Origin: Brachybacterium phenoliresistens
Lineage (GTDB): Bacteria; Actinomycetota; Actinomycetes; Actinomycetales; Dermabacteraceae
Direction of reading: 5' to 3'
Length of the DNA: 64,000 bases
NCBI RefSeq assembly: GCF_000576425.1
Contig: NZ_KK069992.1
Span: forward strand, 1-64,000
The position numbers and the translations under genes were made by a program. This document shows, piece by piece, positions 1-64,000 of the stretch. The first letter of the stretch is position 1; each line of letters begins with the position of its first letter. The notes beneath the pieces were generated by a model. It saw only the letters and a program-made list of their open reading frames with translations. It was not told where the DNA came from and did not search any database.

Positions 1-641
1 CCCCGCCGCCCGGCCGGCGGTCCGACGGGGATAGCGCCCCCGAGGGCGGCCGCGCTCAGGGCGGTCTCCCGGCGACCGCGGTCGCCGCAGCAGGGCCGCT
101 GCGGCGACGATGCGCTGCGCGGGCGCGCCGTCGCCGGGCCCCGGGCCCGCCCACCGGCTGCGCCGCCCCGAGCGGTCGCGTGCTGACCTGGGGTGACGCG
201 AGGGTTCCGGGTGGTCCGCACCGGCCGCGGGCCGCTGCGCCGCGTCGTCCCGACGGGCTCCGGGCCGCCGCCGCAGCGGGCGCCGGCGGACGGGGCGGCG
301 CGGCCCCGCGACGGGCGGGGAGGACGATGGTCCCGAGGCCGGGGATCGGGCCGCCGCATCCCGGAGCCCGGTGCGGATCCCGGTCGCCGCGGCCCGCGCC
401 GGGAGGACCGGATGCGCGGGGGCGGCGGCGCGCCCGGCGGCCCCGTTCCGACCGTGCGGTCGACCGATCGTCCTGGTCGCAGCACTGCGCGAGGCCCTGG
501 CGTCCTGGCGCAGAAGGCGTACCGTAGAGCGTGAGCTGCGTCCCGTCAGGGGCGTGACAGGGGTGCTCCCGCCGCACGGCGGAGCCCTCGCCGCGACCCG
601 GCATCGCGCCGGGCGCTGAGGAAGTAGAAGGAGGAGAACCC
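1..641. other. No supported gene at the left edge
   Basis: This extremely GC-rich stretch has open frames on both strands, but they translate to Arg/Pro/Ala-rich sequence without recognisable motifs and lack convincing ribosome binding sites. It is followed by the leader of the first real gene, whose Shine-Dalgarno AGGAGGAG lies just before 642. A minus-strand gene entering from beyond base 1 cannot be excluded. The promoter of the downstream envelope-stress genes presumably lies in its right half, but no clear -35/-10 pair was found. Confidence 0.5.
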
Positions 642-914
642 ATGGTCATCATCGGTTGGATCATCGTCGGTCTCATCGCCGGAGCACTCGCCCGGCTCAT
701 CCTCCCCGGGAAGCAGGCCGGGGGCTGGATCAGCACCATCCTGCTGGGTGTCATCGGCGCCTTCGTCGGAGGCCTCCTGTTCGGCATCTTCGGCGGCAAG
801 GGGGTCGGGGCCGTGCTCTCGGATCCCTGGTCCTGGGGCTCCCTGTTCATCGCCGTCATCGGCGCGATCGTCTTCTCGTTCGTGTGGGGCCTGATCACCA
901 AGGACCGCGCCTGA
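642..914 (+). CDS. GlsB/YeaQ/YmgE family stress-response membrane protein
   Basis: A 90-aa, almost entirely hydrophobic protein with three predicted membrane segments and the glycine-rich pattern of the GlsB/YeaQ/YmgE (transglycosylase-associated) family: an early G-x-I-A-G-x-L-A-R stretch and a central G-G-x-L-F-G-I-F-G-G. The length is typical of the family. The start is supported by a strong AGGAGGAG a few bases upstream. Family members are small inner-membrane proteins induced by stress; the biochemical role is not established. It heads a block of Asp23/Gls24-type genes, which supports an envelope-stress role. A strong stem-loop follows at 935-976, so it may be transcribed separately from the next gene. 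Confidence 0.9.
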   Translation: MVIIGWIIVGLIAGALARLILPGKQAGGWISTILLGVIGAFVGGLLFGIFGGKGVGAVLSDPWSWGSLFIAVIGAIVFSFVWGLITKDRA

Positions 915-934
915 GGCGCACCCCGCCCGATCCC

Positions 935-976
935 GGAGCCCCGGGTCGCCGCCAGCCGGCGGCGGCCCGGGGCTCC
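935..976 (+). terminator. Strong GC stem-loop after the GlsB-like gene
   Basis: An 11-bp arm (GGAGCCCCGGG) followed by TCGCCGCC pairs across a 4-base loop with GGCGGCGG and CCCGGGGCTCC. It begins 20 bases after the stop codon. There is no U-tract, which is usual for actinobacterial terminators. It would separate the GlsB-like gene from the Asp23 operon. Confidence 0.6.
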
Positions 977-1097
977 TCCGTTCCCGGGACGTGTGCGGCG
1001 CCACATCGCGGCGCGTGACATCCGGGGCGGTCGTGACGTCCTGGAGGTGTCCGCGAAGGGCAGCCGGCGAACGACCGGCCCGAACACAGGAGGAACC

Positions 1098-1613
1098 ATG
1101 GCGAGCACCCCCGACCCGCAGGCAGGTCAGCAGCAGGACGCCCGGCCCGGCAGCCGCGCGGCCGCGGCGGGAGCGCGGCAGGAGGACGCGGCGCAGACGC
1201 CGCGCGGACCGCTGCAGACCAGCCGCGGCATCACCACCCTCGACGAGACCGTGGTCGCGAAGATCGCGGGCATGGCCGCCCGCGAGGTTCCCGGCGTGCA
1301 CGACATGGGCAACGCCGCCCGGCGCATGTTCAGCGCCGTCACCGACCGGATCCCCAACGCGCAGACCAACGTCGCCGGGGGGATCAGCGTCGAGAAGGGC
1401 GACACGCAGACCGCGATCGACGTGACCATCGTCGTCGAGTACGGCGCCTCCATCGTCGAGGTGGGCGATGCGATCCGCCGCAGCATCATCGAGCAGATCG
1501 AGACCACCACCGGCCTCGAGGTGCTCGAGGTCAACGTCAACGTCGTGGACGTCCACCTGCCCGAGGACGACGCCGCCCGCGACGAGGGCGCCCGCGGCAC
1601 CGAGCTGCAGTGA
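1098..1613 (+). CDS. Asp23/Gls24 family envelope stress response protein
   Basis: A 171-aa soluble protein. Residues 1-40 are a low-complexity Ala/Gln/Arg-rich tail; the rest is an Asp23/Gls24 domain with the family features G-I-T-T-L-D-E-T-V-V, the I-A-x-x-A-A-R-E-V-P-G-V helix, D-V-T-I-V-V-E-Y-G and a V-x-V-x-D-V-H-L ending. ATG 1098 is chosen because AGGAGG lies seven bases upstream; an in-frame start at 993 lacks a site and falls outside the domain. Asp23 proteins coat the inner face of the membrane in Firmicutes, anchored by AmaP; the DUF2273- and AmaP-like partners are encoded next. Confidence 0.9.
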   Translation: MASTPDPQAGQQQDARPGSRAAAAGARQEDAAQTPRGPLQTSRGITTLDETVVAKIAGMAAREVPGVHDMGNAARRMFSAVTDRIPNAQTNVAGGISVEKGDTQTAIDVTIVVEYGASIVEVGDAIRRSIIEQIETTTGLEVLEVNVNVVDVHLPEDDAARDEGARGTELQ

Positions 1614-1642
1614 CCCGCCCGCCCCGACCCGAAGGAGCTGTC

Positions 1643-1819
1643 ATGAAGACATCGCACCTGAGCCTGCTGGTGGGCCTGCTGCTGGGGGCGGTCCTCGCCT
1701 TCGGCACGTTCTCGCAGTTCTTCCTCGTCCTGGTGTTCGCGATGGTGGGCCTGGCCGTGGGCCTGGTCATCGACGGCCGGATCGACATCCAGGGCATCTC
1801 CGAGCGCCGGAGGGGATGA
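1643..1819 (+). CDS. Small DUF2273-like membrane protein
   Basis: A 58-aa protein with two hydrophobic helices (about residues 7-24 and 27-43) and a short basic tail, matching the size and topology of DUF2273 proteins, which regularly accompany Asp23/Gls24 genes. ATG 1643 is preceded by GAAGGAG. Its stop overlaps the next start (ATGA at 1816), implying translational coupling. Probably a membrane partner of the neighbouring Asp23-type proteins; the function is inferred from context. Confidence 0.8.
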   Translation: MKTSHLSLLVGLLLGAVLAFGTFSQFFLVLVFAMVGLAVGLVIDGRIDIQGISERRRG

Positions 1820-2166
1820 CCGTGACCGGCCTCGACACCCTCGTCCGGGGCAGCACGACGGTCCCGCGGCAGGTCGTCGCCCGCATCGCCGAGCAGGCCG
1901 CCGCGGAGACCGCCGCGTCGGCCGCGGGCCGCGGCGCCCGCCCCGCGGCCCGCCCCGACGCCGACTGCGAGCTGTACGGCCGCACGGCCGTGCTCCGCCT
2001 CGAGGTCGACCTCGCCCACCCCGTCCCGCTCGCCGCGACCCTCCGGTCGCTGCGCGCGCACGTCGTCCGGCGCGTCGAGGCGCTCGCCGGCGTCTCGGTG
2101 GGGCGCCTCGACGTCGAGATCCGGGCGCTGCGCCCCCAGGACCCCGCGCGAGGAGGCCCGCGATGA
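1816..2166 (+). CDS. Asp23/Gls24-like protein (second copy)
   Basis: A 116-aa protein with a divergent Asp23-type fold: an N-terminal I-A-E-Q-A-A-A-E helix, a central L-Y-G-R-T-A-V-L-R-L-E-V-D strand region and a C-terminal V-E-A-L-A-G-V-S-V-G-x-L-D-V-E-I strand, resembling the V-x-V-x-D-V ending of the 1098 protein. The start overlaps the upstream stop (ATGA) and its own stop overlaps the next start (2163), so it sits inside a tightly coupled operon. Very high Ala/Arg content makes the family assignment less certain than for the first copy. Confidence 0.7.
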   Translation: MTVTGLDTLVRGSTTVPRQVVARIAEQAAAETAASAAGRGARPAARPDADCELYGRTAVLRLEVDLAHPVPLAATLRSLRAHVVRRVEALAGVSVGRLDVEIRALRPQDPARGGPR

Positions 2167-2711
2167 GCACGAGCCCCCGCCCCCTGGTGGCGCGCCCCAC
2201 CCGCACCGTCCCGGCGACCCTGCTGGCGCTCGCCCTGCTGACCGCCGGCGGCCTGGCCCTGTGGGCCCTCGGCGCGCTGCTCCTCACCGGGAGCTGGCCC
2301 GCGCCGCTGCAGGAGCCGATGGCCCGCCTCGGGGCGCTGCGCCTCGCGGACCGGGCCCTGCTCGCGGCCGCCGCCGGCTGCGCGGTCCTCGGGATCGTGC
2401 TGCTGGTCGCCGCCCTGCGGCCCGGCCGGCCGCGCACCCGCGCGGTGCTGGGCGACGCCGTCCCCGGCACCACCGCGCTGCCGCACCGCGACCTCGAGCG
2501 CCGCCTCCGGGCCCGCCTCGAGCAGGTCGACGGGGTCCGGTCCGCCCGGGCCGCCGCCGGACCCCGCACCGTGCGGATCACCGTGTCGACCGTCCTGGAG
2601 GACACCGCGCCCGTCCTCGCGGCGGCGCGGCGCGCCGCCCACGGGACGATCGCCGAGATCCGCCCCGTCCACGACCCGCGCGTGCTCGTGCGAGCACGAC
2701 GGACCTCCTGA
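2163..2711 (+). CDS. DUF6286-like membrane protein of the Asp23 operon
   Basis: A 182-aa protein with two membrane helices (about residues 18-42 and 60-80) and a C-terminal cytoplasmic domain with the R-T-V-R-I-T-V-S-T strand and repeated Ala/Arg-rich helices typical of the DUF6286 proteins that follow Asp23 genes in actinobacteria. It overlaps the previous stop (ATGA) and is followed 13 bases later by the AmaP-like gene. The soluble domain resembles a degenerate Asp23 fold, which suggests a membrane anchor for Asp23-type partners. Confidence 0.7.
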   Translation: MSTSPRPLVARPTRTVPATLLALALLTAGGLALWALGALLLTGSWPAPLQEPMARLGALRLADRALLAAAAGCAVLGIVLLVAALRPGRPRTRAVLGDAVPGTTALPHRDLERRLRARLEQVDGVRSARAAAGPRTVRITVSTVLEDTAPVLAAARRAAHGTIAEIRPVHDPRVLVRARRTS

Positions 2712-2724
2712 GAGGAGGACAGGA

Positions 2725-3432
2725 ATGCGCAGCATCTCCGGGGCACGCAACCGGACCGCGCTGGCCCTCGCCGGCCTCGCCGCGCTGACGGCGGCCGTCC
2801 TGCTGGCCGCCGTCCCGCTGGACCTCGGCGCCGCCTGGCCGCAGCTCGCCCCCGCCCTGCCCGAGCCGGGGACCGAGCTCGCCCGGTTCGCGCAGGCCCA
2901 TCGGACCGGGCTGCTGCCGGCCGCGGTCGTCCTCGCGGCGCTCGGCGTCGCCGCCGGGATCGCGCTGCTGCGGTCCCAGATCCCCACCCGGCCCGATGCG
3001 ACCCGCCGCCGGGTGCTGGACGAGGACGGCACCCTGCTGGCCTCCTTCCGGCCGCAGGTGCTCGAGCGGGCCCTGACCGAGCAGGTCGAGGCGGAGCCCG
3101 GGGTGCGCTCGGCCGTGGTCCGCCTGGGCGGGCCGCTCAGCGCACCCTGGATCCAGGCGAGCATCGGCGTGGCCGAGGACGCGGAGATCGCCGCGGCGAT
3201 CGCCGGAGCCCGTGCCCTGCTGGCGCGCGAGGTCCGCACCGTCCTCGGCGCGGACCCGGACCGCGTCGACGTGCTGGTGGCGCTGCGCACCGCGGCCGCC
3301 CGCGGCCGCCGCCCCGCGCATGTCGAGGCCGCGCGGTCGGCCCCCTCGGGGCCCGCCCCCGCGGCGGACCCGGAGCCGGACCCGGACCCGGCCCCGGCGC
3401 CGGCGCCCGCGGCAGGAGCCGGGGCCGCATGA
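2725..3432 (+). CDS. AmaP-like membrane protein with low-complexity C-terminal tail
   Basis: A 235-aa protein preceded by GAGAGGAGGA. Two membrane helices (about 12-32 and 60-80) are followed by an Asp23-like soluble region (about 90-195) and a Pro/Ala/Asp-rich tail built on repeated D-P-x-P and A-P-A-P units. The topology matches alkaline-shock membrane anchor (AmaP-type) proteins. Its stop overlaps the start of the sigma factor gene (ATGA at 3429), tying the sigma factor to this block. The tail is compositionally biased and probably disordered. Confidence 0.65.
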   Translation: MRSISGARNRTALALAGLAALTAAVLLAAVPLDLGAAWPQLAPALPEPGTELARFAQAHRTGLLPAAVVLAALGVAAGIALLRSQIPTRPDATRRRVLDEDGTLLASFRPQVLERALTEQVEAEPGVRSAVVRLGGPLSAPWIQASIGVAEDAEIAAAIAGARALLAREVRTVLGADPDRVDVLVALRTAAARGRRPAHVEAARSAPSGPAPAADPEPDPDPAPAPAPAAGAGAA

Positions 3433-4040
3433 GCACCGCACCCGACGACGAGGAGCGCCAGGAGGACCGCTTCCTCGTCCTGCGCGCCCAGGACGGGGAC
3501 GTGGCCGCCTTCGAGCAGCTCGTCGACCGCCACCAGGGGCGGCTGTTCCGCTCCGCCTACCTGCTGCTGGGCGATCGGCAGGAGGCCGAGGACGTCGTGC
3601 AGGACACCCTCGTGCAGGCCTGGAAGCGCATCGGCCTGCTCGAGGAGCCCGCCGCCTTCCGCGGCTGGATCTCCCGGATCTGCACGCGGCGGGCCACCGA
3701 CGTGGTGCGCCGCCTCGCGCGGCGCGCCACCCGGGCGCACGCCGACGAGGACCTCGAGCTCGTCGCCGACGGCGCACCGGACGGCGACGGCCTCCGCGCA
3801 GGCATCGGCCGCACCCCCGACCCCGCCCGCAGCGCCGAGGTCAACGCGCAGCTGCGCGCCCTCACCGACGTCCTCGACCAGCTCGATCCCGACCTGCGCA
3901 CCGCCTGGGTGCTGCGCGAGGTCGAGGAGCTCCCGTACCGCGAGATCGCGCACATCACCGGCGGTACCGAGGCCACGGTCCGTGGCCGGCTGGCCCGCGC
4001 CCGCAGACAGATCTTCGACCGGATGGAGGGATGGAGATGA
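3429..4040 (+). CDS. ECF-type RNA polymerase sigma factor
   Basis: A 203-aa sigma-70 family protein of ECF size. Region 2 (about 20-90) has F-E-Q-L-V-D-R-H, the A-E-D-V-V-Q-D-T motif and F-R-G-W-I-S-R-I; region 4 (about 140-200) has L-P-Y-R-E-I-A-H-I-T-G-G-T-E-A-T-V-R-G-R-L-A-R-A-R. It overlaps the preceding stop and the following start, so it lies in the middle of the Asp23 operon. No separate anti-sigma factor with a zinc or ZAS motif is visible; the next gene occupies that position but looks Asp23-like. It probably controls envelope-stress genes, perhaps this operon. Confidence 0.88.
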   Translation: MSTAPDDEERQEDRFLVLRAQDGDVAAFEQLVDRHQGRLFRSAYLLLGDRQEAEDVVQDTLVQAWKRIGLLEEPAAFRGWISRICTRRATDVVRRLARRATRAHADEDLELVADGAPDGDGLRAGIGRTPDPARSAEVNAQLRALTDVLDQLDPDLRTAWVLREVEELPYREIAHITGGTEATVRGRLARARRQIFDRMEGWR

Positions 4041-4594
4041 CCGACGACACGCGCACTCCGACCCCGGAACCGCCCGAGACCCCCGACGACCCCGAGGAGA
4101 CCCTCTCCCACGAGGCGACCCTGCGCTATCAGGAGATGATCCGCTCCGCCCGGAGGGAATGGACGCAGCAGGAGGAGCGCGGCGACGCCTCCGTGCAGCT
4201 GTCCGCGCGGGCGATGGACCTCATCAAGGCCTCCGTGCGCGCCGAGGTCCGCCACGGCCGGCAGGTCGAGATGCCGCCCACCCCCGAGGGGCCCTACAGC
4301 CTCTCCGAGCTGGCCCTGCGCACCCTCATCCGGGAGACGGTCGACGCCGTGCCCGGGGTGCGGGCCCTGCGCTCGCGGGTGGACCACGCCGAGCCCCACG
4401 GCGAGCGGCTCTCCCGCGGCCGGCCCGTCCGCATCGCCTGCCGGATCACCGCCTCCCGGCGCTGCCGCGACCTGCCCGCGCTCGCCGAGACGGTGCGCGG
4501 CGCCGTTCTCGAGGCCTGCGAGCGCGAGCTCGACCTGTCCCTGCCCGCCGTCGACATCCACATCGAGGATCTCCATGATGACGACACCGCCTAG
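4037..4594 (+). CDS. Asp23-like protein following the sigma factor
   Basis: A 185-aa soluble protein. Residues 1-30 are Pro/Glu/Thr-rich and acidic; the rest has two Asp23-like half-domains, with L-S-E-L-A-L-R-T-L-I-R-E-T-V-D-A-V-P-G-V recalling the Asp23 helix and L-P-A-V-D-I-H-I-E-D-L at the C terminus. ATG 4037 overlaps the sigma-factor stop and has GGAGGG at good spacing; ATG 4031 is possible. It occupies the usual anti-sigma position, so a regulatory role is worth considering, but no anti-sigma motif is visible. Confidence 0.6.
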   Translation: MTDDTRTPTPEPPETPDDPEETLSHEATLRYQEMIRSARREWTQQEERGDASVQLSARAMDLIKASVRAEVRHGRQVEMPPTPEGPYSLSELALRTLIRETVDAVPGVRALRSRVDHAEPHGERLSRGRPVRIACRITASRRCRDLPALAETVRGAVLEACERELDLSLPAVDIHIEDLHDDDTA

Positions 4595-4901
4595 GATCAC
4601 CGCCTCCGAGCTGGTCGAGATCGTCGGCGCCCTGCCCGGGGTGCGCGGCATCGAGCCGGGGATCGGCTCCGCGCTGCGCACCATCGACGCCCGGATCCGC
4701 CGTGCCGGCGAGGGCGCCGTCCACTACGGCGTCGTGATCGACCCCGAGGGCGGGACGATCACCCTCGAGGTCGGCCTGGAGCGGGGCGCCGGACCCGTGC
4801 GGGAGATCGTCGCGCTGCTGCAGCGCACGGTGCGCGAGGCCGTGACCGGCGACCTCCCGCCGGACACGGTGATCCGCGTGAAGGTGCAGTCCCTGACCTA
4901 G
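4575..4901 (+). CDS. Small Asp23-like protein closing the envelope-stress operon
   Basis: A 108-aa protein overlapping the preceding gene by 20 bases. Features include V-E-I-V-G-A-L-P-G-V-R-G-I-E-P-G near the N terminus and the conserved-looking ending P-P-D-T-V-I-R-V-K-V. The pattern of P-G-V helix followed by beta strands ending V-x-V-x fits the Asp23/Gls24 superfamily in reduced form. It is the last gene of the block; the next gene starts 9 bases later. Confidence 0.6.
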   Translation: MMTTPPRITASELVEIVGALPGVRGIEPGIGSALRTIDARIRRAGEGAVHYGVVIDPEGGTITLEVGLERGAGPVREIVALLQRTVREAVTGDLPPDTVIRVKVQSLT

Positions 4902-4910
4902 GATTCCCGG

Positions 4911-5405
4911 GTGGACCCCGAGGTGCAGATCCATCCGGTCGCGGCGGACGCCGAGGCGATCCTCCGCGATCAGGTCGCCGCCCTCCTCGGCGTCGGCCCG
5001 GCGACCGTGCAGGTGGGGCGGCTGTGCCCGCGCTGCGGCTCCTCCGCGCACGGACGGCCCTGGGCGCGGGCCGCCGGGCGCAGGGAGCAGGTCGGGGTGA
5101 GCATCTCCCGCTCCGGCCCGCACCTGGTGACCGCGGTGGGGCGCCAGGCGCACCTGGGCGTGGACATCGAGCAGATCGCCGCCGTCGCCGCCGGCTGGGA
5201 CAGCACGCTCGTGCTGCACCCGAGCGAGCACGGCCAGGACCGCGACCCCGCCGCGCAGGCGGCCCTGTGGTGCCGCAAGGAGGCGATCCTCAAGGCCGAC
5301 GGCCGCGGCCTCGCGGTGCCGATGGCCTCCCTGCGGGCGGCCGACCACCCGGTGCGGGACCTCCCCGCTCCGGAGGGCTACCGCCTGGCGCTCGCCGCCT
5401 GGTGA
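4911..5405 (+). CDS. 4'-phosphopantetheinyl transferase superfamily protein
   Basis: A 164-aa protein starting at GTG 4911. It carries the two Sfp-type PPTase signatures: G-V-D-I-E (about residue 84) and W-C-R-K-E-A-I-L-K-A near 124, giving the Mg-binding D/E pair and the K-E motif. Sfp-type enzymes move phosphopantetheine from CoA to the serine of carrier domains. It is short for the family (often 210-240 aa). It is convergent with, and overlaps by 28 bases, the gene leading back to the Pls-type synthetase at 6748-10704, whose carrier domain is the obvious substrate. A CPRCGSS-like Cys pair lies near residue 36. Confidence 0.85.
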   Translation: MDPEVQIHPVAADAEAILRDQVAALLGVGPATVQVGRLCPRCGSSAHGRPWARAAGRREQVGVSISRSGPHLVTAVGRQAHLGVDIEQIAAVAAGWDSTLVLHPSEHGQDRDPAAQAALWCRKEAILKADGRGLAVPMASLRAADHPVRDLPAPEGYRLALAAW

Positions 5406-6751
5406 GGGCCGGGCATCGCCGGCAGCGGCAGGCGGTCCAGCCATGCGTCGAACAGCCCGCCCAGGTCCTCGCCGGAGCGCGCCGCGGCGTGCTCGACGAA
5501 CATCTCGGTGGTGACGCTGCCGGCCGCGTGCTCGGCGACCCACGAGCGCAGGATGTCGAAGAACATCGCATCCCCCACCCGGCAGCGCAGCGCATGCAGG
5601 GTCAGGGCGCCGCGCTTGTAGACGCGGTCGTCGAACATCAGCGCGGGGCCGGGGTCGCGCAGCAGCAGGTCCTGCGGCAGCCGGGAGAGCTTGGAGTGGT
5701 GCTGCGCCGCGCGCTCGGCCGCGGACCGGCCGCCGGAGTGCTCGGACCACAGCCACTCGCTGTAGCAGGCGAACCCCTCGTGCAACCAGATGTCGCGCCA
5801 GCTGCTCGCGGTGACCGCATTGCCGAACCACTGGTGGGACAGCTCGTGGGCGACCAGGCGGACGCTGTCCCATTCGGCGGAGACGAAGTTCTGCCCGAAG
5901 GTCGACAGCCCCTGCGACTCCAGCGGGATCTCCAGGTCGTCCTGGGTGATCACCGCCGTGTAGGAGTCGAAGGGGTAGGGCCCGAAGCAGGAGGCGAAGA
6001 AGGCGAGCATCTCCGCCTGCCGCCCGAAGGAGGCGTCGAACGCGGCCCGGTCGCGCTGCGGCGGGGCGATCGTGCGCACCGGCACCGGCGGCGCCGACTC
6101 GCGCACCACCTCGTACCGGCCGATCTGCACCGTCGCCAGGTACGTCGCCATCGGCACCGGCTGCTCGTACGTCCAGGTCACCGAGCTGCCGTGGCGGCGG
6201 GTGCCCACCAGCTCGCCGGAGACGGCCACGTAGTAGTCCGCCGGCGCGCTCACGTGCAGGCGGTAGGTGGCCTTGTCGTCGGGACGGTCGTTGCAGGGGA
6301 ACCAGGACGGCGCGCCGTGGGGCTGCGCGGCGACGATCGCGCCGTCGGCCAGCTCCTCCCAGCCGGCCGTGCCCAGCACCCGCGAGGGCACCGGCCGCGG
6401 CCTGCCGTCGTAGCGCACCCGCACCTCGAACTCCTCGCCGGCGCGGATCGCCCGGGCGATCACGAGCTTGCCCTGCTGGTGGCGCGACGGGCGGGCGCGG
6501 CCGTCGACGAAGACCTTCTGCGCGCGCAGGGCGTGCAGGTCCAGCCGGATCGCGGGGGCATCGGCCAGCGCCCGGCAGCGCAGTGTGGCCTCCGCATTCA
6601 GTCGGTTTCCCGCGACCTTGTAGGCCAGGGTGATCTCGTAGTGGTCCACGGCGAAGCTCGCCTCGCCGTGCCCGGGCACGTACGGGTCGGTGCCCGCTCC
6701 GCGTGGTCCTGCCGTGCTCGCTCCTGCTGCGCTCGTTCGTCCTGCGCTCAT
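5378..6751 (-). CDS. M1 family zinc aminopeptidase
   Basis: A 457-aa gluzincin with H-E-L-S-H-Q-W-F-G-N (zinc ligands of HExxH) and a downstream W-L-H-E-G-F-A supplying the glutamate ligand. The canonical GAMEN exopeptidase loop is not evident; F-G-Q-N-F lies in its place. The protein is about half the length of PepN and lacks the C-terminal ERAP-like domain, as in many short actinobacterial M1 enzymes. No signal peptide. Its start overlaps the stop of the Pls-type gene (ATGA), so the two are co-translated. Epsilon-polylysine producers carry M1-type enzymes that degrade the polymer (Pld), so self-polymer processing is a reasonable inference. Confidence 0.88.
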   Translation of the reverse strand: MSAGRTSAAGASTAGPRGAGTDPYVPGHGEASFAVDHYEITLAYKVAGNRLNAEATLRCRALADAPAIRLDLHALRAQKVFVDGRARPSRHQQGKLVIARAIRAGEEFEVRVRYDGRPRPVPSRVLGTAGWEELADGAIVAAQPHGAPSWFPCNDRPDDKATYRLHVSAPADYYVAVSGELVGTRRHGSSVTWTYEQPVPMATYLATVQIGRYEVVRESAPPVPVRTIAPPQRDRAAFDASFGRQAEMLAFFASCFGPYPFDSYTAVITQDDLEIPLESQGLSTFGQNFVSAEWDSVRLVAHELSHQWFGNAVTASSWRDIWLHEGFACYSEWLWSEHSGGRSAAERAAQHHSKLSRLPQDLLLRDPGPALMFDDRVYKRGALTLHALRCRVGDAMFFDILRSWVAEHAAGSVTTEMFVEHAAARSGEDLGGLFDAWLDRLPLPAMPGPHQAASARR

Positions 6752-9700
6752 TCCTGCTCCTCCCAGGGGCCGATGGGGTTGCCGACCCAGCGCGTGGACG
6801 CGGGCACGCCCTCGCCGCGCATGACCAGCGAGACCGGGCCGACGGTGGCATGGCGGCCGATGCTCGCCGCCGGCAGGATCACGCTGTTGGGTCCCAGGGT
6901 CGCGCCGTCGGCGAGGGTCACGGCGTCCATGCTCAGCACCCTGTCATGGAACAGGTGGGTCTGGACCACGCAGCCGCGGCCCACCGTCGCCCCGTCGCCC
7001 AGGGAGACCAGGTCCGTCTCCGGCAGCCAGTAGCTCTCGCACCACACCCCGCGGCCGATGCGCGCGCCCAGCGCCCGCAGCCACCAGGTCAGGGCGAGGG
7101 TGCCCGTGGCCGTGCGGGCGAACCACGGCGCGGCGAGGACCTCCGTGAAGGTGTCGGCCAGCTCGTCGCGCCACACGAAGGAGGTCCACAGGGCATGGTC
7201 GCCCGCGCGGTGCCGTCCCACGATCAGCCACTTCGCGGCCACCGTGATCGCGGCCGCGGCGACGCTGCCGGCCAGCAGCACCGCCCCGCCCGCGAGCAGC
7301 ACCAGCAGCGGGCCCCACAGCGTGCTCTCGGGGGCGCCGAGGGCGGCGGTCGCGCGGGGCGCCGGGCCCGTCGGCCGCGGATCCATCAGCCACCACAGCG
7401 CGGCAGCGACGGCCAGGTGCAGGACGATGGCCACCAGCATCGGCAGCAGGCGGCAGGTCTCGACGAGGCCGCGCAGCACCCGCAGCCGCAGCGGGGGATC
7501 GTAGGTGCGGGCCTCGTCCTGGTCGGAGCTGGTGCGGCGCAGCTTGCGCGGCGGGCTGCCCATCCAGGAGGTTCCGGCCTTGGCGGACTTGCGTCGCGGC
7601 GCCGCGGAGAGCACCGCGACCAGCGACTGCTTGGGCACCTTGCGGCCGGGGGCCAGCATGCCGGAGTTGCCGACGAAGGCGCGCTTGCCGACCTTCACCC
7701 GCTCCACGCGGATCCGCCCGCCGCCCAGCTCGTAGGAGCCGATCAGCGTGTCATCGGCGAGGAAGGCGTGGTCGCCCACCTGCACCAGCTTCGGGATCAT
7801 GAGCACGGTGGAGGCCTCGACGCCCGCACCGATCCGGGCGCCCAGCAGGCGCAGCCAGATCGGCGTGAGGGCGCCGGAGTACAGGGGGAACAGCCAGGTG
7901 CGGGTCTCGTCCAGCAGTCGCAGGGTGCCCCAGATCGCGACGCCCGCCCCGGAGCGCACCGGGTAGTGGCCGGGGGTGATGCCCAGCGCGAGCACCCGGG
8001 TCAGCAGCAGCACCCCCAGGGCGAGGGTCGCGTAGCCGGCCAGGGCCGCCACCGGCAGCCAGGGCAGCGCCGCGGCGAGCGCCGCGCCCAGGGTCTCCGT
8101 CCCGCGCACGGCGGGAGCCAGCACCGCCGCGCCGACCACTACCGCGAGCGCCGGCAGCCCCGCGATCAGTGCGCCGACCAGGCCGTACAGGGCCGTCCAC
8201 AGGGGGCTGCGGCGCGGGGGCGTCGCCTCCCACGGCCCGCGGGCCGTGCCCTGGCGGGAGGCGGGGGCGCCGGACCAGTACTCCGCGGCGCCGACCGTTG
8301 CGGTGACGAAGGAGCCGGGGGCGACCTCGGCATCCTTGCGGATGCGCGCGCCGGGGCCCAGGGTGCTGCGGGCCCCCACCCGGGCACGGGCGCCGATCCG
8401 GACGGTGCCGATCCGCACCCGGTCGCCGTCGATCCAGGTGCCGGCCAGGTCGACCTCCGGCTCGATCGCGGCGTGCGCGCCGACCTCGAGCATGCCGGTG
8501 ACCGGCGGCAGGGTGTGCATGTCCACGTCCCGGCCGATGCGGGCGCCCAGCAGGCGGGCGTAGAACGGGAACCAGGCCGCGCCGCCGAGGGCCGCGGCCC
8601 CCAGCTCGTCCTGGATCCGCTCGGCCAGCCACAGCCGCAGGTGCACGCGGCCGCCGCGCGGGTAGGCGCCCGGCTGCAGGCCGCGCAGCAGGATCCGCGC
8701 CGCGAGCGCGGCGAGGATTATCCGGCCCGGCGGGGTGAGGAAGGCCGCGCCCGCGGCGACCAGCAGCCCCGGCGGGAACGCCGGCATCCACGGCAGGTCG
8801 GTGAGGGCCGCGCCGATGCTCGAGAGGATCATCAGCGCGGTGATCCAGCGCAGCGCCGCCAGGCCCCGCAGCGGCACCAGCGCCACCAGCTGCGCGATCT
8901 GGGAGCGGCGGCGCAGCGGCGGCACCCGCCGGTCCGAGGCGACGCTCGTGCTGCCCATCGCCTCGAGGAAGGCGGCGAGGTCGCCGAGGCGCGGGTGGGC
9001 GTACACGTCGCCGACGGCGACCTCCGGATGGCGGGTGCGCAGGCGGCTGACCACCTGCGCGGCCGTCAGCGAGCCGCCGCCGAGGTCGAAGAAGTCGTCC
9101 GCGGGGGAGGAGGCCTCGGCGCCCAGCACATCGGCCCAGATCTCCGAGATCCAGGCGGCCGTGCCCGAGAGCGCCGGGCCGCCCGGCCCGCCCGGGCCGC
9201 GGAGGCCGCGGGGGCCGGCGGCGGGCAGCGGCCAGGGCAGCGCGTCGCGGTCCACCTTGCCGGAGGTGCGGGTGGGCAGCTCGTCCACCACCGCCAGGCG
9301 CGGCACCAGGGCCGCGGGCATGCGCTCGCGCAACAGGGTCTTGGCCTCCTCCGCGTCGTAGCGGTCGTCGACGGTGAGGTAGCCGACCAGCAGCCGGTTG
9401 CCCGAGCGGGAGGAGCGCACCGCCGCGGCGGCGGAGCGCACCCCCGGCAGCCGCAGCATCTGGTCGTCGATCTCGCCCAGCTCGATGCGGCGGCCGCCCA
9501 GCTTGATCTGGTCGTCCGCCCGGCCGGCGAAGACCAGGCCCGCCGGGTCGTGGCGCACCCGGTCCCCGGAGCGGTACGCCCGCTCCCAGCCGAGGGTGGG
9601 CATCGGCGCGTACTTCTCGGCGTCCTTGTCCGGGTCGAGGTAGCGGGCCAGCCCCACCCCGCCGATGATCAGCTCGCCGGTCCCGCCCTCGGGCACCGGG

Positions 9701-10704
9701 CGGCCCTCCTCGTCGACGACCGCCAGGTCCCAGCCGTCCAGCGGCAGACCGATGCGCACCGGGTCCGTGCCGTCCAGCAGGGCCCCGCACGCCACGACGG
9801 TCGCCTCGGTGGGGCCGTAGGTGTTCCACACCTCGCGGCCCGGGGCCTGCAGGCGCGCGGCGAGCTCCGCCGGGCAGGCCTCCCCGCCCATGATGAGCAG
9901 GCGCACCTTCTCCAGCGCCGCGCCGGGCCACAGCGCCACCAGCGTCGGCACCGTCGAGACGATCGTGATGTCGTTGGCCACCAGCCACGGCCCCACGTCC
10001 ACGCCCGAGCGCACCAGCGAGCGGGGCGCCGGCACCAGGCACGCGCCGTACGCCCAGGCCAGCCACATCTCCTCGCAGCTCGCGTCGAAGGCGACGGACA
10101 GCCCCGCCATCACCCGGTCGCCGGGGGCGATCGGCTGCTCCTGCAGGAACATCCGCGACTCGGCGTCGACGAAGGCCGCCGCATTGCGGTGCGTGACGGC
10201 CACGCCCTTCGGCTTCCCGGTCGAGCCGGAGGTGAAGATGACCCAGGCGTCGTCCTCCGGCAGCGGCGGGCGCGGCTGCGCGATGGCGGGCCGCTCCGGG
10301 CCCACCGGCGTGATCATGAGCCCGTTGCCGATGATCGCCGCGGCCCCGGACTCCTCGAACACGACCCGGGCGCGCTCGTCGGGGTCGTCGGCGTCCACCG
10401 GCACGTAGGCGGCGCCCGCGATCAGCGTCCCGATGATCGCCGCGTACAGGTCCGTGGTCCCCGAGACGATGCGCACCCCGACCTTCGCCCCGGGGCCGAC
10501 GCCGATCTCGTGCAGGCGGGCGGCGATCTCCGAGGCGGCCTCGTCCAGCTCCGCATAGGTCAGCGACTCGGCGCCGCTGTCGATCGCGGGAGCGTCCGGG
10601 CTGGCCTCGACCGTGCGCCGGAAGACGTCCACGAGGGTGCGCGGGGACGGCGCCCTGTCGCGGGCGAGGAGGCTGGGCAGGAGGCCGGGCACGGGATCGG
10701 TCAC
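6748..10704 (-). CDS. Pls/PosA-type non-ribosomal peptide synthetase (amino-acid homopolymer synthetase)
   Basis: A 1318-aa protein, close to the 1319 aa of epsilon-poly-L-lysine synthetase (Pls). Residues 15-505 form an adenylation domain with F-T-S-G-S-T-G-K-P-K-G, F-D-A-S-C-E-E-M-W, N-T-Y-G-P-T-E-A-T, Y-R-S-G-D-R and the C-terminal T-S-G-K-V-D-R; F-D-L-G-G-G-S-L near residue 545 is the carrier domain with its Ser. About six membrane helices follow, alternating with three soluble domains made of hexapeptide (left-handed beta-helix) repeats, the hallmark of Pls. No condensation or thioesterase domain is present. GTG 10704 is chosen; a TTG at 10716 is the alternative. The monomer (Lys, diaminobutyrate, beta-Lys or other) cannot be read from the sequence. 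Confidence 0.9.
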   Translation of the reverse strand: MTDPVPGLLPSLLARDRAPSPRTLVDVFRRTVEASPDAPAIDSGAESLTYAELDEAASEIAARLHEIGVGPGAKVGVRIVSGTTDLYAAIIGTLIAGAAYVPVDADDPDERARVVFEESGAAAIIGNGLMITPVGPERPAIAQPRPPLPEDDAWVIFTSGSTGKPKGVAVTHRNAAAFVDAESRMFLQEQPIAPGDRVMAGLSVAFDASCEEMWLAWAYGACLVPAPRSLVRSGVDVGPWLVANDITIVSTVPTLVALWPGAALEKVRLLIMGGEACPAELAARLQAPGREVWNTYGPTEATVVACGALLDGTDPVRIGLPLDGWDLAVVDEEGRPVPEGGTGELIIGGVGLARYLDPDKDAEKYAPMPTLGWERAYRSGDRVRHDPAGLVFAGRADDQIKLGGRRIELGEIDDQMLRLPGVRSAAAAVRSSRSGNRLLVGYLTVDDRYDAEEAKTLLRERMPAALVPRLAVVDELPTRTSGKVDRDALPWPLPAAGPRGLRGPGGPGGPALSGTAAWISEIWADVLGAEASSPADDFFDLGGGSLTAAQVVSRLRTRHPEVAVGDVYAHPRLGDLAAFLEAMGSTSVASDRRVPPLRRRSQIAQLVALVPLRGLAALRWITALMILSSIGAALTDLPWMPAFPPGLLVAAGAAFLTPPGRIILAALAARILLRGLQPGAYPRGGRVHLRLWLAERIQDELGAAALGGAAWFPFYARLLGARIGRDVDMHTLPPVTGMLEVGAHAAIEPEVDLAGTWIDGDRVRIGTVRIGARARVGARSTLGPGARIRKDAEVAPGSFVTATVGAAEYWSGAPASRQGTARGPWEATPPRRSPLWTALYGLVGALIAGLPALAVVVGAAVLAPAVRGTETLGAALAAALPWLPVAALAGYATLALGVLLLTRVLALGITPGHYPVRSGAGVAIWGTLRLLDETRTWLFPLYSGALTPIWLRLLGARIGAGVEASTVLMIPKLVQVGDHAFLADDTLIGSYELGGGRIRVERVKVGKRAFVGNSGMLAPGRKVPKQSLVAVLSAAPRRKSAKAGTSWMGSPPRKLRRTSSDQDEARTYDPPLRLRVLRGLVETCRLLPMLVAIVLHLAVAAALWWLMDPRPTGPAPRATAALGAPESTLWGPLLVLLAGGAVLLAGSVAAAAITVAAKWLIVGRHRAGDHALWTSFVWRDELADTFTEVLAAPWFARTATGTLALTWWLRALGARIGRGVWCESYWLPETDLVSLGDGATVGRGCVVQTHLFHDRVLSMDAVTLADGATLGPNSVILPAASIGRHATVGPVSLVMRGEGVPASTRWVGNPIGPWEEQE

Positions 10705-10834
10705 CCCGGCATCCAACTATGCCTCGGTGAACACCGGGTGTCCCCGCACCCCGGACCGCCTCCCGCCGCGACGAACATCTCTCCCCGCCGGCCCCGCTTC
10801 GACCCCCTGCCCCGTCGCCGCCCCACCCTGTCCC

Positions 10835-10886
10835 CGCCCCACCCCGCTGCGCTCCGCAGCCGCCCCACCCCGCTGCGCCCCGCAGC
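10835..10886. repeat. Tandem 26-bp direct repeat, two copies
   Basis: A 26-base unit beginning CGCCCCACCCCGCTGCG is present at 10835-10860 and again at 10861-10886 with one mismatch. It lies in the gene-free stretch upstream of the Pls-type gene, just before the first 70-bp palindrome. No coding function is seen. Confidence 0.8.
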
Positions 10887-10911
10887 CGCCCTGCTCGGTC
10901 CCGGCCGCGAA

Positions 10912-10981
10912 CACGAAAGGCGGTCTCAGAGCCGTGAGCCAGGCGATTGCCTGGCTCGCGGACCTCAGACCGCCGTTCGTG
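10912..10981. repeat. 70-bp imperfect palindrome, copy 1
   Basis: Two 33-base arms flank the 4-base loop GATT. The arms begin CACGAAAGGCGGTCT on the left and read as CACGAACGGCGGTCT on the complement of the right; about 27 of 33 positions pair and the innermost GAGCCAGGC/GCCTGGCTC is perfect. Same family as 11084-11153 and 12295-12364. There is no U-tract and it lies between genes. Confidence 0.9.
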
Positions 10982-11083
10982 CACGCTCCGCACCTGCCCG
11001 CGGTCGGCGGGCGCGCGCATGGGGTGCTCGTCTCCGCGAGGGTCGCTGGTTGCCTCGGCGGCCCGTCCCGTCCGGGGCCCGAA

Positions 11084-11153
11084 CACGAACGGCGTTCCCA
11101 GAGCCGTGAGCCAGGCGATTGACTGGCTCGCGGACCTCAGACCGCCGTTCGTG
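11084..11153. repeat. 70-bp imperfect palindrome, copy 2
   Basis: Same element as 10912-10981 and in the same orientation (loop GATT), 172 bp further on, with additional mismatches in the left arm (CACGAACGGCGTTCCC). The segment from the inner arm to the right end, GGACCTCAGACCGCCGTTCG, is identical to copy 1. It lies downstream of the DUF559 gene stop (11233). Confidence 0.9.
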
Positions 11154-11232
11154 CACGGCACGTACCCGCACGGCGCGTACCCGAAGGGCGCGTACCCGCC
11201 CGCGGCAGGCGGGCGCGGGCGGATCACTCCGA

Positions 11233-12231
11233 TCAGTCGCGGCCTGCCCGGCCGGGTGCCGTCGCTGCGGAGGTTCCGAGCACACGTCTCGGGATGTCGA
11301 CCCGGGCCCGGAGGGACGGCTGCGTCCGCAGTCGGGGCCGGGACTCGACCCGACCGGCCCGACGCATCCGTGGAGCGCGATGGATCTCATGGCGCACGAG
11401 GTCCGTGAGGTACGAGGACGTGCTCTCCCAATCGAGCATCACATCGCGCCAGGTCAGCCGGACGACGACGTATCCGCGCAGCACCGCCTCCCGGTCGCGG
11501 CGCCGGTCCTCGTGGTAGGTGTCGTCGCTGGTGTGGAACTGCCGGCTGTCGCACTCGATGATGAGCTTCTCCCCGACCAGCAGATCGACCCGGCCCACTC
11601 CTGCGATCCGGACTTGCACGCCGAGCTTCACCCGCAGCTTCTGCAGGTGACGACGTACTCGAGTCTCGGTACCGGATTCTGCGCGCTTCTCGATCGTGCC
11701 GATCGCCCGGCGCACCTTCTGGGGCAGACGGAGGAGGAGTTCTTCGAGGTCATCCGGGTGCGCGAGCCCCCGGTTCGCGACCGAGTCCAGCATGATGGCG
11801 AGGTCCTCGACCGGTACGCAGGCCGCGGCGTGCTCGAGCGCCACGAGCAGCGGCATGATCGGCTCGTCGTCCGGCCACGCCTCGAGGCGGCCATGCGTGT
11901 GGACCGGCGAATCGTCCGATGCGGGGACGAGCGCGGCGCTCGTCATGCGCCGACCGATCTCGTGCAGACCCGGGGAGTGCACCACCCACACGCCGTAGTG
12001 CTTCAGGGCAGGAACACACGTCAGCCGATTTCCTCGCCGCAGGGCCGCGGTGACATCCGCAGGTGCGCCCGCCTCCGCATACCAGCCCGGGGCGCAGCGG
12101 CGGAGCGTGCCGCTCTCGAGCCGCGCGGCGATCTCTCGGCGGTTCACCCCGGCGGCCCGGAGGTCCCGGTAGGTCCAGAGTCTCAGAAGTGCCCTCAGCC
12201 CTGTGCGCATCCGCCCATGCTCGCGGGTCAT
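11233..12231 (-). CDS. AbiEi-like/DUF559 domain protein
   Basis: About 332 aa. The N-terminal region (L-W-T-Y-R-D-L-R-A-A-G-V-N-R-R-E-I-A-A-R-L) is a winged-helix of the AbiEi_4 antitoxin-like type common in actinobacteria. The C-terminal half (about 190-290) is a DUF559/Vsr-like nuclease fold with R-V-D-L-L-V-G-E-K-L-I-I-E-C-D and R-R-R-D-R-E-A-V-L-R-G-Y-V-V-V-R, giving D and E-x-D candidates of a PD-(D/E)xK site. ATG 12231 or 12210 are likely starts; an in-frame start at 12297 would run into palindrome copy 3. There is no partner toxin beside it. Two palindromes lie downstream and one upstream, so a link with the repeats is possible. Confidence 0.72.
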   Translation of the reverse strand: MTREHGRMRTGLRALLRLWTYRDLRAAGVNRREIAARLESGTLRRCAPGWYAEAGAPADVTAALRRGNRLTCVPALKHYGVWVVHSPGLHEIGRRMTSAALVPASDDSPVHTHGRLEAWPDDEPIMPLLVALEHAAACVPVEDLAIMLDSVANRGLAHPDDLEELLLRLPQKVRRAIGTIEKRAESGTETRVRRHLQKLRVKLGVQVRIAGVGRVDLLVGEKLIIECDSRQFHTSDDTYHEDRRRDREAVLRGYVVVRLTWRDVMLDWESTSSYLTDLVRHEIHRAPRMRRAGRVESRPRLRTQPSLRARVDIPRRVLGTSAATAPGRAGRD

Positions 12232-12294
12232 CGGGCTCGGCGCACGGAGGCCTCCGCGGGCTGTGGATAACCCCGGGCCGATGCGGCGGGCGGG

Positions 12295-12364
12295 CACGAA
12301 CGGCTGGCTGAGGTCCTCGAGCCAGGCAATCGCCTGGCTCGAGGACCTGGGACAGCCGTCTGTG
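12295..12364. repeat. 70-bp imperfect palindrome, copy 3 (inverted)
   Basis: Arms 12295-12327 and 12332-12364 with loop AATC, the reverse complement of the GATT loop of copies 1 and 2, so this copy is inserted in the opposite orientation. The core TCGAGCCAGGC pairs perfectly with GCCTGGCTCGA. It lies just upstream of the DUF559 gene. Confidence 0.88.
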
Positions 12365-12517
12365 TCCGCCGACCTGCGGGATCGGTCCGGTGCGGAGCAG
12401 GATCAGAGGCCGGGCAATGGGAAAGCGGAGCCGGGGCAGGCGGGGCTCGGCTGGGTAGGGGCCTGATGGGCCGGGCGGGGGCCTGATGGGGCGGGTCCGG
12501 GGCCGGCCGGACCCGGG

Positions 12518-13942
12518 TCAGCGGCGGCCGAGGCCGAGGGCCTCCCAGCCGGCGTCGCGCCAGCTGCCGAGGTCGAGGACGCCGCGGCCGTCGATGATCA
12601 CGGGGCGGGAGACGAGGACCCGGGCGCGGACGGGGTCCAGCGCGCGGTACTCGGGCCATTCGGTGAGCAGCAGCACCAGCTCGGCGCCGCGCAGCGCGTC
12701 CTCGGCGGTGTCGGCGGTGGGCAGGGACGGGTAGCGGCGGCGCACGCCGGGCAGGGCGGCAGGGTCGGCCAGGCGCACGTCGGCGCCCTCCCCGTGCAGG
12801 CGCAGGGCGATGTCCAGGGCGGGGGAGTCGCGCACGTCGTCGGTGTCGGGCTTGAAGGCGGCGCCGAGCACGGCGACGCGGCGGCCCTCGAGCCGGCCGT
12901 CCAGGGCGCGGCGGGCCAGGCGCAGCGCGTACTCGCGCCGGCCGGTGTTGATGGCGTCGATCTCGCGGAGGAAGGCGAAGGAGTCCACGGCTCCGAGCTC
13001 CCCGGCGCGGGAGATGAGGCCGCGCAGGTCCTTGGGCAGGCAGCCGCCGCCGAAGCCGATCCCGGCGCGGAGGAACTTCGGGCCGATGCGGTCGTCCATG
13101 CCGATGGCCTCGGCGACGTCGGAGACATCGGCCCCGGTGATGTCGCACAGCTCGGCGATCGCGTTGATGAAGGAGATCTTGGTGGCCAGGAAGGAGTTCG
13201 CGGAGACCTTCACCAGCTCCGCGGATTCGTAGTTGACGACCAGGCGCGGCACTCCCGCCTCGAGCAGGGGGCGGTGGACGGCGTCCAGCAGGGCGACGGC
13301 GACGGCGGCATCGGCCCCGTTCGGGTCGGCGACCCCGTAGACGAGGCGGTCGGGGCGGAGGGTGTCGGCGACGGCGAAGCCCTCGCGCAGGAACTCGGGG
13401 TTCCACACGAGGTGCACGCCGGGGAGGGGGGCGAGGCGTTGCGCGATCCTGCGGGCGGTGCCGACGGGGACCGTGGACTTGCCGACGACGAGGGTGGGGC
13501 GGCCGGCCCGGGAGCGCAGGTGCGGCTCGAGGGCGTCGAGGGCGGCGTCGATGTAGCGCAGGTCCGCGCCGAGGCCGTCCTCGCGCTGCGGGGTGCCCAG
13601 CGCCAGGAAGTGCACGTCGCAGCCGGCGAGGTCGCCGGGGTCGACGGTGAAGGAGAGCTGGCCCTCCTCGACGCCGCGGGCGAGCACCTCCGAGAAGCCG
13701 GGCTCGTGGAACGGGGCGCGGCCGGCGGCGAGGGCGCCGATGCGGTCGGCGTCGACGTCCAGGCCGGTGACGCGGTGGCCGATCTGGGCCAGGGAGGCGG
13801 CGTGCACGGCGCCGAGGTATCCGCAGCCGATGACGGACACGGCGAGCGGTCCGGGGGCCGGGGCGCGGTCCGCCGGGGCGGGGGCGGGGTCCGGGCTGGG
13901 GGCGGTGCGGGGCGGGGCCGGGGAGGGCAGGAGGTCGACCAC
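12518..13942 (-). CDS. UDP-glucose 6-dehydrogenase family protein
   Basis: About 474 aa from GTG 13942 (AAAGGCAG upstream); an in-frame start at 14104 would overlap the divergent rmlB start. After a Pro-rich leader of about 30 residues comes V-I-G-C-G-Y-L-G-A-V-H-A (NAD-binding), then S-T-V-P-V-G-T, a K-V-S-A-N-S-F-L-A-T-K helix and G-I-G-F-G-G-G-C-L-P-K-D-L with the catalytic Cys; a UDP-binding C domain completes it. This is the UDP-glucose to UDP-glucuronate dehydrogenase pattern. Its divergent partner is the dTDP-rhamnose operon, so both feed surface glycans. Confidence 0.88.
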   Translation of the reverse strand: MVDLLPSPAPPRTAPSPDPAPAPADRAPAPGPLAVSVIGCGYLGAVHAASLAQIGHRVTGLDVDADRIGALAAGRAPFHEPGFSEVLARGVEEGQLSFTVDPGDLAGCDVHFLALGTPQREDGLGADLRYIDAALDALEPHLRSRAGRPTLVVGKSTVPVGTARRIAQRLAPLPGVHLVWNPEFLREGFAVADTLRPDRLVYGVADPNGADAAVAVALLDAVHRPLLEAGVPRLVVNYESAELVKVSANSFLATKISFINAIAELCDITGADVSDVAEAIGMDDRIGPKFLRAGIGFGGGCLPKDLRGLISRAGELGAVDSFAFLREIDAINTGRREYALRLARRALDGRLEGRRVAVLGAAFKPDTDDVRDSPALDIALRLHGEGADVRLADPAALPGVRRRYPSLPTADTAEDALRGAELVLLLTEWPEYRALDPVRARVLVSRPVIIDGRGVLDLGSWRDAGWEALGLGRR

Positions 13943-14063
13943 GGGCGGGCTGCCTTTCGCGAGCGGAGCGAGGGACCGTGCCGCATCCGTAGAATGCGAG
14001 GCGGCTCGGTCGTGCGGGGACGGGCCCCGCGCCTCACCCGCGCAGTCAACGCCACCGCCGTGA

Positions 14064-15104
<1,041 letters not shown>

Positions 15105-15135
15105 CCGACCCCCGGATCCCGAAGGAGCGCACGCC

Positions 15136-16560
15136 ATGACCGAGCTCGCCGTCCGCACCACCCCGATCCCCGGCCTGCTGGTGGTCGATCTGCCCGTGCA
15201 CGGGGACGCCCGCGGCTGGTTCAAGGAGAACTGGCAGCGCGAGAAGATGATCGCTGCGGGCCTGCCGGACCTGGGGCCCGTGCAGAACAACATCTCCTTC
15301 AACCAGGCCGTCGGGGTGACCCGCGGGATCCACGCCGAGCCGTGGGACAAGTACATCTCGGTGGCGACGGGCCGCGTGTTCGGCGCCTGGGTGGACCTGC
15401 GCGAGGGCCCCACCTTCGGCACCGCGTTCTGGCACGAGATCACCCCCGAGGTCGCGATCTTCGTGCCGCGCGGGGTCGGCAACGCCTTCCAGACCTTGGA
15501 GGCCCCGGCCGCGTACACGTACCTGGTCAACGACCACTGGTCCGAGGCCGCGCAGGCGCAGTACACCTTCCTGAACCTGGCCGACGAGACCGCCGCGATC
15601 CCGTGGCCGATCCCGCTCGAGCAGGCGGAGCGCTCCGCCAAGGACCTCGCCCATCCGCGCCTGGAGGAGGTCGCCCCGGTGCCGCCGCGGCGCACGCTGG
15701 TCATCGGCGCGACCGGCCAGCTGGGCCGGGCGCTGGCCGCGCTGTGGCAGGGGCGGGCCGATGTCGACGTGGTGGGCCGGGACCGGCTGGACCTGGCCGA
15801 TGCCGCGAGCGTGGACGCCGTCGACCTCGCGCCCTACGGGGTGATCGTCAACGCCGCCGCGTACACCGCGGTCGACCGTGCGGAGACGCCGGAGGGCCGC
15901 CGCGAGGCCTGGGCCGCGAACGTGACCGGCGTGGGGCGCCTGGTGGAGGCGGCGCGCCGGCATCGGGCGGTGCTCGTGCACGTCTCGAGCGACTACGTCT
16001 TCGACGGCTCGGCCGATGTCCACGGCGAGGACGAGGCCCCGAGCCCGCTGGGCGTGTACGGGCAGACCAAGGCCGCCGGGGACCAGCTGGTGGCGACCCT
16101 GCCGCGGCACTACCTGCTGCGCACGAGCTGGGTGGTGGGCGCGGGCGGCAACTTCGTGGACACCATGGCGTCCCTCGCGGCCCGGGGCGTGGACCCGAGC
16201 GTGGTGGAGGACCAGGTGGGCCGCCTGACCTTCACGGCGGATCTCGCCGCTGCGATTGACCACCTGCTGCGGGCCGATGCGCCCTTCGGCACCTACCACC
16301 TCTCCAATGCGGGGGAGCCGATGAGCTGGGCCGATGTGGCACGAGAGGTCTTCGCGGCCACGGGCCACGATCCCGCGCGGATCACCGGGGTGAGCACGGC
16401 GCAGTACTACGCCGCCCAGGGCCGCGCCGAGGGCGACGGCACGATCGCCCCGCGCCCGCGCCGCTCCGTGCTGGACCTCGCGAAGATCCGCGCCGCGGGC
16501 TTCGCGCCGCGGGACCAGCTGGAGGCGCTGCGCGAGCACCTGGGGGCGGCGGCCCGCTGA
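15136..16560 (+). CDS. Fused dTDP-4-dehydrorhamnose 3,5-epimerase / dTDP-4-dehydrorhamnose reductase
   Basis: A 474-aa bifunctional protein. Residues 1-185 are the RmlC cupin, with R-G-I-H-A-E-P-W-D-K-Y carrying the catalytic His, and G-A-W-V-D-L-R. Residues 190-474 are RmlD, with G-A-T-G-Q-L-G-R, S-S-D-Y-V-F-D-G and Y-G-Q-T-K. Together with RmlB it completes three of the four steps to dTDP-L-rhamnose. ATG 15136 has GAAGGAG upstream. Such RmlC-RmlD fusions are known in actinobacteria. A GC-rich inverted-repeat region after the stop (about 16564-16605) could terminate the operon. Confidence 0.93.
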   Translation: MTELAVRTTPIPGLLVVDLPVHGDARGWFKENWQREKMIAAGLPDLGPVQNNISFNQAVGVTRGIHAEPWDKYISVATGRVFGAWVDLREGPTFGTAFWHEITPEVAIFVPRGVGNAFQTLEAPAAYTYLVNDHWSEAAQAQYTFLNLADETAAIPWPIPLEQAERSAKDLAHPRLEEVAPVPPRRTLVIGATGQLGRALAALWQGRADVDVVGRDRLDLADAASVDAVDLAPYGVIVNAAAYTAVDRAETPEGRREAWAANVTGVGRLVEAARRHRAVLVHVSSDYVFDGSADVHGEDEAPSPLGVYGQTKAAGDQLVATLPRHYLLRTSWVVGAGGNFVDTMASLAARGVDPSVVEDQVGRLTFTADLAAAIDHLLRADAPFGTYHLSNAGEPMSWADVAREVFAATGHDPARITGVSTAQYYAAQGRAEGDGTIAPRPRRSVLDLAKIRAAGFAPRDQLEALREHLGAAAR

Positions 16561-16667
16561 GCCGAGACCCCGGGCCCGGGCCGGGGACCGGCCCCGGGGG
16601 TCGGCCCGGGGGTCGGCCCGGAGGTGGGCGCCGACCCGCCGCCGTGACCTCTCCGTTACCTGCGCTG

Positions 16668-16697
16668 TTAGACGCGCCACAGAATCGTGGCTACCGT
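16668..16697 (+). promoter_or_regulatory. Candidate promoter of the secreted protease gene
   Basis: TTAGAC at 16668-16673 and TACCGT at 16692-16697 are separated by 18 bases, a plausible sigma-70-type pair. The predicted start would fall near 16704, at the left edge of the palindrome 16706-16724. Confidence 0.35.
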
Positions 16698-16705
16698 GCG
16701 GTTCT

Positions 16706-16724
16706 GCACGTTCCCGGAACGTGC
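16706..16724. promoter_or_regulatory. Perfect 19-bp interrupted palindrome, candidate operator
   Basis: GCACGTTCC, one central C, then GGAACGTGC: nine perfectly paired bases on each side. It lies just after the candidate -10 box and 41 bases before the protease GTG, a classical repressor position. Not matched to a known regulator. Confidence 0.5.
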
Positions 16725-16764
16725 GCATCCCTCCCCACCCCCGCACCACCGAACGGAGAGCGCC

Positions 16765-17991
16765 GTGAAGTTCGCTCGCATCCTCCCCCTGGCCTCCCTC
16801 GCCTCAGCCTGCCTCCTCGCCGCGAGCGCCCTGCCGGCGCTCGCCGATCCCTCCGGGGACGGCCCTCCGGCCGATCCGGACCCCAAGCTCATCGACCTCG
16901 AGCTCTCGCCCCTGGAGATCTCCCTCCTGGCCGAGGGCTCCGGGATCAGCGTCCACGAGCAGATCGACCGGCTCGAGGAGCAGGAGGCCCAGAACAACCT
17001 GTACGCCGAGCTGCACGCCCAGGGCCTCGACTTCGACGGCGCCTACTTCGACGCCGAGAACCGCCTGGTCCTGCAGGCCCCGGTCGGCTCGATCGAGGCC
17101 GAGATCGCCCTGGACATCGGCCTCGAGGTGCGTGCCCCCGAGCACGGCGAGGACGAGCTGCGGCAGATCACCTCCGAGCTGACCTCCTCCGTGCCGGTGG
17201 ACACCGGGCTCGTCACGATCGCCCCCGACGTGCGGCGCGACGCGGTCGTGCTGACCGTCTCCGGCGACGCCTCCGCGGTGGAGGAGTACGCCGCGCCCTT
17301 CGGCGACGCCGTCGTCGTCGAGGAGGGCGCGCCGATGGCCGCGCACGCCACCTTCACCGGCGGCGACAAGGCCGTGATCAGCGAGACCGGCGGCTACTGC
17401 TCCGCCGGGTTCCCCGCCCGCAACAGCTCCGGGGACGAGTACATGATCTGGGCCGGGCACTGCCTCGAGGGCCGCGACGAGATCCGCGACGAGTCGGGCA
17501 CGCTGCTGGCCAGGAACGCCGGCACCGAGTTCGTCTCCTACGACGGGCAGGACGACCAGGACATGGGCCTGGCGAAGATCGCCGCCGGCGTCGACATGAC
17601 CAGCGAGGTCAACGACTACGGCTACGGCCAGGAGCTGGACGCGTCCCGCGGGACGTGGACGCCGCCGGTGGGCACCGACGCCTGCAAGTCCGGCGCGACC
17701 AGCGGCATCACCTGCGGAGAGATCAAGGGGTACGGCTACACCGTGGCGTACACCGACGCGCAGGGCCGCGAGCAGGCGCGGGTCACCGGGCTCGGCGCCT
17801 CGGACATCTGCACCGCGGCCGGGGACTCCGGCGGCGCCTACGTCGCCGGCGGCTACGCCATCGGCATGACCTCCGGCGGCCCGGCCGGCCAGGACTGCGG
17901 CTTCGACCAGGGCTACGTCGAGGGGACCTCGTCCTTCTTCCAGCCGGTCGAGGACGCCCTGGACCACTACGGGCTGGTGTACGCCGGCTGA
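16765..17991 (+). CDS. Secreted S1-family serine protease (alpha-lytic/streptogrisin type)
   Basis: A 408-aa preproprotein from GTG 16765 (CGGAGAG upstream). Residues 1-27 are a Sec signal peptide ending A-L-P-A-L-A. A propeptide of about 170 residues resembles the alpha-lytic protease pro-region. The mature part (about 200-408) carries W-A-G-H-C (His), D-D-Q-D-M-G-L-A (Asp) and A-A-G-D-S-G-G-A (Ser), plus cysteine pairs. The enzyme would be secreted and self-processed. It is monocistronic, followed by short GC-rich repeats, and its promoter region holds the 16706-16724 palindrome. Confidence 0.9.
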   Translation: MKFARILPLASLASACLLAASALPALADPSGDGPPADPDPKLIDLELSPLEISLLAEGSGISVHEQIDRLEEQEAQNNLYAELHAQGLDFDGAYFDAENRLVLQAPVGSIEAEIALDIGLEVRAPEHGEDELRQITSELTSSVPVDTGLVTIAPDVRRDAVVLTVSGDASAVEEYAAPFGDAVVVEEGAPMAAHATFTGGDKAVISETGGYCSAGFPARNSSGDEYMIWAGHCLEGRDEIRDESGTLLARNAGTEFVSYDGQDDQDMGLAKIAAGVDMTSEVNDYGYGQELDASRGTWTPPVGTDACKSGATSGITCGEIKGYGYTVAYTDAQGREQARVTGLGASDICTAAGDSGGAYVAGGYAIGMTSGGPAGQDCGFDQGYVEGTSSFFQPVEDALDHYGLVYAG

Positions 17992-18029
17992 GCCGGGCCG
18001 GCCGGGCCGAGGAGCCGCCGGCTCGGGGC

Positions 18030-18093
18030 GTCGCCGGCCCGAGCCGCCGCCGGCCCGAGCCGTCGCCGGCCCAGGTCGTCGTCGGCCGGGTGC
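18030..18093. repeat. 16-bp tandem repeats
   Basis: Units of 16 bases, GTCGCCGGCCCGAGCC, GCCGCCGGCCCGAGCC, GTCGCCGGCCCAGGTC and a degraded fourth, run head to tail after the protease gene. They are probably slippage-generated non-coding sequence. Confidence 0.7.
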
Positions 18094-18099
18094 TCGCAC

Positions 18100-18139
18100 G
18101 ATCGGCCGGATCGTCCTGACACGGAGGATCCGGTCGATC
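18100..18139. promoter_or_regulatory. Inverted repeat between protease and phoD-like gene
   Basis: GATCGGCCGGATC (18100-18112) pairs with GATCCGGTCGATC (18127-18139) at 12 of 13 positions across a 14-base loop. It lies 108 bases after the protease stop and 115 before the next start. It may be a terminator of the former or a regulator site for the latter. Confidence 0.4.
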
Positions 18140-18212
18140 TCGCGCGTGCGGCGGCGTGCGCCGTCGGCCGATGTTCCGACGAAGGCCACCCGCAGGTCAC
18201 CGGCGTCTGGGA

Positions 18213-18232
18213 GGCTGGGAGCGCTCCCAGCC
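18213..18232. promoter_or_regulatory. CebR/CelR-like LacI-family operator upstream of phoD-like gene
   Basis: A perfect 20-bp palindrome, GGCTGGGAGC/GCTCCCAGCC. Its 14-base core TGGGAGCGCTCCCA (18216-18229) is the operator recognised by the LacI-family cellobiose regulators CelR (Thermobifida) and CebR (Streptomyces). It is 22 bases before the ATG of the PhoD-type gene at 18255, where binding would block transcription. Confidence 0.65.
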
Positions 18233-18254
18233 CGTCACGACCCCAGGAGTGCGC

Positions 18255-19805
18255 ATGCCGCCCGCCCCGCCCGTCCCGACCCTCGACCGCCGCCGTCTGC
18301 TGCAGCTGAGCGGCGCCTCGGCCGCCGTGATCGCCCTCGGCATCGACGCCCCCGCGGCGGTCGCCGACCCGCTGCCCCACCGCGAGGGGCTGTTCTCCCT
18401 GGGCGTGGCCAGCGGCGCCCCGCGCCCGGACGGCGCCGTGCTGTGGACGCGACTCGCCCCCGAGCCCCTGGCCGAGGACGGGCACGGCGGGATGCCGGCC
18501 CGGAACGTCGCGGTCCGCTGGGAGGTCGCGGCCGATGAGGGCTTCACCCGCATCGTCCGGCGCGGCCAGGCGCTGGCCCAGGCCGAGCTGGCCCATGCCG
18601 TGCATCCCCGCGTCGAGGGCCTCGACCCCGCCACGGACTACTGGTACCGCTTCGTGGTGGGGCGGCAGACGAGCCCCATCGGGCATCTGCGCACGCTGCC
18701 GGCCGAGGGGGCCGCGGTCGAGTCGTTCTCCGTCGGGGTGGTCTCCTGCCAGGCCTGGTACCACGGGCATTTCACCGCCCACAGGCATCTCGCCGCAGAG
18801 GAGGACCTCGACCTGGTCCTGTTCGTCGGCGACTACATCTACGAGTACGGCATCACGGGCAGCAACCTCTGGCGCCAGGGCGCCGAGGTCTCCGCGGCCC
18901 ACGCCGTGGAGGTCGAGACGCTCGAGCAGTACCGCCTGCGCTACGCCCTGTTCAAGTCCGATCCCCATCTGCAGGCCGTGCACGCCCGCGTGCCGGCGAT
19001 CGCCGTCTGGGACGACCACGAGGTCCAGAACAACTACCAGGGCGCCCGCTCCGCCTACGGACTCCCCGACGAGCTGTTCGCCCACCGCATCGCCGTCGCC
19101 TACCGCGCCTACTACGAGAACATGCCGCTGGACGCGGCGGCGCTGCCCGAAGGGCCGGCCACCGACATCACCGCCGGCATCGACGTCGGGTCGCTGGCGC
19201 GTCTCACGCTGCTCGACTCCCGGCAGTTCCGCGACCCCGAGCCCGCGAGCGCCGAGGAGCAGCAGGCCGAGGACCGCAGCATCCTCGGGGCGGAGCAGGA
19301 GGAATGGGCCGACCAGCGGCTCGTGCAGTCCCCGGCGACGTGGAACCTTCTGGCCAACGGCGTCGTGCTGACCCCGATCTCCGAGGACCGCACGGACATG
19401 TGGGACGGCTACCCGGCCGCCCGAAGCCGCCTGCTGCAGGCCATGGCCGAGGCCGGGAACGCGGTGATGCTGACCGGCGACATCCACAAGCACGTCGCCG
19501 CCGAGCTGCGCGCCGATGCCGCGGACCCGGACGCGCAGACCATCGGGGTGGAGCTGGTGTGCACGTCCGTCGCCTCCGACGGCGACGGCGCCGTGACCGA
19601 CGGCTACACCGAGGACTGGACCCGTCACCCTTACGTCAAGCACTACGACGGCCGCCGCGGCTACGTCCACGTGCGCCTGACCGAGCAGGAGATGACCTCC
19701 AGCTTCTGGATCGTCCCCTGGATCGAGGCCGATGACACCGCGCCCAAGGAGCTCTCCGCCCGATTCGTCACCCCGGCGGGCGACCCCCGCCTGATCCCGG
19801 CCTGA
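18255..19805 (+). CDS. PhoD-type alkaline phosphatase (Tat-exported)
   Basis: A 516-aa protein. A Tat-type leader (D-R-R-R-L-L-Q-L-S-G-A-S-A followed by a hydrophobic stretch and A-V-A) precedes a PhoD N-terminal beta domain (F-S-L-G-V-A-S-G-A-P) and the metallophosphoesterase core with V-G-D-Y-I-Y-E-Y, W-D-D-H-E-V-Q-N-N and T-G-D-I-H-K-H. PhoD enzymes hydrolyse phosphodiesters, including wall teichoic acid, using Fe/Ca. ATG 18255 has CCAGGAG. The next gene begins 11 bases after its stop. The CebR/CelR-like palindrome upstream suggests control by carbon source rather than phosphate alone. Confidence 0.9.
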   Translation: MPPAPPVPTLDRRRLLQLSGASAAVIALGIDAPAAVADPLPHREGLFSLGVASGAPRPDGAVLWTRLAPEPLAEDGHGGMPARNVAVRWEVAADEGFTRIVRRGQALAQAELAHAVHPRVEGLDPATDYWYRFVVGRQTSPIGHLRTLPAEGAAVESFSVGVVSCQAWYHGHFTAHRHLAAEEDLDLVLFVGDYIYEYGITGSNLWRQGAEVSAAHAVEVETLEQYRLRYALFKSDPHLQAVHARVPAIAVWDDHEVQNNYQGARSAYGLPDELFAHRIAVAYRAYYENMPLDAAALPEGPATDITAGIDVGSLARLTLLDSRQFRDPEPASAEEQQAEDRSILGAEQEEWADQRLVQSPATWNLLANGVVLTPISEDRTDMWDGYPAARSRLLQAMAEAGNAVMLTGDIHKHVAAELRADAADPDAQTIGVELVCTSVASDGDGAVTDGYTEDWTRHPYVKHYDGRRGYVHVRLTEQEMTSSFWIVPWIEADDTAPKELSARFVTPAGDPRLIPA

Positions 19806-19816
19806 GAGGACGCACC

Positions 19817-20662
19817 ATGAGCCCCCGCCCCGCCACCGTCTCGGGCATCGTCGCCGAGCCCGCCCTGACCACCATCACCCTGAGCTGGGACAGCCTCGGC
19901 TTCGATCCGCTGATCGACCACTACCGCATCTACGCCGTGGCCGGCGGCGCCGCGCCCGATGCCCCGCGCGAGCAGGACCTCGTCGGCAAGACCGTCTACC
20001 CCCGCTTCGTCCACCAAGGGCTGGACCCGGCGGGGGAGGAGCGGACCTACACCGTGCTGGCGGTCTCCGACGCCGGCCGGCGAGGCCGGCCCAGCGATCC
20101 CGTCACCGCGGCCTCCCAGCCCTCGGTCACCGCGACCGGACGGGAGATCGCGAGCATCGGCGTCTTCGACGGGCGCACCCTCGAGCACCGCTTCGCCCCC
20201 TCCTCCTACGCCCGGATCCCCACCACCTACCCGGACGCCGTCATCGAGTACGTGCAGGGGACCGATCGGCCCGCAGAGGCATGGCCGTACCTGCTCCCGG
20301 GCCCGGGCGACGCCTGGGCCGGCAGGAAGGCCTACCGTGCCCGCTGGACGGTGCCGCTCCCGCAGCGGCCCGCCGGCGACCTCGACCTCGCCCTCTGGCT
20401 GGTGGACACCACGCGGCTGGGCGGGACGCTGCGGGTGAGCGTCGGCGGGAAGCACCTGGCCGATGTCACGCTGCCCCAGGGCGCCACCCGCGGCTCCCGC
20501 GAGGGCGATGCGACCGTGCCCGGATCGACCCTGCAGCGCTCCTACCATGAGCTCCCCGTGCCGGCCGCGATGCTCGACGCCGGGGAGAACGTGCTCGAGC
20601 TGCACCTGGTCGAGGGCGGCTGGGTCGCCTGGGACGCGGTGGGGCTGTTCGCGCGGGCCTGA
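19817..20662 (+). CDS. FN3 domain plus galactose-binding-like domain protein
   Basis: A 281-aa protein. Residues 8-100 form a fibronectin type III domain (L-T-T-I-T-L-S-W-D and Y-R-I-Y-A-V, ending L-A-V-S-D-A-G). Residues 115-280 look like a jelly-roll carbohydrate-binding module of the kind at the C terminus of PL4 rhamnogalacturonan lyases (W-A-G-R-K-A-Y-R-A-R-W, L-W-L-V-D-T-T, N-V-L-E-L-H-L-V-E-G-G-W-V-A-W-D). There is no lyase catalytic domain and no signal peptide. Co-transcribed with the PhoD-type gene and thus under the same palindrome. The role is unknown; sugar binding is inferred. Confidence 0.65.
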   Translation: MSPRPATVSGIVAEPALTTITLSWDSLGFDPLIDHYRIYAVAGGAAPDAPREQDLVGKTVYPRFVHQGLDPAGEERTYTVLAVSDAGRRGRPSDPVTAASQPSVTATGREIASIGVFDGRTLEHRFAPSSYARIPTTYPDAVIEYVQGTDRPAEAWPYLLPGPGDAWAGRKAYRARWTVPLPQRPAGDLDLALWLVDTTRLGGTLRVSVGGKHLADVTLPQGATRGSREGDATVPGSTLQRSYHELPVPAAMLDAGENVLELHLVEGGWVAWDAVGLFARA

Positions 20663-20695
20663 GCGCCGCCGAGCCCTCGGGGGGCGCTGCGGCGC
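20663..20695. terminator. Hairpin between convergent genes
   Basis: GCGCCGC (20663-20669) pairs with GCGGCGC (20689-20695), with an inner GCCC/GGGC pairing. It starts right after the FN3 protein stop and 19 bases before the amidohydrolase stop on the other strand, so it could serve both directions. Confidence 0.5.
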
Positions 20696-20713
20696 CCAAC
20701 GGTGGACGTGCGC

Positions 20714-22411
20714 TCACGCCCGGTGCACGGTCCGCCCGTCCTTGATCGTGCGCAGCACGCGGATGTCGCGCAGCTGCTCCGGCGCCGTCGCCAGCGGGTC
20801 GCGGTCCAGGACCACGAGGTCCGCGCGTATTCCGGGGCGGATCGTGCCCTTGGAGTCCTCCTCGCCGTACTGGTGGGCGGCATCGGCCGTGACGGCGCGC
20901 AGCGCCTCCCAGGTCGAGATGCGCTGCTCGAGGCCGATGGGCCGGCCTTCGCGGCTGATCCGGTTCACGGCCGCCCAGATCGTGAGCATCATGTCCGGCG
21001 GGGTGACGGGCGCGTCCTGGTGCAGGGTCACGCGCAGCCCCGCGTCCAGGGCCGTGCGGGTGGGGGAGATGCGGCGCCCGCGCACGGGGCCCAGGTTGCG
21101 CAGGTGCACGTCGCCCCAGAAGTAGACGTGGACGGCGAAGATCGAGGCGATCATGTCCGCGCGCGCCATGCGGAGGATCTGGTCCGGCCGCACGGTCTGG
21201 GCGTGGATCATCACCGGGCGCATCCGGGAGGCGGCCGGGTCCCGCTCCAGCACCTGCTCCCAGGCGCGGATCCACTGCTCGGCGGCCGCGTCGCCGTTGC
21301 AGTGCACGATGAGCTGGCGGCCCTGCTCCACGGCCAGGTCGACGTATCCCGCCAGCTCCTCGTCGCGCAGCGCCGGGTAGCCGCAGGCGCAGGCGCCCGG
21401 TTCCTCGGCCGCGGCGTCGGCGCCCGCCTCCGCGGTCGCATCGGCCGGGACGGGGCCCTCCTCGAGGGGCTCGTAGGGGCTGCTCATCCATGCCGAGCGG
21501 GCCTGCGGCGACCCGTCGAGGATGATCTTGTAGCCGCCCAGGCGCAGGTTGCCGCGGTAGGCGCCGGCGAGCTCGGGATGGTCGGCGAAGCAGCCGGCCC
21601 CGCCGTGGGACATCAGCGGGTAGGCGACCACGTCCAGGTCCAGCGCCCCGGCCTGCGCGGCCGCGGCGAGGGCGTCGACCGCCGCCGGGTCGGCGGCGCC
21701 CTCCTGGGCGGTGGTGATGCCGTGGCGGAGGTAGTCCTGCTGCGCCAGGCGCAGCGCCTCGGCCGGGTCGATGGCGAGTCCCGGGATGAGGGCGGTGCCG
21801 CCGCCCTCGACGGCGAGACCGCGGCCGACCGCGGCGAGGGCGGACAGCTCCTCGATGTAGCCGTCGGGGGTGCGGCCGTCGGCCTCCCGCCCGAAGCGGC
21901 CGCCCTCGGGATCGGGGAGCTCCGCCGTGATGGCGCTGCGCCGCAGCGTCTCCGTGCTGCCCACCCCCATGTGGACGCTGCGATGCAGGACGAACACGGG
22001 CACCGTGGTGCTCACGCGGTCCAGGTCGTGGCGGGTGGGGTGGCGGTGCTCGGCGAGCAGGGCCGGGTCGTAGCGCACCCCGATGAGGGCCCGGTCCGCG
22101 TCGGCGTCCGGGCGCCGCGCCAGCTCCTCCCGGAGGGCGGCGACCATCTCGTCGATGCTGCGGACCTCGGCGAGGTCCACGCACGCCGCCATCATCCCGT
22201 GGGTGAGCAGATGCCCGTGGGGGTCGATGAAGCCCGGCAGCAGGGCGGCGCCGTCGAGGTCCACCTCCTCGTCGCCCTCGCGCAGCAGGGCGCGGCCCTC
22301 GGCGAGCGGGCCGACGTGCTCGATCAGACCGTCGCGCACGAGGACCGACTCGGGCCGCTCGTCCTGGTCGGTCATGGTGAGGATGCTGCCGTGGTGGAAC
22401 AGGGTGGCCAT
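20714..22411 (-). CDS. Amidohydrolase family protein (YtcJ-like)
   Basis: A 565-aa metal-dependent hydrolase of the amidohydrolase-3/YtcJ type. Visible are the N-terminal I-L-T-M beta motif, the metal motif L-P-G-F-I-D-P-H-G-H-L, L-I-V-H-C-N-G-D (His), a V-M-I-H-A-Q segment, L-H-Q-D-A-P-V (Asp) and the C-terminal G-T-I-R-P-G-I-R-A-D-L-V-V-L-D. ATG 22411 has GAAGGAG upstream. The substrate is unknown; family members cleave amides of diverse small molecules. It follows the GltS-type gene on the same strand with a 71-base gap containing a small hairpin. Confidence 0.88.
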   Translation of the reverse strand: MATLFHHGSILTMTDQDERPESVLVRDGLIEHVGPLAEGRALLREGDEEVDLDGAALLPGFIDPHGHLLTHGMMAACVDLAEVRSIDEMVAALREELARRPDADADRALIGVRYDPALLAEHRHPTRHDLDRVSTTVPVFVLHRSVHMGVGSTETLRRSAITAELPDPEGGRFGREADGRTPDGYIEELSALAAVGRGLAVEGGGTALIPGLAIDPAEALRLAQQDYLRHGITTAQEGAADPAAVDALAAAAQAGALDLDVVAYPLMSHGGAGCFADHPELAGAYRGNLRLGGYKIILDGSPQARSAWMSSPYEPLEEGPVPADATAEAGADAAAEEPGACACGYPALRDEELAGYVDLAVEQGRQLIVHCNGDAAAEQWIRAWEQVLERDPAASRMRPVMIHAQTVRPDQILRMARADMIASIFAVHVYFWGDVHLRNLGPVRGRRISPTRTALDAGLRVTLHQDAPVTPPDMMLTIWAAVNRISREGRPIGLEQRISTWEALRAVTADAAHQYGEEDSKGTIRPGIRADLVVLDRDPLATAPEQLRDIRVLRTIKDGRTVHRA

Positions 22412-22445
22412 GGGGCTCCTTCGGGTCGGGAGGGCCGCGGGCGGG

Positions 22446-22460
22446 CGTCCGTCGCGGACG
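22446..22460 (-). terminator. Small hairpin between gltS-like and amidohydrolase genes
   Basis: CGTCCG and CGGACG separated by TCG form a 6-bp stem just after the symporter stop. A second, related copy overlaps downstream. Weak; may be only a partial terminator. Confidence 0.3.
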
Positions 22461-22482
22461 GGGCGTCGGTCGCGGACGGGCA

Positions 22483-23955
22483 TTAGTCGCGGGACGGGTC
22501 GACGGCTGCGGGGGAGTCCGCGGACTCCGTGGACTCGGCGGTCTCGGCGTCGGCGGCCGGGGCGGCCGCGTGCCCGCCGCGGAAGGTCCAGGTGCGCGGG
22601 CCGATGGAGCGGGTCGCCAGCATCAGCAGCACGATCCCCGCCAGCAGCGTGACGAGGATGCCGGCCGCGGGCCAGGCCCCGAGGCTGCCGGCGAAGGCCG
22701 CGGAGATCACGAGCATGGCCGGCAGGTAGGTCATCTCCGGCAGGTTCATCAGGCCCATCTCCGCCATGGTGCGGGTGCGCATGCCCGGGTCGATGATCCG
22801 CACCAGGGCCAGGCCCGTCGGGGTCGTGCCGGTGCCCGTGCCGAACATGCCCATCGCGCGCTCGAAGTCGTGGTCGGAGCCGTACCGCTGTCCCAGGAAG
22901 AACGCGATGACCAGGGACAGCGCCGTGACCACCGCGATCGTCGCGAGGATCGGCACGATCCAGGCGAGGACCACCGCCAGCTGCACGGCCATGAACGAGG
23001 CGACCACCAGGAAGTCGGAGGTGAAGCCGGTGATCCGGTTCTGCATCCCCGGGTCGAGCAGATGGTCCGCCCGCAGCAGGCCCATCGCCCAGCGCACGAT
23101 GTACGCGGCCAGCAGCCCGTTGAAGAACATCAGCCCGCTCATGGTCGTGCCGAGGAACCCGGGCAGGAAGGAGAACGCCCAGGACAGGCCGTGGGCGAGG
23201 AGGTAGCACACGCCCATCACGGCCATGTGCAGCGAGAGGGTGTCGATGCTCCCGGAGAACATGGTCTGGCGGCCGATCTGCTCGGTGTCCTCCTCGGGGC
23301 CGAAATAGCCGCGCTGGACCGAGGGCGTGAACGGGGCGGCGTGGCGGGCCAGGCCCTTGCGCATGCCCCAGCGCGCGAGCGGGACGCCGAGCGCGAAGGC
23401 GGCGAAGAACCCGGCGGCGGCGAAGGCGAGACCGACGTCGACGGCGCCCTCCCAGCCCTGCTGCTCGAAGATCGCGCCGAAGGTGGCGGCCTGGCCGGGT
23501 CCCTGGGCGAAGGCGAAGGCGGCCAGCAGCCCGTACATCGGGTGCATGTCGGAGGGTCCGCCCACGGCGGCGACCACGCCGAACCCGGCGATGGCCTGCG
23601 CGGTGAACAGCACCACCCAGGTCAGGCCCATCGCCCAGGCGCCCAGCAGCAGCCCCGAGGCGCGCCGGCCCCCGGTGCGTCCCGCGGTGCCGGGGGAGTC
23701 GGTCCGCGGCGCGCGGGCCAGGCCGATCGAGATGAAGGACAGCGTGAACAGCTGCGCGGTCAGCGCCGCGAACACGGACGCGTCGACCCCGTCGACGAGG
23801 CGGGGCAGGCCGAGGTTCATGGCGATCAGGCCGAGGAACCCGGCGATCACGGTGGCGGGGACGAGGGCGCTGCGCAGCGGCGGGATCCGGCGGCGCAGGG
23901 CCACTCCGAGCAGGCAGAACGCGCCGATCAGGGACAGGGCGAGGAGAGCAGGCAT
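22483..23955 (-). CDS. Sodium/glutamate symporter (GltS, ESS family)-like protein
   Basis: A 490-aa membrane protein with 10-12 hydrophobic helices. The F-A-F-A-Q-G-P-G-Q-A-A-T-F-G and M-F-G-T-G-T-G-T-T-P-T-G-L-A pore motifs are the duplicated signatures of ESS-family glutamate:Na+ symporters. The C-terminal 35 residues are acidic and Ala/Ser-rich. It lies divergent to the ABC transporter genes. Glutamate is the family substrate; the real substrate here is unproven. Confidence 0.85.
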   Translation of the reverse strand: MPALLALSLIGAFCLLGVALRRRIPPLRSALVPATVIAGFLGLIAMNLGLPRLVDGVDASVFAALTAQLFTLSFISIGLARAPRTDSPGTAGRTGGRRASGLLLGAWAMGLTWVVLFTAQAIAGFGVVAAVGGPSDMHPMYGLLAAFAFAQGPGQAATFGAIFEQQGWEGAVDVGLAFAAAGFFAAFALGVPLARWGMRKGLARHAAPFTPSVQRGYFGPEEDTEQIGRQTMFSGSIDTLSLHMAVMGVCYLLAHGLSWAFSFLPGFLGTTMSGLMFFNGLLAAYIVRWAMGLLRADHLLDPGMQNRITGFTSDFLVVASFMAVQLAVVLAWIVPILATIAVVTALSLVIAFFLGQRYGSDHDFERAMGMFGTGTGTTPTGLALVRIIDPGMRTRTMAEMGLMNLPEMTYLPAMLVISAAFAGSLGAWPAAGILVTLLAGIVLLMLATRSIGPRTWTFRGGHAAAPAADAETAESTESADSPAAVDPSRD

Positions 23956-24107
23956 GGCGGCCTCTCCGCAGGGGCGCCGTGGGGGAGTGCGTCCCCGCGC
24001 GTCGGGGGAAGAGCGGATGCCAAATGTAACGTACGGGTCACGGCGGGGCGGGGTCTGCGGTAGGGTCCTGGGCGTTTCCTGTCATTGCGCTGGACCGAGG
24101 TACCTGC

Positions 24108-24983
24108 ATGAGCACCACTGCGTCTGCCGCCGACGCCTCCGCGGAGGTCGCCACCCGGGCTCGTCGCAGCCGTTCCCGCAGGACGCTGCGCACCCGCGCC
24201 CTGCAGGCCGCGGTGCTGCTGCTGGTCATCCTGCTGTGGTGGGCGGTCGCCGCGCTGCGGCTGATCGATCCGCTCTACCTCCCCGGCCCCGGCGCGGTGC
24301 TCTCCGCGTTCGTCGACGCCAACCGCTGCCTGGTGGTGGACGAGGCCTCCGGACGCACCGTCTGCGGCGTCCAGAACTACTACCTGTGGGAGCACCTGGT
24401 CGCCTCCCTGCAGCGCATCGGTCTGGGCGTCGCCCTGGCCGTGGTGGCCGGTGTCGTGCTGGGCTTCCTCATGAGCATGTGGGAGCCGGTGAACACGGCC
24501 CTCGCGCCCTACCTGAACTTCCTGCGGGCGCTGCCGCCGCTGGGCTACATCGGCCTGATCATCGTGTGGGTCGGGATCGGCGACACCTCCAAGTACCTGC
24601 TGCTGTTCCTGGCGGCCTTCCCGCCGATCGTCATCGCGACCATCGACGGCGTGCGCGGCGTGCGCGAGGACCAGGTGCTCGCGGCGCGGTCCATGGGCGC
24701 CGGCCCCGTCGACGTGGCCCGGTACGTGGTGCTGCCGGCGGCGGCCGCCTCGATCCTCTCCGGCGTGCGCCTGTCCGTCGGCTTCGCCTGGACCACCGTC
24801 GTCGCCGCGGAGCTCAACAACGGCATCCCGGGCATCGGCGGGCTCGCCTACATCTCGGGCACCCAGCTGAACACCCCGCTGACCATCGCCTGCATCATCG
24901 TGATCGGCCTGGTCGCGGTCGCGCTGGACGGATGCATCCGTCTGGTCGGCGACCGGCTGACCCCCTGGCACGGAAAGGTCTGA
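24108..24983 (+). CDS. ABC transporter permease, taurine/sulfonate/nitrate type
   Basis: A 291-aa BPD-transporter inner-membrane protein with six helices and the coupling E-D-Q-V-L-A-A-R-S-M-G-A segment (EAA loop). The pattern L-P-G-P-G-A-V-L and L-P-A-A-A-A-S-I-L-S-G-V-R fits TauC/SsuC. The insertion with two cysteines at about residues 64-85 is unusual. The stop is followed two bases later by the binding-protein ATG, and the three transporter genes form one operon in the order permease, binding protein, ATPase. Confidence 0.9.
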   Translation: MSTTASAADASAEVATRARRSRSRRTLRTRALQAAVLLLVILLWWAVAALRLIDPLYLPGPGAVLSAFVDANRCLVVDEASGRTVCGVQNYYLWEHLVASLQRIGLGVALAVVAGVVLGFLMSMWEPVNTALAPYLNFLRALPPLGYIGLIIVWVGIGDTSKYLLLFLAAFPPIVIATIDGVRGVREDQVLAARSMGAGPVDVARYVVLPAAAASILSGVRLSVGFAWTTVVAAELNNGIPGIGGLAYISGTQLNTPLTIACIIVIGLVAVALDGCIRLVGDRLTPWHGKV

Positions 24984-24985
24984 GC

Positions 24986-26067
24986 ATGACCTCGCCCCGC
25001 ACCACCGCACCCCGGCGCCTGGCCGTCGCGGCCGCCTGCCTCGCGATCGCGCTCACCGGCTGCGTGCAGTCCGGCCGCACGAGCCACCCGGACAACTTCT
25101 CCGGGGCCGTCGCCTGCCCGGTCGAGCCGGACCCGTCGATCACCACCAGCGCACGGATCGCCTGGCAGGCGATCCCCAACGGCGACCTCGTGGTCAAGGA
25201 CCTCCAGCTGCTGGAGGCGTGCATGCCCAACGCCGACATCTCCTGGGTCAAGATGAACTCCGGCGGCGACGTCATCCAGGCCTTCGGCTCGAACTCGCTG
25301 GACATCGCCCAGGTCGGCTCGAGCCCCGCGGTGAAGGCCGCCTCCCCGCCGCTGGACAAGGACATCCGGGTGCTGTGGATCAGCGACGTGATCGGCCAGG
25401 CCGAATCCCTCGTCGTCAAGGATCCGGCGATCGAGGACCTCCAGGGGCTGCGCGGCAAGACCATCGCCGTGCCCTTCGGCTCCACCGCCCACTACTCCCT
25501 GCTCACCCTGCTCGAGCAGGAGGGCCTGGTCTCCGACGTGCGGGTCATCAACCTCGCGCCCGATGCCATCCTCGCCGCCTGGCAGCGCGACGAGATCGAC
25601 GCCGCCTGGATCTGGGAGCCCACCCTCACCCAGCTGCTGGAGGGCGGGCACGTCATCACCTCGAGCGAGGAGTCCGCCACGGCGGGCGCCCCCACCTTCG
25701 ACCTCGTCGCCGGGACCGATGACTTCATCGGCGCGAACCCCGAGTTCGTGCGGATGTGGACCGCGGCCCAGGCCGAGGGCAGCCGCCTGCTCACCGAGGA
25801 GCCCGACCGCGCCGCCGCCTCCATCGCCGTGCAGCTGGGCATCACGCCGGAGGAGGCGGGCGGGCTGCTGGACGGCTACCTCTACCCGAGCGCCGCGGAG
25901 CAGGCCGGGCCGGACTACTTCGGCACGGCCGATGCGCCCGGCGCCCTGGGCGGCGCCCTGATCGGGACCGCGGAGTTCCTCGAGGCGCAGGGGGAGATCG
26001 ACGCGCAGGCCGAGCCCGCCGTCTACCAGCAGATGCCCTATCCCGACGCGATCGAGGAGGTCTCCCG

Positions 26068-26071
<4 letters not shown>
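24986..26071 (+). CDS. ABC transporter substrate-binding lipoprotein, taurine type
   Basis: A 361-aa lipoprotein with lipobox L-T-G-C at about residues 23-26 and a TauA/SsuA-like type II periplasmic-binding fold (I-A-W-Q-A-I-P-N-G, G-G-D-V-I-Q-A-F-G, D-I-A-Q-V-G-S-S-P-A). The P-F-G-S-T-A-H-Y-S-L-L motif is typical of taurine-binding proteins. ATG 24986 follows the permease stop closely, and its own stop overlaps the ATPase start (ATGA at 26068). It would bind a sulfonate or related organic anion. Confidence 0.9.
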
Positions 26072-26859
<788 letters not shown>

Positions 26860-26871
26860 GACCTCCGGACG

Positions 26872-26891
26872 CGACGGGCCGGCGCCCGTCG
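26872..26891 (+). terminator. Hairpin after the ABC transporter operon
   Basis: CGACGGGC and GCCCGTCG form a perfect 8-bp stem around CGGC, 12 bases after the ATPase stop. A second short perfect hairpin (GTCCCGC A GCGGGAC, 26920-26934) lies in the leader of the next gene. Confidence 0.55.
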
Positions 26892-26950
26892 GAACCCCGG
26901 ACCAGCACCATCGAGGATCGTCCCGCAGCGGGACAGGGAGCAGAACGACA

Positions 26951-28702
26951 GTGAACATCACCTTCGGCGCGGCGGCGATCTCCGCGCGCGGGCGCGACCT
27001 CCTGCCGGCCGTGTGGGCATCGGCCCTGAGCATCGGCACGGAGGCCTACGGGCTGGAGGACATGGCCCTCGAGCGCACCGATCGACGGGTGCTGATGAAC
27101 GCCCGCGCGGTCAGCGGCACCTGGAACGCCCCCACCTGGCTCGAGGACGAGCACGGCCGCCTGTCCCTGTCGCAGCCTCCCGTCTCGGTGACCCAGGAGG
27201 TCCCGCGCCGCGAGTGGGAGCGATGGGCGCTGGGCACCCTGCGCGAGGACGCCGGGCGCCGGACCGTGCAGCCCGGCTACTTCGGCATCGCCCTGTGGCA
27301 CGACGGCGGGTTCGAAGCCTGGAACGACCTGTTCGGCTTCGGCCGCGCGTACTACGTGCGCAACGACGACTTCGTCGCGGTGGGCACCCACATCGGCATG
27401 GTCTCGCAATTCGCCTCCGCCCCGCTCGAGACCGATGACTACGGGGCCGATGTCCTCTCCCAGGTCGGCTTCTGGCCGGAGGACCGCTCGCCGATCGCGT
27501 CGGTGCGGCGGCTGGGCGCCTCCGAGGTGATCACCGTCGGCCGGCACGACGAGGTCACCATCCGCCGTTACAGCGAGGACGCCGAGCACTTCGGCTACCG
27601 CGAGACCGAGCCGGATGTGCAGGCCGTGGCCGAGTCCATGGCGATCCTCACGGCCAACGGCGGCGAGATCGCCGTGCAGGACCCGATCGTCCACCTCTCC
27701 GGAGGGCAGGACTCGCGGGTGACCGCCGCGGCGTGGATCGCCGGCGGGAAGTCGGGGCGCCTGCAGACCGTCGGCACCCTGCAGGGCGAGGTCGACATCG
27801 CCGAGCAGCTGGTCGCCGCCCTCGAGGCGGAGCGGCCGATGTCCGAGCGCGGCCTCGAGCACACCGTGACCTACCCCAATCCCGGGCGCATCGCGCAGTT
27901 CTCCATCGAGGACCGCCTGGCCCAGGGGCTGCTGCAGTGGGACGGCGACTTCGCCCCCGGGAACCTCAAGGCCGCGATCCGCAGGCCCCCGGCGCGCAGC
28001 CGCCTGACGATCGGCGGGGCCAACGGCGAGGTGATGCACGGCATCTACTACGCGACCCCGGAGATCCTCGCGCTGGTGCGGAAGCTCGATCACCCCGTGG
28101 ACCGGGTCGCGAAGGCCTTCGCCGGCCGGGGCAACACCGAGTCCTCGCGGCGCAGCATGCTGGAGTTCCTCGAGCACCAGAAGGAGTTCACCAGCGCTCT
28201 CGGCCATCACGACGCGACCGCCCTGAACGTGTTCCAGATGACCTCGAAGTTCCGCCGGTGGATCAACGCCCAGCTCAACTCGACCTCGCTGGTACTGCTG
28301 CTGAACCCGGTGTTCGTGCGCGCCTGCCTGGACCTCACGCCGCAGCAGCGGCTGGACAAGGTGATGCAGAAGGCCCTGTCGCGGGCCCTGATCCCCGCGT
28401 GGGAGCAGGTGGGCTATTACAAGGCCACGCTCGCCGAGGCGACCAGCACCACCAAGGCCCGGGGGATCCGGACCTGGGACACCTCTCCCGGGTCGATGGA
28501 GCGCCTGGTGCACGAGCGCACGCAGTGGCAGCAGTGGTTCACCCCGGAGTTCATGACGAGCATCGAGGAGATGGTCGCGGCAGGGGAGGGCAACTCCGCC
28601 CACGAGTCCGCCCTGAACAAGGCCTACGTCCTGGACGCCATCCCCGACCACGTGGTCGGGCTCGAGCGCCGCCGTCGCGCCGCCTGGCGGGGTGTGGCCT
28701 GA
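26951..28702 (+). CDS. Asparagine-synthetase-like ligase 1 (no Cys2)
   Basis: A 583-aa protein. The N-terminal 200 residues keep the outline of the asparagine-synthetase glutaminase domain (G-Y-F-G-I-A-L-W-H-D, then a G-F-G-R-A-Y-Y-V strand) but lack the nucleophilic Cys2; the start reads M-N-I-T-F. The synthetase part carries the PP-loop ATP-binding motif L-S-G-G-Q-D-S-R near residue 249. GTG 26951. Without glutaminase it may use free ammonia or another amine on an AMP-activated carboxylate, as beta-lactam synthetases do. First gene of the polysaccharide locus; paralogs lie at 39895 and 47169, and the start M-N-I-T-F is shared with 39895. Confidence 0.78.
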   Translation: MNITFGAAAISARGRDLLPAVWASALSIGTEAYGLEDMALERTDRRVLMNARAVSGTWNAPTWLEDEHGRLSLSQPPVSVTQEVPRREWERWALGTLREDAGRRTVQPGYFGIALWHDGGFEAWNDLFGFGRAYYVRNDDFVAVGTHIGMVSQFASAPLETDDYGADVLSQVGFWPEDRSPIASVRRLGASEVITVGRHDEVTIRRYSEDAEHFGYRETEPDVQAVAESMAILTANGGEIAVQDPIVHLSGGQDSRVTAAAWIAGGKSGRLQTVGTLQGEVDIAEQLVAALEAERPMSERGLEHTVTYPNPGRIAQFSIEDRLAQGLLQWDGDFAPGNLKAAIRRPPARSRLTIGGANGEVMHGIYYATPEILALVRKLDHPVDRVAKAFAGRGNTESSRRSMLEFLEHQKEFTSALGHHDATALNVFQMTSKFRRWINAQLNSTSLVLLLNPVFVRACLDLTPQQRLDKVMQKALSRALIPAWEQVGYYKATLAEATSTTKARGIRTWDTSPGSMERLVHERTQWQQWFTPEFMTSIEEMVAAGEGNSAHESALNKAYVLDAIPDHVVGLERRRRAAWRGVA

Positions 28703-28773
28703 ACGCGCAGCAGCCGCCGGCGCGGCCCGCCGCAGAGTCGGGGAGAGCCGGAGCGCCGGGTATCCTCGGGCGC

Positions 28774-30636
28774 GTGACGCACCCAGGCCCTGGAGGCACG
28801 TTGTCCCGGCCGGCGTGGTCCCGAGCTCGCGGTGTCCTCCGCAATGCCCGTCTGCTCGCGCAGGCCGCCGCCCAGCATTGCGTCGACGACCCTGCCCTGC
28901 TCGCGATCCAGGCCGGGCGCCGCCTTCCCTTCGGCCCGCGGATGCTGCTGGGCCGCGCGATCGCGCGGACGGGGCCGGTGCTGCCGGGCCTCGGCGCGCT
29001 CGGCTCGGTGATGGCCGGCCGCACCGCAGCCGCCGAGCGCACCCTCGAGCTCGCCCCGGCCCGGCCGGGGGAGCGGCTGCGCGGCGAGGTGGCGATCCTG
29101 CTGGACCGCCTGGACCTGCTGCGCACCGACGCCCCCGCCCCGACCCGCGCCCGCGCCGCCTGGTCGCGCGGCGACCTCGACGGCGCCCTCGCGATCCTGC
29201 GGGAGGCGGGTCTCGAGGACAGCCGCTACGCCCTCCGCCTGCGCAGCGAGCGCGAGCTGCTCGCCCCGGGGATGCGGGTCCCGCCGCCGGACGGCTCCCG
29301 CCGCCCGGAGGCGAGGACCGTCCCGGGACCCGCGGGCGACGAGCTGCGGGTGCTGCATCTGCTGACCAATTCGCTCCCGCACACGCAGTCGGGCTACTCG
29401 CTGCGCAGCCACCGCATCCTCACCGCGCTGCGGGACGAGGGCATCGCATCGCTGGCGCTCACGCGCACCGGGTACCCGGTGATGGTCGGGGTGCCGCTGG
29501 CCCGCGACGAGGACGTGGTCGACGGGATCCGCTACGCCAGGACCCTGCCCGGCTCCCTCCCGCAGACCCAGACCCAGCGCGTCCAGGCCGAGATCGCGCG
29601 GGCCCTCGAGCTGGTCGAGGAGTTCCGCCCCCACGTCCTGCACACCACCACCAACTACCTCAACGCCCTCGTCGCCCGGACCGTCTCGGAGATGACGGGG
29701 CTGCCGTGGGTGTTCGAGGTGCGCGGGCTCATGGAGCAGACCTGGGTCGCCTCCCATCGCGGCGACGAGGCCCGGGCCGAGGCCGCCGCCTCCCAGCGGT
29801 ACCGCATGATCGCCGCCGCCGAGGCCGAGCTGGCCCGTGCCGCGGACGCCGTCGTCACCCTCTCGGGGACCATGGCGGAGCAGCTCGTGGAGCGCGGCGT
29901 GGATCCCGCCGCGATCACGCTGGTCCCCAATGCCGTCGACGCGTCGCTGCTGAGCGGCGGGATCGGTCCCGCGCGGGCGCGCGCCCTCGTCGGCCTGGAC
30001 CAGCTGCCCGGGTTCGGCGCCGATGCGGTGCTGGTCGGCGCCGTGAGCGCCCTGGTGGACTACGAGGGATTCGACGTGCTGCTGCGCGCGGTCGCGGTGC
30101 TGGTGGCCGATCACCGGCTGCCGGAGGAGCTGCGGGAGCGCGTGCACGTGGTGCTGGCCGGGGAGGGCGTCTCCCGACCCGGGCTGATCGAGCTCGCCGC
30201 GCACCTCGGCATCGCCGACCGCGTGCATCTGCCCGGCCGGGTGCCGCGGGACGAGGCCCGGCGCTGGGTGGAGGCGCTCGACGTGGTCGTGGTGCCGCGG
30301 CGGGACGTGGCCGTCGCCCGGGCGGTCACCCCGCAGAAGCCCGTGGAGGCCCTGGCGCTCGGCCGGGACCTGATCGTCTCGGACCTGCCCGCGCTGCGGG
30401 AGGTCGTCACCGGTCCCGACGGGCGCCTCGCCGCGCGGCTGGTGCCGCCGGAGGACCCGCAGGCCCTCGCGGAGGCGCTGAGCGCCGCCCTCGCCGGTGC
30501 GCGAGATCACGCGCCGGACGCCGCGACGCGCCGGGTCGCGGGGGTGGAGATCGCCGCAGGCCGATCCTGGAGCGGTGCGGTGAGAAGATACCGCGAGGTC
30601 TACGAGACGGTCCTGGCCCCGAAGAAGGAGGTGTGA
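28774..30636 (+). CDS. Glycosyltransferase family 4 protein
   Basis: About 620 aa from GTG 28774; TTG 28801 behind GGAGG is an alternative. An Arg/Ala-rich helical N-terminal region of about 180 residues precedes a GT4 GT-B fold (about 190-620): N-S-L-P-H-T-Q-S-G-Y-S-L-R-S-H-R, H-T-T-T-N-Y-L-N-A-L, V-L-A-G-E-G-V, P-G-R-V-P-R-D-E and the nucleotide-sugar-binding P-Q-K-P-V-E-A-L-A-L-G. The L-P-x-T-Q-S-G-Y motif recurs in the GTs at 33854 and 51634. Its stop overlaps the following permease start (TGATG). Confidence 0.85.
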   Translation: MTHPGPGGTLSRPAWSRARGVLRNARLLAQAAAQHCVDDPALLAIQAGRRLPFGPRMLLGRAIARTGPVLPGLGALGSVMAGRTAAAERTLELAPARPGERLRGEVAILLDRLDLLRTDAPAPTRARAAWSRGDLDGALAILREAGLEDSRYALRLRSERELLAPGMRVPPPDGSRRPEARTVPGPAGDELRVLHLLTNSLPHTQSGYSLRSHRILTALRDEGIASLALTRTGYPVMVGVPLARDEDVVDGIRYARTLPGSLPQTQTQRVQAEIARALELVEEFRPHVLHTTTNYLNALVARTVSEMTGLPWVFEVRGLMEQTWVASHRGDEARAEAAASQRYRMIAAAEAELARAADAVVTLSGTMAEQLVERGVDPAAITLVPNAVDASLLSGGIGPARARALVGLDQLPGFGADAVLVGAVSALVDYEGFDVLLRAVAVLVADHRLPEELRERVHVVLAGEGVSRPGLIELAAHLGIADRVHLPGRVPRDEARRWVEALDVVVVPRRDVAVARAVTPQKPVEALALGRDLIVSDLPALREVVTGPDGRLAARLVPPEDPQALAEALSAALAGARDHAPDAATRRVAGVEIAAGRSWSGAVRRYREVYETVLAPKKEV

Positions 30637-31538
30637 TGCCGACGGCGAGCGAGCCCAAGGACGCCCAGCAGATCATCGCGACCCTCGAGTCGCGCGGGCT
30701 GCGGGCGGAGAACCTCTCCCCGGTGGGCGTCCGGCCCTCCCTGGACGCCTACGTCGCCCAGCTGTGGGAGCGCCGGCACTTCATCTGGATGGACGCCCGC
30801 CACCGTGTGGTCACCCAGAACAGCCGGAACCGGCTGGGCAACATCTGGCTCCTGCTGCGCCCCCTGATGGACGCCGCGTTCTACTTCCTCATCTTCGGCG
30901 TGATCCTGAAGACCACCAGAGAAGGCATCGACAACTTCGCGGCCTACCTGATCATCGGCGTGCTCATGTTCCGCGCCACCTCGACCGCGATCACCTCGGC
31001 ACCGAGCTCCCTCCACAACAGCCGTGCGATGATCCGCGCCTTCTCCTTCCCGCGGGCGGCGATCCCGATCTCCGCGGTGCTGCGCCAGGGGATGCAGATG
31101 CTCTGGGCGGTCGGGGCGATGCTGGTCATGATCATGGTGCTGGGCGAGCACGAGCTGCCCAACATCATGTGGCCGATGATCCTCCCCGTCCTCGCGCTGC
31201 AGTGGATGATGAACCTCGGGCTGAGCTTCATCTTCGCGCGGCTGGGGTTCCAGATCCCGGACGTCTCGCAGCTCATGAGCTTCGTCTCGCGCGTGCTCAT
31301 GTACGGCTCCGGGGTCATCTTCCCGATCGAACGGTTCCTCACCCACCCGGTCGCCGCCTCGGTCATCCAGGTCAACCCCGTGTACCAGATGCTGAGGGCC
31401 TATCGCGGGATCCTGCAGCACGGCACGATGCCGCCTCCGGACGCCTGGCTGATCCTGGGCGCCTGGTCGCTCGGCCTGCTGGTGGGCGGGTTCGTGTACT
31501 TCTGGCGAGGGGAGGCGAGCTATGGCGGAGGCCAGTGA
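30636..31538 (+). CDS. ABC-2 polysaccharide export permease (Wzm/TagG-like)
   Basis: A 300-aa protein: about 60 N-terminal cytoplasmic residues, then six membrane helices, as in Wzm/TagG/RfbD. ABC-2 type landmarks include R-N-R-L-G-N-I-W-L-L-L-R-P-L, N-P-V-Y-Q-M-L-R-A-Y-R and Y-G-S-G-V-I-F-P-I. AGAAGGAGG precedes the ATG, which overlaps the preceding stop by one base. The ATPase gene overlaps its 3' end by 17 bases, so the two form a transporter. It would export lipid-linked polymer. Confidence 0.9.
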   Translation: MPTASEPKDAQQIIATLESRGLRAENLSPVGVRPSLDAYVAQLWERRHFIWMDARHRVVTQNSRNRLGNIWLLLRPLMDAAFYFLIFGVILKTTREGIDNFAAYLIIGVLMFRATSTAITSAPSSLHNSRAMIRAFSFPRAAIPISAVLRQGMQMLWAVGAMLVMIMVLGEHELPNIMWPMILPVLALQWMMNLGLSFIFARLGFQIPDVSQLMSFVSRVLMYGSGVIFPIERFLTHPVAASVIQVNPVYQMLRAYRGILQHGTMPPPDAWLILGAWSLGLLVGGFVYFWRGEASYGGGQ

Positions 31539-32571
31539 CCCGGACCGCACCGAGGCATTCACCCCGATCGAAGAGCACCCCTGGGTCTCCCCGGAGGACT
31601 CCCCGGTGACCGTCGTCGCGCACAACGTGCGCATGCGCTACAAGGTCCAGCGCACCGACCGCAAGCCGCGCAAGGGGCTCGCCGGGAAGCTCACCCGCAA
31701 GCAGATGGTGTCCGTCGCGGCGCTGCGCGGCGTCTCCTTCGCCGTGCGATCGGGGGAGTTCGTCGGTCTCATCGGCCGCAACGGCTCCGGCAAGTCCACC
31801 CTGCTGCGCACCCTGGCCGGTCTCGAGCCGCCGAGCTCCGGCACCGTGCTGACCTCGGCGAAGCCGGTGCTGCTCGGCGTGAGCGCGGCGCTCATCCCCG
31901 ATCTCACCGGGGCTGAGAACGTGAAGCTCGGGGCGCTGGCGATGGGCCTGACCCCGGCGCAGGCCGATGCCGCCTTCGAGGAGGTCGTCGAGCTGTCCGC
32001 TCTGGGCGACGCCATCGATCTCCCGATGCGCACGTACTCCTCCGGCATGGCGGGGCGGCTGAAGTTCGCCATCTCCCTGGCGGCGGACCCGGCGATCCTC
32101 ATGATCGACGAGGCCCTCGCCACGGGGGACGCCACCTTCGCCGAGCGCTCCAAGAAGGCCATGGACCAGATGCTCGCCAAGGCGGGCACCGTGTTCCTGG
32201 TCAACCACGCCGCCCAGACCATCGAGAACATGTGCTCGCGCGCCATCTGGATGGAGCGCGGCCAGGTGGTCCAGGACGGCGACGCCGTCGAGGTCGCCCG
32301 CAAGTACCGGTGGTTCGCCCACAACCTCGCCATGGGCGAGGAGGCGAAGGCCGCCGGCCTGCTGCGGGACGCCATCCTCGAGGGCGAGACGCAGCGCCGG
32401 GAGGCCAGGCTGTTCGAGCCCGCCTCCGCGGCGGAGACCGATGAGCCCCACGGCCGGCGCCGCGAGGCGCCCGAGCTCGAACCCGATCCCTTCACGCAGG
32501 TCTTCAACGCGCGGACGCCGTCCCCGAAGCGGACCTTCCTCAAGACGGTGCTCCCCGACGATCCCGATTGA
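31522..32571 (+). CDS. ABC polysaccharide export ATPase (Wzt/TagH-like)
   Basis: A 349-aa NBD of the polysaccharide-export class: Walker A G-R-N-G-S-G-K-S-T (about residue 87), signature Y-S-S-G-M-A-G-R-L-K-F-A, Walker B I-L-M-I-D-E-A-L-A-T-G-D and the H-loop L-V-N-H-A-A-Q. The YSSGM signature is characteristic of Wzt/TagH/RfbB. The C-terminal extension (about 100 residues, acidic) lacks an obvious Wzt carbohydrate-binding domain. Partner of the 30636 permease. Confidence 0.9.
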   Translation: MAEASDPDRTEAFTPIEEHPWVSPEDSPVTVVAHNVRMRYKVQRTDRKPRKGLAGKLTRKQMVSVAALRGVSFAVRSGEFVGLIGRNGSGKSTLLRTLAGLEPPSSGTVLTSAKPVLLGVSAALIPDLTGAENVKLGALAMGLTPAQADAAFEEVVELSALGDAIDLPMRTYSSGMAGRLKFAISLAADPAILMIDEALATGDATFAERSKKAMDQMLAKAGTVFLVNHAAQTIENMCSRAIWMERGQVVQDGDAVEVARKYRWFAHNLAMGEEAKAAGLLRDAILEGETQRREARLFEPASAAETDEPHGRRREAPELEPDPFTQVFNARTPSPKRTFLKTVLPDDPD

Positions 32572-32624
32572 CGGGGCCCGTCCTCCTCCTTCACCCCCTC
32601 CCCTCACCGCTCAGGAAAGACTCC

Positions 32625-33797
32625 ATGACTCTTCGCATCATGACCATCTACGGCACCCGGCCCGAGGCGATCAAGGTCGCCCCGATCATCAAGGCGATCG
32701 AGGCCGAGCCCGACCTCGAGTCGATCACCGTCGTCACCGGGCAGCACCGCGAGATGCTCGACCAGGTCAACACCATGTTCGGGATCGAGCCGGACCACGA
32801 CCTCGACATCATGAGCGCCGGCCAGACCCTCAACGGGATCGTGGCCAAGGTCGTCTCGGGCGTCGACGGGATCCTCGAGCAGGAGAAGCCGGACGCCGTG
32901 ATCGTCCAGGGCGACACCTCGACCGTGATGGGCGCGGCCGTGGCCTCGTTCAACCGGCAGATCCCCGTCATCCACCTCGAGGCCGGGCTGCGCTCGGGCG
33001 ACATCAACTCGCCCTTCCCCGAGGAGGCGAACCGCAAGCTCACCAGCCAGATCACCACGCTCCACCTCGCCCCGACCTCCACCAGCCGGGCGAACCTCGT
33101 CCACGAGGCGATCAGCGAGAACGACATCGTCGTGACCGGCAACAGCGTCATCGACACGCTCCTGTTCGCCACCAGGACCCTCGAGGTCACCTTCGACGAC
33201 GACCGTCTCGAGGCGCTGAAGAACGCCCGCAGCGCCGGCGAGGCGGGCAAGGTCCTGCTGGTCACCGCGCACCGCCGCGAGAACCTCGGCTCCGCCATGG
33301 AGGACATCGGCGGCGCGGTCGCGGACCTCGCCCGGAAGTACCCCGAGCTCACCGTCGTGTTCCCCATCCACAAGAACCCGAAGGTCCGCGAGGCGATCCG
33401 CCCGGCCGTGGAGGGGCTCGACAACGTCGTGCTCCTCGAGCCGCTCTCCTACGCGCAGTTCACGCGGGCGCTGAGCCTCGCCGACATCGTCCTGACCGAC
33501 TCCGGCGGCGTCCAGGAGGAGGCCCCCAGCCTCGGCAAGCCGGTGCTCGTCATGCGCGAGAACACCGAGCGCCCGGAGGCCGTGGTCGCCGGGACCGTCA
33601 AGCTCATCGGTACGCACCGTCGCCGCCTGGTCGACGAGGTGTCCCTGCTGCTGGACTCCGAAGAGGCCTACGGCGCGATGGCCAATGCCGTGAACCCCTA
33701 CGGCGACGGCCGCGCCGCCGAGCGCACCATCGCCGCCATCCGCTGGAAGTTCAGCGGCGGCCCCCGCCCGAAGGACTTCGGCGGCCACACGCAGTGA
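32625..33797 (+). CDS. wecB: UDP-N-acetylglucosamine 2-epimerase (non-hydrolysing)
   Basis: A 390-aa WecB: Y-G-T-R-P-E-A-I-K-V, H-R-E-M-L, G-D-T-S-T-V-M-G-A, E-A-G-L-R-S-G-D, F-P-E-E-A-N-R, T-A-H-R-R-E-N-L-G and D-S-G-G-V-Q-E-E-A-P are all present. It makes UDP-ManNAc from UDP-GlcNAc. ATG 32625 is preceded by AGGAAAG. WecC, which oxidises the product to UDP-ManNAcA, is about 20 kb downstream on the other strand (53781-55034). Confidence 0.95.
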   Translation: MTLRIMTIYGTRPEAIKVAPIIKAIEAEPDLESITVVTGQHREMLDQVNTMFGIEPDHDLDIMSAGQTLNGIVAKVVSGVDGILEQEKPDAVIVQGDTSTVMGAAVASFNRQIPVIHLEAGLRSGDINSPFPEEANRKLTSQITTLHLAPTSTSRANLVHEAISENDIVVTGNSVIDTLLFATRTLEVTFDDDRLEALKNARSAGEAGKVLLVTAHRRENLGSAMEDIGGAVADLARKYPELTVVFPIHKNPKVREAIRPAVEGLDNVVLLEPLSYAQFTRALSLADIVLTDSGGVQEEAPSLGKPVLVMRENTERPEAVVAGTVKLIGTHRRRLVDEVSLLLDSEEAYGAMANAVNPYGDGRAAERTIAAIRWKFSGGPRPKDFGGHTQ

Positions 33798-33853
33798 CCG
33801 TGCGCCGTCGGCGCCCGTAGTACCGCAGGACAGCAGGAACGAGGCATGAAGCC

Positions 33854-36800
33854 ATGAGACAGAACGTGCGCACGGCGATCCTCGCCGGCGGGGCCGGCTG
33901 GGCGCTGGCGGTGATCCTCCTGGCCCTCGCCGCGGCGACCGGGCAGCCCCTGCTCGCCGCGGCAGCGGGCATCCTGGGGATCGTCCTGGTCATCGGGACG
34001 TGCATCGTCGCGCACCGGGTGATCGACCAGGCCGTCACCTCGACGTACCGTCTGGCCACCCGGGCGAAGAACCTCGAGGAACGGGAGCGCTCCCTGGCGG
34101 ATCGCGCGAGCGTCCTCGAGGCGGCGGAGCGCGCCCTCGAGGAGCGCGCCGCGGCGCTCGAGGACGGTGCGGGCGCCCTGGAGCGGCGCGCCGACGGCCT
34201 CGAGGGCTCGCTGCGCGAGCACGGGGACCGGCTCGAGGGCATCGATGCCGCGCTCGCGTCCGCGCGCACGGAGCTCGCCCGGACCGGCGGCGTCGTGTCC
34301 CGGATCGACGGTGCCGTCGGTGACCTCGCGGAGCGTCACCGCGCCACCGCGACCGGCGTCGCCGGGCTGACGGAGCAGGTCGTGGCGCTCGAGGAGTCCA
34401 GCCGCACGCTCAGCGGCGGGGTCCAGAACCTCCGCACTGCCCACGCCCGGGGGAAGGAGCGCCTCGAGAGCGTCCGCAAGGACGTGCGCGTCCTGCGCGA
34501 GCGCGTCCCCGCCGGCTTCCTCCAGGAGGTCGAGACCGAGGTGGCGCAGCTGTCGGGCACCTCGCGCGAGATCACGCGGGCGTCCTTCGAATCCGCCCTG
34601 ATGCTCGGGCGCACGCCGACGGCGGTCATCTCCCCGGAGCTCGCCGCCCGGCTGTTCGACGACTACCTCTCCCACGGCGACTTCCTGCGCACCCGACCTC
34701 TGCTGGAGCACTTCGACCTGCTGTCCGGCCAGAGCCTCACGAACCTCCGCGCGATCTACCGCGCGTTCCGGGCCGCCGGCTACTGGGACCTCGCCGCGAG
34801 GGTCGTCGCCGAGGTCGCCCGCAAGTCCCGGCGCGAGAACGATGCGCGCGCGGTGGACAAGATCGAGCACGAGATCGAGCTGTTCGCGCACCCGACGACG
34901 GTCTCCCCGGACCTTCCCGAGGGCGACCCGCACGATCCGCAGGGGCCGATCCTCCACGTGGTCGGTCGCGTCCTGCCGGACACGCAGACCGGCTACACGC
35001 TGCGCACCCAGTACACGGCGCTCGCGCAGGCCCGCAAGGGCCTCCCCGTCGCCATCGTCGGGCAGGCCGGCATCACCGAGCACGAGGTCGAGCAGATCGA
35101 GCACTACGTCCACCAGGGCGTGGACTACTACCTGCTCCCCGGGAAGCCGCGCAAGGACCTGCTCCTGGACGAGTGGCTCGCCGAGAACATGGTGCAGCTC
35201 GCGCACCTGGTGCAGCAGGTCCGGCCCAGCGTCCTGCACGCCCAGTCCGACTTCTTCAACGCGCTGATCGCGCACGCCGTGGGGGCTCGCTACGGGATCC
35301 CCACGGTGTACGAGTCGCGGGGCTTCTGGGAGGAGTCCTGGCTCTCGCGCACCATCACCTCGCAGGGCTGGGGCCAGGAGGCCGAGAGCCTGTTCTCCAT
35401 GTACGGGCTGCCGGCCGCCTACACGCTGCGCCGGCACGCCGAGGAGGTCGTCCGCGAGCTCGCCGACCACGTGTTCACGCTCGCCGAGGTCATGCGCGAC
35501 CACATCCTGGAGTCCGCCCGCGGCGCCATCGAGCCCTCGGCGGTCTCGATCGTCCCCAACTCCGTCGAGCCCTCCAGCTTCCCGGTCCAGGAGCCCGACC
35601 AGGAGCTCAAGGCGCAGATCGGCCTGCCCCCGGACGCGGTCGTGGTCGGGTACATCTCCTCGATCGTGGAGTACGAGGGCATCGACACCCTGCTGGACGC
35701 CTATCACCTCGCCTCCAACGTCTCGGACGCGCCGATGTGCCTGCTGATCGTGGGCGACGGCGACTACCTCCCCACCCTCAAGAAGCATGCCGAGGCCCAG
35801 AAGATGCAGGGCGTGCACTTCACCGGGCGCGTGCCCCACGAGGAGGTGCTGCGCTACTACGGCCTCATCGACCTGTTCGTGGTGCCGCGCAAGCCGGCCG
35901 CCGTCGCCGATCTCGTCACGCCGCTCAAGCCGTTCGAGGCCTTCTCCACCGGCCGCGCCGTGATCCTCTCGGACGTGGGCGCCCTGCAGGAGATCGCGCG
36001 GCAGTCCCAGGCGGTCGAGACGTTCACCGCCGGCAGCGCCGACGACCTCTCGCGCAAGCTGCTGGCCCTGGTCGAGGACCCGGCGCGACGCGCCGACCTG
36101 AGCGCCCGCGCCGCGGCGTGGGTGCGCAACCACCGCACCTGGGACAGCAACGTCAGCGAGTACTACCGCGTGTACCGCTCTCTCGGCTACGCCGGGCCGG
36201 CCTCCGAGGCGCTCGCCGCGGAGCTCCGGCTGCGCGAGCGGGCCGTGAATGCCGGGGACGTGATCGACGCCCTGCGGGACGTCGAGACCGCGCCGCTGAC
36301 CGGCTGGTTCTCCCTGGACCGCATGAAGCAGAGCGGCCAGGACATCCTCGAGCACGGATGGGTCTTCGAGGAGTTCGAGCCGATCCGCGTCGCCGAGAGC
36401 CCCGACTGGGCCTCGTACGGCCATCGCCATCGGACCTGGGGCTTCAACCTGCACACCTGGAAGTTCCTGGAGCCCCTCCTGCGCGAGCACACCGAGTCGG
36501 GGGACCGGCGCTGGCTCGAGGCGTCGCTGGACATCGCCCTCGACTGGCTGGCCACGTACCTCGGCGACGAGCCGCCGGAGGATCCGATGGCCTGGTACGA
36601 CATGTCGCTCGCGCTGCGTGCCCCGATGCTGCTGAACCTGCTGATCCGCGTGAGCAGGCACGACGATCTGCGTCCGCAGGCCGCGATCCTGGTGGACGGC
36701 CTCCTGCGCCACATGGAGGAGCTCCACCGCGACGAGGCCTTCAACCCCAAGAACAACCACGGCTTCTACACCGCCGCGTCCCAGCTCCACCTGGCCCGGT

Positions 36801-37939
36801 TCGGCGCACCGGTTCCCGGGGCCGCACGGACCGGCGAGGTGGGCATGGACCGCATGCGGATCATGGCCGAACGGCAGTTCGCGGCCGACGGCGTGCACCT
36901 GGAGCACTCCCCGGACTACCACCGGATGCTGCTGGGCTCCTTCGAGCGCGCGATCCAGGACGGGCTGATCGAGGACGAGGAGATCCGCGAGCGGATCCGC
37001 CGGGCCGCGCACGTGCTCGGATGGATGGTCCAGCCCGACGGGCGGCTCGTCCAGCTCGGCGACACCCCGGCCACCGTTATGACGACCAAGGGCGCCACCT
37101 CGCTCGACCCGCAGACGGAGTTCATCCTGTCCGACGGCGCCCGCGGGCAGGCCCCGACCCAGGAGCTCGCCGTCTTCCACGACGGCGGCTACGCCTTCGT
37201 GCGCAGCCCCGCCCCGCGCGGGCCCGGCGAGCTCGGGACGTCCGGCTACCTGGCCTTCAGCGCAGCCTTCCACTCCCGCGCCCACAAGCACGCCGATGAC
37301 CTCAACGTCGTCTGGTACGACCGGGGCGCGGAGATCCTCGTGGACGCCGGGCGCTACGGCTACGGCGACCTGCTGCCCGCCGACTCGCCGCTGCGCAAGC
37401 AGGGCTTCTACTACGGCTCCCCGGAGCGCCAGTACGTCGAGGGCACCCGGGCGCACAACACGCTGATGATGGACGGGGCCGACCAGGAGCGCCGCTCCCG
37501 GGAGCCCTACGGCAGCGCCATCCTCGACGCGACCCAGGACGGCGAGGTCTTCGACCTCTCCGCGCGCGTCCACCACGCCGACTACATCCATCGCCGCCGC
37601 GTCGTCTTCACGCCGGGCCGCGAGCTGCGCGTGCTCGACGCGGTCTTCTCCCAGGCCCCGGAGACCCGCGAGGCCGTGATCTGGTTCAACGTCGCCGGCG
37701 ACTTCGAGCTCGTCCAGTCCGAGGAGACCCTCGTGCTGGAGCGCCCCTCCGAGGAGGGGCCGCTGCGGCTCGAGATCACCGGCCCCGGCCGCCTGCTCGA
37801 ACCGGTGCGCGGGGCGACGGATCCGCTGCGCGGATGGCGCTCCCGCCAGGACCGCTCGCTCGAGCCCGTCTGGTCGATCGGCTTCGCCGTCCCCGTCGAG
37901 ACCCGCGCGGCGGTCAGCACGATCCTCCGCCTCTCCTGA
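33854..37939 (+). CDS. Membrane-anchored coiled-coil + GT4 glycosyltransferase + heparinase II/III-like lyase fusion
   Basis: A 1361-aa protein. Residues 5-57 hold two membrane helices; about 65-215 is a long, regular Ala/Glu/Arg coiled coil; 360-780 is a GT4 domain (V-L-P-D-T-Q-T-G-Y-T-L-R, V-P-N-S-V-E, I-V-G-D-G-D-Y-L, T-G-R-V-P-H-E-E, K-P-F-E-A-F-S-T-G); 800-1361 is a heparinase II/III-like domain with N-P-K-N-N-H-G-F-Y-T-A (about 964), L-E-H-S-P-D-Y-H-R (about 1016) and H-S-R-A-H-K-H-A-D-D (about 1138). The lyase part is closely similar to the separate 38035 protein. No frameshift is visible. Synthase and polymer-cleaving activity on one membrane anchor is unusual and may set chain length. 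Confidence 0.85.
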   Translation: MRQNVRTAILAGGAGWALAVILLALAAATGQPLLAAAAGILGIVLVIGTCIVAHRVIDQAVTSTYRLATRAKNLEERERSLADRASVLEAAERALEERAAALEDGAGALERRADGLEGSLREHGDRLEGIDAALASARTELARTGGVVSRIDGAVGDLAERHRATATGVAGLTEQVVALEESSRTLSGGVQNLRTAHARGKERLESVRKDVRVLRERVPAGFLQEVETEVAQLSGTSREITRASFESALMLGRTPTAVISPELAARLFDDYLSHGDFLRTRPLLEHFDLLSGQSLTNLRAIYRAFRAAGYWDLAARVVAEVARKSRRENDARAVDKIEHEIELFAHPTTVSPDLPEGDPHDPQGPILHVVGRVLPDTQTGYTLRTQYTALAQARKGLPVAIVGQAGITEHEVEQIEHYVHQGVDYYLLPGKPRKDLLLDEWLAENMVQLAHLVQQVRPSVLHAQSDFFNALIAHAVGARYGIPTVYESRGFWEESWLSRTITSQGWGQEAESLFSMYGLPAAYTLRRHAEEVVRELADHVFTLAEVMRDHILESARGAIEPSAVSIVPNSVEPSSFPVQEPDQELKAQIGLPPDAVVVGYISSIVEYEGIDTLLDAYHLASNVSDAPMCLLIVGDGDYLPTLKKHAEAQKMQGVHFTGRVPHEEVLRYYGLIDLFVVPRKPAAVADLVTPLKPFEAFSTGRAVILSDVGALQEIARQSQAVETFTAGSADDLSRKLLALVEDPARRADLSARAAAWVRNHRTWDSNVSEYYRVYRSLGYAGPASEALAAELRLRERAVNAGDVIDALRDVETAPLTGWFSLDRMKQSGQDILEHGWVFEEFEPIRVAESPDWASYGHRHRTWGFNLHTWKFLEPLLREHTESGDRRWLEASLDIALDWLATYLGDEPPEDPMAWYDMSLALRAPMLLNLLIRVSRHDDLRPQAAILVDGLLRHMEELHRDEAFNPKNNHGFYTAASQLHLARFGAPVPGAARTGEVGMDRMRIMAERQFAADGVHLEHSPDYHRMLLGSFERAIQDGLIEDEEIRERIRRAAHVLGWMVQPDGRLVQLGDTPATVMTTKGATSLDPQTEFILSDGARGQAPTQELAVFHDGGYAFVRSPAPRGPGELGTSGYLAFSAAFHSRAHKHADDLNVVWYDRGAEILVDAGRYGYGDLLPADSPLRKQGFYYGSPERQYVEGTRAHNTLMMDGADQERRSREPYGSAILDATQDGEVFDLSARVHHADYIHRRRVVFTPGRELRVLDAVFSQAPETREAVIWFNVAGDFELVQSEETLVLERPSEEGPLRLEITGPGRLLEPVRGATDPLRGWRSRQDRSLEPVWSIGFAVPVETRAAVSTILRLS

Positions 37940-38034
37940 CCGCCGCCGCCCCGGCAGCACGTCCCCGTCCCTGCGATCCTCCTCCGCCCGGCGCCCGCCG
38001 GGCTCTGCACCGCCGCACCACCAGGAAGTACCCC

Positions 38035-39852
38035 ATGAGCGACAGCCTCCGCTCGGTCCCGTCAGACACCGCCGCCGACACCCCCGGGCCCGAAGGCCCC
38101 GCACCGGCCCCCGCTGATCTGGTCGCCCGCTCCCGGGACGCCCTGCGCGAGCGCGGCGTCGACCTCGACCAGGCCCTCACGGCCCTGCGCGAGGCGCCGC
38201 TGCCGGACCTCACCGGCTGGTTCACCATCAGCCGCAGCCGGCAGGACCCCCGGGCCGTCCTCGAGACCGGGTGGAGGTTCGCGAAGTTCGAGCCCGTCCC
38301 GGTCGCCGCGCTCACGGACTGGTCCCGCTACGGCCGGGAGCACCGCTCCTGGGGGTTCCACCTCCACGCCTTCGAGTTCATGGACCCGCTGCTGCGCGCC
38401 GCCGACGAGGAGGACGGCGGCCGCTGGCTGGACGAGGCGGTCCGCATCGCCCTGAGCTGGATCTCCCTGCACCGCGACGCCGACGACGAGGCCGATCCGA
38501 TGGTCTGGTACGACATGTCGCAGTCGCTGCGCACCCCGCGGCTGATCGCCCTCGCCCTGCGTGCCGCGCGGCGCGAGGACCTCCGGGACCACACCGTGGT
38601 CCTGGCCGAGGCCCTCGCCTGGCACCTCGACGAGCTGCACGAGGACCGGGCCTTCAACCCCCGCAACAACCACGGCTTCTACACCGCGGTGTCCCAGGTC
38701 CATGCCGCCAAGCACCTGGGCATGCTGCCGGACGCCCCCCGCACGGCCGAGGAGGGCGAGGAGCGCCTGGCCCGCATGGCGCGCTCGCAGTTCGGCCCGG
38801 ACGGCGTCCACCTCGAGCACTCCCCGGACTACCACCGGATGCTCCTGAACTCCTTCGAGCTGGCCGTGCGCGACGGGCTCATCGAGGACGAGGAGATCCG
38901 CGGCCGCATCGAGCGGGCCGCGCAGGTGCTGGGCTGGATGGTCCAGCCCGACGGGACCATGCTGCAGTTCGGGGACTCCCCGGCGACCCCGGTGGTGGCC
39001 TCGACCGCGGAGTCGATCGATCCGCAGACCCGTTTCATCCTCACCGACGGCGCGCACGGCGAGCCGGCGACGCAGGAGCTCGCCGTGTACCCCGACGGCG
39101 GCTACGCCTTCGTGCGCTCCCCGCAGCCGAGCAGACCGGGCGAGCTGTCCCAGGGCGGGTACCTCGCCTTCAGCGCCGCCTTCCACTCCCGCGCCCACAA
39201 GCACGCCGACGACCTCAACGTCGTCTGGTTCGACCGGGGCCGCCAGATCCTCACCGACGCCGGACGCTTCGGCTACGGCGAGCTGCTGGGGCGGGACTCC
39301 CCGCTGCGCGAGGAGGGCTACTACTACGCAGCCCCCGAACGCCAGTACGTCGAGAGCACCATGGCCCACAACACCCTCATGCTCGACGGCCGCAACCAGC
39401 GCCGTCACGGCCGCCAGCCCTACGGCAGCGGCCTGGGCGAATGCCTCGACAAGGGCGGGCGCTTCGACCTCAGCGGCCGGGTCCGCCACGAGGACTACGT
39501 GCACCGCCGGCGCGTGGTCTACATCCCGGGCCGGGAGCTGCGGCTCCTGGACGCCGTCCACTCCGGGGCGGATCACGTCCGCGAGGGGACCGTCTGGCTG
39601 AACGTCGACGGCGGCTTCGAGCTGGAGAGCGTGGGGGAGGAGATCGTCCTGATCGCCCCCGGTCCCGGGGAGCCCGTGCGCCTGAGCATCACCGGACCCG
39701 GAACGCCGATCGAGCCGGTGCGCGGGCAGCGCGAGCCGATGCGCGGCTGGCGCTCCCGGGTGGACCGCGACCTCGAGCCGACGTGGTCCCTCGGCTTCAC
39801 CTTCCCGATCGACACCCGCGCCAGCGTCACGACGACGCTGCGTCTGTCCTGA
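38035..39852 (+). CDS. Heparinase II/III-like lyase
   Basis: A 605-aa protein almost wholly homologous to the lyase part of the 1361-aa fusion upstream, with the same motifs N-P-R-N-N-H-G-F-Y-T-A (about 211), L-E-H-S-P-D-Y-H-R (about 262), H-S-R-A-H-K-H-A-D-D (about 385) and the final W-R-S-R beta-sandwich region. It has no signal peptide, so it would act in the cytosol or on lipid-linked polymer. These enzymes cleave uronic-acid polysaccharides by beta-elimination or hydrolysis. ATG 38035 has AGGAAG. Probably arose by tandem duplication of, or donated, the fusion's C-terminal half. Confidence 0.83.
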   Translation: MSDSLRSVPSDTAADTPGPEGPAPAPADLVARSRDALRERGVDLDQALTALREAPLPDLTGWFTISRSRQDPRAVLETGWRFAKFEPVPVAALTDWSRYGREHRSWGFHLHAFEFMDPLLRAADEEDGGRWLDEAVRIALSWISLHRDADDEADPMVWYDMSQSLRTPRLIALALRAARREDLRDHTVVLAEALAWHLDELHEDRAFNPRNNHGFYTAVSQVHAAKHLGMLPDAPRTAEEGEERLARMARSQFGPDGVHLEHSPDYHRMLLNSFELAVRDGLIEDEEIRGRIERAAQVLGWMVQPDGTMLQFGDSPATPVVASTAESIDPQTRFILTDGAHGEPATQELAVYPDGGYAFVRSPQPSRPGELSQGGYLAFSAAFHSRAHKHADDLNVVWFDRGRQILTDAGRFGYGELLGRDSPLREEGYYYAAPERQYVESTMAHNTLMLDGRNQRRHGRQPYGSGLGECLDKGGRFDLSGRVRHEDYVHRRRVVYIPGRELRLLDAVHSGADHVREGTVWLNVDGGFELESVGEEIVLIAPGPGEPVRLSITGPGTPIEPVRGQREPMRGWRSRVDRDLEPTWSLGFTFPIDTRASVTTTLRLS

Positions 39853-39894
39853 TCCCCGCCGTCCGCACCACCTGACGACAAGGAAGCACCCCCC

Positions 39895-41628
39895 GTGAAC
39901 ATCACCTTCGTCTGCTCCGCCCGGACTCGCAGGGCCCGATCGCTGCTCCCCCTGCTCTTCGACGCGGTCGTCGAGGACGCACGCACCGTCTTCGGCGAGG
40001 CGGTCGACCACCGCCATCTCGACGAGAGCACCGCGATCTTCAACGCCGACCGGATGGCGGGGGCCTGGCGGCCCTCCACCTGGCACGAGGAGGCCGGCGA
40101 GATCATCGCCGTGTCCCAGCCGCCGATCCCCGTGGACGAGGATTGCGAGGCCGACGGCTACTGGGGCACGGTCGCCCCGATCGTGCGCGGCGGGCGCCAG
40201 GGCCGGCTGCTGCCCAACCATGCCGGGATCCTGCGCCGGGCCGACGGCTCCGTGCAGGTCTGGACAGACACCTTAGGCCTGGGGCGCATGTACTACGTCA
40301 TGAACGACGACTTCGTCGCCGCCTCCAACCACATCGGCATCCTCACCCACTTCCTCGACGGGCCCGTCGAGGCCGATGCCGAGGCGATCAGCCGCTACGT
40401 CCACGCCGGCTGGTTCACCGGCGACGACTCGCCGATCCGCGGGATCCGCCGCCTGCGCGAGGCCGGCACGATCGACGTGTCCCCGTCCGGCCAGGTGACC
40501 GTCGGCGAGCACACCGACCTCACCGAGCTCGTGGGCCGCCGCGACGCACGGCCCGACTACGAGGGCATGATCGACCAGACCCGGCGGATCGCCCGGAACC
40601 TCGACCGGCTCAGCGTGCGCACCTCGACGGTGTACCTCAGCGGCGGCCGCGATTCCCGCATGACCGCCGCGATCTGGCTCAGCGGCGGCGGGGACGCCCG
40701 CGTCATCACGCTGGGCACGCTGGAGGCGGAGGCGGAGATCGCCCAGCAGCTGATGGCCGAGTTCTCCGGCTTGGAGGCGCCGGGCCAGGAGGTCCGCCAC
40801 GACCTCACCTATCCCAGTCCCGGCACCATCACGATGAGCCTCGAGGAGCGCTTCCACAACGCCTTCGCCATGTGGGACGGCGACGCCGCCCCCACCAACG
40901 TGCGCTCCAACGTGCGGATCCCGGGCGGGCGCGCCGGCCTCAGCATCGGCGGCGTCGGCGGGGAGATCATGCACGGGTACTACTACCACCGGCCCGGGGA
41001 CCTCGAGAAGATCGAGAAGCTGCCGCACCCCGTCGCGTACGCGGCCAAGAGCTTCCAGGGCAACCTCGTCACCCCCGAGGCCGCCGCCGGGATGGACGGG
41101 TTCTTCGACCGCAGCTACGAGCGGGCCCGTCGCCACGGCCGCGAGGACCTCGCCGCGCTGGACTACCTCTACCTCACGGAGAAGTTCCGCCGCTGGGGCA
41201 ACCAGGCGCTCGGCTCGATGTCCGCGATCATGCTCTCCGGCCCCGCGTACGTGCGCGCCTGCTTCGACCTCGACCCGCAGGAGAGGATCGAGAAGGTCTT
41301 CCCCGACGAGATCGTGCGCCGCGCCATGCCGGCCTGGACAAGCGTGCCCTACTACAAGGCGCAGATCGCGGATTCGAAGAAGAGCATGAAGAAGAAGCTC
41401 TCCACCTACGACACGGATCCGGACTACTTCCAGGAGGCGTTCCGCAGCCCCCGGCTGTGGCCGCAGTTCCTGCGCGAGGACCGCATCGGCGACTTCCTCG
41501 AGATCATCCGCGGGGAGGACGCCCTGCCGGTCCACGAGTCCTGGCTGAACCGTGCCATGTGGGTGGACCGCATCGGCACCCACGTCGATGCGCTGAACCG
41601 TCGCGCGGAGGAGGTGCGCGGACGATGA
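39895..41628 (+). CDS. Asparagine-synthetase-like ligase 2 (no Cys2)
   Basis: A 577-aa paralog of the 26951 protein, starting GTG with the same M-N-I-T-F; a Cys occurs at residue 7 but not at position 2. The PP-loop L-S-G-G-R-D-S-R is near residue 248, and the degenerate glutaminase-like N domain has G-L-G-R-M-Y-Y-V. Its stop overlaps the start of the next gene (ATGA at 41625), a heparinase-like/alpha-beta hydrolase fusion, so they are co-translated. The target carboxylate is unknown; uronic-acid carboxylates of the polymer are the natural candidates. Confidence 0.8.
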   Translation: MNITFVCSARTRRARSLLPLLFDAVVEDARTVFGEAVDHRHLDESTAIFNADRMAGAWRPSTWHEEAGEIIAVSQPPIPVDEDCEADGYWGTVAPIVRGGRQGRLLPNHAGILRRADGSVQVWTDTLGLGRMYYVMNDDFVAASNHIGILTHFLDGPVEADAEAISRYVHAGWFTGDDSPIRGIRRLREAGTIDVSPSGQVTVGEHTDLTELVGRRDARPDYEGMIDQTRRIARNLDRLSVRTSTVYLSGGRDSRMTAAIWLSGGGDARVITLGTLEAEAEIAQQLMAEFSGLEAPGQEVRHDLTYPSPGTITMSLEERFHNAFAMWDGDAAPTNVRSNVRIPGGRAGLSIGGVGGEIMHGYYYHRPGDLEKIEKLPHPVAYAAKSFQGNLVTPEAAAGMDGFFDRSYERARRHGREDLAALDYLYLTEKFRRWGNQALGSMSAIMLSGPAYVRACFDLDPQERIEKVFPDEIVRRAMPAWTSVPYYKAQIADSKKSMKKKLSTYDTDPDYFQEAFRSPRLWPQFLREDRIGDFLEIIRGEDALPVHESWLNRAMWVDRIGTHVDALNRRAEEVRGR

Positions 41629-44423
41629 CCCATCCCCTCCTCGCCCGTCTCGAGACGGGCTACTTCGCGTCCCGGGCCAGCGACGTGCGCGCCGCGACGT
41701 TCCTGGCCGAGGGCCGCACGAGGATCGGCGAGAGCACGGTGGCCGTGCTGGAGCCCGCCTCGTACGACGCGGGCGGCGACCTGCCGCGCGTGCACGCCCT
41801 GGCGCTGCAGTCGCTGCGGTGGATCGACCCGCTGCGCCGTGCTCGCGGCGCGGTCGAGGGCGCCGATGCGGCATGGACCCGCATCGCCCTGGCCTGGTCC
41901 CGCTCCCGCACCGCGCAGGATCCGGCCTCGGACGCCTGGCGGCCGATCCCGCTCGAGCAGCGCGCCGTCGCCCTGGCCCTCGGCGCGCCCGAGGGCAGCG
42001 AGGCGCTGGCCCTGATCCCCGCGCATCTGGAACGGCTCGCGGAGCTGGAGTCCGAGGGCGGCACCGCCGAGCGCCGCCTGCAGCTGCTGCGGATCCGCCT
42101 GGCGCTGCAGCTGCGGCAGGGCGACGGCCCCGAGCAGCTGCGTGCGAGCACGATCGCCGCCGCCGAGTCCGCGTTCACTGCGGACGGCTATGCCGTGGCG
42201 AAGGACCTCTCCGCGGTCGCCGAGGCGGCGCGCCAGTGGGAGGAGGCCCTGCGCGAGGCGGAGGTCGACCCGGGGCACGAGATCTTCGCGCGGATCCGCG
42301 CGACAGGATTCTGGCGCCATGCCCTGGCGCCGGACGGCACGCTGGTCCCGGTCGGCGGGGCGCTTCCGGAGCAGATCCCCGGCGCCGAGGATCCGCGCAC
42401 CCGGTACGTCATCACCGGCGGCGAGGAAGGATCGGCGCCCGAGGAGATCTCCCGCGTGGACCCGACGGGCCTGGTGAGCCTGCGCAGCGGCTGGGGCGAG
42501 ACCGAGCGGGACGCCCGCGACGAGACGCTCATGACCATGGTGCTGGGTCCTGTGCGCGACCGCGAGGCCCACCACGACCCTGCCCGCCTCACCTACCACT
42601 CCCAGGGCCGGGCCTGGCTCATCGACCCCGTGGACGAGGCGGCTTCCGGCTCCGACGCCCATTCGATCGTCGACGTCGAGGACGTGCGCTACCGCCTGCA
42701 CGGCGGGGCGGAGCTGGTGCGCCACTACGCCGACGAGCGCGTCGAGGGCCTGATGGTCAAGGCCGACGTCCACCTGCGGGTGCAATGGCAGCGCCATGTG
42801 GTCCTGGCCCGGACCGGCAACTACGTCGTCGTCGACGACACCGTGCGGTCCTCGCAGGAGCACGTCGCCCACCTGCAGTGGATCGTGGCCCCCGATGTGC
42901 GCATCGAGCCGGGGGCGCGCGGCTTCCGGCTGCACGCCGACGGGCGCACCGTCGCCCTGCACGTGTCGACCGCCGGTCTGAAGGACCATCGGATCGAGGA
43001 GATCGCGGATGCGGACGGCCGCCGCATCGCCTGGCGCATCCGGGTGCCCCTGGTGGGGCGCAGCAACCGGGCCATCACCGTCGTCTCCGACGTCGTGGAT
43101 CCCGCCGTCTTCGACGCCCGCCGCGTGCCGCGCGGCGGCAAGGAGTTCACCGTCGACATCCGGGACAAGCACCTGGACGAGACGCTCGTGGTCACGCCCG
43201 AGCTCTCCGCCGTGGTGCCCTCCGGTCTCGATCCCGAGGAGGCCGTCGCCCGGACCATCGCGCTCGGCGCGGCCGGGGACATGACCCCCGAGGAGGCCCT
43301 CGCCCAGCGCGTCGCCGTGCGCCGCGCCATCGAGGAGATCAAGGCCGAGGTCCGTGCCGCGGGCGGCGGCGTCCCCGCCCGCGAGCGGGGCATCGACCGG
43401 CTGCTCGCCGCCGGCGAGGAGCTGCGGGTGCACGGGCTGCGCGACCACGGCTACGGCGCCGCGCTCATCGACCTCGCCGGGACGGATCTCGCCGACCGCG
43501 TGGAGCGCCACCCCCAGGTCGGGAACCTGCGCCGCGGCCCCCTGGTCCGCTTCGCCGAGGAGGATCTCGTCCAGCCCGGATACTCCGTGCCCGTGCGCAC
43601 CACCCTGGACGCAGGGACCGTCCCCACGGATGCGCGCGAGCCCTTCGTGTGGAGCGTCGACCTGGGCCAGCTGGTCCCCTCGGCCTACCTCCACGACGCC
43701 CCTGGGGACGTCCTGACCGTCTACTTCCACGGCGCCACCGACCGCACGAAGTTCACGATGCCCCGCTACGAGCGCCTGCGCTCCATGCCGACCCTCGGGC
43801 TGGGGCCCGTCATGTTCTTCTCGGACCCGTGCCTGGACCTCGACTCCCGCATGATGCTCTCCTGGTACGTCGGCACGGAGGACCAGGACCTGCACCGCGA
43901 GATCGCCCGCATGATCGATGCGTACGCCCGTCACCGCGGGATCGAGAAGGTGCTGCTGGTCGGGAACTCGGGCGGCGGCTTCGCGGCCCTGCAGCAGGGC
44001 GCGTACCTCGAGGGAGCCCGCGTGGTCTCCTTCAACCCGCAGATCCAGGTGGACCGCTACGTGCCCCGGATCGCCGAGGTCGCGCACTGGGCGCTGTTCG
44101 GCCGGGACACCGTGAGCGACGACCCGGTGCACGCCCCGCGCATGGATCTCATCGAGCGGTACCGACGGATCGGCTTCGACCAGGACGTCCTGCTCATCCA
44201 GAACCCCGGCGACGACCATCACCACCAGGAGCACTTCCTACCCTTCACCGAGGCGTTCGCCGCCTCGGAGCGGGCGGACCGGCTGCGCACCCTCACCCCG
44301 TACCTCGGGCCGGGCCACCGCGTCCCCGGGTCCGAGGAGTACCTGCAGATCGTCCGGGACGAGGCGGCCGCGCCCTCGGACCGGCCCTGGCGTCTGCGGG
44401 GGCTGCGGGACCTCGGCTCATGA
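41625..44423 (+). CDS. Degenerate heparinase II/III-like domain fused to alpha/beta hydrolase
   Basis: A 932-aa protein. Residues 1-560 follow the heparinase II/III layout (alpha/alpha helices, then beta-sandwich with E-A-H-H-D-P-A-R-L-T-Y-H near 315), but the N-N-H-G and E-x-S-x-x-Y-H motifs of the intact paralogs are missing, so lyase activity is doubtful. Residues 660-932 form an alpha/beta hydrolase with nucleophile elbow V-G-N-S-G-G-G-F-A-A-L (about 780) and a G-D-D-H-H-H-Q-E-H segment as candidate acid/His loop. Start and stop both overlap neighbours. A diverged homolog of the same architecture is at 48606-51476. Confidence 0.78.
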   Translation: MTHPLLARLETGYFASRASDVRAATFLAEGRTRIGESTVAVLEPASYDAGGDLPRVHALALQSLRWIDPLRRARGAVEGADAAWTRIALAWSRSRTAQDPASDAWRPIPLEQRAVALALGAPEGSEALALIPAHLERLAELESEGGTAERRLQLLRIRLALQLRQGDGPEQLRASTIAAAESAFTADGYAVAKDLSAVAEAARQWEEALREAEVDPGHEIFARIRATGFWRHALAPDGTLVPVGGALPEQIPGAEDPRTRYVITGGEEGSAPEEISRVDPTGLVSLRSGWGETERDARDETLMTMVLGPVRDREAHHDPARLTYHSQGRAWLIDPVDEAASGSDAHSIVDVEDVRYRLHGGAELVRHYADERVEGLMVKADVHLRVQWQRHVVLARTGNYVVVDDTVRSSQEHVAHLQWIVAPDVRIEPGARGFRLHADGRTVALHVSTAGLKDHRIEEIADADGRRIAWRIRVPLVGRSNRAITVVSDVVDPAVFDARRVPRGGKEFTVDIRDKHLDETLVVTPELSAVVPSGLDPEEAVARTIALGAAGDMTPEEALAQRVAVRRAIEEIKAEVRAAGGGVPARERGIDRLLAAGEELRVHGLRDHGYGAALIDLAGTDLADRVERHPQVGNLRRGPLVRFAEEDLVQPGYSVPVRTTLDAGTVPTDAREPFVWSVDLGQLVPSAYLHDAPGDVLTVYFHGATDRTKFTMPRYERLRSMPTLGLGPVMFFSDPCLDLDSRMMLSWYVGTEDQDLHREIARMIDAYARHRGIEKVLLVGNSGGGFAALQQGAYLEGARVVSFNPQIQVDRYVPRIAEVAHWALFGRDTVSDDPVHAPRMDLIERYRRIGFDQDVLLIQNPGDDHHHQEHFLPFTEAFAASERADRLRTLTPYLGPGHRVPGSEEYLQIVRDEAAAPSDRPWRLRGLRDLGS

Positions 44424-45268
44424 CGGGTGCTCTGCGGGCGCCCGATGCGGCCGAGGCCTGGATCCAGCACGAGATCCGCCGGACGGCCTTCGTGCATGCC
44501 ATGGGCGGTGCGGTGGACACCGGCGGGCTCGGCGCGGTGGCGCTGCGCTTCGACCACGGCATGGTGAACTTCGCCGAGCACGTCCTGCCGCTGACCATCG
44601 CCCGGCGGATCACGGTCGCGCAGGCCCACAACCCCCGCACCGGCGACCTGCGCGAGAACCGGGGCGTCACCGCCGAGGAGATCGACGGCTGGGTGCGTGC
44701 GCGGCACGTGGAGATCTGGAACCACACGGCCTCCCATCGGGGCGTGAGCACCACCGAGGACATCCTGGACGAGGTCGTCGCCTCCCTCGCCGAGATCGAG
44801 GAGCAGCTGCCCTCGACCCGCGGCAGAGTCTGGGGCTTCAACCCGCCGGGGATCCCGGGGGAGGACTACGCCGGGTTCGCCAAGGGGTCCCGCCCCGAGG
44901 AGTGGACCACCGAGGCCGGGCGCATCATCCTCGCCCACCACGCCGTGGTCTCCGGGCACATCCCCGGGACCGCGCAGCGGGTCCTGGACGGGACCGTTCG
45001 CGACGGCCTCGCGCACGTGACCATGGACGCCCGTCCCGTGGAGGAGATCATCGCCCGGATCGACGCCGCAGCGAGGAAGCGCCGGGGCCTGCAGCTCATG
45101 CTGCATCCCTCGCGTCTGGGCCGGGACGGGAAGCTCTCCGTCGAGGGCCTCACCGCCGTGCTGGACCACCTGGTCGCGCTGCGGGACCGCGGGGAGATCA
45201 TGACGCTGTCGCCGTACCAGCTGGTGCTGGCCGATGCGAGGCACCCGCGCCCCGCAGACCCGGTCTGA
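44420..45268 (+). CDS. Polysaccharide deacetylase-like protein
   Basis: A 282-aa NodB-like protein. A-L-R-F-D-H-G replaces the usual T-F-D-D-G motif 1, W-N-H-T-A-S-H supplies the H-T-x-x-H zinc motif, and L-M-L-H-P-S fits motif 5. No signal peptide is seen, so a cytoplasmic substrate such as a nucleotide sugar or lipid-linked polymer is possible. Start overlaps the upstream stop (ATGA). The last plus-strand gene of the block; followed by the 45267-45312 hairpin. Confidence 0.75.
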   Translation: MTGALRAPDAAEAWIQHEIRRTAFVHAMGGAVDTGGLGAVALRFDHGMVNFAEHVLPLTIARRITVAQAHNPRTGDLRENRGVTAEEIDGWVRARHVEIWNHTASHRGVSTTEDILDEVVASLAEIEEQLPSTRGRVWGFNPPGIPGEDYAGFAKGSRPEEWTTEAGRIILAHHAVVSGHIPGTAQRVLDGTVRDGLAHVTMDARPVEEIIARIDAAARKRRGLQLMLHPSRLGRDGKLSVEGLTAVLDHLVALRDRGEIMTLSPYQLVLADARHPRPADPV

Positions 45269-45312
45269 TCCGCCCCGGTCCGCTCCCGCCCGCACGGCGG
45301 ACGCGACGGATC
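45267..45312. terminator. Two-part hairpin at the end of the polysaccharide operon
   Basis: Outer GATCCG/CGGATC (45267-45272, 45307-45312) and inner GTCCGC/GCGGAC (45278-45283, 45297-45302) pairings form a long stem overlapping the stop of the deacetylase gene and the stop of the small minus-strand gene. Confidence 0.5.
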
Positions 45313-45541
45313 ATCCGGTGATCATGAACTCTGCGGCGGTCCCGTCCCGGAGGCACTGGTGCCCGCCGTCCCGGAACCCCGGCAGCGGCAGATAGACGGC
45401 TCCGCAGCGGGGGCAGTACTCCCCGCCCGTGTCTTCGGCTTCGGCCCGCGCCTGTGCCTCATCGCCATACAGCCGCGCATTCATCGCGCGCGCATCATCG
45501 ATCGTTCGAGGCCGATCCCCGAGGCCCCACCCCATTTCCAT
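45311..45541 (-). CDS. Small zinc-ribbon-like protein
   Basis: A 76-aa protein with Y-C-P-R-C-G followed by G-H-Q-C, resembling a zinc ribbon with CxxC...HxC ligands, and an acidic/Ala helical N-terminal half. No strong ribosome binding site is seen at 45541, 45535 or 45484, so the start is uncertain. Convergent with the deacetylase gene. Function unknown. Confidence 0.5.
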   Translation of the reverse strand: MEMGWGLGDRPRTIDDARAMNARLYGDEAQARAEAEDTGGEYCPRCGAVYLPLPGFRDGGHQCLRDGTAAEFMITG

Positions 45542-46012
45542 AGGAGAACCCTATGGTCACGATCCGTCGCGATCCGGGCGAGTTATCACTCGGCAACGTC
45601 ACAACACGGTCACGCAGGCCGGACCGGCCCCATCGCCCGGAGAATGCACCCGCGGCGATATTCTCGGCAGGGTCGGAGACGTGCCGACGAATCGCGCCAG
45701 CGGACGATATACCCCCTCCGCATCGGGCCGGAGACACGCGACCGGGCGACGTCTCCGGGGCCGGTCCGGTCGACGCCCCGAGCGCGGAGGACGGTCGGGA
45801 TCCGGAGGACCGCGTCCGCTCGCCGGGAGCGATCCGGTGACGGAGCCGGCTCCGGACCGCCCGGCGCTCCTGCTGCCGGCCGACGCACCCAGAACCGGAT
45901 CGATCACGATCCGTATAGTGTGCGGCGGACTGCTGAGACGTGCGAGACGCCTGGAGGGCCGGCGATGGTCGGAACTCCTGACCGCGGGGACGACGACGCC
46001 GAAGGAGTGGCC
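45542..46012. other. Gap with no confident gene
   Basis: The stretch is less GC-rich than its left neighbours. A plus frame at 45553-45840 begins 6 bases after AGGAG, but its codon use (TTA, ATA) and content (no motifs, Arg/Pro-rich) are not convincing. A TATAGT at 45914-45919 could be the -10 box of the 46013 gene; no good -35 is seen. Confidence 0.4.
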
Positions 46013-47038
46013 ATGGCACGCACGCCGGACGGGGCGAGGAGACGTCGGCGACTCCGATGGGCGCTGTCTGCGTTCACCGTCGTCATCCTGCTGGTCATCG
46101 CCGTGGTCGTGCTGTGGAAGCCGGACGTCCCCGGACCCATCCCGCCGAATCCGACGGGCGAGCACGAGGGCACCCAGGTCTCCGAATCGGTGTCCCTGAC
46201 GGTCCCGGAGACGGTCCGGACGACGTCCGCGTCGTTCCCCGTCTCGGCAGGGGAGACGTACCTCCTGCGGTTCAGCGTGGAGACCGTGAAGCCAGCGGGC
46301 TCTCCGGGCAGCGCCATGTACTTCGGGGTCTCCCTGGCCTGCGTCGGGCCGGACGGCGAGGACTCCCGATCCATCGGCGGGACGCAGAACCTCCTGCAGG
46401 ACGAGCCGGTCACCCTGCACAACCAGTTCCTCTACGAGGTCTCCGGCGACGGCGAGCGGACCTGCCGCCTGGTGGTGAGCTCACCGAATGAGAACGCCGC
46501 GGCCAAGGGCACGACGGTGGACGTCAAGATCGATTGGTCGGCGGCGCCGGTCGGGGACGAGGCGTTCGTGCTCGATTCCGCCGCGCGCCTGCCGCGCGTG
46601 GTCGGCGCGGGGGAGCGGGTGCCGGCCTTCCTCGAGGAGGTCCCCCTCGAGGACCTCGGCACGGGGCAGATCCAGGTGCTCAGCACCGTGCACGTGACGA
46701 CCTGCACCATCGTCAACGGTTCCCGCGAAGGCGGCGAGCCGATGTGCCTCGAATCGGAGACCGATGCGCGCGGCAGCGAGTACGACGTCGAGCTGAGAGC
46801 CGACGTCCTGGGCCCGGACGGACGGACGTGCGCCAGCCTGAGCATGCTCAACGACTCCCAGCACGTGGACCGGCGCACCCACCATCAGATGCTGTCGATC
46901 GACAAGTCCGGCGAGCTGCCGGACATCACCTGCGGCGACACCGTGCGGATCGTCCTGGCCGTCGACAACGCCGGGCCCGCACCGCTCGTGGTGCATGGCG
47001 CAGGCTCCTCATTCGTCGCCGTCCCCGTCGCACCCTGA
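46013..47038 (+). CDS. Membrane-anchored extracellular protein of unknown function
   Basis: A 341-aa protein with a basic N terminus (about 15 residues), one membrane helix (about 18-38) and an extracellular part of two beta-rich domains with six Cys residues (in A-C-V, T-C-R, T-C-T, M-C-L, T-C-A, T-C-G contexts), probably forming disulfides. ATG 46013 follows AAGGAG; an in-frame ATG at 45965, also after GGAGG, would add 16 residues. Not recognised. It sits between the polysaccharide block and the lower-GC island; the base composition drops after its stop. Confidence 0.68.
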   Translation: MARTPDGARRRRRLRWALSAFTVVILLVIAVVVLWKPDVPGPIPPNPTGEHEGTQVSESVSLTVPETVRTTSASFPVSAGETYLLRFSVETVKPAGSPGSAMYFGVSLACVGPDGEDSRSIGGTQNLLQDEPVTLHNQFLYEVSGDGERTCRLVVSSPNENAAAKGTTVDVKIDWSAAPVGDEAFVLDSAARLPRVVGAGERVPAFLEEVPLEDLGTGQIQVLSTVHVTTCTIVNGSREGGEPMCLESETDARGSEYDVELRADVLGPDGRTCASLSMLNDSQHVDRRTHHQMLSIDKSGELPDITCGDTVRIVLAVDNAGPAPLVVHGAGSSFVAVPVAP

Positions 47039-47168
47039 GGACTATCGGCGCGTCTGAGCTGGCGTGGCCGCTTCGCGCATATCTGAGATAGAGGCACCCT
47101 GGACGTCTTGCACGAAGTACTCTTAGTTGAAGGATCGATCTAAAAGGCAATAGCGCGGATCTGGAGAG

Positions 47169-48572
47169 GTGAAGGCTTTGACACAGTGGGACTTCCGGCG
47201 GGGGTTCATTATTGCGCCCCTTGCACATAAGTTCGCGGACAGCTCCGCGTTCTCCAAATGGAACCGAGTTCTCGTGCATGAGTATAAGATATGGGTGCAT
47301 CCGGAGGCTGACATGAAGAGGCTTGCGGACGCAGAGGGTCGCGTTGCTCTCGCGATTGGCGATATCTTCGTAGCTCACGGGGGAAAATCCCTCGACGAAC
47401 TTCTCTTCGACGTGGCCGGCGGAGACCTGCGAGCACTGGATCAACTTTCGGGTCGATTCGTTCTCCTGGTCGTCGACGATGCAGGGGCAGTGGTGTACCA
47501 CGATCCTTTAGGGTCTCAATCGGTGTTTTACTCACAGGGCGACGATCCAATTGTCGCTTCGCACGCTACCTTGCTCGCGGAGAGCCAGGGGTTCAAGTTG
47601 TCGAGAGATGTGACTCGGTACATGTTGACTTCGGAGTACCGAGCACGGAGGACTCGGTTTCTCCCAGGGGACCTGACGAGGTACGAGCGCATCAAGCATC
47701 TCGTGCCAAACAATCGATTCCACATGCATGAGGGAAGGACGTCGAGATACTGGCCGTGGCGTCCCTGCCCCAAGAGCACGGCAGAGGAACTCCGAGAGCT
47801 GTGGGGCAATTATTTCGCCGCGCTGGTCCGGTATCTGGATGGCCGCTATCACCCGGTCATCGGGTTGACTGGTGGGCAGGACTCGAGGACTGTGATTGCG
47901 ACGACTGAAGCTCTTGGCATGGCCGCGCGCTACGTTACTTGGGATCGAATGCCTGAGCCCGAAGCGGCGCGAATTCCTGTGCTCGCCGATCATCTCGGAA
48001 GGGAGCATTCATGGATCAAAATGAGCGAGCGACCGGATCTCGAGGAACTTGATGAGATTCGCCAGGCAGCTGCCCGAGCCGCCGGACACACACGGGGGTT
48101 GCCCATGTTACCCGCGCAGATGAGGGTCGGTGCAGGCTCAAGGGACGTTTTCCTGAAAGGGCTGGGCGGAGAGGTTATGCGCGGCCCATTCAACACGAGA
48201 GAGAAGCCGTATCTCCCTGAGGATGCAGTCGAGCTTGGGTTTGCGCTTTACGCGGGCTCGATTCGTTTAAACGCGGGCGAGTTCTACTCAAACTTCACTC
48301 GTCGCGCGGTGAGAGGCTTTCTGGAGCGCGCAAACTACGGGGCGGGACTCTTCGGGTGTGACGTGGGAGACCTTATTTACTGGGAGCAGCGCATGGGCAC
48401 GTGGACCGCAGTTCAACACGCTGAGATGTCCGTCGTCATGCAGTCGCTCTCTGCGATGAATGATCGTGCCCTTTTCGAGGCCGCGTGGGGGCTCCCGCGG
48501 TCCGACCGGTTCGACGATGGGCCGCTCGTCGACATTATGAAATTCTACGACCCGAAGCTCGCAGAAATCTGA
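47169..48572 (+). CDS. Asparagine-synthetase-like ligase 3 (no Cys2, low-GC copy)
   Basis: A 467-aa protein with PP-loop L-T-G-G-Q-D-S-R (about residue 233), preceded by a degenerate N-terminal domain with the Y-H-D-P-L-G-S-Q-S-V-F-Y element of asparagine synthetases. No Cys2. About 110 residues shorter than ligases 1 and 2 and only distantly similar. GTG 47169; TTG 47178 after GAAGG is an alternative. Lies convergent with the lyase/hydrolase gene, stops 33 bases apart, mirroring the ligase 2 + 41625 pair. Confidence 0.75.
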   Translation: MKALTQWDFRRGFIIAPLAHKFADSSAFSKWNRVLVHEYKIWVHPEADMKRLADAEGRVALAIGDIFVAHGGKSLDELLFDVAGGDLRALDQLSGRFVLLVVDDAGAVVYHDPLGSQSVFYSQGDDPIVASHATLLAESQGFKLSRDVTRYMLTSEYRARRTRFLPGDLTRYERIKHLVPNNRFHMHEGRTSRYWPWRPCPKSTAEELRELWGNYFAALVRYLDGRYHPVIGLTGGQDSRTVIATTEALGMAARYVTWDRMPEPEAARIPVLADHLGREHSWIKMSERPDLEELDEIRQAAARAAGHTRGLPMLPAQMRVGAGSRDVFLKGLGGEVMRGPFNTREKPYLPEDAVELGFALYAGSIRLNAGEFYSNFTRRAVRGFLERANYGAGLFGCDVGDLIYWEQRMGTWTAVQHAEMSVVMQSLSAMNDRALFEAAWGLPRSDRFDDGPLVDIMKFYDPKLAEI

Positions 48573-48605
48573 TCGTCGTACGTGCCGGAGTGCTGACGGA
48601 ACCCG

Positions 48606-51476
48606 CTACGCTCTTTCTGAGCCTATCCGGTCGTAGATTCCTGTCATGATCGTGCCGTAAAGTTCATTGTTGATTCCTTGATGGCCGGCGCCGAGATCCA
48701 CCGGCACGTCGATGATCTCCACGTTGGATGACTTGCTGACGGCTTTTCGGAAGGGGGCCGCGTGGTGTCGCTCGTGGTAGATGTCTCCCGAGTTCATTAC
48801 AAGGGTCACGCTCATGGTTGCGTCTTTGGAGATGATGCGTTCGGCGGCATCGATTCTCGGGAGGAGCTGCGGGTCGGAACCAGCGTCTTTTATGCCGAAG
48901 GATGCGGTCATCGCTGCGCGATAGGCTCGGACATTGTATTTGCGTAGGTCGGTCTGTGGATTGGCCGCCATGACGTGGGATCCGGGAATGTGAGCTCCCA
49001 CCTGCAATGCCGCGAACCCGCCGCCTGAGCCGCCCTCCAGGACGATCTTGTATGCGTCCATAGAGGAGGCTAGACGCGTCACGATCGCCCCGATGGAACG
49101 AGGGAGGTCGATGTCTTCGGTGCCGAGGTACCACCCAAGGCGGAGCTCGCGGGAAAGATCGAGGGTGGGGTCACCGAACGCGACGATCGGTCCTGCCGTC
49201 AACTCCCGCTGATAGCGCACGCGCTGGAAGAGAGGAAGATTCACGCGAGCACGGTCGACGGCTGTGTGGAACATGACCGTGAGTGTGTCGCCGGGAGCCG
49301 GGATCACGAGTGCCGGAAGTACCAGGGACCCGAGATTGTAGGTAGCGAGGAAGTCGCCCTGAAGGAGAGGCGTTTCGGCAGTGCTCCCGTAGCAGCTCAC
49401 CATGGGTGCTTTGGTGAGAGTCGGTTGGAATCCTGGGTGGCTGTCCCAGTTGATGAGGCCGGGACGATCGCGCCTGACTTCCTTGCGAGATAGTCCTGAA
49501 TAGGAGACCTGGGTGAGGTCGGAAATCGCCGCCTGAAGACCTAGATCGATTCCGTCGCGAACCTCGAAAGAGGACTGGAGTTCTCGGAGTGATTCTGCTT
49601 CAGATTCGCGAGTTTCGGGATCGCGCTCGTCCCAAGCCTTCTTGCGTGCCCTACGCGTCGCCGCAAGGATGCGGTGGCGGATTTTCGCGTTCAGCGGGTT
49701 CAGAGTCACCCCGGGAGTAGAATGCGCACTTCGAGCTAGCTCGTCCGGATCCTCTGAAAGTCCAAGGACCTTTACCGTGTTTGGGTCGATGACGATCTGC
49801 TCCGCAACTCTTCCTGTGTCTACTTGGAGGCGGAGCCGGCCTTTGACTGAACTTTTTATCGTCTTCATCGCAGGTGTCGAACCCCTGAACCCTGCCGCGA
49901 CAAGAGTGACGAACCGGAAGTTACGGCCGGTCTTGGTGAAACGCAAGGCCGGGGCCGCCGCACGTTTCTTCCAGCCAGTCGCAACCCAGCCTGATATCGG
50001 AGACTCTTCGCCTTCGGCGAAACTGAGATCCGGTCGCGTACCTGTATAGAGTACGGCTGCGTTCCGGTCTTCTGGTCCAGAAAGCTCGAAGCCGCGCTTT
50101 GTTTGATGGGCAGTCGTGTCGGGGCCGCATTGCCAGTTTTGGACCGCGGTGACCTGAGAGTCTGCGTCGACGTTGTCGATGACAACGGCGTACTCCCCGG
50201 AAATCGAATAGACGATGCGTCGACTGAGAGTTACTCCATCGTATCCATGATCTACGAACGTTACGTCGTAGACACTGGAATCCAGGTGTCTGCGCGTGCA
50301 GACCACCTTCGAGTCGACGCGGTAGTCTTCACCTTCGATGCTCGTGAGGCTGTGAGAAGCCCGTGAAATACAGTAGTCGCGCATTGCACTGTGCCCGTAC
50401 TGGTACTTTCCAGGGTCTGTGATCCATTCGTGCCCCATAGAGCTGAATGTCATCGAAGATCCATCTGGATGACCATGGACGCGATCGGCCCGTCCGAACG
50501 AGACGGACCAGAACGTTTCGTCCGCAAAATCGCGCTCTTGGTCTCCCCAGCCGCTACGGGCGAAAAGGTAGCCTGCGTCGTAGATACGGATCAGGTCTTC
50601 CGGCGGCTCGCCGTCCGCTCCCGCAGTGCTCACCCATCGCGTCGCAGGATGGTCTATGCGAGAAGGAGAGCCTCCATCGGTATCACCGATTCCGACAAAG
50701 GTGCCAGAGGGCTTGGTCGCGTGAGCGAGCTCGACCGGGACCTCGTCCAACTTCTTCAGAGCTGTCGGGACCTCTCGCCCCTCTGCTTCGAGACGTCGGC
50801 GCGCCATCGACCACCAGTTGTAGTTCGCGAGGTGGTACATGAGGGCGCCCTCGGCATTGATGCCCTGCTCGTCATATGCCGTGCTGAATAGCTCCTCAAG
50901 CCGACGTGCGGCGAGATCCTGGAGGCCAGCGTCTTCGAGGACGGCTCCGCAGACGAACAGCCCTTGATGTTGATGAAGGGCGTGATTGGAATGACCGAGA
51001 TGACGCTCGTCCACGATCCAGTCCGCATGCGTGCGAATCGCGGCCGCGAGCCATTCAAGCGCGCTCGGTCGGTAGGTCGAGACGAACGGGACAGCTAGGC
51101 ACAGCTCGAGAGCTCGCAGTCCGTCGACCATGTTCATCCATGCCTCGGGTGCGCTTCGTCGCCCCGGAGGGTTCTTGAGGGCCCAGTCCTCCGCGAAGCG
51201 GAGCCAGGCTTCGGCCGCCGCATCGTCGCCGCTCTCGGCACGGCGTCGCAATGGATCCATCCAGCGGAGCATGTGCAGCTGCGCTCGCCAGTTCCGGTCC
51301 TGGAACGGGTCTGCACGCCAGTCCATGTCACCGTCGAACTCCCAGACGGGGTGCGGGACAAGTTCCAGCTTGCCTTCGAGGAGCCGTTTCGCCAGCCCTG
51401 CATCCTTGCTGGTGCGATTGAACATCACGCCGAAGGACTGCCGAGTGGCGGCTTCCACGGAGACTTTGGGGGACAT
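48606..51476 (-). CDS. Heparinase II/III-like lyase fused to alpha/beta hydrolase (low-GC copy)
   Basis: A 956-aa protein from ATG 51476 (AGAGGA upstream). Residues 70-580 are a heparinase II/III-like domain with an intact-looking S-N-H-A-L-H-Q-H-Q-G (about 172), Y-H-L-A-N-Y-N and H-G-H-P-D-G-S-S-M-T (about 335). Residues 680-956 are an alpha/beta hydrolase with E-G-G-S-G-G-G-F-A-A-L (about 815) and a G-A-G-H-Q-G candidate catalytic His near the end. Same architecture as 41625 but with the lyase motifs preserved. No signal peptide. Codon use matches the low-GC island, not the neighbours. Confidence 0.82.
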   Translation of the reverse strand: MSPKVSVEAATRQSFGVMFNRTSKDAGLAKRLLEGKLELVPHPVWEFDGDMDWRADPFQDRNWRAQLHMLRWMDPLRRRAESGDDAAAEAWLRFAEDWALKNPPGRRSAPEAWMNMVDGLRALELCLAVPFVSTYRPSALEWLAAAIRTHADWIVDERHLGHSNHALHQHQGLFVCGAVLEDAGLQDLAARRLEELFSTAYDEQGINAEGALMYHLANYNWWSMARRRLEAEGREVPTALKKLDEVPVELAHATKPSGTFVGIGDTDGGSPSRIDHPATRWVSTAGADGEPPEDLIRIYDAGYLFARSGWGDQERDFADETFWSVSFGRADRVHGHPDGSSMTFSSMGHEWITDPGKYQYGHSAMRDYCISRASHSLTSIEGEDYRVDSKVVCTRRHLDSSVYDVTFVDHGYDGVTLSRRIVYSISGEYAVVIDNVDADSQVTAVQNWQCGPDTTAHQTKRGFELSGPEDRNAAVLYTGTRPDLSFAEGEESPISGWVATGWKKRAAAPALRFTKTGRNFRFVTLVAAGFRGSTPAMKTIKSSVKGRLRLQVDTGRVAEQIVIDPNTVKVLGLSEDPDELARSAHSTPGVTLNPLNAKIRHRILAATRRARKKAWDERDPETRESEAESLRELQSSFEVRDGIDLGLQAAISDLTQVSYSGLSRKEVRRDRPGLINWDSHPGFQPTLTKAPMVSCYGSTAETPLLQGDFLATYNLGSLVLPALVIPAPGDTLTVMFHTAVDRARVNLPLFQRVRYQRELTAGPIVAFGDPTLDLSRELRLGWYLGTEDIDLPRSIGAIVTRLASSMDAYKIVLEGGSGGGFAALQVGAHIPGSHVMAANPQTDLRKYNVRAYRAAMTASFGIKDAGSDPQLLPRIDAAERIISKDATMSVTLVMNSGDIYHERHHAAPFRKAVSKSSNVEIIDVPVDLGAGHQGINNELYGTIMTGIYDRIGSERA

Positions 51477-51633
51477 CAGATTCCTCTCGGTGCGACAGGG
51501 CGTCATCGCCCGCGCAAGGGTGGATCGGAGCTCAAGTGTACGAAAGGCCGGCTTCAGGAAAGTGGTACGCGCGCCGGGGTCCGGCCACAGACGTGACCGG
51601 ACCCCGGCGGAACTCAGGTGTGGCAGCCCGTGT

Positions 51634-53784
51634 TCAGCGGCTCAGTTCGGCGTAGGTGCCGGCGATGATCTGCGCGAGCTGCTTCCAGTCCCGGTTCTCC
51701 ACGACCCAGTCCCGGGCCTGGGCGCCGATGCGGCGGGTGTGCTCGGCGTCGTCGAGCAGCTTGGTGAGCTGCTCGATGAGCGACTCCGCGCTTCCCTTCT
51801 CGTGGAGGTAGCCGTTCACGCCGGGCGTGACGATCTCCTTCAGGGCGGCGACGTCCGAGGCGACCACGGCCTTGCCCATCGCCATCGCCTCGAAGGGCTT
51901 CAGCGGCGAGACCATCTCGCACACCGGCAGGGGCAGCCGCGGGAACGGGGTGATGTCGATGAGCGAGTAGTAGCGCTCGACCTCCTCGTGCGGGACGCGA
52001 CCGGTGAAGGTCACGACGTGCTCGAGCTCGTTCTCCTCGACGTAGTTCTCGAAGCGCTGCAGCTCCGCGCCGTCGCCGACGATGAGGACGTGGAAGTCCT
52101 CGCGCGTGCGGGTGAGGACCCGGGCGGCCTCGAGCATGAGCTCGATGCCCTCGTAGTCCAGGACGGACCCCACGTAGCCGATCACCGTCTTGCCGGCCAC
52201 GCCGAGACGCGAGGCGAGCTCCTCGTCGCGGGGGATCGGGGTGAACCGGGCGGTGTCCACCCCGTTGGGCACGACGGTGATCTTGTCGCCGTCGACGCCG
52301 CGGGAGATCATCTCCTCCCGCAGGGCCTCGGTGATCGCGAAGACCTTCGTGGCGCCCTTGGCGGCGTCCGCCTCCATGCGCGCCATGTACTTGAACATGT
52401 TGGACTGCGCCCATTCGGGGTTGCGCGAGCCGCGGGTGACCTCCCACAGGCCACGGACCTCGTAGATCGACGGCAGGCCCAGCTGGCGGGCCGTCCTCAC
52501 CGCGGTCAGGCCGTTCCAGTGGTTCGAGGCGGCGTGGATGATCGCCGGCCGCTCCTGGCGGGCCAGCTCGGTCAGGGCCTTCGCGTACCGCTCCGTGTAG
52601 AAGTACAGCGGGTTCTTCTTCTCGATCTCGCGGCCGGTCAGCAGGCGCCGGTAGTCGACGTCCCCCACGACCTCCTGCATCGGCACGTCCGGGAGCTCCG
52701 CCTTGCCGGGCATGTCGTACGGGTAGCCCAGGCGGGTCACACCGTCGACGTCCCAGCCGGCACGGTTCAGCTCCGACAGCAGCCCGTGGGTACGGGTCGC
52801 ATAGCCGGCGGAGTTGTACGGCAGCGAATTGTGCAGCAGGTAGAACACATGGTCCTGCCGCGCCTCGTACGCCGGGGTCTTGCGCATCTTGGGGAACGGG
52901 AAGCCGGTCTTGCCCAGCTGGTAGTTGCTGACGGCCTGCCGCTGCTGCTCCTTCTGGAGCCCGGCGGCCCACCCGTCGCCGGGCCGGAAGCGCAGGTACG
53001 CCTCCAGGTACTGCGTGAGCTGCTTGTCCTTCTTGGCCGTGCGGGCGCGGCGGATCGCGCGGCGCAGGGCGTTCATCGGCACGGCCTGCGCCGGCGCCGC
53101 ATCCAGCAGCTCCTTGGCGACCTTGCGGTTGCCGCGGCCCAGCGCCACCGTCAGGTGTGCGCGCAGCCGGTCGTTCTCCCCGAGCCCCTCGGCGGCGGCG
53201 AGGATCGCCTCGTCCGTCGCGGCCTTGTCGAGGTAGAGCTGGTTGATCGCGACGATCGCCCGGCTCACCGGGTCGCCGTCGGCGCCGACGATCGCCAGCA
53301 CCGCGTCCAGGCGGTGGGGGATGGCGTAGTCGAGGGCGCCGCGGTGCGCGGCGGGCACCCCGGCGATGTCCGCGGCGAGGCGGGAGAACAGCCACGTGGT
53401 GCGGTCGGCGGGCAGGTCCAGCTCGCGGGCGAGCTCCAGGTACAGCTCGATCGCATCGATCTGCGTGCCGTCCTGGGCGATCGCGAGCGCGAGGACCTCC
53501 TCGGCGGCGCTGCCGCGCGAGTGGCGCACCAGGAAGCGCGCGTACTCCAGCAGAGCGGGCGTCGAGAACCCGGAGACCGCGACGACATCGCGGTAGGCGA
53601 GCAGGGCGCGCTCGGTCGTCTCGGCCGTCGCGGCGAGGGCCCGGGCGGCCTCGAGGGCCGCCTCGGGATCAGGGCCGGGCGCGGCAGAGGGCGCGGCCGA
53701 TGCCGCCCCGGCGGCGGGCGCTCGGCCCGCGGCCTGGCCGCGGAACCACGAGAACCCGGAGGACTTCGACGGCTCCGGGCTCAC
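51634..53784 (-). CDS. Glycosyltransferase family 4 protein
   Basis: About 716 aa from GTG 53784, which overlaps the wecC stop (GTGA). An Ala-rich helical N-terminal region (about 30-290, TPR-like) precedes the GT4 domain (about 320-716): H-N-S-L-P-Y-N-S-A-G-Y-A-T-R-T-H, Y-E-V-R-G-L-W-E, V-P-N-G-V-D, I-V-G-D-G, T-G-R-V-P-H-E-E and K-P-F-E-A-M-A-M-G. It shares the SLPxxxxGY motif with the GTs at 28774 and 33854. Translational coupling to wecC suggests it may use UDP-ManNAcA. Confidence 0.87.
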   Translation of the reverse strand: MSPEPSKSSGFSWFRGQAAGRAPAAGAASAAPSAAPGPDPEAALEAARALAATAETTERALLAYRDVVAVSGFSTPALLEYARFLVRHSRGSAAEEVLALAIAQDGTQIDAIELYLELARELDLPADRTTWLFSRLAADIAGVPAAHRGALDYAIPHRLDAVLAIVGADGDPVSRAIVAINQLYLDKAATDEAILAAAEGLGENDRLRAHLTVALGRGNRKVAKELLDAAPAQAVPMNALRRAIRRARTAKKDKQLTQYLEAYLRFRPGDGWAAGLQKEQQRQAVSNYQLGKTGFPFPKMRKTPAYEARQDHVFYLLHNSLPYNSAGYATRTHGLLSELNRAGWDVDGVTRLGYPYDMPGKAELPDVPMQEVVGDVDYRRLLTGREIEKKNPLYFYTERYAKALTELARQERPAIIHAASNHWNGLTAVRTARQLGLPSIYEVRGLWEVTRGSRNPEWAQSNMFKYMARMEADAAKGATKVFAITEALREEMISRGVDGDKITVVPNGVDTARFTPIPRDEELASRLGVAGKTVIGYVGSVLDYEGIELMLEAARVLTRTREDFHVLIVGDGAELQRFENYVEENELEHVVTFTGRVPHEEVERYYSLIDITPFPRLPLPVCEMVSPLKPFEAMAMGKAVVASDVAALKEIVTPGVNGYLHEKGSAESLIEQLTKLLDDAEHTRRIGAQARDWVVENRDWKQLAQIIAGTYAELSR

Positions 53785-55034
53785 CGCCACAGGCCCTTGG
53801 TGTCGATGACGACCTTCTCCTGCAGCTTCTCGCGGTCGAAGGTCTTGAAGGGGTCGTGGTCCACCAGCAGCAGCACGATGTCGGCGCGCTGCACGGCGTC
53901 GTCGAGGTCGGCGAGCTCGACGTTGCCCTTGCCCTCGAACTCGCGGGGCAGCTCCTCGATGTTCGGCTCGACCACGAGGACGGTGCCGTCCGAGAGGCGG
54001 TCGCTGAGGGCCACGGCGATGTCCTTGGAGGGGGACTCGCGCAGGTCGTCGATGTTGGCCTTGAAGGCGATGCCCAGCGCCGCGACGGTCGGGTTCTTGA
54101 AGCGGTCCGCCTTCTCCATGACCTTGTCCAGCACGAGCTGCGGCTTGGAGTCGTTGACGTTGCGGGCGGTGGCGATGAGCTTGGAGTGCTCGCGCTCCGC
54201 GGAGACGATGAACCACGGATCCACCGCGATGCAGTGGCCGCCCACGCCGGGGCCCGGCTGGAGGATGTTCACGCGCGGGTGGTGGTTGGCCAGCTCGATG
54301 AGCTCCCACACGTCGATGCCCTGGCGGTCGGCGATGATCGACAGCTCGTTGGCGAAGGCGATGTTCACGTCGCGGAAGGCGTTCTCGGTGAGCTTGGCCA
54401 TCTCGGCGGTGCGCGCGTCGGTCAGCAGCAGCTCGCCGGTGCAGAAGCTCGCGTACAGGTCGCGGTTCAGCTCGCCGGCCTCGCGGGTCAGGCCGCCGAT
54501 GATGCGGTCGTTCTCGACCATCTCGATCATGATGCGGCCGGGCAGCACGCGCTCGGGAGCATGGGAGAAGTACAGGGAGTTGGGGAGGTTGGGCTCCTGG
54601 GTGAACTCCGGACGCAGCCCGAGGATCACGTCGGCCATGAACTCCGTGGCTCCGGGCGGGGAGGTCGACTCGAGCACGACCAGCTCGCCGCCGCTGAGCT
54701 TCGGGGCGATGCCGCGGGCGGCCGCCTCGATGTAGGAGAGGTCCGCGTCGTGGTCGCCCTTGAACGGGGTGGGGACCGAGACGATGTAGGCGTCGGCCTC
54801 CGGGGTCTCGGTCTGGGCGCTCAGCTTGCCCTGGGCGACGGTGCCCGCGACGACCGTCTCGAGCCCTTCCTCGACGAACGGCACCTTGCCGGCGTTGATC
54901 GCATCGACGTTGGCCTGCTTCACGTCGACGCCGATCACGGTCTTCCCGGCCTGGGCCAGCACGGCGGCGGTCGGCAGTCCGATGTAGCCGAGGCCGATCA
55001 CGCTGACGGTGTCGAGGGGGACGTTCGGGCTCAT
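53781..55034 (-). CDS. wecC: UDP-N-acetyl-D-mannosaminuronate dehydrogenase
   Basis: A 417-aa UDP-sugar dehydrogenase of the WecC type: V-I-G-L-G-Y-I-G-L-P-T-A-A, E-S-T-S-P-P-G-A-T, T-E-N-A-F-R-D-V-N-I-A-F-A-N-E-L, and G-V-G-G-H-C-I-A-V-D-P-W-F with the catalytic Cys. It oxidises UDP-ManNAc (from the WecB at 32625) to UDP-ManNAcA. ATG 55034 follows CAGGAG; the 36 extra in-frame residues upstream are not domain-like. Confidence 0.92.
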   Translation of the reverse strand: MSPNVPLDTVSVIGLGYIGLPTAAVLAQAGKTVIGVDVKQANVDAINAGKVPFVEEGLETVVAGTVAQGKLSAQTETPEADAYIVSVPTPFKGDHDADLSYIEAAARGIAPKLSGGELVVLESTSPPGATEFMADVILGLRPEFTQEPNLPNSLYFSHAPERVLPGRIMIEMVENDRIIGGLTREAGELNRDLYASFCTGELLLTDARTAEMAKLTENAFRDVNIAFANELSIIADRQGIDVWELIELANHHPRVNILQPGPGVGGHCIAVDPWFIVSAEREHSKLIATARNVNDSKPQLVLDKVMEKADRFKNPTVAALGIAFKANIDDLRESPSKDIAVALSDRLSDGTVLVVEPNIEELPREFEGKGNVELADLDDAVQRADIVLLLVDHDPFKTFDREKLQEKVVIDTKGLWR

Positions 55035-55307
55035 GGGTGCTCCTGGCGTGGGGGACGAGGGATGCGTCGGGACGCTCCCGTCACCGTAACGGGTGTCGCG
55101 CGCGAAGCGTAGGGCCTTCCGCGCGGGGACGGCGGGGATCACAGAAAACTCTCGGCGGGTCCGCTCGGGGCCCGGCCCACGTGCCCGGGCGTTGGCCGGC
55201 GGGCCATCCGCTGTTCACCCTCGTCGCTGGACGGGCGGCTCGGGCCACAGGGTGGTCCGGACTGCGGGCGGAGCGCGCCACGGGCGGCCCGATCCCGCGG
55301 GACCCGC

Positions 55308-57020
55308 TCAGCCGCCGGCCTCGGCGGCTCCTCCCTGGTCCGAGGCCCCGCCGCCGTCGGAGGGCGCGGCCTCGGCGACGGGTGCGAACCGCAGCAGCAG
55401 CGTGCTGCCCGGGGTGCTCGCCACGCTCAGCGGCGCCCCGCGCCCCAGCGGCGCCTGCGCGAGGGCGCCGGCCGGGGCGGCGGGCGCTCCGAGCCGGGAG
55501 GACGGGGCCTCCAGGGAGTCGCCCGCCAGGAGGGAGCCGTCCGCGAGGGTCCAGGCCGTCGGCGCGGCGGCGTCGAGGCCGCCGGGGGCGCTGAGCTGCA
55601 CCGGCACTGGCGCCGCGCCCTCCGGGTCGCGCAGGTCCACGATCATCACGCCCAGCGTCCCGTCGTCGCCGAGGACCGCGTGCACCATGATCCGGCCGTC
55701 GCCGCTGACCGCGGGGGCCAGCACCGTGCCCGCGGGCAGCTGGGCCAGCTGCAGCATCGCCAGGAAGCTGGTGCGGCCGCGCAGCAGCCCGCCGGGCCGG
55801 TCCAGGGAGCCCGTCGCGCAGACCGGGCTCATGGGGGCGCCGCCCTGGCAGGCCTGCAGGGTCGCGTGGAACGCCAGGCGCTCCACGCCCGACTCCGCCG
55901 CGGTGAGGGCGTAGTCCCCGGTCCACAGCGCCTGCGCGTGCGTGCGGGAGGTGGCGTTGGTGCCCGGGCAGGAGGTCGGCCCCGTCTCCTCCATCCACAG
56001 CGGCAGGTCGTGCTGCTCGGCGACCTGGGCCCCCATGCCGATGAGCTGCCGGGCGCGCTCGCGCAGCGCCGGGGAGGTGAGGTCCTCGACCGTCGGGTTC
56101 GCGATCGACGAGGCCGGGCCGGAGCAGTCCCACAGCGGATACCAGTGCATGGTCAGCGCCCGCTGGTGCGGGATCCCGGACTCGGCGAACGCCCGCCACC
56201 AGGGGGCGTCGTAGGCGCCCGGCCCGGCGATCGGCGTGCCGGGGGCGACGGCCTCGATCGCGGCCGAGTGCTCGGTGAGCGCGGCCCGGTAGGCGTCGGT
56301 GTCCCAGCTGTCGTCCCGCACGGCCAGCTGCGGCTGGTTGGCGTGGAAGAAGCCGTTGGGCTCGTTGCCGATCGACACCGCCAGCAGGCGCCGGCCGAAG
56401 GCCTCCCGGGCGTGGGCGGCCATGTCCGCGGCGCGCTGCGGGTCGTCATGGCCCAGGTCCAGGGTGATCGTCACCGAGGCGTCCGCGGCCTCCGCCGCCG
56501 CGGCGACCCGCTGCAGATCGGCCGGCGTGACGGTGGCCTCCGCCCAGTCCGGGGCGCTCTCCCCGCTCGAGGTCCACCACATACGCCGGTCCACGCTGTT
56601 GCCGCCGAAGCGCAGCACGGGGGAGTCCAGCGCCTCCAGCATCTCGTCGAGGTTGGAGGACTCCGAGCCCCACAGCGGGGAGGCCAGGTCCGTCGCCTCG
56701 AAGCTCAGGCCGATGCTCCCGTCCCAGCGCTGCGCCCCCTCGGGGACGGCGAAGGACGCGGTCACCGGCTCCGCGGTGGAGGCGGCGATGTCGGGCAGGG
56801 CCAGCGGCCCGGGGTCCGGGTCGTAGCCCGGGGCGTCGAGCTCGTCCTGCGGCCGCGGAGACGGCGCCGCCGAGGGGGACGCCGGCCCTGCGGGACCCGG
56901 GAGGAGGCCTTCGCGGGCATCGGGCAGGCCCACGACCACCGCTGTGACCAGCAGGACGGCCACGACGAGCGCGGCCGGGACGACGAGTCGGGTGCGCGAG
57001 CGCCGGCGGACATCGGCCAT
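55308..57020 (-). CDS. GH79-like membrane-anchored glycosidase
   Basis: A 570-aa protein. Residues 10-32 are an N-terminal membrane anchor, then a Pro/Ser-rich linker, then a (beta/alpha)8 domain (about 85-455) with L-R-F-G-G-N-S-V-D, S-I-G-N-E-P-N-G (acid/base Glu, about 215) and M-E-E-T-G-P (nucleophile Glu, about 343), followed by a beta-sandwich (about 460-545) like the GH79 C-terminal domain. GH79 includes beta-glucuronidases and heparanase; GH39/GH30 are the alternatives. ATG 57020 lies 2 bases after the upstream GT stop, so it is co-transcribed. Probably acts outside the cell on uronic-acid polymer. Confidence 0.68.
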   Translation of the reverse strand: MADVRRRSRTRLVVPAALVVAVLLVTAVVVGLPDAREGLLPGPAGPASPSAAPSPRPQDELDAPGYDPDPGPLALPDIAASTAEPVTASFAVPEGAQRWDGSIGLSFEATDLASPLWGSESSNLDEMLEALDSPVLRFGGNSVDRRMWWTSSGESAPDWAEATVTPADLQRVAAAAEAADASVTITLDLGHDDPQRAADMAAHAREAFGRRLLAVSIGNEPNGFFHANQPQLAVRDDSWDTDAYRAALTEHSAAIEAVAPGTPIAGPGAYDAPWWRAFAESGIPHQRALTMHWYPLWDCSGPASSIANPTVEDLTSPALRERARQLIGMGAQVAEQHDLPLWMEETGPTSCPGTNATSRTHAQALWTGDYALTAAESGVERLAFHATLQACQGGAPMSPVCATGSLDRPGGLLRGRTSFLAMLQLAQLPAGTVLAPAVSGDGRIMVHAVLGDDGTLGVMIVDLRDPEGAAPVPVQLSAPGGLDAAAPTAWTLADGSLLAGDSLEAPSSRLGAPAAPAGALAQAPLGRGAPLSVASTPGSTLLLRFAPVAEAAPSDGGGASDQGGAAEAGG

Positions 57021-57022
57021 CG

Positions 57023-58966
57023 TCAGATCATCACGTGCGCGTCGTTCGTCCCGAACCAGGCGACATCGGCCGTGGCCAGCAGCTCGCGGTCGCCCGCGGT
57101 CCAGGAGTGCTGGGCGACCTGGCCGCGCTGCTGGACGAAGTTGAAGCGGTCCGCGGAGTAGATCGTCCCGCCGCCGTCGATCACGGCCTGCAGGAACGCC
57201 GTGTCCTCCCCGCGGGAGACGTCCTCGAAGGGATGCGCGGCGAAGACCTCCCGCCCGGCGGTGAGGGTCGGGCCCATCACCCGGTCGGTGTACCGGTGCT
57301 CCATCCACGGGAAGCGCAGCAGCGTGGCATCGGGCCCGGCGAGGTGCATGTAGTGCGCGTGCTTGCCCACCACGTCCGCGCCGGAGAACTCCCGGGCCTG
57401 CAGCAGGTCGTGCAGGTACCAGGGGCCGTAGAGGTCGTCGTCGTCCATCTTCGCCAGCACGGCCCCCTCCGCGCGGGCGACGGCGGCGTTCAGGCAGGCG
57501 CCCAGGGTCCAGGCCGGGTCGCCGGCGAGGACCTGCAGGTCGCGGATCCCCGCCGCCTCGGCGGCGGCCGCGTCCACGCCGCCGGCGGCGTCGAAGCCGT
57601 GCGTGACCAGGATCAGCTGCACCTCGACGTCGCGCTGGCGGCCTACCTGGCCCAGCAGGTGCGTGATCTGCTCGGGGCGGTTGGTCGCCGCGAGCACGCT
57701 GACCGTGGGCAGCGAGGCCGCACCGGGCAGCCCGCGCGGATCGCGCCGCCCGGTGACCTGCACGGCGTCCAGCACCGTGCGGGCGCGGTGGGTGTAGGTG
57801 TGCTCGCGCCAGATCCTCCGCTGCGCGCGGTGCACGGCGCGGTCCCGCAGCTCGCGCGAGCGCACCAGGGCCCGCACCACGTGGCCGGCCTCCTCGCGCG
57901 TGGCGACCACGGGGACCTCGTCGTCCTCGAAGAACTCGCCGATCGCGGGGGAAGGGGTGGAGACCACCGGGGTGCCCGAGGCGGTGATCTCGAAGATCCG
58001 CCGGGCGCACATCGACGGGCTCGTGACCACCGAGTTGACGTTGAGGAACACCTTGTACGCCTTGTACGCGGTGAGCATCTGCGGGTAGGCGAGGGAGCCG
58101 ACCACCCGATCGGCGAGCTCGCCGGGGAACTGGTAGTTCTGGTCGTCGCCCAGGAAGCGGGAGAAGATCTCCAGCCCCGTGCCCATCCGCGGGGAGACGT
58201 CCAGCGCCCCGCCCAGCAGCAGGTCCATCTGCTCGCGGCGCTCGGGGAACTTGTGGGCGAAGTACATCCCCGCGAAGGCGACGTCGCGGGCCTGGTGCCC
58301 GTTCTGCGGGCGCACCGGGTTGTGCACCGCGGACTGCGCCGCGAACGGCAGCACGTCCACCCGCTCGTGGCCCAGCTCCTCGCGGTACCGCGGCAGCAGC
58401 GTCACATCGGTCGTGAAGACCTGGTCGAACAGGCGTGCCGTCTCCCGGAAGTCCTCGAAGTGCGGGGGATCCTCCTTGTTCCAGAACACGGTCGGGATGC
58501 CCTGCTCGCGGCAGTGCGCCACCAGCTCCCGCAGCGGCGCCGAGGGGGCCTTCGAGCCGGTGAGCTGGTACTGCCAGGCATCGGCGTTGCCGTGCCAGGC
58601 CGACTCCACCAGCAGCAGGTCCACCGGAGCCTGCGCGAGCTGCTCGCGCCAGCCCTGCGGGGTCACGGCCACGGTCTCGAACTCGTAGCTCCAGGCCAGC
58701 ATCGAGAAGTCGTCGAGGATCACGGCGGCGCGCAGGCCCTCGAAGCGCGGGGGGCGCTGCGGCATCACGGCCGCCTCGAAGGACAGCGGCCCGCCGTCCT
58801 GCTGCGTGCCCGAGCCGTCGGCGGTGGTGGCGCGGATCCGCCGGCGCTGCTGCCACGTCCGCAGCTGGGGGACGCCGCCCTTGCGCAGGTGCCACAGGGC
58901 GGTGCGGGCGGTGCGGAGAGGCGACTCCGGCGTCCGGCCGGAGGAGCCGGGGGGCTGCGCTGACAT
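57023..58966 (-). CDS. Two-domain glycosyltransferase (CgeB-like GT + GT2)
   Basis: A 647-aa protein from ATG 58966 (GAGG upstream). The first two thirds (about 75-420) match CgeB/DUF3880-type glycosyltransferases, ending in R-I-F-E-I-T-A-S-G-T-P-V-V-S-T. The last third (about 445-647) is a GT2 (GT-A) domain with S-V-L-A-A-T-N-R-P, K-M-D-D-D-D-L-Y-G (DXD-like) and a G-E-D-T-A-F-L segment. Two catalytic domains suggest alternating addition of two sugars to a repeating unit. Followed 2 bases later by the GH79-like gene. Confidence 0.8.
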   Translation of the reverse strand: MSAQPPGSSGRTPESPLRTARTALWHLRKGGVPQLRTWQQRRRIRATTADGSGTQQDGGPLSFEAAVMPQRPPRFEGLRAAVILDDFSMLAWSYEFETVAVTPQGWREQLAQAPVDLLLVESAWHGNADAWQYQLTGSKAPSAPLRELVAHCREQGIPTVFWNKEDPPHFEDFRETARLFDQVFTTDVTLLPRYREELGHERVDVLPFAAQSAVHNPVRPQNGHQARDVAFAGMYFAHKFPERREQMDLLLGGALDVSPRMGTGLEIFSRFLGDDQNYQFPGELADRVVGSLAYPQMLTAYKAYKVFLNVNSVVTSPSMCARRIFEITASGTPVVSTPSPAIGEFFEDDEVPVVATREEAGHVVRALVRSRELRDRAVHRAQRRIWREHTYTHRARTVLDAVQVTGRRDPRGLPGAASLPTVSVLAATNRPEQITHLLGQVGRQRDVEVQLILVTHGFDAAGGVDAAAAEAAGIRDLQVLAGDPAWTLGACLNAAVARAEGAVLAKMDDDDLYGPWYLHDLLQAREFSGADVVGKHAHYMHLAGPDATLLRFPWMEHRYTDRVMGPTLTAGREVFAAHPFEDVSRGEDTAFLQAVIDGGGTIYSADRFNFVQQRGQVAQHSWTAGDRELLATADVAWFGTNDAHVMI

Positions 58967-59094
58967 GCGAGAGGACCTCGAGGCGATGGGCGGGGCAGGG
59001 ACGGGCACAGCCTACGTCGTCCTTCGCCGGGGCCAGGGCAGATCCTCGGGCCGACGCCTGGACGCGGAGCCTCCCGTGTGATGTGCTCGCGGTC

Positions 59095-60087
59095 ATGGAT
59101 CCGAGACCCGACCTGGACGCCTCCCCGTCGCCCGAGGCCCCGCCGCGCGCGAGCCGCCCGGTCGAGGCGCGCCCGTTGCCGCGCACCGACCTCCTCTGCA
59201 GCCCCCTGACCCTGGGCACCTCCGGCCTCGGCGCCGGCACCGTGCCCGGGAGCCCGGAAGAGGCCCGGGCCGTGGAGCTGGCCGCCGCGATGCTGCACGG
59301 CCCCTACGCGCTGATCGACACGTCCAACGCCTACGCGGGCGGCCGCAGCGAGGCCGTCCTCGGCCTCGCCCTGCGGGAGGCGGGCATCGGCGACGGCCGC
59401 GCGATCGTGACCAAGGTCGACGCCGATCCCGAGACCGGCGCCTTCGACCGCGATCGCGTGCTGCGGTCCTTCGAGGAGAGCCGGGCACGGCTCGGGGTCG
59501 ACACGATCGGCCTGCTGCACCTCCACGACCCGTACGGGATCAGCGTCGAGCAGGGCATGGCCGAGGACGGCCCGGTCGCGGGCCTGCAGGAGCTCAAGGA
59601 GCAGGGCGCGGTCGGGGCCATCGGCATCGCGGCCGGGAAGCTCGACCTGATGCACCGCTACGTCGGCACGGGCGCCTTCGACGTGGTGCTGAACCACAAC
59701 CGGTACACGCTCGCCGATCGCAGCGCGACGGCCCTGTTCCAGGAGGCGGGCGAGCGCGGCATGGGCGTGCTGAACGCCGCCCCGTTCGGCGGGGCGCTGC
59801 TGGCCAAGGGGTCCGCCAGCGGAGCCACCTACGCCTACCGGCAGCCCCCGGCGGAGCTGGTGGACTGGGTGCGGCGCGTCGAGGAGCTCTGCGCCCGCCA
59901 CGGGATCACCCTGCCGGCGGCGGCGCTGCAGTTCTCCCTGCGCTCGCCGCTGGTGCACTCCACGGTGGTCGGGATCTCCTCCGCAGAGCGCATCGCCCAG
60001 CTGGAGCAGATGCGGGGCACGGCGGTGCCGGGCGCGTTCTGGGAGGAGCTGGACGGGCTGGGCCTGCCCGCCACCGGCACCCGGTAG
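59095..60087 (+). CDS. Aldo/keto reductase family protein
   Basis: About 330 aa from ATG 59095; GTG 59083 would add 4 residues. Start-site support is weak. An AKR TIM barrel: L-I-D-T-S-N-A-Y (catalytic Asp and Tyr region), I-V-T-K-V-D (Lys), L-L-H-L-H-D-P (His) and a C-terminal G-I-S-S-A-E-R-I. This resembles D-threo-aldose 1-dehydrogenase (L-fucose dehydrogenase)-like enzymes. It is divergent to the glycosyltransferase gene and may be unrelated to the polysaccharide locus. Confidence 0.85.
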   Translation: MDPRPDLDASPSPEAPPRASRPVEARPLPRTDLLCSPLTLGTSGLGAGTVPGSPEEARAVELAAAMLHGPYALIDTSNAYAGGRSEAVLGLALREAGIGDGRAIVTKVDADPETGAFDRDRVLRSFEESRARLGVDTIGLLHLHDPYGISVEQGMAEDGPVAGLQELKEQGAVGAIGIAAGKLDLMHRYVGTGAFDVVLNHNRYTLADRSATALFQEAGERGMGVLNAAPFGGALLAKGSASGATYAYRQPPAELVDWVRRVEELCARHGITLPAAALQFSLRSPLVHSTVVGISSAERIAQLEQMRGTAVPGAFWEELDGLGLPATGTR

Positions 60088-60211
60088 CGCGCCGTCGCCG
60101 CGGAGCGCCGGGGAGCCGCCGCGAACGTGCGATCCGCCATGCGGAGCCCTCGCGCGCGGGCGCGTGCGGGTACTCTGAGGCCCGCTTCCGCCCGCCCCCT
60201 GGAGGAGATCC

Positions 60212-61021
60212 GTGACCGCTCAGCCGACCGCCAGCGCCCGCCCTGCGCGCGTCGCCGTGTACGGCAGCTGCGTCGCCCGGGACACCGTCGAGGCCGCGGG
60301 CGAGGGGCAGATGAGCATCCAGGTCTACGTGGCGCGCCAGTCCCTGCTCTCCGCGGGCAGCGACGCGAGCAGCCATTTCCCGGCCGATGCGCCCATCGAC
60401 TCCGCCTTCCAGCGCCGCATGATGGTCTCCGACTTCGCCGGCGACCTGCGCACCCACCTCGAGGCCGTCGCCGAGGACGTCGACGTGCTGCTGTGGGACC
60501 TCGTCGACGAGCGCCACGGCGTGCACGAGTACCCCGACGGGACCGTCGTCACCCGCAGCATCGATCTGGTGTCGGTCCCGGAGGCGCTCGCCGCCGTCGA
60601 GGACGCCCGCCACATCCCCTTCGGCAGCGACGAGCACTTCGCCCGCTGGACGGAGCGGGCCGATGCCTTCATCGCCGCCCTCGAGGAGCACGGGCTGCTC
60701 GCGCGGACCGTCGTGCTGCAGGTCCCGTGGGCGCTGATCACCGTCGCCGGCGAGCCGACCCCCTGGTCGATGGGCGTGCCCGCGCGCGAGGCGAACGAGT
60801 CCTACCGGCGCTACTACCAGCACCTGCGCGATCACGGCCTGCGGATCCTGGAGCTGCAGCCCCTCGCCGTGCTCGCGGATCCCGAGCACCGCTGGGGGTT
60901 GGCGGCCTTCCACTACACGCCCGAGGTGTACCAGGAGATCATCCGGCGCCTCGCGCTCGAGTTCGCAGTGCCGATCCCCGGGATCGACCCGGACACGGAC
61001 CCGGAGACCGACGCCGCCTGA
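60212..61021 (+). CDS. DUF6270 domain protein
   Basis: A 269-aa protein, GTG 60212 after TGGAGGAG. It has the DUF6270 signature Y-G-S-C-V-A-R-D at the N terminus and a late F-H-Y-T-P-E-V-Y, similar in outline to the SGNH-type Gly-Ser and His positions. In other actinobacteria this domain is frequent in surface-polysaccharide loci; its reaction is unknown. TACTCT at 60171-60176 might be a -10 box. Confidence 0.75.
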   Translation: MTAQPTASARPARVAVYGSCVARDTVEAAGEGQMSIQVYVARQSLLSAGSDASSHFPADAPIDSAFQRRMMVSDFAGDLRTHLEAVAEDVDVLLWDLVDERHGVHEYPDGTVVTRSIDLVSVPEALAAVEDARHIPFGSDEHFARWTERADAFIAALEEHGLLARTVVLQVPWALITVAGEPTPWSMGVPAREANESYRRYYQHLRDHGLRILELQPLAVLADPEHRWGLAAFHYTPEVYQEIIRRLALEFAVPIPGIDPDTDPETDAA

Positions 61022-61089
61022 GCGACGCCGTATGAGCGGCGCCGCCGCACGGCGATCGAGCATGCCGTTCGAGGACTCCGCTCGGAGGC

Positions 61090-62244
61090 TCAGTCTCGCA
61101 GCGCGCGCCGGCCCGACCACAGCGCGAGGCCGCCGCCGATGACGGCCAGGGCGATGCCCACCAGCCCCAGGCGCAGGTCCACGCCCGTGTTCGCGAGCTC
61201 GCCGGGCTCCTGGGAGCCGGCCGACGCCCCGGTCTCATCGGGCGCGGGAGAGGTGGTCGCGCCCGAGCCCTGCTCGGCGCCGAGCAGCTCGGCGATGGCC
61301 GAGGCCATGCCCACGCCCGAGGCGGGACCGGCCGTCGCGGAGCCGGCGGGGGAGCTCGGCTCCTCGGACGGGGTCTGCGGGGCCTCGGTGTCCTGGTCGT
61401 CCTCCGGATCGGTGGTCGCCTCGTGATCGACCGGCACGGTCGTGGTCTCGGGGGCGGTCGGCTCCGGCGAGGGGGTCGTGGTCGGCTCCTCGGTGGGCGT
61501 CTCGGTCTCGCCCTCGGTGGGCTCGGTCGAGGGATCCGGGGCCGGCGCGGACGTCGAGCCGTCCGTGGGCTCCCCGGAGGTCTCCGGGTCCGTCGGCGCG
61601 GTCGAGGGGTCCTCGCTCGGCGCGGTCGACGGGTCCTCGGTGGGCTCCTCGGTCGTGGGCTCGCCCGAGGTGGGCTCCTCGGTGGGCTCCTCGGTCGTGG
61701 GCTCGCCCGAGGTGGGCTCCTCGGTGGGCTCCTGCGTGGTGGGCTCGCCGGAGGTCGGCTCCTCGGTGGGCTCTGCCGTCGGCTCGTCCGTCGGCTCCTC
61801 GGTGGGGTCCTCCGTCGGGTCCGTCGGCTCGGACGGCTCCGACCCGGCGACGGTGACGGTGGCGTAGGCCTGGTCGGCCCCGGCGGTGAGGATCAGGCGG
61901 TACTCGCCGGGCTCGTCGAGGGTGACGGGCGTGCTCACCTGACCGCGGGAGTTCGAGGTGGTGGAGAACGAGGAGACCGAGGGCCCTTCGACGTCGACGC
62001 GCACCGCCGTGCTCGCGGGGAAGCCGCAGCCGGTCAGCTCGGTGCTCTCCCCGGGCGCGATGGTCGAGGGGGAGACGGAGGCGCTGGGGTTCGAGCACAC
62101 ATCGGGCAGGTCCGCGGGCGCCACGGCACCTGCCGTGGGCGCATGCTCGACGATCGCCACGGTGGCGGGGACCCCCGCGCAGGCGGCCACCAGCACGAGG
62201 CCGGCGCCGAGGCGGGCGAAGGGCGGGCGCGGTCGCGTGAGCAC
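61090..62244 (-). CDS. LAxTG-anchored cell-wall protein with Thr/Pro/Glu repeats
   Basis: A 384-aa protein from GTG 62244 (GAGGAG upstream). Signal peptide of about 30 residues, an Ig-like beta domain with two Cys (about 45-130), then a 170-residue stalk of E-P-T-E-E-P-T-S-G-E-P-T-T-type repeats, and a C-terminal sorting signal L-A-N-T-G followed by a membrane helix and a positive tail. LAxTG is the class E sortase motif of high-GC Gram-positives. No sortase gene lies in the window. The stalk lifts the N-terminal domain off the wall. Confidence 0.88.
   Translation of the reverse strand: MLTRPRPPFARLGAGLVLVAACAGVPATVAIVEHAPTAGAVAPADLPDVCSNPSASVSPSTIAPGESTELTGCGFPASTAVRVDVEGPSVSSFSTTSNSRGQVSTPVTLDEPGEYRLILTAGADQAYATVTVAGSEPSEPTDPTEDPTEEPTDEPTAEPTEEPTSGEPTTQEPTEEPTSGEPTTEEPTEEPTSGEPTTEEPTEDPSTAPSEDPSTAPTDPETSGEPTDGSTSAPAPDPSTEPTEGETETPTEEPTTTPSPEPTAPETTTVPVDHEATTDPEDDQDTEAPQTPSEEPSSPAGSATAGPASGVGMASAIAELLGAEQGSGATTSPAPDETGASAGSQEPGELANTGVDLRLGLVGIALAVIGGGLALWSGRRALRD
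61641..61766. repeat. 42-bp tandem repeat (three copies) in the wall-protein stalk
   Basis: The units 61641-61682 and 61683-61724 are identical; 61725-61766 has a few changes. Each encodes 14 residues of the Thr/Pro/Glu stalk. Recent duplication or copy-number variation is likely. Confidence 0.9.
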
Positions 62245-62564
62245 GATCCGTACTCCTCGGGGTCGTGGGGGAGAGGACCCTCGGCCACCGTCCGCCGCGT
62301 GGTCCTCGCGGAGGGACGATCGGCCCGGAGCGCGCACGCGGCTCGTGCCGCGCGGACGGCACCGTGCCACCCAGGAAATCCTCCGTACACTCTAGAGGTC
62401 GGCGTCCCGACGCTGAACCTGGTCGTCACCAGGGCCACACCAAGTCTTCGTCAACTCCTGCCGCCTGCGGCAGGGCCGGCGGAGCCGGTGCGGCAGCCTC
62501 GCCGGGCCCGCCCGGCATCGCCGCGGCCGCGGCCCGCACGTCCGTCCCTGACCAGGAGGCTCAG
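62245..62564. other. Divergent leader of wall-protein and moxR genes
   Basis: A gene-free stretch between two divergent starts. TACACT at 62386-62391 could be a -10 box for the moxR-like gene (no matching -35 seen). A perfect hairpin CCTGCCGC/GCGGCAGG with a 2-base loop lies at 62457-62474, about 90 bases before the moxR start. Confidence 0.35.
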
Positions 62565-63569
62565 ATGCTCGAGGCCGTTCCCCAGGCGGACCAGGCGCTC
62601 CTGACCGAGCCCGAGGCCCAGCGCATCGCCCGCACCGCCGCGGACGTCGTCCAGGAGGTCGCCCGGGTCGTGGAGGGCAAGCCCCGCGCGATCCGGCTGG
62701 CCATGACGGTGCTCCTAGCCGACGGCCACCTCCTGCTCGAGGACGTCCCCGGCGTCGGCAAGACCCTGCTGGCCAAGGCCCTCGCCGCGGCGCTCGGCGC
62801 CCGTCGCGCCCGCATCCAGTTCACCCCCGACCTGCTGCCGGGGGACGTCACCGGCGCGAGCGTGCTGGACCCCAGCACCGGCGCCTTCAGCTTCCGTCCC
62901 GGCGCCGTGTTCACCCACATCCTGCTGGCCGACGAGATCAACCGCGCCTCGCCGAAGACGCAGTCCGCGCTGCTGGAGTCGATGGAGGAGCGCCAGGTCA
63001 GCGTCGACGGCGAGACCTACGTGCTCGAGAGCCCCTTCATGGTCGTCGCCACCGCGAACCCCGTGGAGATGGAGGGCACCTACCACCTGCCCGAGGCGCA
63101 GCGCGACCGCTTCCTCGCCCAGACCTCCCTGGGCTATCCCGCCCACGACGCCGAGCTGCGGATGCTCGCCGTGCAGACCGGGCCGCTGGCCGCCAGCGCC
63201 CGCGAGGCGTCCGACGAGATCCGCGCCCGCACCAGCCCCGAGCAGATCGCCGCGGACATCCGCGCCATCCGCCGCGTCCACGCCTCCCCGGCGCTGCTGG
63301 ACTACGTGGTGCGCCTGGCCGCCGGCACCCGCGACCACGGGCAGGTGGTCCTCGGCGCCTCGCCCCGCGCCACCGTGCACCTAGTGCGCATGCTCAAGGC
63401 CCATGCCGCCATGGAGGGCCGCGTCTTCGTCCTGCCCGAGGACGTGCGCGGCGTCATCGGCCCCGTGTGGCGCCATCGCCTGCACCTGGCCCCGCAGGCC
63501 CTCTCCCGCGGGGTGAGCGCGGCCGATGTCCTGCGCGACGTCCTCGCCTCGACCCCGCTGGAACGGTGA
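62565..63569 (+). CDS. MoxR family AAA+ ATPase
   Basis: A 334-aa MoxR-type ATPase: Walker A G-V-G-K-T-L-L-A-K, F-T-P-D-L-L-P-G-D, Walker B I-L-L-A-D-E-I-N-R, sensor A-T-A-N-P-V-E-M-E-G-T-Y and arginine-finger region E-A-Q-R-D-R-F. ATG 62565 follows CAGGAGG. Its stop overlaps the next start (GTGA), the DUF58 gene usually found with MoxR. MoxR-DUF58 pairs act as chaperone-like modules for metal-binding or VWA proteins. Confidence 0.93.
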   Translation: MLEAVPQADQALLTEPEAQRIARTAADVVQEVARVVEGKPRAIRLAMTVLLADGHLLLEDVPGVGKTLLAKALAAALGARRARIQFTPDLLPGDVTGASVLDPSTGAFSFRPGAVFTHILLADEINRASPKTQSALLESMEERQVSVDGETYVLESPFMVVATANPVEMEGTYHLPEAQRDRFLAQTSLGYPAHDAELRMLAVQTGPLAASAREASDEIRARTSPEQIAADIRAIRRVHASPALLDYVVRLAAGTRDHGQVVLGASPRATVHLVRMLKAHAAMEGRVFVLPEDVRGVIGPVWRHRLHLAPQALSRGVSAADVLRDVLASTPLER

Positions 63570-64000
63570 GCCGCCGCGCCCGCAGCCGGGTGCCGCACCG
63601 CTCCCTGGTGCGGCCCACCGGCCGCGGGACCCTCGCGATCGTGCTCGCGCCGCTGCTCCTGCTGGGCGCCGAGGTCACGGGCCTGGCCCTGCTGCACTAC
63701 CTCGCCAGCGCGCTGCTGGTCGCGCTGGGCCTGTCGGGCCTGATGATCCTCCTCAGCGGGGTGCGTCTCGACCTCGAGCGCCGGGTGCAGGCCGATGCGG
63801 TCCGGGCCGGCGGCGCGGTCGACGTCCAGATGCGCCTGGTCCCGACCGCCCTGTTCGCCCGCGTGCCGCTGGGCCGCGGGGTGGTGCGCTCCTACCTGCC
63901 GGCCGCCCTCGGCGGCCACGGCGACCTGCCGCTCGCGCCGAGCATGCCGCACAGCCTGGTGGTGCGCCGCCGCGGAGTGCACGAGCTGGGCCCGTGCGGG
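63566..64000 (+). CDS. DUF58 domain protein, N-terminal part (cut by window edge)
   Basis: The frame from GTG 63566 stays open to the window end (145 codons). The translation starts V-S-R-R-A-R-S-R-V-P-H-R, followed by two hydrophobic helices (about 25-45 and 50-65), L-D-L-E-R-R-V and a beta-rich region, as in the membrane-proximal part of DUF58 proteins. Translationally coupled to the MoxR gene. The conserved core domain lies outside the window. Confidence 0.8.
   Translation, partial: MSRRARSRVPHRSLVRPTGRGTLAIVLAPLLLLGAEVTGLALLHYLASALLVALGLSGLMILLSGVRLDLERRVQADAVRAGGAVDVQMRLVPTALFARVPLGRGVVRSYLPAALGGHGDLPLAPSMPHSLVVRRRGVHELGPCG

Follow-up and report, generated by a model that had tools for sequence, protein, structure and literature searches.

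Cys-less ligases and heparinase-fold proteins in a polysaccharide locus of Brachybacterium phenoliresistens: a candidate module for tailoring of a ManNAcA-containing polymer

Composition of the polysaccharide locus

Analysis of the genome of Brachybacterium phenoliresistens (assembly of 4.19 Mb) was centered on a stretch of 64,000 nucleotides (positions 1 to 64,000 of contig NZ_KK069992.1, hereinafter the window). A single polysaccharide locus is located at approximately 26.9 to 55 kb of the window and contains genes of a Wzm/Wzt-like ABC exporter, several GT4 glycosyltransferases, WecB and WecC, as well as genes of three Cys-less AsnB-like ligases (LIG1, LIG2 and LIG3) and of four heparinase-fold proteins (GT-HEP, HEP, HEPx-HYD and HEP-HYD). 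The genes of the locus are as follows:

26951-28702, + strand: LIG3, 583 aa, the third of the Cys-less AsnB-like ligases (35% identity with LIG1)
28942-30636, + strand: GT4 glycosyltransferase, start uncertain
30636-31538, + strand: Wzm-like ABC-2 permease
31522-32571, + strand: Wzt-like ABC ATPase
32625-33797, + strand: WecB, UDP-GlcNAc 2-epimerase (TIGR00236, 449 bits, cut-off 210)
33854-37939, + strand: GT-HEP, GT4 and heparinase II/III fold, lyase residues kept, 1361 aa
38035-39852, + strand: HEP, free-standing heparinase-fold protein, lyase residues kept
39895-41628, + strand: LIG1, Cys-less ligase of the AsnB/beta-lactam-synthetase fold, 577 aa; Asn at the Cys1 position, LSGGRDSR ATP motif
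41625-44423, + strand: HEPx-HYD, pseudo-heparinase domain and alpha/beta hydrolase (Ser-Asp-His), 932 aa
44420-45268, + strand: divergent polysaccharide-deacetylase-like protein (PF01522 below cut-off, E 0.0094)
45965-47038, + strand: TMx, one hydrophobic segment (by eye), without family, variable across loci
47169-48572, + strand: LIG2, Cys-less AsnB-like ligase of a second family, low GC, 467 aa
48606-51506, - strand: HEP-HYD, heparinase fold with all three lyase residues and alpha/beta hydrolase, low GC; 966 aa, or 956 aa if the start is at 51476
51634-53790, - strand: GT4 glycosyltransferase with N-terminal extension
53781-55034, - strand: WecC, UDP-ManNAc dehydrogenase, product UDP-ManNAcA (NF008286, 563 bits, cut-off 459)

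The presence of WecB and WecC in the locus makes UDP-ManNAcA the expected precursor, and these equivalog matches above cut-off agree with the proposal of the initial annotation that a uronic acid is the likely target. A further nucleotide-sugar dehydrogenase is encoded outside the locus (12518-13942; 372 bits, subfamily cut-off 190).

The initial annotation described LIG1 with HEPx-HYD (pair 1) and LIG2 with HEP-HYD (pair 2) as a repeated pair, found in two independent associations 5 kb apart. Both pairs are real, with a 4-nt overlap of the reading frames in pair 1 and convergent orientation in pair 2, and the lower GC content reported for the second is confirmed (0.702 and 0.738 for the genes of pair 1, 0.585 and 0.602 for those of pair 2, 0.726 for the window). 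The distance separating the pairs amounts to about 2.7 kb, and independence does not hold: both belong to a single, variable polysaccharide locus, and conservation of pair 2 is loose.

Several other genes of the locus recur in related genomes. The deacetylase-like protein (44420-45268) reads FDHG at the position of the motif, which in polysaccharide deacetylases is usually FDDG; its gene is located 3' of HEPx-HYD in all eight Brachybacterium LIG1 loci, with LIG3 intervening in genome G019, and no match at E <= 1e-4 was found in the two Brevibacterium stretches fetched around LIG1. TMx (45965-47038), which has no family match, reappears with 25-50% identity in the variable region of these loci. 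The gene at 55308-57020, adjacent to WecC, encodes a protein of 570 aa that has a hydrophobic segment at the N-terminus and matches neither Pfam nor NCBIfam; six further Brachybacterium loci (G028, G011, G003, G009, G023 and G020) contain it beside WecC, with 60-68% identity.

Distribution and domains of the LIG1/HEPx-HYD unit

LIG1 was found with at least 69% identity in eight of the 47 genomes of the family, and HEPx-HYD, with at least 65% identity, in the same eight. In the ten loci compared, eight of Brachybacterium and two of Brevibacterium, HEPx-HYD is always located directly 3' of LIG1, and in all nine loci with unfused genes a start codon allows the identical 4-nt overlap. LIG1 and HEPx-HYD are merged into a single open frame of 1,518 aa in Brevibacterium antiquum DSM 21545 (L083, 10001-14557). 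Chance co-occurrence was rejected as an account of pair 1, since both genes are found in the same 8/47 genomes, are adjacent in 10/10 loci and are fused once; judged by gene order and fusion, pair 1 is a genuine functional unit. Accordingly, the functional unit proposed earlier, and the co-occurrence expected of it, stand for pair 1 across the 47 family genomes and the Brevibacterium loci; for pair 2 the picture is mixed, each partner being also found without the other.

Pair 1 was found in two genera only. LIG1 shows 69% identity between Brevibacterium daeguense and the window, as much as for one congener, G019, but Wzm and Wzt of B. daeguense are only 37% and 53% identical to those of the window, which suggests transfer of the module between genera. 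The module has probably moved between Brachybacterium and Brevibacterium, because of which the ten loci do not represent ten independent events. Glycosyltransferase genes are present in all ten. Both Brevibacterium genomes contain genes of WecB (63% identity) and WecC (68% and 64%), located outside the 10 kb on either side of LIG1. The B. antiquum genes of WecB and WecC occupy 169-172 kb of contig C22, and LIG1 is found at 189.6 kb of C22 in G070, which gives a distance of 18-19 kb if the C22 numbering is shared, as the identical L083 coordinates suggest.

The ligases of the locus belong to two families: A1, comprising LIG1 and LIG3, and A2, comprising LIG2. LIG1, LIG2 and LIG3 contain no Cys after the start codon, so the ligases were correctly described as Cys-less. 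In the A1 alignment (15 sequences, from 7/10 LIG1 and 8/9 LIG3-type loci), Asn at position 2 and the ATP motif LSGG[RQ]DSR are present in all sequences, and the same Asn was found in four further sequences; the five full LIG2 proteins contain LTGGxDSR and likewise no Cys after the start. LIG1 and LIG2 are barely alike (E = 0.006 in one comparison), and neither the A1 nor the A2 profile recovers the other family in this genome at E <= 1e-10. By these two results, simple duplication of one ligase gene was rejected as the origin of LIG1 and LIG2. Across 347 genomes of the order, the family included, at least 9 matches of A1, at least 11 of A2 and at least 48 of A3 were found at E <= 1e-10, counted among the best two to four candidates per genome; most of the A3 matches listed from outside the genus comprise the hydrolase domain only.

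The predicted fold of LIG1 aligns over residues 2-569 to the AsnB/beta-lactam-synthetase superfamily, with Ntn-like and ATP-pyrophosphatase domains. The hydroxyamidotransferase TsnB9 is the nearest match, and asparagine synthetase B and beta-lactam and carbapenam synthetases are among the others, all with 10-13% identity; LIG1 has Asn in place of the first residue of AsnB, and the substrates of these known enzymes are unrelated. According to the model, the fold of LIG1 is that of ATP-dependent amide ligases, in line with the amide-forming activity suggested initially. Sequence searches of solved structures with LIG1, LIG2 and the LIG1/LIG3 profile gave no match at E <= 1, and the LIG2 profile matched beta-lactam synthetase only (E 0.029). 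Against the AsnB model TIGR01536 (cut-off 267 bits), LIG1 and LIG2 scored 20.8 and 22.4 bits, and LIG3 gave no match; the WbpS-type model TIGR03108 gave no match with LIG1 and LIG2 at E <= 1 or with LIG3 at E <= 0.001. Weak similarity to macrolactam cyclases was detected for LIG2 (E 5.7e-7, 28.5 bits, cut-off 300), while LIG1 and LIG3 did not match these models. The catalytic Glu of AsnB is located near the second ATP motif; in LIG1 an AsnB-type Glu is not obvious by eye (GGVGGE).

In HEPx, the Pfam model for the C-terminal part of heparinase is below cut-off, and the N-terminal model is absent. The closest solved folds for HEPx-HYD are heparinase III/HepC (PL12) and PL35 glycosaminoglycan lyases. 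Catalysis by heparinase III depends on Tyr294 and His424, and Asn240 acts as neutralizer (PMC12088678, Table 4; numbering of 4MMH). HEP-HYD was aligned to it at these positions, the numbering offset being counted by hand. All three residues are replaced at the aligned columns of HEPx in 10/10 loci, while HEP-HYD and its relatives retain the equivalents of Asn240, Tyr294 and His424 in all five proteins examined out of eight near-full-length matches (those of G019, G014, with a flagged stop, and G036, at a contig end, were left out of the alignment). The invariant His316 of HEPx is located two columns past the His424 column, where HEP-HYD has the second His of HGH, the gapped alignment of the toroid making the exact columns around His424 somewhat doubtful. 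Three of the ten HEPx domains contain an Asn-His pair, located at residue 52 and far from the catalytic column. Compared with the PL12 and PL35 lyases, the locus proteins lack a signal peptide (by eye) and are fused to a glycosyltransferase or a hydrolase, and HEPx has additionally lost all three residues.

The dN/dS values obtained were 0.052 and 0.071 for HEPx, 0.012 and 0.016 for HYD (two of seven pairs in each case, the other five giving no value) and, for LIG1, 0.017 (obtained from one of the five pairs tried, with no value from the other four); the figures are rough, as dS exceeded 1 in three of the five values. According to these sequence comparisons, HEPx evolves under purifying selection, and constraint combined with loss of the residues indicates a maintained, probably non-catalytic domain, which may most simply be read as a uronan-binding domain. 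The cutting of the polymer that the initial annotation attributed to the ligase partner is thus not borne out for pair 1; any cutting or editing would fall to GT-HEP, HEP and HEP-HYD.

The hydrolase Ser, Asp and His, in the order of the fold, are retained in 15/15 sequences. The structural model of the hydrolase part of HEPx-HYD matches alpha/beta hydrolases ranging from Antigen 85C to thioesterases, so that its putative reaction is left unconstrained. The match of HYD to the Asp2 profile is not significant (E 0.15), and that to the XcbB/CpsF model NF033892 is weak (E 8.8e-4, with 18.7 bits against a cut-off of 125).

GT-HEP (33854-37939) has two N-terminal hydrophobic segments (by eye), followed by the GT4 and heparinase folds. 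It is encoded upstream of LIG1 in 10/10 loci: immediately 5' in seven (G009, G023, G020, G005, G019 and both Brevibacterium) and with a free HEP between them in three (the window, G028 and G036). All three lyase residues are present in 14 of 15 GT-HEP/HEP domains (His replaces Tyr in G011) and in all six solo HEPs. Outside the genus, HEP frames were analyzed in four of the five non-Brevibacterium genomes with matches at E <= 1e-100 (G292 was left out). In G230 a full glycosyltransferase part and HEP form one frame of 1,192 codons, and in the other three a shortened glycosyltransferase-like stretch precedes HEP; the full version (L151) and the shortened ones (L152-L154) are each located near WecC. 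Within the fetched 16 kb, WecC was found in 4/4 and WecB in 2/4 of these loci, which suggests that the intact lyase-fold domain accompanies ManNAcA genes even without a close LIG1. A relative of LIG1 with 23% identity adjoins the HEP locus of L153. A lyase would be an odd partner for a chain-building enzyme. As described in PMC8006597, dermatan sulfate epimerase 1 (DS-epi1) is a polymer epimerase using a lyase-like fold, which edits uronates without cutting; by analogy, the GT-fused domain may be an epimerase. GT-HEP of Brachybacterium, Brevibacterium and other genera, presumably anchored in the membrane, is a candidate for a chain editor or an epimerase acting on uronates in the cytosol.

In the window, genes resembling those of a taurine ABC transporter (24108-26859) adjoin LIG3: 24108-24983 resembles TauC and 24986-26071 a taurine-binding protein (202 and 199 bits, below the cut-offs of 342 and 304). 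Such a transporter adjoins LIG3 in six of nine Brachybacterium LIG3-type loci (G000, G028, G009, G023, G020 and G004), a count that leaves out a LIG3 fragment match in G036. In G005, G019 and G003, LIG3 is located elsewhere in the locus; in G014 and G019 the transporter genes border the locus but have no LIG3 next to them. No match to it was found in the stretches fetched around LIG3-like genes of Brevibacterium antiquum, where the stretch ends about 2 kb beyond LIG3, and Agrococcus terreus. The association is thus inconsistent across genomes. Taurine as the amine donor was rejected and was kept as a lead only.

LIG2 and HEP-HYD in related genomes

In the window, LIG2 and HEP-HYD are separated by 33 nt. 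LIG2 was found in six of the 47 family genomes, being full in five and ending after about 150 residues in one (G037). Among the five genomes with full LIG2, HEP-HYD is immediately adjacent in the window only. In G028, HEP-HYD is located 1.4 kb from LIG2 in convergent orientation, with one gene of 412 codons between them and a lone hydrolase on the other side. LIG2 adjoins a lone hydrolase in G020 and a lone heparinase in G009, and neither is present within 4 kb in G023; full HEP-HYD is absent from these three genomes. In G037, the remnant of LIG2 (L069, 13086-13520) and an intact HEP-HYD are convergent and about 190 nt apart, similar to the window, and represent pair 2 in decay. HEP-HYD also occurs in genomes without any LIG2 match: it is full-length in G011 and G035, and the copy of G019 is near-complete. 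The arrangement of pair 2 recurs in part in G028 and G037, and by these gene neighborhoods the adjacency is retained in part of the carriers only.

Low GC content and turnover suggest horizontal gain of pair 2 as an exchangeable cassette. It is fairly probable that pair 2 is a second, alternative serotype-like tailoring cassette, horizontally acquired and in turnover, and not a repeat of pair 1; this is consistent with its GC of 0.585 and 0.602, with the presence of LIG2 in 6/47 family genomes, one of them carrying a remnant, and with the variation of LIG2 neighbors between genomes, although the convergent order in G028 and G037 speaks for partial conservation of the arrangement, and the homology of HEPx-HYD and HEP-HYD over nearly the whole length (29% identity, E = 2e-78) points to a real shared origin of the hydrolase half. 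Overall, the earlier interpretation of the two pairs is partly supported.

Possible role of the module

ABC-exported (Wzm/Wzt) glycans are completed in the cytosol, which fits the absence of signal peptides visible by eye from the locus proteins. By sequence and modeling, the locus context, the LIG1/HEPx-HYD unit with its fusion, the predicted fold of LIG1, the loss of lyase residues under selection and the conservation of the hydrolase triad were established above; LIG1 and HEPx-HYD may, as a tentatively preferred reading, constitute a cytosolic tailoring module of a ManNAcA-containing, ABC-exported surface polysaccharide, with amidation of the uronate, HEPx as a scaffold and trimming by HYD. 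In this process, GT-HEP would build the chain, and its intact lyase-fold domain would edit uronates by cutting or C5-epimerization. LIG1 would adenylate the uronate carboxyl with ATP and join an amine, presumably free ammonia or a small amine, since the glutaminase Cys is gone, so that ManNAcA carboxylates on the polymer would be amidated before export. HEPx would serve as a non-cutting uronan clamp presenting the chain, although the ligand of the lyase-fold domain could be different from ManNAcA, and the Ser-Asp-His triad of HYD would act on that chain by trimming or transferring an acyl group. Finished inside the cell, the polysaccharide would then be exported by the Wzm/Wzt-type transporter.

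A more elaborate cytosolic uronan-tailoring assembly, of an undescribed kind, appears unlikely: in it, the lyase-fold domain of a membrane-anchored glycosyltransferase would act as a C5-epimerase on nascent poly-ManNAcA, the dead lyase-derived domain would be the uronan clamp of the Cys-less ligase, to which it is fused in one species, the ligase would conjugate an amine other than ammonia, and the hydrolase would perform proofreading or acyl transfer.

Formation of a lactam or cross-link by LIG1, with the activated uronate joined to an amine that the polymer itself carries, such as one freed by the deacetylase-like neighbor (44420-45268), is rather improbable. Beta-lactam synthetase and carbapenam synthetase (CarA), both among the fold matches of LIG1, lack the catalytic Cys and form intramolecular amides, and a deacetylase-like gene follows HEPx-HYD in all eight Brachybacterium LIG1 loci; however, TsnB9, the nearest match, joins its substrate to an external donor, and the deacetylase-like gene is divergent, below cut-off, and was not found at E <= 1e-4 in the two Brevibacterium stretches.

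A non-catalytic LIG1, acting with HEPx-HYD as a structural or regulatory assembly for chain length or export, is decidedly improbable given the retention of LSGG[RQ]DSR in 15/15 LIG1/LIG3 sequences and the dN/dS of 0.017 in the only pair with a value, even if the glutaminase Cys is lost and one domain of the partner has probably become a pseudo-enzyme. A small molecule or peptide, lasso-cyclase-like or beta-lactam-like, as the product of pair 1, the sugar locus being incidental, is very improbable: the weak resemblance of LIG2 to macrolactam cyclases (E 5.7e-7) and beta-lactam synthetase (E 0.029) is opposed by the polysaccharide-lyase fold of the ligase partner, the glycosyltransferases in 10/10 loci with GT-HEP upstream, and the lack of macrolactam-cyclase matches for LIG1 and LIG3.

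Uronamide and amino-acid-amide sugars are found in many bacterial polysaccharides. The precedent for the preferred reading, amidation of the uronate by LIG1, is the AsnB-like WbpS family of uronamide synthesis, where loss of PGN_1234 or WbqG abolishes the uronamide (excerpt of PMC7468200); synthases of this type are described as glutamine-dependent (excerpt of PMC3684757). WbpS, WbqG and PGN_1234 (eps_aminotran_1, TIGR03108) are, similar to LIG1-3, AsnB-like proteins from polysaccharide loci, from which LIG1-3 differ by the absence of Cys after the start and of a TIGR03108 match; a pseudo-lyase/hydrolase partner, as beside LIG1, is not mentioned in these excerpts of PMC7468200 and PMC3684757. 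In an exopolysaccharide cluster of Thauera, asparagine synthase is encoded two genes from a deacetylase (excerpt of PMC4784049). Among the topics searched (ManNAcA amides in actinobacterial walls, Brachybacterium teichuronic acid, taurine and uronic amides, AsnB with heparinase, uronamide and AsnB, TsnB9, and XcbB), no description of the LIG1/HEPx-HYD module was recognized in literature from which subscription journals were mostly out of reach, and its absence from print is not claimed.

If the preferred reading is true, LIG1 would provide an enzyme for making uronic amides, and a Cys-less ligase welded to a lyase-derived binding module would show reuse of the lyase fold inside biosynthesis. 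With an intact lyase-fold domain joined to a glycosyltransferase close to WecC, the idea of a cytosolic C5-epimerase for uronates in bacteria becomes open to direct tests.
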